From the NCBI GenBank assembly GCA_945870205.1, contig CAMBRI010000010.1:1-42731 (forward strand): DNA of 42,731 nucleotides, written 5' to 3'. The position numbers and the translations under genes were made by a program. Below, piece after piece: positions 1 through 42,731 of the stretch. How positions within the stretch are numbered: position 1 is the stretch's first letter; each line of letters opens with the position of its first letter. Below the pieces are notes generated by a model. It saw only the letters and a program-made list of their open reading frames with translations, ran no database searches and was not told where the DNA came from. This DNA comes from Sulfuritalea hydrogenivorans sk43H. Lineage in GTDB: Bacteria; Pseudomonadota; Gammaproteobacteria; Burkholderiales; Rhodocyclaceae.

Positions 1-720
1 AATGTTCATGCCAACAAGGCGGTGCTGACAACAGATTCGCAGAGCAGTGGCAGCTATGTTGCGGGTACGTATAGTTACATCGATCAGCGGGAACTGGGGT
101 CTTTCTCCAACGACATCAAAGGCGCCTTGTTGCGTGGGACCACGTTCCGCCTGGTCCAGGGCAAGCGCTTCGATGCCGGCGATCCGCAGCCGACCAAGGC
201 CGAACAGGCATTGAACCAGTTGCAGACCGGCAAGATCGCGAAGCCGGTAAGGCAGCCGGACATTAAGGACATCGTCGCACGCATCAAGAAAGGCGAGTTC
301 TCCGGGGCTGACTATGTGATGTTCGGCGTCCTCTCCAATGTGGAATTCCGCGATGAAGTTTCGCCCATTCAAGGGAGCACCAGCGCAACCCGTCAGTTCA
401 GCCTCGACCTGCTGGCCGATTTTTCTCTGATCAATACCAAGACCTTCGAGATAAAGGCGGCGTTTTCCGCGCAAGGCAGCGGTGCCGAAACCAAGATATT
501 TTCGAATCGTGGCGACGTCATTCCGCCGAACCGGTCAAAGGTAATGCGTGAAACCTCCCAGACCCTGGCAAAGAACGTTTACGAACAACTGGTGGATCAA
601 CTCTCGTTGTCGGACCCGTCGATGGGCAATCGGGTCCGCCCGGCTTCAGGCAGTGCGGGTGGATCCTCGGCTGCGCAGGGCGGCCAGCCGGCAGCAGAGC
701 AGGTGCAGATTCTGAAGTAG
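1..720 (+). CDS. CsgG/LpoB-like secreted protein, 3' portion
   Basis: The reading frame is open from base 1, so the true start lies outside the window. A GTG at 22 is only an internal candidate. About 239 residues are visible, ending in TAG. The centre has the alternating hydrophobic pattern ADYVMFGVLSNVEF, followed by INTKTFEIKAAFSAQGSG and a helix running to YEQLVDQLS. That order (a 'GADYVxxG' strand, then a 'NTKT' strand hairpin, then a closing helix) is typical of CsgG/LpoB-type periplasmic lipoprotein folds. The C-terminal 30 residues are a low-complexity Gly/Ser/Ala/Gln tail. No lipobox or signal peptide can be checked because the N-terminus is missing. It converges on the transglutaminase gene with 96 bases between. 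The family is a tentative assignment from pattern; the coding call itself is secure. Confidence 0.6.
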   Translation, partial: NVHANKAVLTTDSQSSGSYVAGTYSYIDQRELGSFSNDIKGALLRGTTFRLVQGKRFDAGDPQPTKAEQALNQLQTGKIAKPVRQPDIKDIVARIKKGEFSGADYVMFGVLSNVEFRDEVSPIQGSTSATRQFSLDLLADFSLINTKTFEIKAAFSAQGSGAETKIFSNRGDVIPPNRSKVMRETSQTLAKNVYEQLVDQLSLSDPSMGNRVRPASGSAGGSSAAQGGQPAAEQVQILK

Positions 721-816
721 GTCACCCTGAGGAACTCATTCACGCTTGCGTCGGTTCTGGTGATGGATGCCGGAACTGCCCGTTACGAGTGCAGTAGAAA
801 GTAGGACAACAAAAGT

Positions 817-2712
817 TCATTCCACAGGGGCCGAACCGTAGCGATTCCGGTAAAGCGCTTCGATCAGATCGCGAGCCGCAGCGATCCGAGACTCGCCCAA
901 GACCGACTCGCCTTCGCGACACGCCCGGACAATCCAGGCCCGAGGTGTTTCGGTTGCGCGGCGACCGAGTCCCAATGCTGCAAGTTCGTGTTCCAGAGCC
1001 TGGAAAGATCGCGACTCATTGCTGACTGCATCGCGCACCGTGTCGCCAGCGCTGACGTTCGGACTGCCATGTTCTCGCGCTTTCCTGGCGCGTCTGAACG
1101 CCAGCCACGCCAGCAGCATCGCAAGCAGTGCGCCAATCACCCAAGCGGCTCCAAACGGAAGCGCTGACACGATCATGTCCCGTCTCAACTCACCGAAACG
1201 GCGCCAGGCAAAGGACATGACATCGGCCAGGGGCTGCCAGAATGGCGCCGCGTCTTCCTCGACGGTCAGCCAAGTCGATGGCGTGGTATCGACCTCGACC
1301 CACTTACCCTCGATGAGAGCCTCCGCCCATGCATGAGCGTGCCGCTGTCGCACCACAAATGCCTTTTCGAGTCTGCTGTATTCCTGCACTGAATAGCCTG
1401 TGACATAACGTGCCGGAATGCCCAGCGCCCTCAGCAGCAGCACGGTCGAGGTCGCAAAGTATTCGCAATGGCCGGCACGATCGGTCAGCAGGAAGCGCTC
1501 GAGTTCGCGCCTGCCCTGCTGCTCGTCACCGAGAAACAGTGTGTAGCGAAAGTGCGTGGCGAACCAGGATTTCAGGCCAGCCAACCGTTCGCGCTCGCTG
1601 CCGGGCGACAGTGCACGCACCTCCGGCAGCTGCTGCATCAATTCGCCGAACCCTGACGGTAGCGCCAGGTCTTCGGCCTCGGCCGCGATCAGCGCGGCGA
1701 CCGATGGCGTCGCGACCGTGACATCAAGCAGGAGCGGCGCGTCGTTGATGCGGATGACGCCATAGGGGTTGCGCTGAAGTACCCCGGTCTCGCTGGCAAT
1801 CGGTCCCGCGTCAATGGGCAGCGGCAGGATCGCGGCGCCCTTGCTGCTCTCTCCGCGCAGCAAGAGCCTGCGCGCTACGCCGGCGTGAGCGGTTGGCACC
1901 TCCGCAAACGCACCCTGCCGTGCAACCCACGTACCGTTGGTGAACCGGGTAAATACGCCGCTGCGCAGAAGCAGCGGCACTGCGGCCGGCGGCATCTGCT
2001 CAACCCGCCAGACGATGCGTTCGGAGAGCTTGACGCGACCGAGATCACCGATGCGCGTCTGGCTCTGATAGGGGTCGGTATCGGCGTTTGCCATGACATC
2101 GACCACCCAGTCCTGCAGCGCGAGTTGAGCGCGCTGGAGCCCCGTGCTGCCCGCGTAGGCGCCTGCCACCGCGACCAGCGCGGCAAGGGCAAAGGCGGCG
2201 GCCTCGGTGGCTTGGCGTACCGGTCTCGCCACCAACAGCCAGGCGAGGACGATTCCCGTCAGCGCCCAGAAAAACCAGGGCGAGGGCTTGGCCAGCACCC
2301 CCGCCGAGAGCAATGCCATTGCCAGGTAGGGAGCGTCCAGTTTTGTCACCTGATCGGCATCCGGATGAGTGGAGCGGCGCAATGTCACTGCCAAGTGCCG
2401 CAGCCTCAACGGCGCTTTGCTCAGCGCATTCAGCAGCAGCAGCGGGAGCATCGTGACGGGCAACCAACCTGTTGCCGTCAGTAATCCCTTTGGCAAGCCC
2501 TGTGCCAACAAGAAGCCGGCAACGGTCAGTACCACCGCGAGTATCGACAGGTCAACCGCGCGATTGAGGTCGCGATCAGCCAGGTTCAGCCGCACGCCGC
2601 TGACGGGCGCCAGAAAACGACCGGTAGCAAGCAGCACGCCCACCGTCCCCTGTCCGGCGGCGAAGCCCCACAGCACGAGGCCAGCAGCCTGCAGCCACAC
2701 GGGCGTATTCAT
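817..2712 (-). CDS. TgpA-like membrane transglutaminase (DUF3488 + transglutaminase-like)
   Basis: A 631-residue inner-membrane protein. An N-terminal block of about six hydrophobic segments (residues 8-190) is followed by a periplasmic domain and a papain-like transglutaminase core. The catalytic triad is visible as Cys416 in RAGHCEYF, His460 in RHAHAW and Asp475 in VDTTP. One more membrane helix (about 535-555) precedes a C-terminal cytoplasmic DUF4129-like tail. The ATG at 2712 overlaps the TGA of the DUF58 gene (ATGA), which indicates translational coupling. A longer open frame upstream is ignored because it runs through DUF58. In the family, MoxR-DUF58-TgpA form one operon; the Pseudomonas TgpA homolog is essential. 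The substrate is unknown. Confidence 0.93.
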   Translation of the reverse strand: MNTPVWLQAAGLVLWGFAAGQGTVGVLLATGRFLAPVSGVRLNLADRDLNRAVDLSILAVVLTVAGFLLAQGLPKGLLTATGWLPVTMLPLLLLNALSKAPLRLRHLAVTLRRSTHPDADQVTKLDAPYLAMALLSAGVLAKPSPWFFWALTGIVLAWLLVARPVRQATEAAAFALAALVAVAGAYAGSTGLQRAQLALQDWVVDVMANADTDPYQSQTRIGDLGRVKLSERIVWRVEQMPPAAVPLLLRSGVFTRFTNGTWVARQGAFAEVPTAHAGVARRLLLRGESSKGAAILPLPIDAGPIASETGVLQRNPYGVIRINDAPLLLDVTVATPSVAALIAAEAEDLALPSGFGELMQQLPEVRALSPGSERERLAGLKSWFATHFRYTLFLGDEQQGRRELERFLLTDRAGHCEYFATSTVLLLRALGIPARYVTGYSVQEYSRLEKAFVVRQRHAHAWAEALIEGKWVEVDTTPSTWLTVEEDAAPFWQPLADVMSFAWRRFGELRRDMIVSALPFGAAWVIGALLAMLLAWLAFRRARKAREHGSPNVSAGDTVRDAVSNESRSFQALEHELAALGLGRRATETPRAWIVRACREGESVLGESRIAAARDLIEALYRNRYGSAPVE

Positions 2713-4049
2713 GCGGCGCTCATCGCAGCAGATGCAGCGGAAATCTCTACGCGCCGCAGGATGCCGGCAAATTTGCCATCGTCGTCGACAGACGGAATGC
2801 CATCCTGTTCCACGATCAGTACGGTCGGCCGTATGCCACGCGCCAGCAGGCGCCGAACCGCGCTCTGCCGCGGCTCGTCCCAGACCAGAAAGATCGCAAT
2901 CAGCGACGATACCTGAGCAGCGTTGCGTTCGAGGGTGGCCAGCAGAGGCTCGATGCTCTCTGGTGGCGTCGGCGCGACGGTGGCCAGCACCCGCAGCAGG
3001 GCATCGGCACCCCCCAGTCCGCGCCCGGCCGTGAGGCGATGGACGCGGTCGCCAACAAACATCAGATCGAGCAGGCTGTCGGCATCGCGCGGTCGGGCGA
3101 CCAGCCATGCCGCCATCGACACGGCCGTCTCGAAGGTCGGTGCGAACGGATACGGCGCCGCCGTGTCGAGCACCAAGGCGTGGCGCGAGAAAAACTCTTC
3201 CTGGAATTCGCGCACCAGCGGCTTGCCGGTGCGGGCAAAACTGCGCCAGTGAATCGCGCGCATGGGATCGCCCGGCCGGTAGTCGCGCAGCGAACGAAAC
3301 TCCTCGGCGTCACCCACATGCTGCGCCAGCGAGATACCGCCAGGCTGCAGCAGGCGGTGGCTCGACGCTGGGGGCAACTCAACCGGCAGGCGTATCGGCA
3401 GCACCGGTAAGGTGGCCGGCAGGGCAGCAACAGGCACCCGCGTTTCCACCAGGCCAAGCGGACCCGTGATCACCAGCCAAAGGCTCTCGAAAACGGCTAG
3501 TCCGCGTGCGCTTGGCCGCGCCGGCACGTCGATGTTGGCGCGCTGGCCGGGCAGCAGCAGCGGCACTACGATACGGTCCACATCAAGCCCGCGCAGTCGA
3601 CTGAGCATGTCGAGGAAAGCCGGGTAGCCGATCCGCCGGTCGAAGCGGTTGGTGGCCACCGGGTCCCGATGATGTTGCAATGATGCAGGCGACGGCCAGG
3701 GCTGACGCAAGCGTTCAACCAGGTCGCAAGCCTGCGCCGGTGTTGCACCCTCATTGCGCACTTCGATCCGATAGCGCGCCGACTGGCCGCAGCTGACGAA
3801 CTCAGGCAGGTGACGGCGCACCGCCAGCCGTGGCGCGCGTCGCCGCAGTAGCGCAGCGGCAAGGGAGTCGACCATGACCAGACTGAGGCCGAGAGCAAAC
3901 ACGATGTGCGCGAGATTCGATTGCGTGTCGAGGCCGAATGCGGCGGCGAAGCCACCCAGGCCGACGATGACCATGCCAGCCGGTGTCAGCCGCTCGCGCA
4001 GCCATCGCGACGAAACATAGACGAAGCGGAATAGCGTCAGCTTGCGCAT
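2709..4049 (-). CDS. DUF58 domain-containing protein
   Basis: A 446-residue protein. Two hydrophobic segments near the N-terminus (about residues 25-60) are followed by a beta-rich region and the DUF58 signature GDPMRAIHWRSFARTGKPLV, about two thirds in. After it comes a von Willebrand A-like fold (VLDTAAPYPF, then a run ending in SLIAIFLVWDEPRQ). The start is placed at the ATG at 4049, 19 bases after the MoxR stop, rather than at the longer frame that would overlap MoxR. It is coupled to the downstream transglutaminase by a four-base ATGA overlap. DUF58 proteins always travel with MoxR ATPases and are thought to be their vWA-type partners in assembly of cell-envelope complexes. The exact client is unknown. 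Confidence 0.92.
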   Translation of the reverse strand: MRKLTLFRFVYVSSRWLRERLTPAGMVIVGLGGFAAAFGLDTQSNLAHIVFALGLSLVMVDSLAAALLRRRAPRLAVRRHLPEFVSCGQSARYRIEVRNEGATPAQACDLVERLRQPWPSPASLQHHRDPVATNRFDRRIGYPAFLDMLSRLRGLDVDRIVVPLLLPGQRANIDVPARPSARGLAVFESLWLVITGPLGLVETRVPVAALPATLPVLPIRLPVELPPASSHRLLQPGGISLAQHVGDAEEFRSLRDYRPGDPMRAIHWRSFARTGKPLVREFQEEFFSRHALVLDTAAPYPFAPTFETAVSMAAWLVARPRDADSLLDLMFVGDRVHRLTAGRGLGGADALLRVLATVAPTPPESIEPLLATLERNAAQVSSLIAIFLVWDEPRQSAVRRLLARGIRPTVLIVEQDGIPSVDDDGKFAGILRRVEISAASAAMSAA

Positions 4050-4068
4050 GACCTTCGGATTCCGACCG

Positions 4069-5001
4069 TCAGACCGGTACCGGTATCCGCGCCAGGATGT
4101 CGCGTACCACCTCCGCCCCCGTCGTACCCGAATAGCGCGCCTGAGGATCGAGCGCCAGGCGATGGGCGAGCACGTCGGTGGCGATTTCCTGGATCGCATC
4201 CGGCGTAACAAAAGCTGCGCCGTCGAACAGCGCCAGCGCACGGGCAAGCTGGAACAGGGCTATCGACGCGCGCGGACTTGCACCCATATGTACCGCAGGA
4301 TGCGCGCGCGTGGCATGGACCAGCGCGACGATATACTGCCGCAGCGCTGGCGCCACTCGAATGCCAGCCGACGCTTCGCGCGCCGCCAGCAGATCGCTCA
4401 CGGTGGCGCACGGCACAAGCTGGTCAAGCGGATGCCGCGCGGCCGTGTAATCCAGCAGGCGCTCTTCCTCCTCGGCACTGACATAGCCGAGGCCGAGCCG
4501 GATGCCGAAGCGATCCATCTGCGCCTCGGGTAATGGGTAAGTGCCGGCCTGCTCCACCGGGTTCTGCGTGGCAATGACGAAGTAGGGTTGCGGCAACACG
4601 CGCCTCTGACCATCAACCGTCACCTGCGCCTCGGCCATGGCCTCAAGTAGCGCGGATTGGGTGCGCGGCGAGGCGCGATTGATTTCGTCGGCGAGCAGCA
4701 CATGGGCGAACACCGGGCCTTCGTGAAAGCGGAAGGACTGCGTGTGCGCATCGAAAATGGAAACACCGACGATGTCGCTGGGCAGCAGATCCGGCGTGAA
4801 CTGCACTCGCGAAAAACTGGCTTCGACCAAGCGGGCGAGCGCCTTGGCCAGAGTTGTCTTGCCAGTACCGGGATAGTCGTCGAGCAGCACGTGCAATCCC
4901 GCGATCCAGGCGGAAACAATCTTGCGTATGTTGGCGTCCTGCCCGTGCAGCACGGTAGCAAGGCCAGCCGCGATGGCCCGGGGCGTGGTGATAATGGTCA
5001 T
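4069..5001 (-). CDS. MoxR-family AAA+ ATPase
   Basis: A 310-residue single-domain AAA+ ATPase. Walker A reads YPGTGKTT near residue 40 and Walker B LLADEINRAS near 100. Sensor 1 is IATQNPVEQAGTYPLPEAQ, and the arginine-finger region and AAA lid follow (MGASPRASIALFQLARALA). These are diagnostic of the MoxR/RavA class. The ATG at 5001 (MTIITTP) is chosen; the open frame extends further upstream but would overlap the Cys-rich gene that ends at 5016. It heads the MoxR-DUF58-TgpA operon. MoxR ATPases act as chaperone-like unfoldases that mature or insert partner complexes using their vWA partner, here the DUF58 protein. Confidence 0.95.
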   Translation of the reverse strand: MTIITTPRAIAAGLATVLHGQDANIRKIVSAWIAGLHVLLDDYPGTGKTTLAKALARLVEASFSRVQFTPDLLPSDIVGVSIFDAHTQSFRFHEGPVFAHVLLADEINRASPRTQSALLEAMAEAQVTVDGQRRVLPQPYFVIATQNPVEQAGTYPLPEAQMDRFGIRLGLGYVSAEEEERLLDYTAARHPLDQLVPCATVSDLLAAREASAGIRVAPALRQYIVALVHATRAHPAVHMGASPRASIALFQLARALALFDGAAFVTPDAIQEIATDVLAHRLALDPQARYSGTTGAEVVRDILARIPVPV

Positions 5002-5015
5002 GGCGATGCCCGCGA

Positions 5016-5375
5016 TTATTGTGGCGTAACAAACTTCTCTTTGCTGCCCACCGTACGACCATTCAAGACGTAACTCTGGAGAGGGTCGCCTTGGCATACG
5101 GACCAGCTCGTACTTCCCCCGGGCGGAGTATTGAACTGCACACCGCAGCTCCACCGACCGTCAGCGCGCTTCAGGCAGTAATGCATATCAATGGGATGAC
5201 CACACACATTCCGCACTCGCATGGAAGTGCCACCAGCACTGTCGCATACACGCCCATGCTTAAAATCGTAGGCTTCGACACATTTGACTTCATCAGCCAC
5301 GGCGGAACTGCCAATCAGCGTGAAGGCAAATGCTGCGGCAATTTTTGCAATGCCCATACGAACTCGAAAAGACAT
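5016..5375 (-). CDS. small Cys-rich secreted protein, unknown function
   Basis: A 119-residue protein with a clear Sec signal peptide: positively charged start, hydrophobic core IAAAFAFTLIGSSAVA, then DEVKC. The mature part has six cysteines (KCVE, RVCDS, VCGHP, HYCLK, SCGVQ, SVCQG), so up to three disulfides are expected in the periplasm or outside the cell. A near-perfect Shine-Dalgarno GGAGGT lies five bases before the ATG at 5375 and decides the start; the frame continues upstream without any such site. It ends 14 bases before MoxR begins, so read-through into the moxR operon is possible. A 16-bp perfect palindrome sits just upstream. I do not recognise a family. Base composition is lower in GC than the flanking genes. 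Confidence 0.75.
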   Translation of the reverse strand: MSFRVRMGIAKIAAAFAFTLIGSSAVADEVKCVEAYDFKHGRVCDSAGGTSMRVRNVCGHPIDMHYCLKRADGRWSCGVQFNTPPGGSTSWSVCQGDPLQSYVLNGRTVGSKEKFVTPQ

Positions 5376-5392
5376 ACTGACCTCCAAAATAT

Positions 5393-5408
5393 TGCAATTT
5401 AAATTGCA
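5393..5408. promoter_or_regulatory. 16-bp perfect palindrome, candidate operator
   Basis: TGCAATTT followed directly by AAATTGCA is a perfect AT-rich dyad. It lies 18-33 bases upstream of the start codon of the Cys-rich protein and just before its Shine-Dalgarno sequence, where an operator would overlap the promoter or leader. No binding protein is identified. Confidence 0.4.
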
Positions 5409-5552
5409 TGAGCGGAATATCCGCGGCGGACGAAGGTTGATCAAGAGCAGGCCGCGGTCGATAGAAGTTTGCGCACCCCGTCGCGAACCCCGCCTACGGG
5501 ATACGTCTGGCCGAGTTGGTCAGCGAAATGCAGGCGCACTTGCTCAGCCATT

Positions 5553-6308
5553 TCATTTACTCAGATCAAGATGGCACTCAAGTTTCAGCTCAGGCGAGTA
5601 ATTGCATACGTTGTTGATGGATCTTTTGTAGTGCAACGAGTACGAACTTGAATCTTCCATCCTACTGTAATAGAAGCCACTCGCTCCCGGTTTCGGAATT
5701 TCCGGCAACAGCGTTGGAACCAGGGCACTCAACTTTTCCGGATATTCGTAGTGCCGACTTTTGTACTCCTCCAATTTGACCGCCACGACGTCTACCTGAC
5801 TCATGTCGTATTCCATATGTGCAAATACCGCTATCGCAGCCGCTCCATAAATGGCGGCTTTGACAAGGCGAACACGAGCATCAGACGGCTTGCCGAGCCC
5901 GGCCATGAGGAGTGCCATGCCAGCCATGATTCCCGGCAGAACAATCGCCAATGGGTCGCCGGGGAGAATCGCAATGAGCAATATCACTGGTATTCCGCGG
6001 CTAACTACCACCCCGGCAATTGAAGATCTTTTAGGCGAGACAACTGTGACAGCCGAGTCGGCTTGATGGAAGGAACTTTGCTTGACGAGCCAAGCCAATT
6101 GGCTACGTGACCAAAGCACGAAAGCCAGCAGCATGATTCCAGCCAAAAACATCCACCGCGCCGACCGCGAAGAATCCATATACAAAAAGCCGCCAGCGAT
6201 TAGCGAGAGTGCCAGCGCTAGAGCAATGCGGCCACGCCATTTCAGTCCTTTGACGCGTCGTTCGCCATCATTTTCCGCCTGGCATGCAGTGGATCGCCCC
6301 TCCTCCAT
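5553..6308 (-). CDS. membrane protein with pseudopilin-like C-terminal domain, unknown
   Basis: A 251-residue protein. The hydrophobic segments are near residues 27-44, 52-66, 97-116, 120-137 and 150-163. The last one leads into a soluble tail: a helix (DMSQVDVVAVKLEEYKSRH), then YPEKLSALVP, LPEIPKPG and GFYYSRMED. That helix plus 'YP..L..L.P...IP' plus 'Y.Y' order resembles the globular domain of GspG-type major pseudopilins, but here it hangs from the last of several helices instead of a prepilin leader. The start is the ATG at 6308, which follows a purine-rich GGGGGAAGGAAA. The row 5641-5700 counts 27 G+C in 60, clearly lower than the flanking operons, so it may have been acquired. No function is proposed. 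Confidence 0.6.
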   Translation of the reverse strand: MEEGRSTACQAENDGERRVKGLKWRGRIALALALSLIAGGFLYMDSSRSARWMFLAGIMLLAFVLWSRSQLAWLVKQSSFHQADSAVTVVSPKRSSIAGVVVSRGIPVILLIAILPGDPLAIVLPGIMAGMALLMAGLGKPSDARVRLVKAAIYGAAAIAVFAHMEYDMSQVDVVAVKLEEYKSRHYEYPEKLSALVPTLLPEIPKPGASGFYYSRMEDSSSYSLHYKRSINNVCNYSPELKLECHLDLSK

Positions 6309-6585
6309 TTTCCTTCCCCCTATACGATCGGCTGAAGCGGGCTGCTGCAATTTCGACCGCCAAAACCTGCGGATTCTTTCGGACCTCAGTTCCGGAAAGC
6401 CGGCTCGATTGCCTATCCAGATGAGCGCAACCGGCCAATTTGCAGTCAAATGCCTCTTCGCAGGTGCCGCTGTAAATCCGGCACCGATACACCCCCAAGC
6501 GTCAAAGCTCGGCTAAAGGGGATTGCTTTACCGTAAGCGCCGCGCGAATCCGATTTACTTTATCGCAGAATGAGAGAAAACGACC

Positions 6586-7086
6586 ATGAGCATTTCCATG
6601 TACTCCGCATCTATCCCGGCGCTGCGGCGCGGCCTGACCAGTCTCGCGGCAATCCTGATCAAGGCGGAAGAACATGCCCGCGCCCGGAAATTCGACCCGG
6701 CCGTGCTGCTCGCTGCCCGGCTCTATCCCGACATGTTTCCGGTGACCAAGCAGGTGCAGATCGCCACCGACAACGCCAAGGGTTGCGCCGCGCGCCTTGC
6801 CGGGCGGGAGATACCGAAGTACGAAGACAGCGAAACCAGCTTTGCCGAACTGGCCGAACGCATCGCAAAGACCCTGGCATTTCTGGACACCGTCGGCCCC
6901 GAGCACGTCGATGGCAGTGAGGAACGCGACATTTCCCTGCAGGCCGGCGGGCAGACCCACGAGTTCAAGGGGCTCGCCTACCTGACCGCCTGGGTGCTGC
7001 CCAACTTCTATTTCCACGTCACGACGGCCTACGCCATCCTGCGTCATAACGGCGTTGAAATCACCAAGAAGGATTTTCTGGGCTGA
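6586..7086 (+). CDS. DUF1993 domain-containing protein
   Basis: A 166-residue soluble, mostly helical protein that fits the DUF1993 family along its whole length: MSISMYSASIPALRRGL at the start, LYPDMFPVTKQVQIATDNAKG near residue 50, and LPNFYFHVTTAYAILRHNGVEITKKDFLG at the end. DUF1993 proteins are distant relatives of the DinB/YfiT four-helix fold, and no reaction has been assigned. The start ATG at 6586 is preceded by GAGAGAAAA, an acceptable ribosome site. It is a monocistronic gene between two divergent or convergent neighbours. A short hairpin lies just after its stop. Confidence 0.9.
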   Translation: MSISMYSASIPALRRGLTSLAAILIKAEEHARARKFDPAVLLAARLYPDMFPVTKQVQIATDNAKGCAARLAGREIPKYEDSETSFAELAERIAKTLAFLDTVGPEHVDGSEERDISLQAGGQTHEFKGLAYLTAWVLPNFYFHVTTAYAILRHNGVEITKKDFLG

Positions 7087-7091
7087 GTGAT

Positions 7092-7107
7092 GGGGCGGCT
7101 TCGCCCC
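7092..7107. terminator. short GC hairpin between convergent genes
   Basis: GGGGCG and CGCCCC form a six-pair stem with a GCTT loop, six bases after the DUF1993 stop and six before the stop of the convergent phosphatase gene. No T-run follows on either strand, so it is at best a weak bidirectional terminator or an mRNA 3' end protector. Confidence 0.35.
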
Positions 7108-7113
7108 GCGCCG

Positions 7114-7782
7114 TCATAACGGGCCAATGGTGGTTGGCGTTACGGCAAGCCAGAGGCATTCGCCGTTCTTGCGCTTCATGTTGAGCATTGCGCTGCGCGG
7201 CAGGTTTGCGATATGCCGGGTAATCACGTCCATCACCCAGCCATGGGTGATCACCAGCACGCGCTCCCCGGAGTGGGTTACGGCAATGCTCTCGACCGCA
7301 GCCAGCACCCGGTCCGCAAATTCATCCATCGTTTCTCCCTGCTCGAAGAAGGTCGCCGGATTCCGTTTCAGGATTTGCTGGAGCAGGACAGGGTTCAACT
7401 CCGCCAGTTCCGCCTTCGGAATCCCCTGGATCGCGCCGAAATTCCTTTCCCGCAGGCCGTCGTGGCACACGGGCGGTGGCAGGCGCAGCGAGCGGGCAAT
7501 AATCTGCGCCGTTTCCAGCGCCCGGACCAGAGGGCTCGAGTAGATACAGGTGAAGCCTGAGCCGGCGAAGCCGGCGACCAGCTCATAGGCTTGCCGCCGG
7601 CCCTGGTCGTTGATCGCGACATCAATCCAGCCCTGCAGGATGCCCGCGATATTCCAGTCTGTTTCGCCGTGCCGCGCGACGCAGACATAGGCCGGATCTC
7701 CTGCACGGATCGGCTTGCCTGCCTTGCCCGCCACGACCTCCACGGGGCCGGCCACCACATCCGGTTTTGCCTTGTCGTTCAT
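7114..7782 (-). CDS. histidine phosphatase family protein (phosphoglycerate mutase-like)
   Basis: A 222-residue cytosolic protein. The catalytic motif is RHGETDWN at residues 37-44, with His38 as the phospho-acceptor. The body follows as LQGWIDVAINDQGRRQA, YSSPLVRALETAQII, LRERNFGAIQG and the second catalytic histidine His180 in VITHGW. This is the pattern of the broad-specificity branch (GpmB/CobC/PhoE-like) rather than the glycolytic enzyme. The first 30 residues (a Lys/Val/Ala-rich lead) precede the fold and are unusual. A later start is possible but no better ATG is seen, and GCCGGAA lies just upstream of the one at 7782. The substrate cannot be read from sequence. It is followed on the same strand, convergently, by DUF1993. 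Confidence 0.88.
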   Translation of the reverse strand: MNDKAKPDVVAGPVEVVAGKAGKPIRAGDPAYVCVARHGETDWNIAGILQGWIDVAINDQGRRQAYELVAGFAGSGFTCIYSSPLVRALETAQIIARSLRLPPPVCHDGLRERNFGAIQGIPKAELAELNPVLLQQILKRNPATFFEQGETMDEFADRVLAAVESIAVTHSGERVLVITHGWVMDVITRHIANLPRSAMLNMKRKNGECLWLAVTPTTIGPL

Positions 7783-7857
7783 TTCCGGCTCATCACTCTA
7801 ATCGCCCCGGCGCCCTGCGCTATAAACCGCCCGCTCACCCGGCCATAGAGGTAGCGC

Positions 7858-8319
7858 TTAAAAATACCAGCGGGTAACCATCTCCGCTACGCAGGCCGGC
7901 TTTTCGCCGCCTTCGATCTCGATCGTCGCCTGCCAGACCATTTGCGCCCCGCCGGCGATGTCTTCCACCGAGGCCAGCACGAAGCGCGCGCGCACCCGGC
8001 TGCCGACCTTCACCGGCGCGGCGAAGCGCACCCGGTTGAGCCCGTAGTTCACCGCCAGTTTGATGCCATCGACCGCGATGCATTCCTGCGCGAACTTGGC
8101 CAACAGCGACAAGGTCAGATAACCATGTGCGATAGGCCCGCCAAACGGCGATTCGCGCTTCGCCCGCTCGACATCGACATGGATCCACTGCTGATCGCCC
8201 GTGACCTCAGCAAAGCCGTTGACCCGCTGCTGATCGATCAGCATCCACTCGCTGACACCGATCTCCTGCCCTACCCTGGCCTTGGCGTCTGCCATACCGG
8301 AAAACCGCGTTGCCGTCAT
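7858..8319 (-). CDS. MaoC-like (R)-specific enoyl-CoA hydratase/dehydratase
   Basis: A 153-residue hot-dog fold protein. The hydratase-2 motif is seen as FAEVTGDQQWIHVD and then SPFGGPIAHGYLTLSL, carrying the catalytic Asp and His of the MaoC/NodN group. It most resembles the stand-alone MaoC dehydratases that hydrate 2-enoyl-CoA. The start is placed at ATG 8319, preceded by GGGGGCAGGC; a TTG four codons upstream and an internal ATG at 8295 are less well supported. It lies 16 bases after the DHH phosphoesterase stop, so it is probably the last gene of the addB-addA-DHH operon. There is no obvious functional link to DNA repair. A second MaoC-type gene occurs at 18868-19317. Confidence 0.88.
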   Translation of the reverse strand: MTATRFSGMADAKARVGQEIGVSEWMLIDQQRVNGFAEVTGDQQWIHVDVERAKRESPFGGPIAHGYLTLSLLAKFAQECIAVDGIKLAVNYGLNRVRFAAPVKVGSRVRARFVLASVEDIAGGAQMVWQATIEIEGGEKPACVAEMVTRWYF

Positions 8320-8335
8320 GCCTGCCCCCAAGGTT

Positions 8336-9268
8336 TCAGCCGTCGGCGTTGATGGTTTCTATCAGTTCCTGCAGCACCCCTTCGGCCTTCTCGTTGGCTA
8401 TCTGGCAGGTGCCGGCATTCTCGTGGCCGCCGCCGCCATAGAACAACATCAGTTCGCCGATGTTGGTGTTGGAAGTGCGATTGATGATCGATTTTCCGGT
8501 AGCGAAAACGGTGTTTTGTTTCTGCACGCCCCACAAGACATGGATGGAGATGTTGGTCTCGGGAAACAAGGCGTAGATCATGAAACGATTGACGGCAAAG
8601 ATGATCGGCTCGCGACGCAGATCGAGTACTGCAAGGTTCTTGTACACCTTGGTGCAACGCCGGATCTGTTCCTTGGCATTCGCGGCATGCTCGAAGTAGA
8701 GATCGACCCGTTCCTTGACGTCGGGCAAGGCCAGAATGTCGTCGATGCCGTGATTGCGGCAGTAGGCGATCAGGTCCATCATCAACTGGTAGTTGCTGAC
8801 GCGGAACTCGCGGAAGCGGCCCAGGCCGGTGCGCGAATCCATCAGGTAATTGAGCAGCACCCAGTCTTCGGGATCAATGATTTCCTGACGCGTGAAATTT
8901 GCCGAATCGCTCTTGTCGACGGCGAGCATCATCGCGGTCAGCGACACCGAAAACCGGTTCTTGCCGCCGAAGTGCTCGTACACCACGCGCGCGGCCGACG
9001 GCGCATCGGGATAGATGATGTGATTGGGGCGCTCGCCGGGGTTGCGGAAAGTCTCCGAGAGGTGATGATCGAAAGCCAGATGCACGCCGGGAACAAAGGG
9101 CAGATTGGTCGTGATGTCGCGCTCGGAGATTTCGATCTTGCCATCCTGCATGTCCTTGGGATGGACGAACTTGATCTCGTCGATCATGTTGAGTTCGTTG
9201 AGCAGGACGGCACAGGCCAGGCCATCGAAATCGCTGCGGGTCACGAGGCGGTATTTCTGATCGGACAT
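8336..9268 (-). CDS. DHH-family phosphoesterase
   Basis: A 310-residue protein of the DHH/DHHA1 superfamily, the fold shared by RecJ, NrnA and exopolyphosphatases. The metal-binding motifs are RSDFDGLACA (Asp13, Asp15), FDHH (Asp67-His69) and AVDKSDS. The C-terminal DHHA1 substrate loop is FYGGGGHENAGTC near residue 280. The start ATG at 9268 is preceded by GGGGAAGAG. It begins 19 bases after the addA-like gene, so it is probably co-transcribed with the exonuclease pair. A hydrolase of short oligonucleotides or of pAp-like products would fit that position, but that role is inference; the sequence alone does not separate nucleotidase from exopolyphosphatase activity. Confidence 0.88.
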   Translation of the reverse strand: MSDQKYRLVTRSDFDGLACAVLLNELNMIDEIKFVHPKDMQDGKIEISERDITTNLPFVPGVHLAFDHHLSETFRNPGERPNHIIYPDAPSAARVVYEHFGGKNRFSVSLTAMMLAVDKSDSANFTRQEIIDPEDWVLLNYLMDSRTGLGRFREFRVSNYQLMMDLIAYCRNHGIDDILALPDVKERVDLYFEHAANAKEQIRRCTKVYKNLAVLDLRREPIIFAVNRFMIYALFPETNISIHVLWGVQKQNTVFATGKSIINRTSNTNIGELMLFYGGGGHENAGTCQIANEKAEGVLQELIETINADG

Positions 9269-9287
9269 GTCTCTTCCCCAAGAATTC

Positions 9288-12200
9288 TCAGTCGAAGCCT
9301 GAATTGTATTCCAGAGTTGCCAGGATGCCATGCGCAACATAGAGCACCGCCAGACGCCGCGGCAAACCCTCGCCGGCGAAAAGCGCGGCGTAGGATTCCA
9401 GTTGCTCCCGGTAACGGGCAGCATGGGCCACCAGGCGCGGCAGATCGGCCCCATCGCCCAGATCGACGGTCTTGTAGTCGATGATCCAGCGCACCCCGTC
9501 TTCGACGAAGCTGCGATCGACGACGCGGGTTTCCTGCGTGCCGCCAGCGCCCTGTCCTGCGCCGTCTCCCACGCCGATGGCCGGCATGATGCGGGTCAGG
9601 GCCAGTTCGGCGGCGGCGTCCGCGCGGCGCCGCAGCACCCAAGCGCCGTCGGCACTGGCCAAGGTGGCAGCCAGCATCCGCGCAGCCCGTGCCGCGCCGG
9701 CCCGGGCATCGACCGGCGACCAGCCGCGGCTGGCCAGCCAGCGCTCAAAACCGGCCTGGCGCTCCTTGATGCATGGCACCGACCAGTGTTCCGGATCGGC
9801 TGCGATCAGTTCCAGCACGGCGTGGGTCAGCGTACCCACCGCGGCCGCCAGCGGATCGGCGGTCTGCTCGCGGCTCTCGGCGATGCGGCAGGCCTGCGCC
9901 GGTGCCCGCCATGCCGGCGGTATGTGCGCGGCCCTGAGCCGCTGCAGTTGCGACACGAAATCGGCAAGTGCTTCGCCGTCCGCCGCATCCTCACGGCCGG
10001 CTACCGTGCCATCCGCGTTCGCCGCCGCCTGTTCGAATGCCGCCCCAAGACTTGGCCACAGACTCGCTAGTGGTGACGCCGCGCGCGGCGCCAGCAACGC
10101 GCCATCCTCACCGAGCTGCGCGACCCCAACCAGATGCAGGCAGCGCACCGCACGCGTGGCGGCGACATAAAGCACGCGCGCCTCTTCATTACGGCTGCGC
10201 TCGCGTTCCATGCGCTGAAGGAAGTCATACACGGTCGGCTCGGCGCCCTTGCGCCCGCGCCGTCGATTCACCGGCGCGGCCACCAGCCGCTCGCCGTTCG
10301 CCAGCGGAAAGCTGTCCCAGGCCAGGAGCGGCGTATCGCGCCCCGAGGGCTCGCGGTGCAGGCCCGGCAGGATCACGGTATCGAACTCCAGCCCCTTGGC
10401 CTTGTGGATGGTCATCAGTTGAAGCAGGCCGTCGGCTTCTGCGTCCGGCGCCGCGTACAGGCGCCCCATATCGTCTTCCAGACTGTCGAGCGCGAAGCGC
10501 CCCGCCGCGTCGAGCACGTCGAGCCGCTTGAAAAAGGCGCTTGCGTCGCTGGCGTCGCCTGCGCCGCCAGCGCCCGCCAGACAGGCCGGCCCGCCGAGTT
10601 TGCGCCAGGCATCCTCGACCCAGCGCCGGCGGCGCTGCCGTCCCTGCCCGGCCAGTGCCTCGGCCAGCGCTTCGCGCACATGGGCGACGCGCTGGCGACC
10701 ATCGAGCGAGAGGCGATCGATGCGTTCTGCATCATTAAGCAATGACCAGACGGTGGACTGGTGATTCTCGCCGGCCAGGGCATGGAGATCGGCCAGGCGG
10801 AGGCCGCACCACGGTGCGCGCAGGAGCGCCAGCCAATGCACGCGATCGGCCCGGTGATGCAGGGCGCGGGTCAGCGAGATCAGGTCCTGCACCACCTGGC
10901 GCCCGGCCAGGGGCTCGATGTCCACCGCCGCATAGCGCCAGCCGGCCGGGTGGCGGCGGATCGCGGCGACCAGTGCGGCCAGGTGGTTGCGCGCGCGCAC
11001 CAGCACCGCGATGCGGCGCGTCGGGTCCTGGCGCCACTCGGCCTCGATCAGGGCAATGATGCGCTGCGCTTCGGCATGCTCGGCGGCCGCGCCCTCGCCC
11101 TTGGCGGCCAGCACCGGATGCACCTGGACGCCGGCGGCGGGCAGGGAACCGCGCGTGGCAGCGAATTCGCGGTAGCGGATTTCACCGCGCAGCGGATCGT
11201 CCGCCAGCGGGAACACGGCCGGGAAGCAGGCGTTGATCCAATCCACCACGGCGGGACAGGATCGGTTGTTGCGCGACAAGCGCAGCGGGGTCAGGCGCAA
11301 GGCGCCGATGCCGCAGGAGGCGACGCGCAGGAACAGCCCGACGTCGGCCTTGCGAAATCGGTAGACCGACTGCATCGGGTCGCCCACGGCGAACAGGGTG
11401 CGGCCATCACCAGGCTGCCAGCCCGCGGTCAGGCGCTGGAGCAATTCGATCTGGGTCGGGCTGGTGTCCTGGAACTCGTCGACCAGCAAGTGACGGATGC
11501 GGTAGTCGAGGCGCAGGCCCAACTCGGAGGGGTCCATCTCGTCGCCCAGGGCAGCGATGGCGCGCGCCGAGAGTTCGCCGAAATCGACTTCGCCGGCCTC
11601 GCGAAACACCAGCCACAGTTCGGCGGCGGCAAGCTTCATCAGGCGCGCCAGGGCGCGGACCACGACGTCATCGGCGTGGTCGGGCACCGGCAGCTCGCGC
11701 AGGCGCTGCAAGGCGCTCACCTGAGCGGCATCGAGACCACCGAGCGCGGCCAGCATGGCGTCCTTTTGCGCCTTGAATTCCTTGCCGGGCGGAAAGCCGT
11801 TCTTTACCGTCACGGTCTTGCGCGGCTCGCTCTCCTTGGTCAGCAGGCATTCCGCCAGGGCACGCCAGCGCGGCAGGTGTTCAGCGACCGGCGGCAGGGG
11901 CACGACCCAGTCGGCGAGGACCTGCCCAGCCTCGGCGCCGCCCAGCTTGGCTGCGGCAAAGCGCGCCAGCGGCATCCAGCACCCCTGCCAGGCATCGTCC
12001 AGCACCTCGGCGACCAGCGCCAGTTCCTCGCCGACCAGTTCCTGCAGCGCCTCGCCAATCGCCGATTCGGGATGGTCGAGCGCTGAAATCCCGCGCCACT
12101 GTTCTCGCCGCGCCAGCATCTCGGCCAGCAGGCGCGCCAGCCGGGTCACGTCGTTATCGAGGTGGGCCAGGGCCGTGGCTATCGCGTCGGCATGCTCGCG

Positions 12201-12707
12201 TTCATCCTCGCCGCCGGCGTCGAGGTGGTCCAGCGCGCGCCTTGCCGCCTCGTCGTAGTGGCGCTGCGCCTCGTCGGCCAGCGCCGGCTGCGCGCCAAAG
12301 CGCGACAGCAGCGGCATCTGCCGCGCCAGGCCGGCACACAGCGCATCGATGGTGGTCAGGCGCAACCGTCCGGGCTGGGATTCGATCTGCCAGCCAAGCT
12401 CGCTCGAACGCGCCAGCGCGCCCCGCGCCAGCTCGAAGGTGATGCGCTTGTGCGCCTGTTCGGGCAGCGTGCCCGCGCGCGCCAGGTCGAGGCTTTCGGC
12501 GATGCGCTGGCGCATTTCCCCGGCGGCCTTGTTGGTGAAGGTGATGGCGATGATCTCTTCGGGCTCGGCGACCACGGCCAACAGGCGAAGGTAGCGCTGC
12601 GTGAGCAGTTCTGTCTTGCCCGCCCCGGCGGGCGCCTCGACGATGAAGGAGTCGAGTTCCAGTGCACGACGGCGGTTTTCGCTATCGTCGGCGAGAAGCG
12701 TGCTCAC
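9288..12707 (-). CDS. AddA-like UvrD/RecB-type helicase-nuclease
   Basis: A 1139-residue superfamily 1A helicase with a C-terminal RecB-type nuclease. Walker A is APAGAGKTELLTQRY (residues 25-39). The UvrD Walker B is LLVDEFQDTSPTQ near 410, motif III/IV is FAVGDPMQSVYRFRKADVG, and motif V is LMTIHKAKGLEFDTVILPG near 770. The nuclease domain carries VDRSFVEDGVRWIIDYKT near 1070 and the RYREQLESYAALF helix after it, as in AddA/RecB. The start is a GTG at 12707 that overlaps the addB-like TGA (GTGA). With its partner it should process DNA double-strand ends for RecA. There are long antisense frames but codon bias supports this strand. Confidence 0.93.
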   Translation of the reverse strand: MSTLLADDSENRRRALELDSFIVEAPAGAGKTELLTQRYLRLLAVVAEPEEIIAITFTNKAAGEMRQRIAESLDLARAGTLPEQAHKRITFELARGALARSSELGWQIESQPGRLRLTTIDALCAGLARQMPLLSRFGAQPALADEAQRHYDEAARRALDHLDAGGEDEREHADAIATALAHLDNDVTRLARLLAEMLARREQWRGISALDHPESAIGEALQELVGEELALVAEVLDDAWQGCWMPLARFAAAKLGGAEAGQVLADWVVPLPPVAEHLPRWRALAECLLTKESEPRKTVTVKNGFPPGKEFKAQKDAMLAALGGLDAAQVSALQRLRELPVPDHADDVVVRALARLMKLAAAELWLVFREAGEVDFGELSARAIAALGDEMDPSELGLRLDYRIRHLLVDEFQDTSPTQIELLQRLTAGWQPGDGRTLFAVGDPMQSVYRFRKADVGLFLRVASCGIGALRLTPLRLSRNNRSCPAVVDWINACFPAVFPLADDPLRGEIRYREFAATRGSLPAAGVQVHPVLAAKGEGAAAEHAEAQRIIALIEAEWRQDPTRRIAVLVRARNHLAALVAAIRRHPAGWRYAAVDIEPLAGRQVVQDLISLTRALHHRADRVHWLALLRAPWCGLRLADLHALAGENHQSTVWSLLNDAERIDRLSLDGRQRVAHVREALAEALAGQGRQRRRRWVEDAWRKLGGPACLAGAGGAGDASDASAFFKRLDVLDAAGRFALDSLEDDMGRLYAAPDAEADGLLQLMTIHKAKGLEFDTVILPGLHREPSGRDTPLLAWDSFPLANGERLVAAPVNRRRGRKGAEPTVYDFLQRMERERSRNEEARVLYVAATRAVRCLHLVGVAQLGEDGALLAPRAASPLASLWPSLGAAFEQAAANADGTVAGREDAADGEALADFVSQLQRLRAAHIPPAWRAPAQACRIAESREQTADPLAAAVGTLTHAVLELIAADPEHWSVPCIKERQAGFERWLASRGWSPVDARAGAARAARMLAATLASADGAWVLRRRADAAAELALTRIMPAIGVGDGAGQGAGGTQETRVVDRSFVEDGVRWIIDYKTVDLGDGADLPRLVAHAARYREQLESYAALFAGEGLPRRLAVLYVAHGILATLEYNSGFD

Positions 12708-15493
12708 GGCTCATCCACCGCGCCGGATTCATCGAACTGCGCCTGACGTTCAGCGACACGCAGCAGCGGACGCACATCGCAATAGGCGAGCAGTTTTTCA
12801 TCGGCGAAGACCACGGCGGCGACACCGTCCCTGACCTCGCGCGCAAGCTCGGTGATGCGCGCAGCCCACTGGCGGCGCAGCGTCTCCCAGTCGGGAAAAT
12901 CCTCCTCGGCATAACGCTTGCGCTGCAAATCGAGCGACTTCACCTCGGGCAGCAGTCCGTCGCCCTCGCTGATGCCGAGAAAACCCGGCTCGTCGCGCGT
13001 GATGCGCGCCAGGGCCACCGCCGCCAGCTCGCGATCGGGAAAGGCCAGCGCGGCGTAGATCGGCAGTTGCGGCTCGCTGATGCGCGGGTCGGCCCAACTG
13101 TCGGCCGAGGCGCTGCGCCCGCTCTTGTAGTCGATCACCACCAGCCGCCCGTCATCAAGCTGGTCGATGCGGTCGATCACCACGCGCACCGGCAGGCCTT
13201 CGATGTCGAGATCGACCCGCTCTTCGCAGGCAACCACGGCGAAGTCGGCGCGCCGCGCCTCGACCTCCAGCCAGACGGCCAGCAGGGCCTGCAGCCGCTC
13301 ATCTTCCAGCTGGCGCAGGCGTGGCGGCAAGGCCTCGGCGGCACGCCTGTCGAATTCGGCCAGAGCCTGGGCCACCACGCGCCGAATCTCAGCATCGCGA
13401 GCAAACTCATCCAGCGCCTGCAACCAGGCCAGGCCGCGACCGCGCCAGAACTCTTCGAGCGCCGCATGCAACAGTGAGCCGCGCGCCCGGGCATCGAGGC
13501 CGAAAGTCGGCGTCGGCAAGGCAGTCGCGCCAAGCCGGTACTGGTAAAAGCCCCAGGCCGGACACACCGCCTGGGCCGCCAGCAAGGCCGTGCCGCCACG
13601 AATGCGCTCGTCGGCTCCGACCGGCGGGGCCCGCGCGTCCATGACGCGCTCCACCATGGCGTCCTTGACGCGCTCCACCGAGGCGTCCGGACTATCGATG
13701 GCCGCAGGCAGCAGCGGGGGCAATTGGCCCCGCGCAATCGCTGCCAGCAGCGGACTTGCGCGCAACGGCCGCTCGCCTTCGCGCTGCGCCCATGAGAACA
13801 CCATCTCGGTCGCACTGGCGCACCACAAGGCCTGCAGGCACTGCGCCTGGACCGCCAGGCTGTCGGCACGCGCAGCGGCGATGCCGGCACGGCGCTGCAA
13901 TTCGGCGGGCAGCAGCGGATTGGCGCGCGGCGCCGGGGGCCACGATCCTTCATTCAGGCCCATGACCCAGAGCCCATCAACCGGTCCGGCGAGGGCGTCG
14001 GCCAGGCTGCAGATCTCGACCCTCGCAACTCCCTGCCGCGGACCGGAAAACGCCTGATCGCGGCATTGGCGGCGCAACTGGCGCAGGGCCTCGCCGGCAT
14101 CGACGCGGCCCAGGATCGTATCCAGCGCCACCAGGCCCTGCACGGCCTCGCGCCACTCGTCGCAGGCCGCGCTCTCGGCCGGCAGAAGGTCGCGCTGGCC
14201 CGGCCAGCCGAGCACCCCGAGCAGATCTGCAAAACCGGCGCCCCAGGCCGAGGGCAGCAGGCGACGCGGCGCATTGCGGGCAGCGTCGAGCAGGGTCGCC
14301 AGATGCGCCAGCAAACGCGGCGCCTCGATGCCTGTCGCGGGATCGGTGGCCAGCCGGGCTGTCGCGCGCTGCAGTCGCTCAAGACTGGCTTCGGGCGGCA
14401 GCAATTCGCGCAAGCCGGCTTCGATCCGGGCGCGGGCATCGGCTTCATCGACATCGGCCGACCAGCCGACGCCACACAGCAAGGCGCCCAGCCCGGCTTG
14501 GGCCACGCGCCGCGGATGGACAAAGAGCTGCAGCAAGCGCAGGGCAACATCGACCAGCGGCTCACCCGCCAGCGGCGACCCGGCAACGAAAGCGTGCTCG
14601 CGCGGCTGCGCCGCCCAGCCGGCACCTACTGCATCCGGGTGAAGCTGATCGTCGAGCGCGGACTCCAGCAAATGCCGTCGCGCCGGCAGATCGGCAACCG
14701 CGATGCGCAGCCGCAGCGGTGAAGCCTTGCCATCGCCTCGCGCCGCAACGCGCAACAATCCTTGCCGCGCCCAGCGCGCCGCGGCCTGGCATTCTGCCTC
14801 GGCATCGGGCAATTCGAGGCCGACCGCGGGCGCCGTCGCGGCACAGCCGAAATCGAGCCGGAACAATTCGACGCCACGGCTTTCCAGCAGTGCCAGCAGG
14901 CGCGATATCAGTGGGTCGGGAGCAATGAAACCGGCCAAGCCCAGGCGCGCCGGCAGGCCGCCGATGCCGCGCGCTATGCAGTCGATGCGCCAGGCCATGA
15001 CCTCATCCGCCGTGCGCCAGCCGCCAACCTTGCAGGCCTCGGCGACGGCTTCCCGCCAGCGCAGGAAGGCGCGGAATTCCTCGGTATGCAGCGGTTCCGG
15101 CACTTCGATGCGCCACGCCCGCTGCAGGTTCGCCGCCTCCATCGCCGCCAGCGCCATGCCTTCACGGTCGAACAACTCCGAGGCGGCGCCGGCGTCCAGT
15201 GCGATGGCCTGTTCCCACAGGTTACGTTCCTGCGCCCACGACAGAAAGGTGCCGGGCACGCTGGCCGGGGGAATCTCGCCGCGCAGCAGCGCCGATGCAC
15301 TCAGGTGTTCGAGCCACATGGCAGGCGTCGAACTTTGCAGCGCCTGCCAGCTTACGGCGCCGCGCGCCACCTGCAGTTCACCGTGAGCGCGGCGCAGTCC
15401 GGTCGCCAGCCGCGCCGTGGCGCACAGCACCACGGGATCGGGCCCGCCAGGCAGGTCGGCCAGCGGTATGCAAGGCAGATCGGAGCGAATCAT
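12704..15493 (-). CDS. AddB-like PD-(D/E)XK nuclease / DNA repair protein
   Basis: A 929-residue protein matching the betaproteobacterial 'probable DNA repair protein' relatives of AddB. It has a degenerate helicase-like body (VMGLNEGSWPPAPRANPLL near 510) and no Walker A, as expected for AddB. The C-terminal nuclease shows RGSLLHAALEEFWRG, VVIDRIDQLDDGRLVVIDYKSG near 780, and PQLPIYAALAF. In AddB the nuclease is braced by a 4Fe-4S cluster with one cysteine before the nuclease and three after. Here only one before (QAVCPAW, about residue 644) and one after (AYCDVRPLLRV, about 904) are seen; the flanking expected cysteine positions read Leu. Start ATG at 15493. It is the first gene of the operon. 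Confidence 0.88.
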   Translation of the reverse strand: MIRSDLPCIPLADLPGGPDPVVLCATARLATGLRRAHGELQVARGAVSWQALQSSTPAMWLEHLSASALLRGEIPPASVPGTFLSWAQERNLWEQAIALDAGAASELFDREGMALAAMEAANLQRAWRIEVPEPLHTEEFRAFLRWREAVAEACKVGGWRTADEVMAWRIDCIARGIGGLPARLGLAGFIAPDPLISRLLALLESRGVELFRLDFGCAATAPAVGLELPDAEAECQAAARWARQGLLRVAARGDGKASPLRLRIAVADLPARRHLLESALDDQLHPDAVGAGWAAQPREHAFVAGSPLAGEPLVDVALRLLQLFVHPRRVAQAGLGALLCGVGWSADVDEADARARIEAGLRELLPPEASLERLQRATARLATDPATGIEAPRLLAHLATLLDAARNAPRRLLPSAWGAGFADLLGVLGWPGQRDLLPAESAACDEWREAVQGLVALDTILGRVDAGEALRQLRRQCRDQAFSGPRQGVARVEICSLADALAGPVDGLWVMGLNEGSWPPAPRANPLLPAELQRRAGIAAARADSLAVQAQCLQALWCASATEMVFSWAQREGERPLRASPLLAAIARGQLPPLLPAAIDSPDASVERVKDAMVERVMDARAPPVGADERIRGGTALLAAQAVCPAWGFYQYRLGATALPTPTFGLDARARGSLLHAALEEFWRGRGLAWLQALDEFARDAEIRRVVAQALAEFDRRAAEALPPRLRQLEDERLQALLAVWLEVEARRADFAVVACEERVDLDIEGLPVRVVIDRIDQLDDGRLVVIDYKSGRSASADSWADPRISEPQLPIYAALAFPDRELAAVALARITRDEPGFLGISEGDGLLPEVKSLDLQRKRYAEEDFPDWETLRRQWAARITELAREVRDGVAAVVFADEKLLAYCDVRPLLRVAERQAQFDESGAVDEP

Positions 15494-15547
15494 CTCGGAG
15501 CCAAACCCGAATTACGTCCGTAGATCATTCAGGAATTCCAAAGCAGA

Positions 15548-16102
15548 TCAGAGGAATCTAATGGAGCGCTTAGATTTGGCCTTGCGCGTCTGATCGTCCG
15601 AAATCAGTTGCTTGATGGCGTCGAAGATCGTGGAGAACTGCTCGTCGTATCTCATTTCCATCGCCTCGATCTTGCGGGCGAGATCGCGATTCGAGTCCAT
15701 GAGACGCCTTAACTGGACGAAGGTGCGCATGATGGCGATGTTCACTTCAACCGCACGCGGCGAGCGCAGCACACTGGAGAGCATAGCGATGCCCTGCTCG
15801 GTGAAGGCGTAGGGCACGGCACTGATCTTACGCCGCGATGCGGTCACAACTTGTGACCGCAAGGGACTTGCCTTTGAGGATGAGGTCACAGTTTGTGACC
15901 TCATCCGTTCCCATTCCTCGCCCGTGAGCTGGAACATGAAATCGGCCGGAAACCGGTCCAGATTTCTCTTTACTGCCTGGTTGAGAACTTTTGTCCCTAC
16001 ACCATAAAGTTCAGCGAGATCGGCATCCAGCAGAACTTTCTCGCCACGGATGGCCAGGACGAGAGGGGCAAGATTTTCCGGCTTGGGAGGAAGCTTAACC
16101 AT
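15548..16102 (-). CDS. ORF6N domain-containing protein
   Basis: A 184-residue protein. The ORF6N DNA-binding domain (a KilA-N relative common in phage antirepressors and chromosomal copies) covers residues 15-120: VLAIRGEKVLLDADLAELYG, then VLNQAVKRNLDRFPADFMFQL, then VPYAFTEQGIAMLSSVLRS. The C-terminal 60 residues are a charged helix. Between the two ORF6N halves the usual short 'LRSQ.VTS' segment is duplicated (RSQTVTSS and RSQVVTAS, 14 residues apart), and each copy is coded by a perfect DNA palindrome. The ATG at 16102 is chosen; an upstream TTG would add three residues. Neither has a good ribosome site. No phage genes are nearby, so it is an orphan copy. Confidence 0.85.
   Translation of the reverse strand: MVKLPPKPENLAPLVLAIRGEKVLLDADLAELYGVGTKVLNQAVKRNLDRFPADFMFQLTGEEWERMRSQTVTSSSKASPLRSQVVTASRRKISAVPYAFTEQGIAMLSSVLRSPRAVEVNIAIMRTFVQLRRLMDSNRDLARKIEAMEMRYDEQFSTIFDAIKQLISDDQTRKAKSKRSIRFL
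15839..15906. repeat. two related palindromes inside the ORF6N gene
   Basis: Dyad 1 (15839-15861) has 11-bp perfect arms, TGCGGTCACAA and TTGTGACCGCA, around one base. Dyad 2 (15878-15906) has 13-bp perfect arms, GGATGAGGTCACA and TGTGACCTCATCC, around GTT. They share the core GGTCACA...TGTGACC and their centres are 42 bp apart (14 codons, in frame). They encode the duplicated RSQxVT peptide. Confidence 0.85.
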
Positions 16103-16145
16103 TGGGAGCAAGTCTAATTTGACACTGCGGAATTATAGGAACGAT

Positions 16146-16262
16146 TCACCCCGCCAGCGGCAGCATCAGGGCGCCAAGCGCGCACAGGGTCGTGGTGACC
16201 AGAAATACGGCGATGTCGGCGGGATGGACGGGGTGCTGCGCGAATACCTGGTCGATGTACAT
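16146..16262 (-). CDS. 38-residue single-span membrane protein
   Basis: A short frame, MYIDQVFAQHPVHPAD and then a hydrophobic helix (IAVFLVTTTLCALGALMLPLA), ending in TGA. A textbook Shine-Dalgarno AAGGAGGAAG sits seven bases before the ATG at 16262, which is the main evidence that it is translated. It begins 46 bases after the rmuC stop on the same strand, so it may be co-transcribed. Its helix of about 21 residues would span the inner membrane once, with a short soluble N-terminal part. I recognise no family. A longer frame reading back into rmuC is open but lacks support. Confidence 0.65.
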   Translation of the reverse strand: MYIDQVFAQHPVHPADIAVFLVTTTLCALGALMLPLAG

Positions 16263-16308
16263 GAGACTTCCTCCTTGAGAATGGAGAACAGTCTGCGCGG
16301 CGCATGGC

Positions 16309-17676
16309 TCATGGGATGAGCCTGCCATCCGTCGCCAACAATTCCTTCGCCAGCAATTCCTGCGCCTGCACTTCGCGCGGCAGCGCCTCGACCGGACCCA
16401 GATCGGGGATCTCCTTGTCGTCACCGGCCACTTTCAGGTCGCGAAACTTGCGCGCCGACACCAGCACTCGGGTTTCCATCGAGGCCACCGACTTGTTGTA
16501 GGCGCCGACCGCCTCGCCCAGGTTCTTGCCGACGCGGCTCCAGTGTTCGGCAACGGTGGCGATGCGCTCGTACAACTCGCGTCCGAGCAGGCTGATGCGT
16601 TCGGCGTTTTCGGTCAGGGCCTGTTGCGTCCAGCCGTAGGCGACGGCGCGCAACAGGGCGATCAGGGTGGTCGGCGTGGCGAGGATCACCCGCGCATCGA
16701 CGCCGGCCTCGATCAGCGAGGGGTCGGCTTCCAGCGCGGCCGAGTAGAACATCTCGCCGGGCAGGAACAGCACGACGAAATCGGGCGAGGGCTGGAACTG
16801 CTCCCAGTAGGACTTCTGGCCGAGCTTCTTCAGGTGATCGCGAACCTGCCGCGCGTGGTCGGCCAGCTTGCGCTTCTTCTCGTTCTCGTCGGTGGCTTCC
16901 AGAGCCTCCAGGTAGGCCGCCAGCGGCGCCTTGGCATCGACCACGATGTTCTTTCCGCCGGGCAACTTGACGATCATGTCGGGGCGCAGCCGCCCTTCTT
17001 CGGTGTTGGTGCTTTCCTGCTCGAAGAAGTCGCAGTGATCGAGCATGCCTGCCATTTCGACCACGCGCTTGAGTTGTAGCTCGCCCCAGCGGCCGCGGGT
17101 TTGCGGCGCGCGCAGGGCCTTGACCAGGTTCCCGGTTTCCTGCCGCAGTTCGCCTTGCGCCTCGGCCATGGCGCGCACCTGCTCGGAGAGCGTGGCATAG
17201 GCGTCGATGCGGGTTTTTTCGATGCCCAGGATTTGCAGTTCGAACTTTTCCAGCGAGGTCCTGACCGGCGCCACCAGTTCACCGATGGCCAGTTGGCGCT
17301 TGTCGAGATCGGTCCGGGCCGACGCCAACGCCGCGGCCTGCTGCGCCTCCAGCGTGGCGCGGGCAAGTTCGAGGAAGGACTGGTTGTTCTTCGCCAGGGC
17401 ATCGGCCGAAATCACCTTGAAGGCATCCGCGAAGCTGTCGCGCGCCGCCTCAAGCGTGGCCTGTCGCTCGGCGAACAGCACCTGATCTTTTTCCAGTTCG
17501 GTGGCAAGCTGGGCACAGCGTATCGCCAGCGCCGATTCCCGGGTGCGCAGGGTAGCCAGTTCGGTTTCGCTCTGCTCAAACCGGAGTCTGGCCTCACGCA
17601 CGCGCGCCGCAAACACCAGTGCCACCAGCCCGCCGCCGAGCAGTAGGCCGACCAGCAGTGCAATGCTCATTTCCAT
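16309..17676 (-). CDS. rmuC: DNA recombination protein RmuC
   Basis: A 455-residue protein. An N-terminal membrane anchor (SIALLVGLLLGGGLVALVFAA) is followed by a long coiled coil (residues 25-190) and the RmuC nuclease-like core: RGRWGELQLKRVVEMAGML, GGKNIVVDAKAPLAAYLEAL, and SPDFVVLFLPGEMFYSAALEADPSLIEAG. RmuC limits inversion at short inverted repeats in E. coli and carries a PD-(D/E)XK-like fold. The ATG at 17676 is preceded by GGCGGAAGATCAC; the internal ATG two codons on is less well placed. The next gene on the strand is the 38-residue membrane peptide. Confidence 0.95.
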   Translation of the reverse strand: MEMSIALLVGLLLGGGLVALVFAARVREARLRFEQSETELATLRTRESALAIRCAQLATELEKDQVLFAERQATLEAARDSFADAFKVISADALAKNNQSFLELARATLEAQQAAALASARTDLDKRQLAIGELVAPVRTSLEKFELQILGIEKTRIDAYATLSEQVRAMAEAQGELRQETGNLVKALRAPQTRGRWGELQLKRVVEMAGMLDHCDFFEQESTNTEEGRLRPDMIVKLPGGKNIVVDAKAPLAAYLEALEATDENEKKRKLADHARQVRDHLKKLGQKSYWEQFQPSPDFVVLFLPGEMFYSAALEADPSLIEAGVDARVILATPTTLIALLRAVAYGWTQQALTENAERISLLGRELYERIATVAEHWSRVGKNLGEAVGAYNKSVASMETRVLVSARKFRDLKVAGDDKEIPDLGPVEALPREVQAQELLAKELLATDGRLIP

Positions 17677-17744
17677 GTGATCTTCCGCCTCAACTTTCAG
17701 TCAGGCCGCAGAGTATCACCCGGGCCTGGCTCAAGGGACGAGCC

Positions 17745-18137
17745 TCACTCGTTGAAACCCCGAATCAGTCGTCCGGCCTTTTTCGTCGGGCGGCCTTTCA
17801 GGTCCGCCCCGGGCATCGGCGCCAGCCGTCGGATTTCCTGCTGTTGTAGGCGACGTGCCGCGCTGGCCGCGGTTTCCTCGTAAAGCAGACGTGCTTCGGG
17901 CGCCGGACGACGTTGCAGATTGAGGCCGCGCACGATCACCGTCCAGTGCAGTTCGCCGGCGACGATGTCGAGTTCGTCGCCCGGCGCCAGTTCGCGCGCC
18001 GGCTTGACATGCTGCCCGTTCCACTTGACGCGGCCGCCGTCCACCGCCGCGGCGGCGAGACTCCGGGTCTTGAAAAAGCGTGCGGCCCAGAGCCACTTGT
18101 CGATGCGCTGGCGCGCCGCACTGCCCCCATCAGCCAT
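17745..18137 (-). CDS. hslR: Hsp15-type S4 RNA-binding protein
   Basis: A 130-residue protein, close to the 133 residues of E. coli Hsp15. The S4 domain is residues 10-70, from QRIDKWLWAARFFKTRSLAA to VKWNGQHVKPARELAPGDEL, with the typical basic C-terminal tail (PTKKAGRLIRGFNE). In E. coli it binds stalled 50S subunits still carrying nascent-chain tRNA and helps recycle them. The start at ATG 18137 overlaps the nitroreductase stop by eight bases, so the two are likely translated from one message. Longer in-frame starts would run through the nitroreductase gene. Confidence 0.92.
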   Translation of the reverse strand: MADGGSAARQRIDKWLWAARFFKTRSLAAAAVDGGRVKWNGQHVKPARELAPGDELDIVAGELHWTVIVRGLNLQRRPAPEARLLYEETAASAARRLQQQEIRRLAPMPGADLKGRPTKKAGRLIRGFNE

Positions 18138-18867
18138 GGAACACGACGAATTCATCGAGCGCCGCACGCTCGGTCTGCAGGCTGTTCTCGGTCGCCGCCG
18201 GATCGGCATACCCCAGGGACATGCCGCAGACCAGTTGCTCCCGCGGCCCGAAACCGAGCACCTCGGCGATGATCCGGTGGTAGTCGAGCCAGGCGACCTG
18301 GGGGCAGCTGTCGAGGCCACGGGCGCGCGCGGCGAGCATCACGTTCTGCAGGAACATGCCGTAGTCGAGCCAACCGCCCTGGCCCATGCGCCGGTCGATG
18401 CTGAAAATCAGCCCGCAAGGAGCGCCGAAGAACTCGAAGTTGCGCCGCAACTGGGCCTTCATCCCGGCGCCATCGCCCTTGACGATGCCCAGCAAGCCGT
18501 AGAGGCCCCAACCAATCTTGCGCCGCCGCGCCTGGTATGGCTCGAAGAATTCGGCGGGATAGTAGTTGTACTCGGCATGATGCCCGGGTTCGTCAGCGTC
18601 ATAAGCGGCGCATACCGCGCTGACCAGGCGCTGCCGCGTGGCACCCGTCAACACATGCACCCGCCAGGGCTGGAGGTTGGTACCCGATGGTGCCCGACGG
18701 GCGATTGCAAGTATCTCGGCGATAAGCTCGCGGGGAAGCTCTCGCGGCAGGAAGGCGCGCACCGAATGCCGGCCACCCATCACGGCGTCCACCGCAACCT
18801 GCGGGCTGTCGGGTCTCAGGTCCAGGGGCGCGGGACAGACCGACGCCGGCTCGGGTGCCGCAGACAA
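18130..18867 (-). CDS. nitroreductase family flavoprotein
   Basis: About 245 residues with the nitroreductase FMN-binding signature: RHSVRAFLPRELP, then ARRAPSGTNLQPWRVHVLTG, FGAPCGLIF, WLDYGMFLQNVMLAARARGL and GMSLGYADPAATENSL. It is a cytosolic NAD(P)H-dependent FMN enzyme of unknown substrate. The start is uncertain: the frame opens at a TTG (18867) directly after the TAA of the MaoC gene in the same reading frame, with no clear ribosome site. A GTG and an ATG about 30 residues in (VDAVMGGRHSV) are alternatives; typical family proteins begin near there. It overlaps hslR by eight bases. Confidence 0.87.
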   Translation of the reverse strand: MSAAPEPASVCPAPLDLRPDSPQVAVDAVMGGRHSVRAFLPRELPRELIAEILAIARRAPSGTNLQPWRVHVLTGATRQRLVSAVCAAYDADEPGHHAEYNYYPAEFFEPYQARRRKIGWGLYGLLGIVKGDGAGMKAQLRRNFEFFGAPCGLIFSIDRRMGQGGWLDYGMFLQNVMLAARARGLDSCPQVAWLDYHRIIAEVLGFGPREQLVCGMSLGYADPAATENSLQTERAALDEFVVFHG

Positions 18868-19317
18868 TTACGTGGCGGCCGCTTCGCGTTTGCGGCGCGA
18901 AGTCACCATCACCATCGCCTCGCCATCGATGACGACCTTGTCGCCGACGGTGCACACCGTGTCGAGCACTACGCGACACTTTTCCGCGATCACTTCCTTG
19001 ACCGTCACCTTGGCATGCACCGTGTCACCGGGACGCACCGGCGCCTTGAAACGCAGGGACTGGCTCATGTAAATCACACCCGGTCCGGGCAGCCGATTGC
19101 CAAGCACCGCCGAAATCAGGCTGGCGGAGAGCATGCCGTGCGCAATGCGGCCGCCGAAAGGCGTGGTGCGGCCGTATTCCTCGTCGAGATGCACGGCATT
19201 GACATCGGTCGACACCGCTGAAAACAGGACGATGTCGGTATCGGTAATGGTCTTGGCCGTTTCCGCGTTCATGCCGACCGTGATGTCTTCGATGTCGTAA
19301 CCATTCTGTGGATTCAT
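18868..19317 (-). CDS. MaoC-like enoyl-CoA hydratase
   Basis: A 149-residue hot-dog fold protein. The catalytic hydratase-2 motif reads FSAVSTDVNAVHLDEEYG and then TPFGGRIAHGMLSASLISAVLG, matching (R)-specific enoyl-CoA hydratases of the PhaJ type, which feed beta-oxidation intermediates into polyhydroxyalkanoate synthesis in many betaproteobacteria. The start ATG at 19317 has AAAGGA seven bases upstream. The stop TAA abuts the nitroreductase frame. It is the second MaoC protein in the window; the two are clearly different in sequence, so this is not a recent duplication. The exact substrate is unknown. Confidence 0.92.
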   Translation of the reverse strand: MNPQNGYDIEDITVGMNAETAKTITDTDIVLFSAVSTDVNAVHLDEEYGRTTPFGGRIAHGMLSASLISAVLGNRLPGPGVIYMSQSLRFKAPVRPGDTVHAKVTVKEVIAEKCRVVLDTVCTVGDKVVIDGEAMVMVTSRRKREAAAT

Positions 19318-19411
19318 GAAATTCCTTTGTCGTGATTTTTGTTTTATCGGTCCGCCAACTGGCAATTCAATGCCGCGCCGCTGCCCGTTGATGTCACTGC
19401 CTTTGCTGCCA

Positions 19412-21406
19412 TTAGCGCCATTCGATGCTCTTCAGGTTTCCGGAAAACGCCAGCTTGGCACGTCGCGGTTCCCCCGACAATTTGAGCTCCAGCGCAATGC
19501 GTCCGCGCACATTCCTGTCGGCATCTATCTCGGCCGTGCCACTGGCCGACATGGCACCTTCGCTCAGACGCAATTGCCTGAACTGGGTGGCGCCATTTTC
19601 ATGGAGGAAGCTGCCGGCGAGTTCGCTGAACTGGGTGTCGCCGCGCGTGCCGCGACCTTCCAGCGTGCGCCCCAGGTCTACCCCGAGCAAGGTGCCGCGC
19701 GGAATGACGAAGCTGCCTTCCAGGCGCGGCGCGGCAAAGAGTTTTCGCCCTTCCGGGGCCTGCATCAGATACGACGCTGTTGCCACCACCCGTGCATCCC
19801 GCAGAAGTGCAGGAACCACGCGCGAGCTGTCGAGCTGCTTGGCGCTGACTTCGCCGGCCAGGCTCCAGCTTTCGCCCCACTTCAAGCGCGCATTGCCGCT
19901 CAGCGTGCCACCATAGAAGAAGCCCTTGAAATCCGTTATCACGAGTCCGGTGGCATCCGCCGTGCCGCCAGCCACCAGTTCATCAAGCGCAAGCGCCGAG
20001 CCAAACGGGATCTTGAAGACACGTGCCTTGACATCGAGCTTCACCGACTTGCCTTGCGGCTTCAATTCCACGGTCAGATTCTTGTCCTGCGAATCGACCG
20101 CAATGCTTTTCCAGGAACCACCGTCGTCGAACTCGAGTTTCGCGTCGAAGGTCGGCAGGTTGATGTTCTTCGAGTCGAGATTGGCGTTGAGCGCGCTGAC
20201 CTGACCAAACATCAGGTTTCCCGCCTGTCCCTGACCGAACAGTATCCAGCCCAAACCCTCGTCGGTGACTACTGGCGAATCCAGGTCAAGCGACCTGAAC
20301 ACTTTGTGATCGCTGTACAGGTTGCCGAAGGCGCCTGCCGCCTTGACCTCGGCAATCCTTATCTGACCCGCCGCGCCTATCGAAACGCCTTCCAGTCGCA
20401 AATGGATATGCGGCAGCAGTGACACGCGCAAACCGGTGATCTTTACCGGCTGCTGGAAGCGCTCGCCGAGCGATTTCTCGAACTGCGGGATCTGCCCATT
20501 AAAGGACATAAGGTGAATCGTCACCAGCCCCAACACCACCACGCCAACCAGGCCCACGGCAATGAGAGCTCCCAGCTTGCGCAAGGCCTTCGGATCGGCG
20601 CTGCTGACCACCTCGGATGCCTTGGCTTTCTTGCGTGCTCGTGCCTCCTCGGCGCGCCGGGTCTTCTCCTCGGCCTCGCGCCAGCTCTGCTCGTCGGCCA
20701 ACTTCTGCACCTGTTCGGCGGCTTCGCGCCGTTCCCGTTCTTCCGCGGCCGCCCGCTTCGCCTGTGCCTCGGCTTCCTGGCGTGCCTGTTCCGCAGCCCG
20801 ACGTGCAGCGTCCTCCTCGGCCGCCCGCTTCGCCTGCGCTTCGGCATCCTGCCGTGCCTGTTCCGCGGCCCGCCGTGCGGCTTCCTCCTGGGCGGCCCGC
20901 TTCGCCTGTGCCTCGGCTTCCTCGCGTGCCTGTTCCGCGGCCAGACGTGAAGCTTCCTCTTCGGCCGCCCACTTCGCCTGCGCTTCGGCTTCCTGGCGTC
21001 CCAGTTCCTCGAATCCCGGGTCGGCGGGCTGATCGCCTTCCGCCGTCGATCGCTCCGAACCCTGGCGCCGGGCCCGGATCTTGTCGCGCAGAGCCTGCGC
21101 CTTGCGCATCGAGTCATCGCCGTCGATGGACGCTGTTTCGGGGCCGGCGGCACCCGATGCTGCTGGAAATGACGGGGAAGCGGAGCCCGCCGCCGATTCG
21201 CGAATGAAACCCTCCAGGAGGAGAGCGTTCAGCGCCGCATCGAGTGCTCCCTCGCCCAGATGATCAAGCCTGTCCCGCAAATCCCCAACCGACGATGATC
21301 CGTCGATCGCATCCAGAACGTCGCGCAGATCGCGGGCCAGCGAAATGTCTGCGCTTGCCTCCCGTGCCCCCTTGTCAGTCCTCGTGTAGATGCTCGATGT
21401 ATTCAT
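19412..21406 (-). CDS. AsmA-like protein with helical N-terminal domain and 24-residue coiled-coil repeats
   Basis: A 664-residue mosaic. Residues 1-70 form a compact helical segment (SIYTRTDKGAREA, then LDAIDGSSSVGDLRDRL, then LNALLLEGFIRE), resembling small winged-helix-like domains seen at the front of regulators. Residues 100-265 are an Ala/Glu/Lys/Arg coiled coil with four tandem 24-residue units at 139-234. A single membrane helix follows at 279-299, then an AsmA/DUF748-type beta-rich periplasmic region (FEKSLGERFQQPVKITGLRVSLL to the end). The cytoplasmic coil plus single helix recalls TolA. AsmA-like proteins move or sense phospholipids at the envelope. The start ATG at 21406 has no strong ribosome site. 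The domain combination is the odd part. Confidence 0.85.
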   Translation of the reverse strand: MNTSSIYTRTDKGAREASADISLARDLRDVLDAIDGSSSVGDLRDRLDHLGEGALDAALNALLLEGFIRESAAGSASPSFPAASGAAGPETASIDGDDSMRKAQALRDKIRARRQGSERSTAEGDQPADPGFEELGRQEAEAQAKWAAEEEASRLAAEQAREEAEAQAKRAAQEEAARRAAEQARQDAEAQAKRAAEEDAARRAAEQARQEAEAQAKRAAAEERERREAAEQVQKLADEQSWREAEEKTRRAEEARARKKAKASEVVSSADPKALRKLGALIAVGLVGVVVLGLVTIHLMSFNGQIPQFEKSLGERFQQPVKITGLRVSLLPHIHLRLEGVSIGAAGQIRIAEVKAAGAFGNLYSDHKVFRSLDLDSPVVTDEGLGWILFGQGQAGNLMFGQVSALNANLDSKNINLPTFDAKLEFDDGGSWKSIAVDSQDKNLTVELKPQGKSVKLDVKARVFKIPFGSALALDELVAGGTADATGLVITDFKGFFYGGTLSGNARLKWGESWSLAGEVSAKQLDSSRVVPALLRDARVVATASYLMQAPEGRKLFAAPRLEGSFVIPRGTLLGVDLGRTLEGRGTRGDTQFSELAGSFLHENGATQFRQLRLSEGAMSASGTAEIDADRNVRGRIALELKLSGEPRRAKLAFSGNLKSIEWR
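20705..20992 (-). repeat. four 72-bp tandem repeats coding EAEAQAKRAA-type coiled coil
   Basis: Four consecutive 72-base units each encode 24 residues of the form [ED]AEAQAK[RW]AA..E..RR.AEQ.. (residues 139-234 of the AsmA-like protein). Units 1-3 are close; unit 4 has diverged (RERREAAEQVQ). The period of 24 rather than a multiple of 7 leaves coil register shifts between units. Confidence 0.85.
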
Positions 21407-21477
21407 GCTGACTCGATTCGCTGGTTCGGTGATTTACGGTCCTGCAAGCTCCGGCCGGGGGTGTCTGCAAGGTATTG

Positions 21478-21843
21478 TCAGGCAGCCGACTGGAGTTCTG
21501 CCTTGAGCGCCAGCAACAGGTCTTCGATCTGTTCCGACAGAGAAAGATAGGCGGCGATGGCCGGGTCGCTCATGGCGAGTATTTTCCCGTCCCTGATGTC
21601 ATCGGCGATGGTTTTCGACTGGCGGTGGAATTCTTCATGTATCGGCAGCAACCGGCCGGCCGCGTCAGAACCCGCGAGTTCAGTCGCATTGGCCGCCAGC
21701 CATTGACCGAGACTGCAATGTGCCGCATCGCCCAGCGGCTGCGTGTCGAAATCCTTGCCCTGGACACGGCCCAGTGCCAGGTGGAACTTCATTTTCCATG
21801 CCCGATGCATGGTCAGGGCGTCATCAAAATCGAATGCTTTCAT
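21478..21843 (-). CDS. standalone CZB (chemoreceptor zinc-binding) domain protein
   Basis: A 121-residue helical protein. It matches the CZB domain: a first helix with His13 and His21 (MHRAWKMKFHLAL), then AHCSLGQWL with Cys43, then IHEEFH with His69 and His73. Three histidines and one cysteine bind one zinc ion in CZB domains. These domains normally sit in chemoreceptors or diguanylate cyclases such as DgcZ, where zinc or hypochlorite changes activity. Here the domain is alone, so it may be a zinc-carrying partner of another protein; which one is unknown. No Shine-Dalgarno is seen before the ATG, and a good -35 box lies so close that the message may be leaderless. Confidence 0.85.
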   Translation of the reverse strand: MKAFDFDDALTMHRAWKMKFHLALGRVQGKDFDTQPLGDAAHCSLGQWLAANATELAGSDAAGRLLPIHEEFHRQSKTIADDIRDGKILAMSDPAIAAYLSLSEQIEDLLLALKAELQSAA

Positions 21844-21852
21844 GTTCTGTAT

Positions 21853-21880
21853 TTCATAATATTCAACTGGAACTTGTCAA
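21853..21880 (-). promoter_or_regulatory. candidate sigma-70 promoter for CZB gene
   Basis: On the minus strand a consensus -35 TTGACA (21875-21880) is followed after 16 bases by TATGAA (21853-21858), a 4/6 -10 match. Transcription would start near 21846, only a few bases before the ATG at 21843, which fits the absence of a ribosome site. Confidence 0.35.
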
Positions 21881-21935
21881 GGTAACACGTCACGGCGACG
21901 GTTCGCGCCCCTGAACCGAATTGCCCGGCCGGATC

Positions 21936-23978
21936 TCAACCAGCCATCATCTGCAGGCCGCCCAGGCCCAGCCGCAGAGCACCGGCGACCAGCAGGGCGA
22001 CGCCCACCGACAAGCCTACCGAAAACAGGGCATCCCGCCGTCCGATGGTTCTCAGCATGACCGCGAAGGTGGACACGCAGGGAATGTAGAAGGTGATGAA
22101 CAACAACAGGGTGATTATCTGCGCTGCATCGAGCAGGGTGCCGATTTCCTGGGTACCCAGCGCCTGGTAAATCATCAGCAGGGAGAGCTCCTTGCGCAAC
22201 ACGCCGAACAGCAGCGGAACGCCCAGCGCCAGCGGCAGGCCCAGCCACCAGACGGTCACCGGCATCAGCAGGGTATTGATCAGGCTGTCCGCACCCAGGT
22301 GGGTGAACAGGGCCAACACCACGCTCCCACCCACCAGCAAGGGCGTGACGATGGTCAGGATGTCGCTGGTGCGAGCCCAGGTCTCGGAAAACAGGGTGCG
22401 CCAGGTCGGCAGCGCATAGTCGGGGATCTCCTGCACCTGCCCGGGGCCGAGCTCACGCTTGCTGCGCGACAGCAGGCGGCCGATGACGGCGATGACGATC
22501 AGGGTCAACGCAAAAATGCCGAACACGCCGACGGCGCCAAGATACTTGCCGGCAATGGCGAGGATGATGGCGGAACGCGCCGAACAGGGCACGAAAGTGA
22601 TCAGCACCGACGCCAGCACGCGTTCGCGCCCGCTGGTGGCCCTGGCGGCGCCGGAAATCGCCGGCACATTGCAGCCCAGGCCAAGCAGAAAAGGCACGGC
22701 CACGCCGCCGTGCAGCCCGATCTGGTGAAAGCCGCGATCGACGACGAAGGCAATGCGCTGCATCAGGCCCGCCTGCTCCAGGCTCACCAGCAGCATGACC
22801 AGTGGAATCATGTAGGGCACCACGATGCCGGTCAGGCCGATCAGGCCGTCGAGCACCGCGCGGGCCACCACGCCGCCGGTTGCTTGCGGCTGCCAGTCCG
22901 CGAATGCCGCGGCGAGGCGTACCGTGGTCATGGAATCGATCCAGCCGCTGATCTCGAACACCACGAACAGCACGGCAGCGAACACGGCGAGGCTGCCGAT
23001 CAGGCCCCATTGCGGATGCAGGAACAGTTCATCGAGCCAGTAGCGCCAGCCGTGACCATGCGCGGCCGACCCCATGCGCTGCGCCGCCTCGACCACCGTA
23101 GCGGCACGGTGATGGCGATCGGCATGCAGTTCGTCGGCCAGCGGTCGCGGCAGGGTCAGGCCGGCGGCATCGCGCAGCGCCAGGAATTCGGGCAGCAGCA
23201 GCGGGAAATGCTGGCGCAGTTCGTCGTCGACAAAGCCATCGGCGGCGGCGAACTGCATCAGCAGAAAGGGGTGCGGCACGCGGAACGCCGCGTGAAGTTC
23301 GGGGCGATTCATCGCTGTTGTCAGCGCCTGAAGGCTTTGCACAATGTGCGGACTGGGGGGTTGCGGCAAAGGACAGGTCGACTCGCGCGCGGCATTTACG
23401 GCCGCGCCAAAGAGTTGCGCAACACCCTGCCCCATCATCGCCACCGTCGGCACCACGGGCATCCCCAGCAGACTGGTCAGCGCCCGGACGTTGATATAGA
23501 GGCCTTTCCTGGCGGCCTCGTCCATGTGGTTCAGCGCCAGCACCATGGGCCGCCGGAGCTGGCTCAATTCCAGGGTCAGCTCGAAATGGCTTTGCAGATT
23601 GGTGGCGTCGACCACCTGGATGATCAGGTCGGGCGGCGCGAAAGGCGCGGGCGGGCCTGATTGTTCATGCACCGACACGGGTGGCCGCTGGTCGCCCCAC
23701 AGCAAATATTTCAAGGCGGAAAGGTCATCGCCCTCGAGATGATGCAGACAATGAATGCTCGGCAGGTCGACCACACTGGCTTCGTCGAAGCCGATCTGCA
23801 CCGTACACTCGCGATAGCTGCGATGCGTGCCGGCCAGTTCCCCCTGTTGTGGCGACGTACTCGATACGGCATCGAACAGTGTGGTCTTGCCGCCGCCGGG
23901 CAGGCCGACGAGGGCGATGCGCAGGCGCCGCTCACCGCGAAACAGCGGAGTGCGCAGGGGTACGGAAATCTCAGTCAC
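21936..23978 (-). CDS. FeoB-like GTPase/permease
   Basis: A 680-residue protein: an N-terminal G domain, then a multi-helix permease. G1 is GLPGGGKTT (25-33) and G4 is NHMD (150-153). The G3 DxxG motif is altered to DLPS (71-74), where FeoB normally has DLPG. The permease keeps both FeoB gate motifs, LLGLGCNVPAI (Cys436) and VPCSARSAII (Cys465). Family members pump Fe2+ across the inner membrane. Compared with E. coli FeoB (773 residues) it is shorter, and no feoA or feoC lies in the window. The GTG start at 23978 follows the TGA of the upstream DUF294 gene with no spacer, so it is co-transcribed with a signalling operon. The cargo is unproven. Confidence 0.85.
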   Translation of the reverse strand: MTEISVPLRTPLFRGERRLRIALVGLPGGGKTTLFDAVSSTSPQQGELAGTHRSYRECTVQIGFDEASVVDLPSIHCLHHLEGDDLSALKYLLWGDQRPPVSVHEQSGPPAPFAPPDLIIQVVDATNLQSHFELTLELSQLRRPMVLALNHMDEAARKGLYINVRALTSLLGMPVVPTVAMMGQGVAQLFGAAVNAARESTCPLPQPPSPHIVQSLQALTTAMNRPELHAAFRVPHPFLLMQFAAADGFVDDELRQHFPLLLPEFLALRDAAGLTLPRPLADELHADRHHRAATVVEAAQRMGSAAHGHGWRYWLDELFLHPQWGLIGSLAVFAAVLFVVFEISGWIDSMTTVRLAAAFADWQPQATGGVVARAVLDGLIGLTGIVVPYMIPLVMLLVSLEQAGLMQRIAFVVDRGFHQIGLHGGVAVPFLLGLGCNVPAISGAARATSGRERVLASVLITFVPCSARSAIILAIAGKYLGAVGVFGIFALTLIVIAVIGRLLSRSKRELGPGQVQEIPDYALPTWRTLFSETWARTSDILTIVTPLLVGGSVVLALFTHLGADSLINTLLMPVTVWWLGLPLALGVPLLFGVLRKELSLLMIYQALGTQEIGTLLDAAQIITLLLFITFYIPCVSTFAVMLRTIGRRDALFSVGLSVGVALLVAGALRLGLGGLQMMAG

Positions 23979-25868
23979 TCAGAGCCGGTACTCGAGTTGC
24001 AGCCGCGACTGCAGGCGCTTGGCCTGCTTGAAGGCTTCCTTCAGCACATGGCGATCGAGTTCGTTGAGCTTGTCCGGATTAACGCGGTTCTCGCCGCCCG
24101 GTGGCGTGCCGGCACGCTGGTTGCGCAGGCGTAGCTGCTGGATAAAGAAGAAGCCCTCGATCACCGCATTGATGTCGTCGCCGCCCAGCTTGCCCTGCGC
24201 GGCCGCCATGCGCAGGCGCTCCGTGGTGCTGCTGTGAGGGATGCGGTGGGCCAGCGCGATGATGCGCGCCGCATCGACGATGGGCCTCGCACCAAAAGCC
24301 TTGAGGTCGAGCGTATGCGGAAATTCGGCATTGTTGTCAAACACGAAGTCGCGAATCATGCCCAGCGGGGGAGTCGCCTTCACGGCGTTTTCGGCCATGA
24401 AGCGCAGGAATACCTTGGCATTGCCGCTCATGTCCAGCAGCCACTTGCGCAGGGACTTGGCCAGCGCATCGTTGCCATACAGGGGACGGAAGTCGAAGAA
24501 GATCGTGGCGTTGAGCAAGGCCTCCGGCTCGGGCAGGCGGATCCACTGCGTGAAGCGCTCCTGCCATTCGTCCTGGGTCAGGCACCATAGCGGGTTACTG
24601 GCCATGATGTTGCCCTTGCACAGCGGAAAACCGCAGCGCGCCAGGCCTTCATTGACCTCGCGCGCGAAATCCAGAAAGCGCAGTTGCAGCGCATCGCGGT
24701 CGGCAAAATCGGGGCAGATAAAGATGATACCGTTGTCCTGATCGGTGCTGAAGGTCTGCTCGTCGCGCCCTTCGGAACCGAACGCCAGCCAGGCCCAGTC
24801 GAGCCCGAACAGGTCGTGCCGGGCCAGGGTGATTTCGATCACGCGGCGCGTCAGGCTGTCGTTGAGGCCGGAAATGAACTGGGTCAGCTTTTCGGCGCTG
24901 ACGCCCTGGCCCAGCATGTTGAGGCACAGGCGGCGCACGTCGCCCGCGGCGTGACTCAGGGTATCGATGTCCTTCGCCACGGCGATCACCTTGCGCACGC
25001 TGCGCAGGCCGACGCGCTGCATGGCAAACAGGTCGCGCTCGGACACGACACCCGCCAGGCGGTCTTCGGCGTCGACCAGCACCAGGTGGCGGATGCCATG
25101 CGTGGCCATGACCAACATGGCGTCATAGGCCGTGGCACTTGCCGCGAGGGTCGCCGGCGGGCTGGTCATCACTTCCTCGATCGGCGCCGAGGTCGGGTAG
25201 TTCGGACTGACCACGCGGCGCATCGCATCCGACTGGGTGAAAATACCCAAGGGAAAGTTGTCGGCATCAGCCACCACCACCGAGCCGACCTTGGCCTCTA
25301 CCATGGTCTCCATGGTTTCGCGTATCGTGGTCTGCGGCGCAACGCGCACCACATTGGGCCGCAGGAAACCTGAAAGCTGCGCGTTGAGTGTCTGCTGATC
25401 GGCATTGCGCTGGCCGAACTGGGTTTCGATCTGCCGCCGCGCCTCGTCGAGCAAACCGGCCACATGGTCGAGCACGAAACGATTGAATTCGCAACTGCCC
25501 AGCAGCAGCCTGAAAAAATCGGCGCTGCCCAGGCGCCAGACCTGCGCCTCCCCCACGGCGGTATAGACGTTGATCGCGGGTCGCTTGGCGGCCACCGCGG
25601 CGAGCGGAAAGCTCTGCCCAGGTTCCAGTTCATACAGGGGCTGGTCGGTCAGGTTCACATCGCCCGCAAGCCGGGCCTGGACCTTGCCGGATTGAATGAT
25701 GAACAGGTCCGGCGGCACGTCGCCCGGCGTCAGGATGAAGCCACCGTCTGGCACCTCGACGCGGATCAGGCTGGCGGCCAGGGCGTCGAGGGCAAAAGCG
25801 CCCATGTCCCTGAACGGTGAATGCTTGCGCAGGAAAGCGAGGAGTTCCTCGCGGGATTCAGAAGCCAT
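23979..25868 (-). CDS. cNMP-binding/CBS/DUF294 nucleotidyltransferase-like protein
   Basis: A 629-residue cytosolic signalling protein. Domain order is a cyclic-nucleotide-binding fold (about 15-135), paired CBS domains (about 165-290; ETMVEAKVGSVVVAD and HGIRHLVLVDAEDRLAGVVSERDL), a DUF294 nucleotidyltransferase core and the DUF294 C-terminal helical domain. The core has GSEGRDEQTFSTDQDNG at 364-380, with metal-binding Asp376 and Asp378, as in GlnD uridylyltransferases. It therefore probably transfers a nucleotide to, or removes it from, a protein partner in response to a bound nucleotide; the partner is unknown. It follows a shorter paralog by 18 bases and abuts the FeoB-like gene. Similar proteins sit near acs/actP clusters in other proteobacteria. 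Confidence 0.9.
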   Translation of the reverse strand: MASESREELLAFLRKHSPFRDMGAFALDALAASLIRVEVPDGGFILTPGDVPPDLFIIQSGKVQARLAGDVNLTDQPLYELEPGQSFPLAAVAAKRPAINVYTAVGEAQVWRLGSADFFRLLLGSCEFNRFVLDHVAGLLDEARRQIETQFGQRNADQQTLNAQLSGFLRPNVVRVAPQTTIRETMETMVEAKVGSVVVADADNFPLGIFTQSDAMRRVVSPNYPTSAPIEEVMTSPPATLAASATAYDAMLVMATHGIRHLVLVDAEDRLAGVVSERDLFAMQRVGLRSVRKVIAVAKDIDTLSHAAGDVRRLCLNMLGQGVSAEKLTQFISGLNDSLTRRVIEITLARHDLFGLDWAWLAFGSEGRDEQTFSTDQDNGIIFICPDFADRDALQLRFLDFAREVNEGLARCGFPLCKGNIMASNPLWCLTQDEWQERFTQWIRLPEPEALLNATIFFDFRPLYGNDALAKSLRKWLLDMSGNAKVFLRFMAENAVKATPPLGMIRDFVFDNNAEFPHTLDLKAFGARPIVDAARIIALAHRIPHSSTTERLRMAAAQGKLGGDDINAVIEGFFFIQQLRLRNQRAGTPPGGENRVNPDKLNELDRHVLKEAFKQAKRLQSRLQLEYRL

Positions 25869-25886
25869 GTGTTGTTGCCTCGTAGA

Positions 25887-26957
25887 TCATGATTCGATAT
25901 GAAAGCGCACTTTCAGCTTTTGCTGCAGGGCACGGGCCTGGCGCAGGGCTTCCAGCAGCAGGCGCCGATCGAATTCGTTGAGCCGCTCCGGATCGACCAG
26001 GTTTCCCGCAACAACCGCCCCGCTCCGGTCGCCCGTCTGCACCGCCAGGCGAATGTCCTGCAAGGCGTGGAAGGCATGGACCGCCGCCTCGGCGTCGGCT
26101 GCCGTCATGCCCCCCATCTGCGCAACCCGTCGCAGTCGCGGCGCGGTACCCGTCTCGTCGCTGCCGGCACCCAGCGCCATGATGCGTGCCGCATCGACAA
26201 AAATACGCGAGCCGAATTTTTTCAGATCGATGGTCCCGCCGGATTCGGCGGCAAGGTTGAAATCGCGCAGGCGTCCCAGCGGCGGCGAGGCGGCCAGGGC
26301 ATTGACGCTCATCATGCGCAGGAATATTTCATTGCCGCGGGTGAGTTCCGCCAGGGCGCGGCGCAACTCGGCCGCCAGCCCGGCGTCACCGGCCAGCGCG
26401 CTAAAATCGAAGAAGATGGCGGCGTTGAGCAAGGCCTCGGGCTCCGGCGTGCGCACCCAGCCGGAAAAGTTCTCCGTCCATTCGGCCAGGGAAAGGCACC
26501 AGCGCGGATTGCCGGCCATGACCTCCCCGTCGCACAAGGCAAAGCCACACTCGGCCAGCGCCTGATTCGCGGCGCTGGCGAACGGCAGGAACAAGGCACG
26601 CAACTGACGCGCCTCGCCGTCATCACTGGCGGAGAACACCAGGCCATTGTCCTGATCGGTGCAGAGGGTCTGCTCCAGACGCCCTTCGGAACCCAGACCC
26701 AGCCAGCACCAGCGCGCCGCCGGCAAGCGAAAGCGCGACTGCAGCAGGCTCAGGACTCGGACGCCAACGGCATCGTTGAGACGCGACAGGACTCGCGTCA
26801 CAAGCGCTGCGCCGGCTTCCTCTTGATGCAAGGCCGCAGCCAGCTGGCGCACCTCGGCGGCAGACGCCACCAGCGTGGCGATGTCGGGGGCCTTGCCGAT
26901 GGCGGCACCACAGGCCGCAATGGCGGCGCTGTGCGGCAGGATTTCGTTGTCGCTCAT
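25887..26957 (-). CDS. DUF294 nucleotidyltransferase-like protein, short paralog
   Basis: A 356-residue protein homologous to the C-terminal half of the adjacent 629-residue protein, without its cNMP and CBS domains. The core reads GLGSEGRLEQTLCTDQDNGLVF, with Asp101 and Asp103, against GSEGRDEQTFSTDQDNG in the paralog. It is followed by matching blocks (MAGNPRWCLSLAEW, PEPEALLNAAIFFDF, FVDAARIMAL, LNEFDRRLLLEALRQARALQQKL). The catalytic aspartates are intact. Start ATG at 26957, two bases after the exonuclease stop; 18 bases then separate it from the longer paralog. The pair looks like a tandem duplication with loss or gain of the sensor half. The target is unknown. Confidence 0.9.
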   Translation of the reverse strand: MSDNEILPHSAAIAACGAAIGKAPDIATLVASAAEVRQLAAALHQEEAGAALVTRVLSRLNDAVGVRVLSLLQSRFRLPAARWCWLGLGSEGRLEQTLCTDQDNGLVFSASDDGEARQLRALFLPFASAANQALAECGFALCDGEVMAGNPRWCLSLAEWTENFSGWVRTPEPEALLNAAIFFDFSALAGDAGLAAELRRALAELTRGNEIFLRMMSVNALAASPPLGRLRDFNLAAESGGTIDLKKFGSRIFVDAARIMALGAGSDETGTAPRLRRVAQMGGMTAADAEAAVHAFHALQDIRLAVQTGDRSGAVVAGNLVDPERLNEFDRRLLLEALRQARALQQKLKVRFHIES

Positions 26958-26959
26958 GC

Positions 26960-29170
26960 TCAGTATTTGACGCGGGCGAACCAGGTCTTCTGCGCCGCAT
27001 CCAGCGCCTGGCGCAGAGTCAGGATGCCCATGTCGGCCAGTAGCGGAATCATCTTGAGGAACACTTCGCCAGTGACATAGGCATCGCCCAGCGCGGTGTG
27101 GCGGCCAATGACGTTGATGCCAAGACGCTCGGCGATGCTTTCCAGCCGGTGCGATTCCTGGTTGGGGTGGATCACCGCCGACAGCAGCAGCGTGTCCAGC
27201 ACCGGCTGGGTGAAGCGCACGCCGAGGATGTCTTCCTTCAGCTGGAAGAAGCGCATGTCAAACGCGGCATTGTGCGCCACCAGCACGGTCTCGGCACAAA
27301 ATTCGTGGAAGGCCGGCAGCACCACATCGAGTCGCGGCTGGCCGTTGACCATGGCCTCGGTGATGCCGTGGATCGGGATGCCTTCGGGCTTGAGCGGGAT
27401 CACCGGATCGACCAGTTGGTCGAAGATCTCCTGCCGCAGCAGGCGATTGTTCACAATGCGCACGGCGCCCATCTGGATGATCTCGTCGCCTTCGGAGGGC
27501 AGCAGGCCCGTGGTCTCGGTATCGAACACGGAATACACCAGATCGGTCAAGCGGCGATCGAGGTCGATGCCGGAACCTTCGGCGTCACGCGCCGCGAACA
27601 GGTCGAAATCATAATATTCCGGTCGGCTGTCGCTGTGCAGATGCTGCGCCTGATCGACCACCTGCAGGTCGGGCATGGTCGCCGCCGGCAACACGATGCG
27701 AAAGAAGGCGTTGTGCGCCGCCTTGTCGCGCTGGTACCAGATCTCGCCGCCATGGCGGTCGATGACGTCGCGCAGCGTCAGCGGGCTGGTCTCCGCACCG
27801 ATATTCATCGGTTCCAGTTCCCAGGTGTAGAGCGTCTCCGATGACACCGGCGTACCCGACCAGATCAGATCGACGAACACCATCTTGCCCTCAGCCGAAA
27901 GGCGCAGGCGCAATTCGCGGATCTCGTAGTGATCCTGCAGCCGCGAGGCGAGGAAGGTAATGGCCTGGATCAGGGCAAAGCTGTCGACCCGCATCCACAG
28001 CGTCGCATCCTGCTCTTCGTTCTTGATCGGCAGTTTCAGCCGGTCTTCGATGCGTCGCGTCGCGGCGGCAATGATGTCGATACCCAGCACGTCTTCCAGC
28101 GGCCAGCGTGTTTTCAGCGAATCGGCAAAGCGGCTCATGGTGGTTTCGAGCCGCTGGCTCATGAGCGATGCCTCGTCGGCGATCACGCGCATGAATCGCT
28201 CGCGGTAGTCGCCCTCCATGTCGGGCGAATCGATCAGCGTCTCGACCGCGGCTCGGATGTTGCCCAAGGCCGCCCGATTGCCGTCGGTCAGCGATTGCAG
28301 CGCCTGATCGCGCTCCGCCTCGCGTTCGAAGTTGCGCGTGATGTTTTCTATCGTGAGCACATAGCCGGTGACGTGGGGTTCGGCGCCGATCGGGTTCACG
28401 GCACTCTCCTCGCCCGTCGTCTCGGTGCGCCCGAGCACCGGTGCCATCTGGGCACGCAGGAGCTGGCCGCCCCTTGTCGCGGTAATGAAATTCGCCGTCG
28501 GCTCGGCGCTGCCCTTCCTCAGCCGCTGCTGGATGTTCTCCAGCGAATGGGTGATCTGTCCGCGTTCGAGGATGGAAAAAATAGATCGTCCGAGCCCGAT
28601 CAGCGCACCGCCGCTCATCGACGTCGGGCCCTGCGCCAAGGCCTTGAACTGCAGACGGGCGCGACTGTTGTAAAGCAGGATGCGGCCATCGAGGTTGCAT
28701 ACCACGACACCCAGCGCCAGTTCCGACATCAGGGCGGCCAGCCGGTTTTTTTCCTCTTCCACCGTGGCCTTGGCCTGCCTGATCTGCGCGTCGACATCGT
28801 TGAGCAATTCGTCGCGCTGCTGCGCCAGGTCGTTGGCCGCGCGCGCCAGTTCGCGCACTTCGGGCGGGCCTTCGGGCGCCACGCGAAAATTGCGGTTGGC
28901 GCCCAGCATCAGGCGCAGGGTCTCGGCCATGCGCAACAGTCCATGAACATACTGCTGGAACAAGCTGCGCAGCAGAACCACGCCGGCGATGAATCCCATC
29001 AGGGTCATCAGGCCGCCCAGCGGCAGGCGCGGCAGGAGGAATTCGGCAAAGGCGGCGCGTTCGGCATCCTTGGCGTCGGCGAACAGCAGCAGCGCCGTTA
29101 GCGCAAACGGCCCGGTCATCAGCAGGCCCAGCACGCAGGCCGCGAGGATGAAACGCAACTTCGCCTTCAT
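26960..29170 (-). CDS. membrane HAMP/PAS pseudokinase fused to DEDDh exonuclease
   Basis: A 736-residue inner-membrane protein. Two helices (about 6-30 and 50-70) precede a HAMP-like segment, a coiled coil and a PAS region (145-280). A histidine-kinase-shaped block (290-495) lacks the phospho-acceptor His (LGNIRAAVETL at the HisKA site) and the N-box Asn (ALIQAITFLASRL). The C-terminal 545-736 is a DnaQ-type 3'-5' exonuclease with a complete DEDDh set: Asp550 and Glu552 (DTETTG), Asp638 (AHNAAFDMRF), His691 and Asp696 (HTALGDAY). The ATG at 29170 is one base past the receiver stop; an earlier in-frame start would overlap that gene. The kinase half probably senses and regulates; the tail should cut RNA or DNA ends. 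The substrate is unknown. Confidence 0.88.
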   Translation of the reverse strand: MKAKLRFILAACVLGLLMTGPFALTALLLFADAKDAERAAFAEFLLPRLPLGGLMTLMGFIAGVVLLRSLFQQYVHGLLRMAETLRLMLGANRNFRVAPEGPPEVRELARAANDLAQQRDELLNDVDAQIRQAKATVEEEKNRLAALMSELALGVVVCNLDGRILLYNSRARLQFKALAQGPTSMSGGALIGLGRSIFSILERGQITHSLENIQQRLRKGSAEPTANFITATRGGQLLRAQMAPVLGRTETTGEESAVNPIGAEPHVTGYVLTIENITRNFEREAERDQALQSLTDGNRAALGNIRAAVETLIDSPDMEGDYRERFMRVIADEASLMSQRLETTMSRFADSLKTRWPLEDVLGIDIIAAATRRIEDRLKLPIKNEEQDATLWMRVDSFALIQAITFLASRLQDHYEIRELRLRLSAEGKMVFVDLIWSGTPVSSETLYTWELEPMNIGAETSPLTLRDVIDRHGGEIWYQRDKAAHNAFFRIVLPAATMPDLQVVDQAQHLHSDSRPEYYDFDLFAARDAEGSGIDLDRRLTDLVYSVFDTETTGLLPSEGDEIIQMGAVRIVNNRLLRQEIFDQLVDPVIPLKPEGIPIHGITEAMVNGQPRLDVVLPAFHEFCAETVLVAHNAAFDMRFFQLKEDILGVRFTQPVLDTLLLSAVIHPNQESHRLESIAERLGINVIGRHTALGDAYVTGEVFLKMIPLLADMGILTLRQALDAAQKTWFARVKY

Positions 29171-29171
29171 G

Positions 29172-29537
29172 TCATGCCAGCAGGGACTTGATCTGCAGGA
29201 CAAGATCCTTGGTCGAGAACGGCTTGGTGATATAGGAATCGGCGCCGAGCGCCAGGCCCTTGGTCACTTCGGTTTCGCGACCCTTTGCGGTGAGCATGAT
29301 GATTTTCATACCGGCCCGGGCCGGATCGGCGCGCAAGGCCTCGCAGACCTCGAAACCCGACTTCTTCGGCATCATCACGTCGAGCAGGATCAGGTCCGGA
29401 GCAAACTCGGCAGCCAGTTGCAGGGCCGCCTCGCCATCGGTCGCGATGGCGATCTCAAAGCCTTCCTTCTTCATCAGATACTCAAGCGAAATCACGATGT
29501 TCGGCTCGTCATCGACGATCAGGATGCGATGGCTCAC
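29172..29537 (-). CDS. single-domain response regulator (CheY-like)
   Basis: A 121-residue receiver with no output domain. The acidic pair is VDDEP, the phospho-acceptor Asp is in LLDVMMP, the switch Thr is in MLTAKG and the conserved Lys is in ITKPF. The GTG start at 29537 overlaps the TGA of the upstream kinase gene (GTGA) and is preceded by AGGGAGAAG. In Pseudomonas and Vibrio the CrbS kinase partner CrbR is a longer LuxR-type regulator; here no DNA-binding domain is attached, so the receiver must act by protein contact, perhaps on the fused pseudokinase encoded one base further on. Confidence 0.95.
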   Translation of the reverse strand: MSHRILIVDDEPNIVISLEYLMKKEGFEIAIATDGEAALQLAAEFAPDLILLDVMMPKKSGFEVCEALRADPARAGMKIIMLTAKGRETEVTKGLALGADSYITKPFSTKDLVLQIKSLLA

Positions 29538-32386
29538 GTAGCTTCTCCCTGCAACTTGTTATGTCCCCAGCTTTTGCTGGGGACGGTATCCCCTTGTGGG
29601 GTATGTCCCCAGCTTTTGCTGGGGACGGTATCCCCTTGTGGGATTCCGCCATTATCGCCCGACTGTCTGGGCAGTGTGAACACAAAGCACGCGCCGGCAC
29701 CTGGAGTGCTTTCGACCCATAGCCGGCCGTTGAAATACTCGATGATCTGGCGGCTGATGGGCAGCCCGAGTCCGGTACCCTGCGGCTTGTCCGTCAATAC
29801 GTCGGTAGTGCCCGTGCCCTGGCGGAACTTGTCGAAAATGACCTCCTGGTCGTCTACGTGTATGCCGGGGCCATTGTCGGTAACACTCACACGCACTTCG
29901 GTGACCGTACCTCCGGCGCCGACCGTCACGCGCCCACTGTCCGCCGGCACGAACTTGAGCGCGTTCGAGAGCAGATTGACCATTACCTGCATCAGGCGGT
30001 CACGATCGGCCATTACCGTGAGGCCGGCCGCGCCGGCGTCGAGTTCCAGCACCACCCGCTTCTCGACGAACAGTGCGGTCAGCGAATCGGACGCCTCGCG
30101 GATGACTTCCGCGACATCGACGGCCGCCACCGTCCATTCGGCGCGACCCGACTCGAGCTTGGCCAGGTCGAGGATCTGGTTGATCAGCCGCGACAGGCGC
30201 ACCGTCTCGCTGACGATAATGCCCAGAAAACGCGAGCGCTGCGCGAGATCAGTCTTGGGATCCTCCTGCAGCATCTCCGAAAATGCCCGGATCGAGGTCA
30301 GCGGTGTGCGCAATTCGTGGGTCACGGTGGAGATGAAGTCGTCCTTCATGCGATCCAGTTCCTGCAGGCGGGCATTGGCCTCGCGCAGTTCCGCCGTGGC
30401 TCGCGTCAGTTCCAGCGACTTTTGTTCGAGTTCACGCGTGTAGGCGCGCACCTGGGAGGCCTCGTCGAGGATGTTCATCACCTCATCGATGCCCAGCGGC
30501 TCTTCGGTCACCACCGAGGCCACCATCGCGCGCGCCGAGGCAGAGCCGATGGCACCGGCCAGCAGGGTTTCAGAGAAATTGACCAGGCGTGTATCGGCGG
30601 GAAGTTCCTGGATCGAGTGCAGACCGCGCTGCCGCGCATGACGCAGGAATGCTTCCTCGGCACGCTCGCGGCCGAGGAAACGACTGGCCAGGGGCAGCAG
30701 GTCGTTCAGCCCGGCGCTGCCTCGCCAACCGGGTATGCCTGCCGCCTCGGCGCCGCCGACGAACAGCGTCGCCTGGCGCGCCTCGCGCACATTCGGCGTG
30801 CGCTGCAGTGAAACACCAATGTAGGCACCGAGGTTCGCCAGCAGGCTCCACACCAGGCAGTGGGTGATCTCGTCAAGCCCGCTAAGGCCGAACAGGTGCT
30901 GCGGACGCAGGAGTTCGATGCCGAACAGGCCGTGGGCGATGAATCCGTCAGGCAGCCAGCCCGACTTGGCGAAGGACGGCAGCAACAGCGTATAGGCCCA
31001 CAGCACGAATCCAAACGCGAGTCCCGCCAGCGCGCCGTCGCGCGTGCCACCTTTCCAGAACAGGCCGCCGATCACCACCGGCGCAAACTGCGCGACAGCG
31101 GCAAAGGAAATAAGCCCGATCGAGACCAGCGCATAGGCTTCGCCCGCCACCCGAAAATACAGGTAGCCAAGGCCGAGGATCACGGCGATGGCCCAGCGTC
31201 GGATTTCCAGCAGCAGGCCGGAGAGATCGGCGCGTGCCGCCAACCCTAGTACCGGCAGACGCAGCAGCGCCGGCATCACCAGATCGTTGCAGACCATGGT
31301 CGACAGCGCGATGGTTTCGACGATGACCATGCCCGTCGCCGCCGACAGGCCGCCGATGTACACGAACAGCGCCAGTGCCTCGTGCTGATGGGCCATCGGC
31401 AGGGTCAGGACGAAGGTATCGGCGTCGACCCCGGCGCCCTGAAAATGCAGCATGCCGGCCAGCGCCACCGGCAGCACGAAAAGGTTGATCAGGAACAAAT
31501 AGAGCGGAAACAGCCACACCGCGCGACGCAAATGGCTCTCATCTACGTTTTCCACCACGGCAATCTGGAACTGGCGCGGCAGCAGCAGCGCGGCGAACAT
31601 CGACAGGAAGATCAGCGTGCCCCAGGTGCCGTAAGCCGCCGGAGTGTCCGCGGTGGCGAGACGACGGGCAACGTCGGGCACCGCCGCCGCCCGCGCAAAG
31701 ATGTCACCGATGCCATCGTGTATGCCCCAGACGACGAAGATGCCGACCGCCAGAAAGGCGGCAAGCTTGACCACCGACTCGACCGCAATGGCCGCCACCA
31801 TGCCTTCGTGGCGTTCCGTGGCGTCCAGGTGACGGGTACCGAAAAGGATGGTGAAAGCGGCCAGGATCATTGCCACGTAGAGCGCGCTGTCCTGCATCAG
31901 CGGCACGGCACCGGCCTTGGCCGGCATGATGATTTCCGGATAGCTGGCCAGAATCGCGAAACTGTTCGATACCGCCTTGAGTTGCAGGGCGATGTAGGGA
32001 ATCACGCCGACCACGGCGATCACCGTCACCAGGCCGCCGAGCAACTGGCTCTTGCCATACCGTGAGGCGACGAAGTCAGCGATCGAGGTGATGCGGTTGG
32101 CCTTGGCCACACGGATCATCTTGTGCAGGATGAAGCCGGCCAGCGCGAACAGCAGGGTCGGGCCCAGGTAAATCGGCAGGAAACCGATGCCGCTGGCCGC
32201 GGCGCGGCCGACGCTGCCATAGAAGGTCCAGGTCGTGCAATACACGCCCAGCGAAAGCGCATACACCACCGGATTGGCAATCAGCGAGCGCCCCGTATCG
32301 GCACGCCGGTCGGCATACCAGGCGATGGCGAACAGCACCCCCAGGTAGAGGAAGGAAGCGAGAACGATTACCCAGCCTTGCAGCAT
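29534..32386 (-). CDS. SSS-transporter / STAC / histidine kinase (CrbS/CbrA type)
   Basis: A 950-residue membrane sensor kinase. The N-terminal 530 residues are a sodium:solute symporter fold of 12-13 helices. A STAC-type linker (about 555-625), a coiled coil and HisKA follow, with His690 in VTHELRTPLTSI. HATPase_c has the N-box LLSNALKF near 806, DNGPG at 837 and GTGLGL near 870. Family members couple transport or binding of small carboxylates, amino acids or acetate to control of genes such as acs. ATG at 32386, one base after the small membrane gene. The last ~37 residues (914-950) are not family sequence but a translated 42-bp DNA repeat (GDTVPSKSWGH twice), ending in a GTGA overlap with the receiver gene. 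Confidence 0.92.
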   Translation of the reverse strand: MLQGWVIVLASFLYLGVLFAIAWYADRRADTGRSLIANPVVYALSLGVYCTTWTFYGSVGRAAASGIGFLPIYLGPTLLFALAGFILHKMIRVAKANRITSIADFVASRYGKSQLLGGLVTVIAVVGVIPYIALQLKAVSNSFAILASYPEIIMPAKAGAVPLMQDSALYVAMILAAFTILFGTRHLDATERHEGMVAAIAVESVVKLAAFLAVGIFVVWGIHDGIGDIFARAAAVPDVARRLATADTPAAYGTWGTLIFLSMFAALLLPRQFQIAVVENVDESHLRRAVWLFPLYLFLINLFVLPVALAGMLHFQGAGVDADTFVLTLPMAHQHEALALFVYIGGLSAATGMVIVETIALSTMVCNDLVMPALLRLPVLGLAARADLSGLLLEIRRWAIAVILGLGYLYFRVAGEAYALVSIGLISFAAVAQFAPVVIGGLFWKGGTRDGALAGLAFGFVLWAYTLLLPSFAKSGWLPDGFIAHGLFGIELLRPQHLFGLSGLDEITHCLVWSLLANLGAYIGVSLQRTPNVREARQATLFVGGAEAAGIPGWRGSAGLNDLLPLASRFLGRERAEEAFLRHARQRGLHSIQELPADTRLVNFSETLLAGAIGSASARAMVASVVTEEPLGIDEVMNILDEASQVRAYTRELEQKSLELTRATAELREANARLQELDRMKDDFISTVTHELRTPLTSIRAFSEMLQEDPKTDLAQRSRFLGIIVSETVRLSRLINQILDLAKLESGRAEWTVAAVDVAEVIREASDSLTALFVEKRVVLELDAGAAGLTVMADRDRLMQVMVNLLSNALKFVPADSGRVTVGAGGTVTEVRVSVTDNGPGIHVDDQEVIFDKFRQGTGTTDVLTDKPQGTGLGLPISRQIIEYFNGRLWVESTPGAGACFVFTLPRQSGDNGGIPQGDTVPSKSWGHTPQGDTVPSKSWGHNKLQGEAT
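29560..29642. repeat. two tandem copies of a 42-bp REP-like element
   Basis: Units at 29560-29601 and 29602-29642 are identical over 41 bases. Each contains a nine-pair hairpin, GTCCCCAGC / GCTGGGGAC with a TTTT loop (29563-29584 in unit 1), and a second small CCCC/GGGG stem. The 42-bp period keeps frame and encodes a 14-residue unit at the kinase C-terminus. Confidence 0.9.
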
Positions 32387-32387
32387 C

Positions 32388-32588
32388 TCAGTCTTTCTTG
32401 CCTTCGACGACCCAGGCCATCTGCGCGATGAGCGCCAGCCAGGAAGCCATCAGCCAGGCATACAGCGGCGGCAGGCCGAAGAAATCGCCGCCACGGTTGA
32501 ACACCGACAGAAGGGGGTAGTTGAAAAAGAAGCAGCCGAGCAGGAATACGAACGCCAGGCGCTGCGCAACGAGTCGGGACCGAATCAT
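32388..32588 (-). CDS. small two-helix membrane protein preceding the symporter-kinase
   Basis: A 66-residue protein with two hydrophobic helices, LAFVFLLGCFFFNYPLLSVF and PLYAWLMASWLALIAQMAWV, and a charged tail (VEGKKD). The ATG at 32588 follows GGAGG with a seven-base spacer. It is one base upstream of the kinase gene on the same strand. Similar small proteins with an 'FNxPLL..F' first helix precede CbrA-type kinases (cbrX before cbrA in Pseudomonas), so it may be a subunit or accessory of the symporter domain. Earlier in-frame starts lack a ribosome site. The family assignment is by pattern and position. Confidence 0.75.
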   Translation of the reverse strand: MIRSRLVAQRLAFVFLLGCFFFNYPLLSVFNRGGDFFGLPPLYAWLMASWLALIAQMAWVVEGKKD

Positions 32589-32668
32589 GTCATCACCTCC
32601 GGAAGAAACACTGGTCCCCGGCATGGTAACCAAGGCCGGGCATGGCGTGGGGCTTTCCTGTGGGTAGC

Positions 32669-32690
32669 GTCCCCGACTCCTGCCAGGGAC
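32669..32690. repeat. GTCCC...GGGAC inverted repeat
   Basis: GTCCC (32669-32673) pairs with GGGAC (32686-32690) around a 12-base loop, CGACTCCTGCCA. It shares the GTCCCC/GGGGAC ends with the 42-bp repeats at 29560 and probably belongs to the same class of short extragenic repeats. Confidence 0.4.
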
Positions 32691-32693
32691 ATA

Positions 32694-32727
32694 AAAAAAG
32701 CGCCCGTCTTGCGAGGGGCGCTTTTTT
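32694..32727. terminator. bidirectional rho-independent terminator after acs
   Basis: AAAAAAGCGCCC and GGGCGCTTTTTT form a 12-pair dyad with a 10-base loop; the A- and T-runs give a U-tail on both strands. It starts 16 bases after the acs stop (minus strand) and lies 105 bases before the small membrane gene that opens the next operon, so the signalling operon likely has its own promoter. Confidence 0.9.
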
Positions 32728-32742
32728 CTCCATTTTCAAGCG

Positions 32743-34725
32743 TCAGGCGTTCTGTTTCAGCTGATCCAGAATTCCCGGGTTCTCGAGCGTGGACACATCC
32801 TGGGTGATCTCTTCGTTCTTCGCCAGGCTGCGCAGCAGGCGACGCATGATCTTGCCGGAACGTGTCTTGGGCAGGTTCTCGCCGAAACGGATGTCTTTCG
32901 GTTTGGCGATCGGACCGATTTCCTTGGCGACCCAGTTACGCAGGTCGGCGGCGATTTTCTTTGCCTCTTCCGCGCTGGGACGCGACTGCTTGAGCACGAC
33001 GAAGGCACAGATCGCCTCGCCGGTCAGGTCATCGGGACGACCGACCACGGCGGCTTCCGCCACCAGCGGGTTCGATACCAGCGCGGACTCGATTTCCATC
33101 GTGCCCATGCGGTGACCGGAGACGTTCAGCACGTCATCGATGCGACCCATGATGGTGAAGTAACCGGTCTTGGCATCGCGCATCGCGCCGTCACCGGCGA
33201 GGTACAGATTGCCGCCGAAATCAACCGGGAAGTAGGACTTCTTGTAGCGCTCCGGATCACCGTAAATGGTGCGGATCATGGCCGGCCAAGGCTTCTTGAC
33301 CACCAGGAAACCGCCCTTGCCCCACTCGACGTCATTGCCGGTCTCGTCGACGATCGCGGCGGCGATGCCGGGGAAGGGCAGCGTGCAGGAACCGGGAACC
33401 AGCGGCGTGACGCCGGGCAGCGGGGTGATCATGTGCCCGCCTGTCTCGGTCTGCCAGAAGGTATCCACAATGGGGCAGCGACCGCCGCCGACATTGTTGT
33501 AGTACCACATCCAGGCTTCCGGATTGATCGGTTCGCCCACCGAACCGAGGATGCGCAGACTGGTCAGGTCATAGTTCTTCGGATGCGTGGTCGGCATGTT
33601 TTCGCCGGACTTGATCAGCGAACGGATCGCCGTCGGTGCCGTGTAGAAGACGCTGACCTTGTGCGCCTGGATGGTTTTCCAGAAACGCCCGGCATCCGGG
33701 TAGGTGGGCACGCCTTCGAAGACGATCTCGGTGGCGCCGCAGGCCAGCGGGCCGTAGGTGATGTAGGTGTGGCCGGTGACCCAGCCGATGTCGGCCGTGC
33801 ACCAGAAGACATCGTCGGGCTTGATGTCGAAGGTCCACTTCATGGTCAGGATCGCGTGCAGCAGATAGCCACCCGAGCTGTGCTGCACGCCCTTCGGCTT
33901 GCCGGTGGAACCCGAGGTGTAGAGCAGAAACAGGGGATGCTCGGCATCGACCCACTCCGGTTCGCAGACGTCGGACTGGCCGGCACAGGCGTCGTCCCAC
34001 CAGATGTCGCGGCCGGCAACCATGTTGCAGGCGCCGCCAGTGCGCTTGAAAACAATGACGGATTTGATCGACTCGCAGCCACCCATAGCAATGCCATCAT
34101 CGACGGCCGGCTTGAGCGGAATGTTCTTGCCGCCGCGGCACTGCTCATCGGATGTGATGACAGCAACGGCGCCGGCATCCTGGATGCGCTCCTGCACTGA
34201 CTTGGCGGAGAAGCCGCCGAACACCACCGAGTGGATGGCGCCGATACGGGCACAGGCCTGCATCGCGATCACACCTTCAACCGACATCGGCATGTAGATC
34301 AGGACGCGATCGCCCTTCTTGATGCCTTGCGCCTTCAGCGCATTGGCAAACCTGGCGACTCGCGCCAGCAGTTCCTTGTAGGTGACCTTGCTGACCTGGC
34401 CGCCGTCAGCTTCAAAAATGATTGCGACCTTGTCGCCGAGGCCTGCTTCGATGTTGCGATCGAGGCAGTTGTAGGAGACGTTCAGCTTGCCATCGGCAAA
34501 CCACTGGTAGAAGGGGGCGTTGGACTCGTCCAGCGACTTGGTGAAGGGCTGCTTCCAACTCACGTGTTCCCGGGCCAGGCGCGCCCAGTAACCGGCGTAA
34601 TCCTGATCGGCTTCCTTGCACAGTGCCTCGTAAGCCGCCATTCCGGAAATGGTGGCCTTCTTGACCACTGCGTCGGACGGGGGAAATACACGGCTTTCCG
34701 TGACATTTGATTCGATGCTGGACAT
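32743..34725 (-). CDS. acs: acetyl-CoA synthetase (AMP-forming)
   Basis: A 660-residue cytosolic enzyme that makes acetyl-CoA from acetate, CoA and ATP, via acetyl-AMP. Family landmarks along the chain are [16 protein letters not shown] near 80, the P-loop-like [11 protein letters not shown] near 270, [30 protein letters not shown], and near the C-terminus the regulatory Lys in [10 protein letters not shown], which is acetylated by Pat/CobB systems. Its length matches E. coli Acs (652). The ATG at 34725 has AGAGGAGAGG upstream. It is transcribed alone, closed by a strong terminator, and is divergent from yqhA over 269 bases. CrbS-type kinases such as the neighbouring one control acs in other proteobacteria. 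Confidence 0.97.
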
Positions 34726-34994
34726 TGATACCTCTCCTCTAGCATGTAACCGGATGAACTCCGGATGAAAAAACTTCCGCCAATCCAGTCAGACCAGAAG
34801 CCTGGCGGACAATGTTTGTACTCGATGGAAGCAAGCACTGCTGCCGACAGCCAGCGTAGCCTGTCGATCAGGCTGATTTTAAATGCTTCGAGATTAAAGC
34901 GAAAGAGGCTTACACGCGACTTACGCTACCCCCGACATGGCGGCCCGGCTCCTGGGTTAAGATTGCTGCTCCGCAACGCAACGGTCAGCCTGCC
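34726..34994. promoter_or_regulatory. divergent acs-yqhA promoter region with a direct repeat
   Basis: This 269-base spacer separates divergent acs and yqhA and must hold both promoters. The clearest structure is a 9-bp direct repeat CCGGATGAA at 34750-34758 and 34761-34769, an 11-bp (one helical turn) period, 25-44 bases before the acs start. The inner copies also form a CCGGA/TCCGG dyad. The middle of the region is AT-richer. No convincing sigma-70 or sigma-54 pair was found. Confidence 0.4.
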
Positions 34995-35522
34995 ATGAAC
35001 CAAATCATCAAGCCGATGGAGTATTTCATCTTCTGGAGCCGCTGGTTGCAGGCGCCGCTCTATCTTGGACTGATCATCGCCCAGGGCGTCTATGTGTACC
35101 AGTTCATGCACGAACTGGCGATATTGGTGACCAAGGCCGGTACTCTCAGCGAAAACGAGGTCATGCTGATCGTGCTGGGCCTGATCGACGTGGTGATGAT
35201 CGCCAACCTGCTGATCATGGTCATCATCGGCGGCTACGAGACCTTCGTGTCAAGGCTTGACCTCGAAGGACACCCGGACCAACCCGAATGGCTGTCGCAC
35301 GTCAATGCCGGCGTGCTCAAGGTCAAACTGGCCGTGGCCCTGATCAGCATTTCCTCGATTCATCTACTGCGCACCTTCATCAACGCCGGACACACGGAAG
35401 ATCGCATCATCATCGCGCAGATAGCGATCCACGCCTCGTTCCTGATTTCCGCCATCGCCATCGCCTACACGGACAAGATCATGATGCAGACACTAACCGT
35501 GGGCCACGCGGCAAAACACTAA
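34995..35522 (+). CDS. yqhA: UPF0114/YqhA family membrane protein
   Basis: A 175-residue protein of the TIGR00645 (YqhA) family. It has three or four transmembrane helices: WLQAPLYLGLIIAQGVYVYQF, VMLIVLGLIDVVMIANLLIMVIIGG, LKVKLAVALISISSIHLLRTF and IAIHASFLISAIAIAYTDKI. The conserved family stretch GGYETFVSRLD is present. Function is unknown across the family. The start ATG at 34995 has no strong ribosome site. It is transcribed away from acs. A GC-rich hairpin lies 70 bases after the stop. Confidence 0.93.
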   Translation: MNQIIKPMEYFIFWSRWLQAPLYLGLIIAQGVYVYQFMHELAILVTKAGTLSENEVMLIVLGLIDVVMIANLLIMVIIGGYETFVSRLDLEGHPDQPEWLSHVNAGVLKVKLAVALISISSIHLLRTFINAGHTEDRIIIAQIAIHASFLISAIAIAYTDKIMMQTLTVGHAAKH

Positions 35523-35591
35523 TGCTCATGCGGCACATCGAGTCACCCATCGCGATGAAACACGCGAAAGTAAAATTGGCCCGCCCCCCAT

Positions 35592-35607
35592 CCCCCCTCA
35601 CGGGGGG
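35592..35607. terminator. GC hairpin after yqhA
   Basis: CCCCCC and GGGGGG form a six-pair stem around TCAC, 70 bases past the yqhA stop. There is no T-run, so termination is uncertain. Confidence 0.3.
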
Positions 35608-35684
35608 CTACTAATCGGCTCGCTTCGCTCGACTTATATCCAGTCGCTACGAACTAGCTATTTCACGTTAAAACGGATCCCGCC

Positions 35685-37205
35685 ATGACCACCATCCGCC
35701 AGGACGATTTCGTCCAGTCCATCGCCGACGCTTTCCAGTTCATCAGCTACTACCATCCGCTCGACTACATCACGGCACTCGGCGCCGCCTATGAACGCGA
35801 AGAGTCGCCCGCGGCGAAGGACGCCATTGCGCAAATACTCACCAACAGCCGCATGTCGGCCGAGGGTCACCGCCCGATCTGCCAGGACACGGGAATCGCG
35901 CTGGTCTTCCTCAAGGTCGGTATGCAGGTCCAGTGGGACGCAACGCTGTCAGTACAGGAAATGGTCAATGAAGGCGTGCGCCGCGCCTACGGCAACGCAG
36001 ACAACCCGCTGCGTGCCTCGGTGCTGGCCGATCCGGCCGGAGCGCGGCGCAACACCAAGGACAACACCCCCGCGGTGGTGCATTACGAGATCGTTTCCGG
36101 CCATCATGTCGAAGTCATCTGCGCGGCCAAGGGCGGCGGCTCGGAAGCCAAGGCCAAGTTCGCCATGCTCAACCCCTCCGACGACCTGGTCGAGTGGATC
36201 CTGAAAACCATACCGACCATGGGCGCCGGCTGGTGCCCGCCCGGCATCCTCGGCGTCGGCATCGGCGGCACGCCCGAGAAGGCCATGTTGCTGGCCAAGG
36301 AAGCCATCATGGCGCCGGTGGACATCCATGAGTTGAAAGCGCGTGGAGCCACGACACGGGCCGAAGAACTGCGCCTCGAACTGCACGAGAAGATCAATGC
36401 GCTGGGCATTGGCGCACAGGGCCTCGGCGGCCTCACCACGGTGCTTGACGTCAAGGTGCTCGACTACCCGACCCATGCCGCCAACCTGCCGGTGGCGCTG
36501 ATTCCCAACTGCGCGGCAACGCGCCACATCCATTTCCATCTCGACGGCTCCGGCCCCGCGAAGCTTGAACCGCCGAGGCTCGAAGACTGGCCCAAGGTGA
36601 CCTGGCAGGCCGACGCCGCCACCGCAACCCGGGTCGACCTCAACACATTGACCCGCGCCCAGGTCGCCGCCTGGACGCCGGGCCAGAAACTGCTGCTTAA
36701 CGGCAAGATGCTGACCGGCCGCGACGCGGCCCACAAGCGCATCGCCGACATGCTGGCGAAAGGTGAAAAGCTCCCGGTCGATTTCACCAACCGCGTCATC
36801 TACTACGTCGGCCCGGTCGATCCGGTCAGGGACGAAGTGGTCGGCCCCGCCGGCCCCACTACTGCCACGCGCATGGACAAGTTCACCCGCATGATGCTGG
36901 AGCAGACCGGCCTGATTTCCATGATCGGCAAATCCGAGCGCGGACCGACCGCGATCGAGGCGATCAAGGACAACAAATCGGCCTACCTGATGGCCGCCGG
37001 CGGCGCCGCCTATCTGGTGGCCAAGGCCATCCAGTCAGCCAAGGTGGTCGGTTTCGCCGATCTGGGCATGGAAGCGATCTACGAATTCGACGTGAAGGAC
37101 ATGCCGGTCACCGTCGCCGTCGATTCGCTGGGCACTTCGGTACATATCACCGGGCCGAAGGAATGGCAGGCGAAGATAGGCAAGATTCCGGTGAAGGTGG
37201 CCTGA
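35685..37205 (+). CDS. fumA: class I fumarate hydratase (4Fe-4S)
   Basis: A 506-residue enzyme of the oxygen-sensitive class I type, with alpha and beta parts on one chain, interconverting fumarate and malate. Motifs are GHRPICQDTGIAL (cluster Cys), AAKGGGSEAKAKFAML, PPGILGVGIGGTPEKAM, PNCAATRHIHFHLDGSG (second Cys), and the C-terminal beta half GPTTATRMDKFTRMMLEQTGL to ADLGMEAIYEF. The third cluster cysteine is in GAGWCPPG. Start ATG 35685. In related genomes fumA is often followed directly by murI; here two other genes lie between. The name fumA is used for single-chain class I enzymes and does not imply the E. coli regulation. Confidence 0.95.
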   Translation: MTTIRQDDFVQSIADAFQFISYYHPLDYITALGAAYEREESPAAKDAIAQILTNSRMSAEGHRPICQDTGIALVFLKVGMQVQWDATLSVQEMVNEGVRRAYGNADNPLRASVLADPAGARRNTKDNTPAVVHYEIVSGHHVEVICAAKGGGSEAKAKFAMLNPSDDLVEWILKTIPTMGAGWCPPGILGVGIGGTPEKAMLLAKEAIMAPVDIHELKARGATTRAEELRLELHEKINALGIGAQGLGGLTTVLDVKVLDYPTHAANLPVALIPNCAATRHIHFHLDGSGPAKLEPPRLEDWPKVTWQADAATATRVDLNTLTRAQVAAWTPGQKLLLNGKMLTGRDAAHKRIADMLAKGEKLPVDFTNRVIYYVGPVDPVRDEVVGPAGPTTATRMDKFTRMMLEQTGLISMIGKSERGPTAIEAIKDNKSAYLMAAGGAAYLVAKAIQSAKVVGFADLGMEAIYEFDVKDMPVTVAVDSLGTSVHITGPKEWQAKIGKIPVKVA

Positions 37206-37277
37206 TCTCCTGAAAGATTGAGAAAGAACAACCCCTCAGGCGCCGGCCTTCGAAAATTCATTGCTAGGCAAGAAACG

Positions 37278-38195
37278 ATGATCCCGCGCATAAAACCTTT
37301 ATTGACCGCCATGTTCATGGCGTCCGCGGCTTTCTTTTCAATCGTCGCTGCGGCGGCGCCTGCCGCACCAGCCGGAACACTGCGCAAGATCGCTGATAGC
37401 GGGACGATTGCCATCGGATTTCATGAGGCCACGTTTCCGTTCACCTATGTTACCGAGGAGGGACAAATCCTTGGTTACTCGTATGACTTTGCGCTGAAGA
37501 TAGTTGACGCCGTAAAGCGAGAGCTTGCCCTGCCAAAGCTACAGATCAAACATGTCGTTACCACCACGCAAAATCGCTTCCCAACCATTCAGAACGGATC
37601 TGCGGACATTCAATGTGGTGCCGCCACCAACACACTGGAACGACAGAAGATCGTTGCCTTTTCCAACACCATTTTTATTGCGGGTTCGCGCCTTATGACA
37701 CGCCGGAATTCCGGCATCAGTGACTTCCCGGATATTGCTGGCAAAACCGTCGTTACCTTCGCACGTTCGACGTCCGAAAAAATTCTGCAAAAAATGAATA
37801 GTGAGCAGAACGCACGTATCAATATCGTATCTACATTCGATCGCGGCGATACGCCCTTGTCGGTGATGCAGGCCGGGCAGGCAGATGCCTACATGATGGA
37901 TGACGTCCTCCTGTTTGCGGCAATTCGCTCAAGTTGGCGCCCCGATGAGTGGGTCGTAACTGGAAAACCTCGCTCGTTCGAGCCTTATGGCTGCATTCTG
38001 CGCAAGGATGATCCGGCCTTCAAAGCAGTCGTTGATCGGGAAATCGCCAGAATAATGAAATCTGGCGAAGCAGAAGCCATCTTCAAAAAATGGCTGATGT
38101 CGCCGACACCACCCAAAGGCGTCAATCTGAACCTGCCATTGAGCGATCAAATGGTCGAACTGTTCAAGAACCCCAACGACAGGCCGTTTGACTAG
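37278..38195 (+). CDS. periplasmic solute-binding protein, family 3 (amino-acid type)
   Basis: A 305-residue protein. A Sec signal peptide (IKPLLTAMFMASAAFFSIVAAAA) is followed by the bilobal SBP_bac_3 fold: LRKIADSGTIAIGFHEATFPFTY, ILGYSYDFALKIVDAV, GSADIQCGAATNTLERQKIVAFS, and LSVMQAGQADAYMMDDVLL. This is the amino-acid/opine binding type (GltI/ArtJ-like). The ATG at 37278 is chosen because it begins the signal peptide; an earlier TTG adds 20 residues with no signal. No transporter permease or ATPase lies nearby. It ends 29 bases before a sensor kinase, so it may present a ligand to that kinase. GC is lower than in fumA. Confidence 0.88.
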   Translation: MIPRIKPLLTAMFMASAAFFSIVAAAAPAAPAGTLRKIADSGTIAIGFHEATFPFTYVTEEGQILGYSYDFALKIVDAVKRELALPKLQIKHVVTTTQNRFPTIQNGSADIQCGAATNTLERQKIVAFSNTIFIAGSRLMTRRNSGISDFPDIAGKTVVTFARSTSEKILQKMNSEQNARINIVSTFDRGDTPLSVMQAGQADAYMMDDVLLFAAIRSSWRPDEWVVTGKPRSFEPYGCILRKDDPAFKAVVDREIARIMKSGEAEAIFKKWLMSPTPPKGVNLNLPLSDQMVELFKNPNDRPFD

Positions 38196-38224
38196 AGCCC
38201 TGCCTTTGCACAAGCAGGCAGCAC

Positions 38225-40834
38225 ATGCCCAATAGTAAAAGCCTATTCCGTAAGTACGCCCTGATTTTCAGCGGGTTGCTCACCGGCGCGGTACTTGCGA
38301 GTGGGGCGTTGACGATCGGCTATTCGTACCAGGACAACAAAAAGGCGCTGGTCAGTCTGCAGAGGGAAAAGGCCGAAGCAGGGGCAGCGAGGATCGGCCA
38401 AATCCTGTTCGACATCGAAAAACATATCGCCCTTACCTCCGTGGCAAGCAGCAATTTGACGCTGCTGGATCAGCGAAGCATGGAAATTCGGCTATTGAAA
38501 CACACAGCGGCGATTCATCAAGTCACGCTGATTGATCCTGCCGGGAAGGAGTATCTGCAGGTAACACGGAACAGCGCCGATGTCACCCGTAGCGGCAGGG
38601 ATTGGTCGACCCAGGAAATGTTTCTGCACGTTAAATCCGGGCGACCTTATCGCAGCCCCATTTTCTTTCGAGACGGCGCGCTGTACATGACCGTGGCGAT
38701 GGCAGTCGGGCCCGAGGAAGCCGGAATCACAGTGGCCGAAATTGATCTCGAATTCCTGCTGGCGGGAATCCTGGGGGTCAAGGTCGGAAAATTCGGCTAT
38801 GCCTATGCAGTTGACGCTAAAGGCCGCCTGATTGCACATCCCGACCTGGGCTTGGTGCTAGCGAACACCAGCGTGGCGAGTTTGCCTCAGGTGGCGACTG
38901 CGCTGAATGGATCGCTGCAGGGCAATGCCGACTTGCCGGAAGCTCGAGGCATTGATGGCAGCCAGGTTCTCGCAGCGTTCGGGGCAATTCCCCAGTTAGG
39001 TTGGTACGTTTTTGTTGAAGAACCCCTTGCCGATGCCTATCGGCCACTTTATGGCGAAGCAACTCGAAGTGCGCTATTGATTCTGGTTGCGCTGGCCTTG
39101 GCGGTATTACTCAGCCTTGCCTTGATGCGCAGGATGCTTAAACCTATCCACGCCCTGCAGGAGGGCGCAAACCGAATTGGCAGCGGAGTTCTCGATCACA
39201 GGATCACAATTCGGACCGGAGACGAATTCGAAGAGTTGGCCAATACTTTCAACGGAATGGCTGAGAGATTGCAGGAATCACACCGCACACTGGAGCAAAG
39301 AGTGGCGGAGCGCACACGCGAGTTATCGGCAAGTCTTGATCAGGTTCGACAGCAAGAGCAAGAAATCCGGGAAAGCGAAGGAAAGTTGCATGCTGTTTTC
39401 AACGTCGCTGACATTGGAGTTTCAATAACCGATCAGGCGGGTAGATACATTCTGTTTAATTCGTGGTGGACCAAACAGCTTGGCTACGAAAAAGAGGAGC
39501 TGGAGCGCCTGACAAATATTGACATTACACATCCTGACGATGTTGCCGAAAGCAGACTGAGGTTTCAGGAAATTGTTTCTGGAAAGGTGGAGCAGTACCG
39601 GCTGGAAAAGCGCTTTGTAAGGAAGGATAAGTCTGTCTTCTGGGGACTCCTGTCGGTCAGTGCGATTAAAGATGCAGACGGTGTCGTCGCAAATGTCGTG
39701 GGAATGGTGACGGACGTCACGGTTCGCAAGCAGGCGGAGGCGGAACTTGTTCGGCACCGCAATCACCTCGAAGAACTTGTCTTTGCACGCACTGCCGAAC
39801 TAGCGCAGGCCAGAGACGAGGCGGAGGCCGCCAACCGCGCCAAGAGCATCTTCCTCGCCACCGTGAGCCACGAACTGCGCACGCCGATGAATGGCGTCAT
39901 GGGTATGACCGATTTGGTGCTGCGCCGTGCCACCGATCCCCAGCAGATCGACTGGCTCAACAAGAGCAGGAAGTCGGCCGAGCATCTTCTCGTCATCATC
40001 AACGACATCATCGACATCTCCAAGATGGAGGCCGAGCAGTTGACTCTGGAAGAGAGTGAATTCTCCCTTGCACAGGTGATCGACGACACCCTGGCCATGC
40101 ATGACGCACCGGCCCGAGCCAAAGGGCTGAAGTTATCCAACGAAGTCGCCCCCGACCTGCCTGATCTGCTGCGGGGCGACGCGCTACGCTTGAGGCAGGT
40201 ACTGATCAGTTTCATCAGCAACGCCATCAAGTTTTCCGAGCACGGCCGGATCACCGTGCGCGTTTTCTCTGCCGAGAAAGACAGCCATAGTCTGCTGCTG
40301 CGCATCGAGGTTACCGATCAGGGCATCGGCATCGGCGCCGAAGATCAGGCCCGATTGTTCCAGACCTTTTCCCAGGTGGACGGCTCATCCACCCGCAAGT
40401 ACGGCGGTGCCGGTCTCGGCCTTATCCTTGCCAAGCGCCTGGCCCTGTTGATGGGCGGAGAAGTCGGGGCTGACGGCACGCCGGGAAAAGGAAGCACCTT
40501 TTGGTTCACGGCCCGCATGAAACTTGGTCACGGCATCGCATCTTCAGGAAAGAACTTCGACACAGATGGGGCAGGCCACCGTCAACTCGCGCCGGGCGCG
40601 GTGCCGAATTCGGGATCCGGGCTTACCCCCGATCCCGACCGAGCGCAGGCGGTTCTCCATCAGTTGGAAGCCCTACTTGCTACCGGTGACTACATGGCCC
40701 GCGACCTGTTCGAGTCAAACCGGCCTCTGCTGCTGGCCACACTTGGCGCAGAGGCGATGCGACTCGGCCAGCAAATAGCGGCATTCGACAATGAGGCCGC
40801 CCTGGCGACGTTACGCAAGATTATCCCTGGCTGA
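38225..40834 (+). CDS. Cache/HAMP/PAS sensor histidine kinase, no receiver domain
   Basis: An 869-residue membrane kinase. Order: TM helix (12-32), periplasmic Cache-type sensor (about 40-280), TM helix (283-301), HAMP (303-355), coiled coil, PAS (378-500), HisKA with His549 in VSHELRTPMNGVMG, and HATPase_c with N-box FISNAIKF (666), DQGIGIG (698) and GGAGLGL (727). The final 60 residues (TPDPDRAQAVLHQLEALL to the end) match the short tail that in related hybrid kinases follows a receiver, yet no receiver is present here. Composition changes near 39.8 kb: 39421-39600 counts 26, 28 and 29 G+C per 60, and 39841-39960 counts 36 and 37. It pairs with the upstream solute-binding gene. Confidence 0.9.
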   Translation: MPNSKSLFRKYALIFSGLLTGAVLASGALTIGYSYQDNKKALVSLQREKAEAGAARIGQILFDIEKHIALTSVASSNLTLLDQRSMEIRLLKHTAAIHQVTLIDPAGKEYLQVTRNSADVTRSGRDWSTQEMFLHVKSGRPYRSPIFFRDGALYMTVAMAVGPEEAGITVAEIDLEFLLAGILGVKVGKFGYAYAVDAKGRLIAHPDLGLVLANTSVASLPQVATALNGSLQGNADLPEARGIDGSQVLAAFGAIPQLGWYVFVEEPLADAYRPLYGEATRSALLILVALALAVLLSLALMRRMLKPIHALQEGANRIGSGVLDHRITIRTGDEFEELANTFNGMAERLQESHRTLEQRVAERTRELSASLDQVRQQEQEIRESEGKLHAVFNVADIGVSITDQAGRYILFNSWWTKQLGYEKEELERLTNIDITHPDDVAESRLRFQEIVSGKVEQYRLEKRFVRKDKSVFWGLLSVSAIKDADGVVANVVGMVTDVTVRKQAEAELVRHRNHLEELVFARTAELAQARDEAEAANRAKSIFLATVSHELRTPMNGVMGMTDLVLRRATDPQQIDWLNKSRKSAEHLLVIINDIIDISKMEAEQLTLEESEFSLAQVIDDTLAMHDAPARAKGLKLSNEVAPDLPDLLRGDALRLRQVLISFISNAIKFSEHGRITVRVFSAEKDSHSLLLRIEVTDQGIGIGAEDQARLFQTFSQVDGSSTRKYGGAGLGLILAKRLALLMGGEVGADGTPGKGSTFWFTARMKLGHGIASSGKNFDTDGAGHRQLAPGAVPNSGSGLTPDPDRAQAVLHQLEALLATGDYMARDLFESNRPLLLATLGAEAMRLGQQIAAFDNEAALATLRKIIPG

Positions 40835-40925
40835 CTTTACCGAATTTGCACAACGAGACTGATGCGTATTGGGTGACCGACCTGTAATTAACTCGACCAC
40901 GCAACGGCAATGCCACCATCAAGTT

Positions 40926-40938
40926 GCCCGCCACGGGC
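40926..40938. terminator. weak hairpin between kinase and murI
   Basis: GCCCG and CGGGC pair around CCA, 91 bases after the kinase stop. It has no T-run and a short stem; listed as the only candidate 3' end in this 194-base gap. Confidence 0.25.
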
Positions 40939-40951
40939 TAAACTGCCAGCC

Positions 40952-41032
40952 ATGAATGCTGTAGTCAATCAAGAGCCGATGCGCCGCCCGGCACTTATCG
41001 CAGTCTTGCCAGCGCCAACTTTTCCATCATGA
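40952..41032 (+). CDS. 26-codon ORF overlapping murI, possible leader peptide or remnant
   Basis: ATG at 40952 opens a 26-residue frame (MNAVVNQEPMRRPALIAVLP, then six more) whose TGA overlaps the murI ATG as ATGA. The overlap suggests translational coupling, and murI itself has no clear ribosome site. There is equally no strong site before this ATG. The gap otherwise holds little. It could be a leader peptide or a remnant of an older gene. Confidence 0.35.
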   Translation: MNAVVNQEPMRRPALIAVLPAPTFPS

Positions 41033-41790
41033 TCGGCGTCTTCGATTCCGGCCTGGGAGGCCTTTCCGTCCTGGCGGCTCTGGTCGATGCGCTGCCGCAG
41101 GCCGATTTCAGCTACTACGCCGACACGGCCCATGTGCCCTATGGCAACAAGAGCGAGGAACAAATACAGGGCCGCGTGCTGGCTATCGGCGAACATTTGG
41201 TGAGTCACGGTTGCAGCCTGCTGGTGGTGGCCTGCAATACCGCCACGGCCTCCGCGGTTCAGGCCCTGCGTACCGCCCATCCCGGCATTCCAGTGGTCGG
41301 CGTCGAACCCGGCATCAAGCCGGCGGCGCAGGCGAGCAAAAGTGGCCGCATCGCCGTGCTGGCGACGGAATCAACCGCCAACAGCCAGCGCCTGAAACGT
41401 TTGATCCGCGACCACGCCGGCCATGTCGAAGTCTTGGTCGAGCCCTGCCCGGGCTGGGCCACGCATGTCGAAATGCTGGAACTGGACGATCCGGAATTGG
41501 CCGCCGACGTCCGTGCCCGCGTCGAACCGCTGCTCGATCATGGCGTCGATCGCATCGTGCTGGGCTGCACCCACTACAGTTTTCTCGCTCCGCTGCTGAA
41601 TCAGGTGATCGCCACCCGCGCACAACTGGTCGATGTCGCCGATGCTGTGGCGCGCCAGACGCAGCGCCTGGCGGGACGGCTTGCCCATGGCTCAGGCCGA
41701 CTGCAACTCCAAGCCTCGGCACATCCGGAACGCCTGCACGCCGCCCTGCCCCGCCTGCATCTTGCCCACCTTGCCGCGCGGGTCGCCTGA
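41029..41790 (+). CDS. murI: glutamate racemase
   Basis: A 253-residue cytosolic enzyme that makes D-glutamate for peptidoglycan from L-glutamate. Catalytic residues are visible: Asp6 in VFDSGLGG, Cys69 in VVACNTATA, Cys180 and His182 in LGCTHYSFL, and PYGNKSEEQI near 37-46. The length is slightly short of the 265-285 usual for the family, mainly at the C-terminus. The ATG at 41029 lacks a Shine-Dalgarno and overlaps the stop of a 26-codon frame. It is normally next to fumA in related genomes and is separated here by a solute-binding protein and a kinase. Confidence 0.95.
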   Translation: MIGVFDSGLGGLSVLAALVDALPQADFSYYADTAHVPYGNKSEEQIQGRVLAIGEHLVSHGCSLLVVACNTATASAVQALRTAHPGIPVVGVEPGIKPAAQASKSGRIAVLATESTANSQRLKRLIRDHAGHVEVLVEPCPGWATHVEMLELDDPELAADVRARVEPLLDHGVDRIVLGCTHYSFLAPLLNQVIATRAQLVDVADAVARQTQRLAGRLAHGSGRLQLQASAHPERLHAALPRLHLAHLAARVA

Positions 41791-41883
41791 GCACCGCCGC
41801 TTCGCCGCGCATTGCCTGCCGGGCAGGAATAGCCTCACGCCGACAACTCGCGGAGGCGATCGCGGGCCTGACCTGCGGTTCCC

Positions 41884-42731
41884 TCAAATACCACCCTCAA
41901 GCGAGATGGGGTCGCCAAATGCCACCACGCGGTTGCGGCCATTGCGCTTGGCCAGATACAAGGCCTCGTCCGCGCAGCGAATCAAGCCCTCGGCCGTGTC
42001 GGAATGTTCGGGGATCGCCGCAATCCCGATCGAGGTCGTGATGCGAATGCGCAATTCACCGAAAGAAACGGTCTGGTTCTGAACCAGCTTCAGTAGGGCG
42101 GCCGCGCGCTCGCGCGCTATCACCAAGGACATTTTCGGCATCACCATCAGGAATTCCTCGCCGCCGTAACGGCACACGATATCCTCGGTACGCGCGTGCT
42201 CGGCCAGCAGAGCGCCGAAAGCTCGCAACACTTCATCGCCGGCCTGGTGCCCATAGGTATCATTGACCAGCTTGAAGTGATCGATGTCGAGCAACAGCAT
42301 GGTCAGTGGCGCCGCTTCCCGTCGGCCACGAGCCAGTTCGCGCTCGAGCGTACCTTCGAGGTAGCGCCGGTTGAAGAGGCCGGTAAGCGAATCGCGGTTG
42401 GCCTGCTCGCGAAGTTTCTCCTGCAAATCGTGAATCTTGTCAATCTGGCTGTGCAGCGCCGCGTTGGCCTCTTCCAGCGTCGACTTCTGCCTATCCACCG
42501 CGCTTTTCACTTCATGCAGTTGCCGGATATAGGTAAAGAACTCGATGCCCATCAATGACATGTAGATCGCAAGGCCGACGACCGAAGCCAGAGTCACCAG
42601 GCCGGCAGTGTCGGTCGACACATGAAAGGCGATCACCGTGGTGGAGGCCAGCGCGCCGCTGGAAACGGCAATGAAACAGATCACGACACCAGCCAGCCCG
42701 CGTGTAATCGTATGACTCAAGAGCGTGGCGA
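41884..42731 (-). CDS. membrane diguanylate cyclase (GGDEF), 5' end beyond window
   Basis: About 282 residues seen. Two N-terminal helices (VVICFIAVSSGALASTTVIA and LVTLASVVGLAIYMSLMGIEFF) precede a coiled coil (about residues 70-105) and a GGDEF domain from NRDSLTGLFNRRYLEG. The active-site signature is GGEEF, an active form, and the inhibitory I-site RTED lies five residues before it, so c-di-GMP feedback is expected. The frame is open to the last base of the window; a TTG at 42720 is the only candidate start inside it, so the true start is probably further out. It is convergent with murI. Confidence 0.93.
   Translation of the reverse strand, partial: ATLLSHTITRGLAGVVICFIAVSSGALASTTVIAFHVSTDTAGLVTLASVVGLAIYMSLMGIEFFTYIRQLHEVKSAVDRQKSTLEEANAALHSQIDKIHDLQEKLREQANRDSLTGLFNRRYLEGTLERELARGRREAAPLTMLLLDIDHFKLVNDTYGHQAGDEVLRAFGALLAEHARTEDIVCRYGGEEFLMVMPKMSLVIARERAAALLKLVQNQTVSFGELRIRITTSIGIAAIPEHSDTAEGLIRCADEALYLAKRNGRNRVVAFGDPISLEGGI

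Follow-up and report, generated by a model that had tools for sequence, protein, structure and literature searches.

Organization of the Locus

The window, by which we mean the whole 42,731-nt stretch that was analyzed, is one entire contig of a draft genome that is 85% complete. Among named organisms, its nearest relatives are Sulfuritalea and further metagenome-assembled genomes of the Rhodocyclales. Seven genes on the minus strand lie beside acs (Table 1). They had been predicted to form a single operon, and when the intergenic gaps were recomputed from the coordinates (1, -4, 1, 2, 18, and 0 bases) they were identical to those predicted. Pfam domains that match the proposed identities were found in the exonuclease, the receiver, the two DUF294 proteins, and the FeoB-like gene. 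The terminator that had been proposed to separate acs from the operon was also located, as a GC stem with A and T runs; a pattern scan for terminators flagged only a plus-strand site at 32705-32720, which overlaps it. Scans with Rfam and for tRNAs gave no matches across the window.

Table 1. Features of the operon and of its boundary with acs
Feature	Coordinates	Strand	Evidence
acs, acetate-CoA ligase	32743..34725	-	TIGR02188, 973.9 bits (cut-off 724.95)
Putative intrinsic terminator, acs/operon boundary	32693..32727	-	A-run, GC stem, T-run; ViennaRNA -19.9 kcal/mol
66-aa membrane protein, first gene, CbrX-like by position and size	32388..32588	-	ATG at 32588
SLC5-type sensor histidine kinase, 950 aa, non-hybrid	29534..32386	-	PDB match and Pfam
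Free receiver (single-domain response regulator), 121 aa	29172..29537	-	Response_reg, E 3.4e-30, residues 5-116
Predicted membrane pseudokinase-exonuclease, 736 aa	26960..29170	-	ATG at 29170; AF2, Foldseek, RNase_T (E 1.4e-31)
DUF294 nucleotidyltransferase with DUF294_C, 356 aa	25887..26957	-	Pfam, 2.1e-43 and 1e-35
cNMP-CBS-CBS-DUF294-DUF294_C protein, 629 aa	23979..25868	-	Pfam
FeoB-like GTPase/permease, local addition	21936..23978	-	Pfam FeoB_N, Gate, FeoB_C

The Sensor Kinase and the Small Membrane Protein

No SSF (symporter) match was found when the kinase was searched against Pfam at E<=0.1. Residues 7-473 match PDB entry 10ed_A (E 1.2e-76), the title of which is "histidine kinase", and because of this match we assign the kinase to the symporter-like (SSS/SLC5) type, as had been predicted. 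We take 10ed_A to be CbrA, because its length and title fit the CbrA SLC5-STAC construct (PMC13022988). Between the symporter part and the kinase domains, where a STAC domain would be expected, residues 520-660 are conserved and helical; a profile of this region matched nothing in the PDB better than E 0.059. The 50 matches listed by Foldseek for the kinase model were kinase entries. Pfam HisKA and HATPase_c domains are present and a receiver domain is absent, so the kinase is non-hybrid, and H690, N804, N808, G841, G870, G872, and G874 are invariant across 41 aligned kinases.

The first gene of the operon has a good Shine-Dalgarno sequence before its ATG, and relatives of its product that were identified by tblastn precede the kinase at many loci. 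PDB matches to the protein were all at E 2.5 or worse, although the PDB as searched may not contain CbrX, the small hairpin whose gene lies directly ahead of that of CbrA (PMC13022988).

The Exonuclease and Its Kinase-Like Scaffold

An AF2 model of the exonuclease (64 sequences) had a mean pLDDT of 86.7 and a pTM of 0.44, so the relative placement of its domains is unsure. The model begins with two transmembrane (TM) helices separated by only a short turn, after which come a long helix and a PAS-like domain; a two-helix hairpin resembling a DHp, a domain resembling a CA, and a nuclease fold complete the chain. The shortness of the turn would leave no room for a periplasmic sensor. A Pfam match to PAS_4 is weak and below threshold. 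The best Foldseek matches were to WalK and other sensor kinases, and to the PolC, DinG, and epsilon exonucleases. When profiles were compared, residues 285-502 aligned with the operon's own kinase (98.4% probability).

Catalytic residues of the kinase are lost from the fusion. The position equivalent to H690, the phosphoacceptor, is His in none of 65 representatives; in the N box, Asn is found at the N804 position in none and at the N808 position in one; and the D837 (G1) position is never Asp and is Trp in 64, while G839 is retained in 62. An Arg residue is present three positions after the lost His (H+3) in 61 of the 65. The D-E-D-H-D residues of the exonuclease (D550, E552, D638, H691, and D696) are invariant in 64 rows. 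As the kinase residues are lost and the nuclease residues are invariant, the alignments and the model indicate that the protein is a pseudokinase fused to an intact-looking DEDDh (DnaQ/PolC-type) nuclease. A histidine-kinase fold that lacks the phosphoacceptor and ATP motifs is also what characterizes DivL-like pseudokinases. The outputs that had originally been named (a receiver alone, an exonuclease, and DUF294 proteins) are thus all present, but the kinase scaffold on the exonuclease had been overlooked. An exonuclease mounted on a histidine-kinase scaffold that has lost catalysis suggests a mechanism.

Distribution and Conserved Gene Order

Within the family, 73 of 91 genomes (this one included) have a match to the fusion at E<1e-170, one more carries a fragment, and 17 have none; of 59 genomes from the remainder of the order, 4 have a strong match. 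At the scale of the phylum, 51 of 398 genomes matched at E<=1e-40, and a profile search identified the fusion in 37 of 299 genomes at E<=1e-60. We assembled 64 non-redundant loci (<80% identity, with the window excluded), fetched about 9 kb on each side, and counted neighbors at the 58 loci for which at least 3.5 kb was available on both sides.

The receiver gene lies directly upstream of the exonuclease gene at 52 of the 58 loci, and this gene order is therefore beyond chance; two of the receivers counted (L073 and L126) are only 32% identical. An SLC5 kinase is encoded at 45 loci (upstream at 36 and downstream at 9), all of which also encode the receiver. The receiver is present without a nearby kinase at seven loci, one of which is this genome's second copy (L055), and the exonuclease has neither nearby at six. 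The receiver itself retains its phospho-acceptor D53 in 57 of 58 sequences and K105 in all 58. DUF294 genes were found at 40 loci (short and longer types were counted together at distant loci) and acs at 33.

The arrangement of these genes varies. Many Rhodocyclaceae have the order acs-small-kinase-REC-exo-DUF294, Cupriavidus necator C39 has small-kinase-REC-exo-DUF294-acs, Paracoccus denitrificans PD1222 has DUF294-small-kinase-REC-exo, and Marivivens has acs-DUF4212-symporter-DUF294-x-REC-exo. The order REC-exo-kinase was found both in other classes of the phylum and, within the class, in other orders, and SAR324 has kinase-REC-exo. The core is thus kept well past close relatives, in other classes and in SAR324, so the limited synteny that had been named as a refutation of the proposal was not what the loci showed, and the proposal of a signaling unit near acs that has no DNA-binding output in its operon holds for several arrangements. 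We conclude that three proteins form the core: an SLC5 kinase, a receiver that stands alone, and an exonuclease of the TM-PAS-pseudokinase-DEDDh type. DUF294 usually accompanies them, and acs often does. Because its neighborhoods both recur and are rearranged, we regard this module firmly as a real unit.

Kinase and fusion also co-occur at the level of genomes. An SLC5 match (E<=1e-40) was found in 151 of the 299 genomes and in 33 of the 37 that carry the fusion. A close SLC5 kinase (E<1e-170) is encoded in 26 genomes; the fusion is present in 22 of these and absent from 4, whereas it is present in 15 of the 273 other genomes (Fisher p 1e-19, a statistic that ignores relatedness).

In a tree of SLC5 proteins, the module kinases fall within a broad group that includes some hybrids. 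A protein from Azoarcus KH32C with an EAL output branches among them with modest support (85/81), which suggests that outputs have been swapped. An orphan receiver of Xanthomonas is a PilH-like protein (PMC7698356), and the available text of that paper shows no connection to the module.

The Pseudokinase DHp Resembles That of the Partner Kinase

We compared the DHp regions of kinase and fusion in 39 loci that encode both. The equivalents of H, E+1, and T+4 are common to both proteins in none of these pairs, whereas the two agree at R+3 in 97%, A+11 in 82%, E+14 in 85%, R+27 in 90%, F+30 in 92%, and E+37 in 97%. Identity within a locus's own pair was 16.9 of 65 positions, compared with 16.1 for swapped pairs; this excess is larger than in all 2000 shuffles, but it is slight and could be explained by common ancestry alone.

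A profile of the pseudokinase DHp was then searched against 5,022 open frames from all fetched loci. It matched 107 of 114 SLC5-kinase frames (redundant loci included) with a median of 39.6 bits, and only 4 of 28 other kinases, the best at 15.4 bits. None of the seven SLC5 kinases that were missed lies at a locus with the fusion: five are annotated as hybrids or are long enough to be hybrids, and two are cut by the end of a locus. Non-hybrid SLC5 kinases without an adjoining exonuclease were matched as well (39.6 bits at L180 and 31.6 bits at L184). The corresponding CA profile barely matched the SLC5 kinases (median 1.8 bits, and no match for 50 of 114). We conclude from these profiles that the pseudokinase DHp resembles that of the partner kinase and not those of other kinases, and that the docking-bearing DHp appears to have been kept while the catalytic CA was lost. 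Descent of the pseudokinase from the partner kinase could equally account for this likeness, as could the formation of heterodimers between the two.

The DUF294 Proteins and the FeoB-like Gene

Among 34 aligned proteins of the longer DUF294 type, the active-site residues S365 and D378 are present in all and D376 is present in 33. These proteins thus combine the GS...DxD active site with DUF294_C, the two features expected of DUF294 nucleotidyltransferases. The pocket of cNMP-binding domains usually carries a GE..L/RxA-type motif. No such motif is evident in the consensus of the cNMP domain of the DUF294 protein, and the binding of cAMP by this domain is therefore doubtful.

The FeoB-like protein, which had been placed in the signaling unit as a permease, scores 258.7 bits against the NCBIfam feoB model, below the cut-off of 315.65, and is the sole such match within the draft genome. 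The gene is present at 23 of 25 loci from close relatives but at only one of the 58 non-redundant loci. As it is confined to close relatives, we rule it out as a member of the pathway and do not count it in the core.

Relation to Stand-Alone Exonucleases and Known Systems

Other genomes of the class encode a cNMP-CBS-DUF294 protein, a stand-alone exonuclease, and acs together, in some cases with another SLC5 kinase nearby. In a tree of the exonucleases, a branch (98/91) separates nine stand-alone proteins encoded beside DUF294/acs from the rest. The fusions are not resolved as a single clade; close to them lie an RNase T on a long branch and two short forms from Rhodobacterales. The tree thus gives no support to orthology between the fusion and these stand-alone exonucleases.

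Related proteins are known in Pseudomonas. Pflu5625 of P. fluorescens, which has cAMP-binding, CBS, and nucleotidyltransferase domains, belongs to the CrbS/R regulon, and its mutant is reported to have no phenotype (PMC5715377). We read PP_0354, a CBS protein of P. putida, as the counterpart of Pflu5625. PP_0354 forms an operon with PP_0353 (RNase_T), and ErdR binds the PP_0354 promoter (PMC9927547); from its context, PP_0353 probably belongs with the stand-alone exonucleases. Mutants of either gene are described as unimpaired on 20 mM acetate; transposon fitness data cited in the same paper, which its authors could not check, suggest a role for PP_0353 at 5 mM acetate; and growth on pyruvate is delayed in the PP_0353, mxtR, and erdR mutants. 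A part in mRNA decay is raised there as a speculation (PMC9927547). A link of such proteins to carboxylates is thus already known from Pseudomonas, where the CrbS/R targets include both an exonuclease and a CBS/nucleotidyltransferase protein. The original view of the combined pathway as undescribed therefore needs to be narrowed: the CBS-nucleotidyltransferase and RNase_T proteins are known CrbS/R (MxtR/ErdR) targets (PMC5715377, PMC9927547), but a literature search that covered few of the subscription journals found no description of the module or of a relay within it.

Several known systems resemble the module in part. CrbS/CrbR (MxtR/ErdR) of Pseudomonas and Vibrio, as reported, shares with it an SLC5 kinase, acs, a CBS/nucleotidyltransferase protein, and an RNase_T exonuclease; however, in CrbS/CrbR the kinase is a hybrid, its partner is a DNA-binding regulator of the LuxR type, and the nuclease gene is a transcriptional target, whereas the module kinase has no receiver domain, the regulator in its operon is a lone receiver, and the membrane nuclease, fused to the predicted pseudokinase, is encoded in the kinase's own operon. 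In CbrX-CbrA-CbrB of Pseudomonas, the kinase is likewise of the SLC5 type, is preceded by a small membrane protein, and is probably the one to which the 10ed_A match points, but CbrA responds to histidine and CbrB is a sigma-54 regulator (PMC13022988), and the module contains no DNA-binding regulator. RpuS/RpuR of Sinorhizobium fredii has an SLC5-type kinase and a role in monocarboxylate use; RpuR, unlike the module receiver, is a LuxR-type regulator, and the word "exonuclease" is absent from the main text of the paper on this system.

A parallel for the fusion is DivK-DivL of Caulobacter, in which a single-domain receiver is paired with a PAS-bearing pseudokinase that has an RR-docking arginine and no catalysis. 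DivL binds DivK~P through its RR-docking face and is reported to have no kinase or phosphatase activity; R553, at H+3, is needed for tight binding, which R553A weakens (PMC4211667). DivL acts on the kinase CckA, whereas the module pseudokinase bears a nuclease, and the likeness is one of sequence.

A Proposed Relay and Its Alternatives

We propose that the module may work as a DivK-DivL-like relay. The transporter-like kinase would sense a small carboxylate, most likely acetate or pyruvate, autophosphorylate, and then phosphorylate the free receiver. Once phosphorylated, the receiver would dock on the pseudokinase of the membrane-tethered exonuclease as it would on a kinase, and docking would change how active the fused 3'-5' exonuclease is, with RNA close to the membrane as its probable substrate. 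The DUF294 nucleotidyltransferases, one of which has CBS and cNMP-like sensors, would belong to the same pathway and perhaps re-add what the exonuclease removes. We favor this reading, to which we give a probability of roughly 0.5, because of the adjacency of receiver and exonuclease, the DHp likeness of the pseudokinase, the Arg at H+3, and the precedent of DivL. Counting against it are the 4 of 26 close-kinase genomes that have no exonuclease, the six of 58 loci with neither receiver nor kinase nearby and the seven with the receiver but no kinase, the finding that no single frame joins receiver and exonuclease among the loci with a receiver match, the growth of the P. putida mutants on 20 mM acetate (PMC9927547), and the placement of the stand-alone exonucleases beside DUF294 in another clade.

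The exonuclease might instead sense a signal alone through its PAS domain, and share the operon merely for carboxylate use with no direct phospho-relay. The PAS-like fold of the model and the sub-threshold PAS_4 match are consistent with this, as is the fact that some other genomes of the class carry separate DUF294 and pseudokinase-free exonuclease genes beside acs. We consider it unlikely, however, as the adjacency of receiver and exonuclease persists when the kinase is absent and the gene order is changed, and the CA domain has eroded while the DHp has been retained. Heterodimers between sensor kinases offer another model. RetS forms heterodimers with GacS and tunes it, and the pseudokinase-exonuclease could similarly tune the SLC5 kinase through DHp heterodimers while the receiver acts elsewhere. 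The specific DHp likeness fits dimerization as well as it fits docking, and kinase and fusion are both membrane proteins of one operon. Nonetheless, the receiver still adjoins the exonuclease at the seven loci without a nearby kinase, the residue at H+3 is a docking residue in DivL (PMC4211667), and the invariant nuclease active site would be left unaccounted for, all of which make heterodimer tuning quite improbable.

Two further explanations can be set against the relay. The nearest solved folds of the nuclease part (PolC and epsilon proofreading exonucleases, and DinG) would suit an enzyme that works on DNA in proofreading, repair, or the use of nutrient DNA and has no regulatory role. Yet the protein has no polymerase or helicase domain and does have a membrane anchor, a kinase scaffold, and linkage to acs, and in P. 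putida the exonuclease of the comparable pair gave no DNA-use phenotype (PMC9927547); we regard a role of this kind as very unlikely. There is similarly little to recommend the idea that control is transcriptional after all, with a distant CrbR-like regulator as the partner of the kinase and the local receiver as a phosphate sink. Although the SLC5-STAC kinases characterized so far work with DNA-binding regulators (PMC5715377, PMC9100948), the module kinase is non-hybrid and is accompanied by an intact free receiver at 45 of 58 loci.

Implications

Most well-studied two-component systems end in transcription, a receiver-fused enzyme, or motility. The module suggests a pathway that acts through the trimming of nucleic acid and not through gene switching, and a post-transcriptional output, as had been put forward, is plausible. 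More tentatively, and with considerable doubt on our part, the output may be 3'-end editing across the phylum, in which a membrane nuclease that reads the shuttling receiver through its dead kinase part (the eraser) is opposed by a nucleotide-sensing nucleotidyltransferase (the writer) so that carboxylate availability is converted into the 3'-end state or stability of RNA. From Rhodocyclaceae to Paracoccus and SAR324, a free receiver appears to control a nuclease by way of a decayed kinase. The proposed relay would help to account for the DUF294 proteins and exonucleases encoded beside acs and SLC5 sensors, among them the as yet unexplained CrbS/R targets of Pseudomonas, and it would make one function of DUF294 testable; cultured carriers of the module include Paracoccus denitrificans PD1222 and Cupriavidus necator.

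Genes Around the Signalling Operon and a Repeat Within It

The genes for a UvrD-type helicase, a PD-(D/E)XK nuclease, and RmuC, of which the first two were judged by eye to be an AddAB-like pair, are unrelated to the signalling operon. Past acs, on the opposite strand to it, lie genes for a fumarase and a dCache-HAMP-PAS sensor kinase. The final codons of the SLC5-type kinase gene contain a tandem duplication of ~42 bases, each copy of which carries a perfect hairpin (GTCCCCAGC-AAAA-GCTGGGGAC), and the core word of the duplication occurs nowhere else in the draft genome. The duplication and its hairpins may be an assembly effect, or they may form RNA hairpins inside the operon.

Coordinates of window features and comparison loci
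Feature	Location	Strand
UvrD-type helicase, PD-(D/E)XK nuclease, RmuC	window 9288-15493 and 16309-17676	minus
Tandem duplication	window 29560-29640	minus
Fumarase (Fumerase/Fumerase_C), dCache-HAMP-PAS sensor kinase	window 35685-37205 and 38225-40834	plus
Second module copy	G000:C4:33928-37522 (L055; another contig of the same genome)	
Ruegeria sp. TM1040	L153, 3775-9708	
Paracoccus ferrooxidans pFER4	L180, 4374-7634	
Azoarcus sp. KH32C plasmid	L182, 6241-9183	

Module Copies and Variants

The source genome carries a second receiver, pseudokinase-exonuclease, and CBS-DUF294 set, which lacks the SLC5 kinase and lies downstream of genes identified by eye as folK-like and panC-like. Full-length second copies, at 48-51% identity, are listed for 17 other genomes of the genus.

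In Ruegeria sp. TM1040, a DUF4212 protein, a sodium:solute symporter, a DUF294 protein, and a hypothetical protein accompany a shorter exonuclease form (479 aa), and no receiver is listed among the genes of this locus. Paracoccus ferrooxidans pFER4 encodes a free receiver, a small protein, and an SLC5 kinase; although no exonuclease adjoins these genes, this kinase matches the pseudo-DHp profile (built from the DHp-like part of the pseudokinase-exonuclease). On the Azoarcus sp. KH32C plasmid, a module-like SLC5 sensor domain lies within a protein annotated as EAL-domain, an annotation from which we read that a c-di-GMP-type output replaces the kinase relay.
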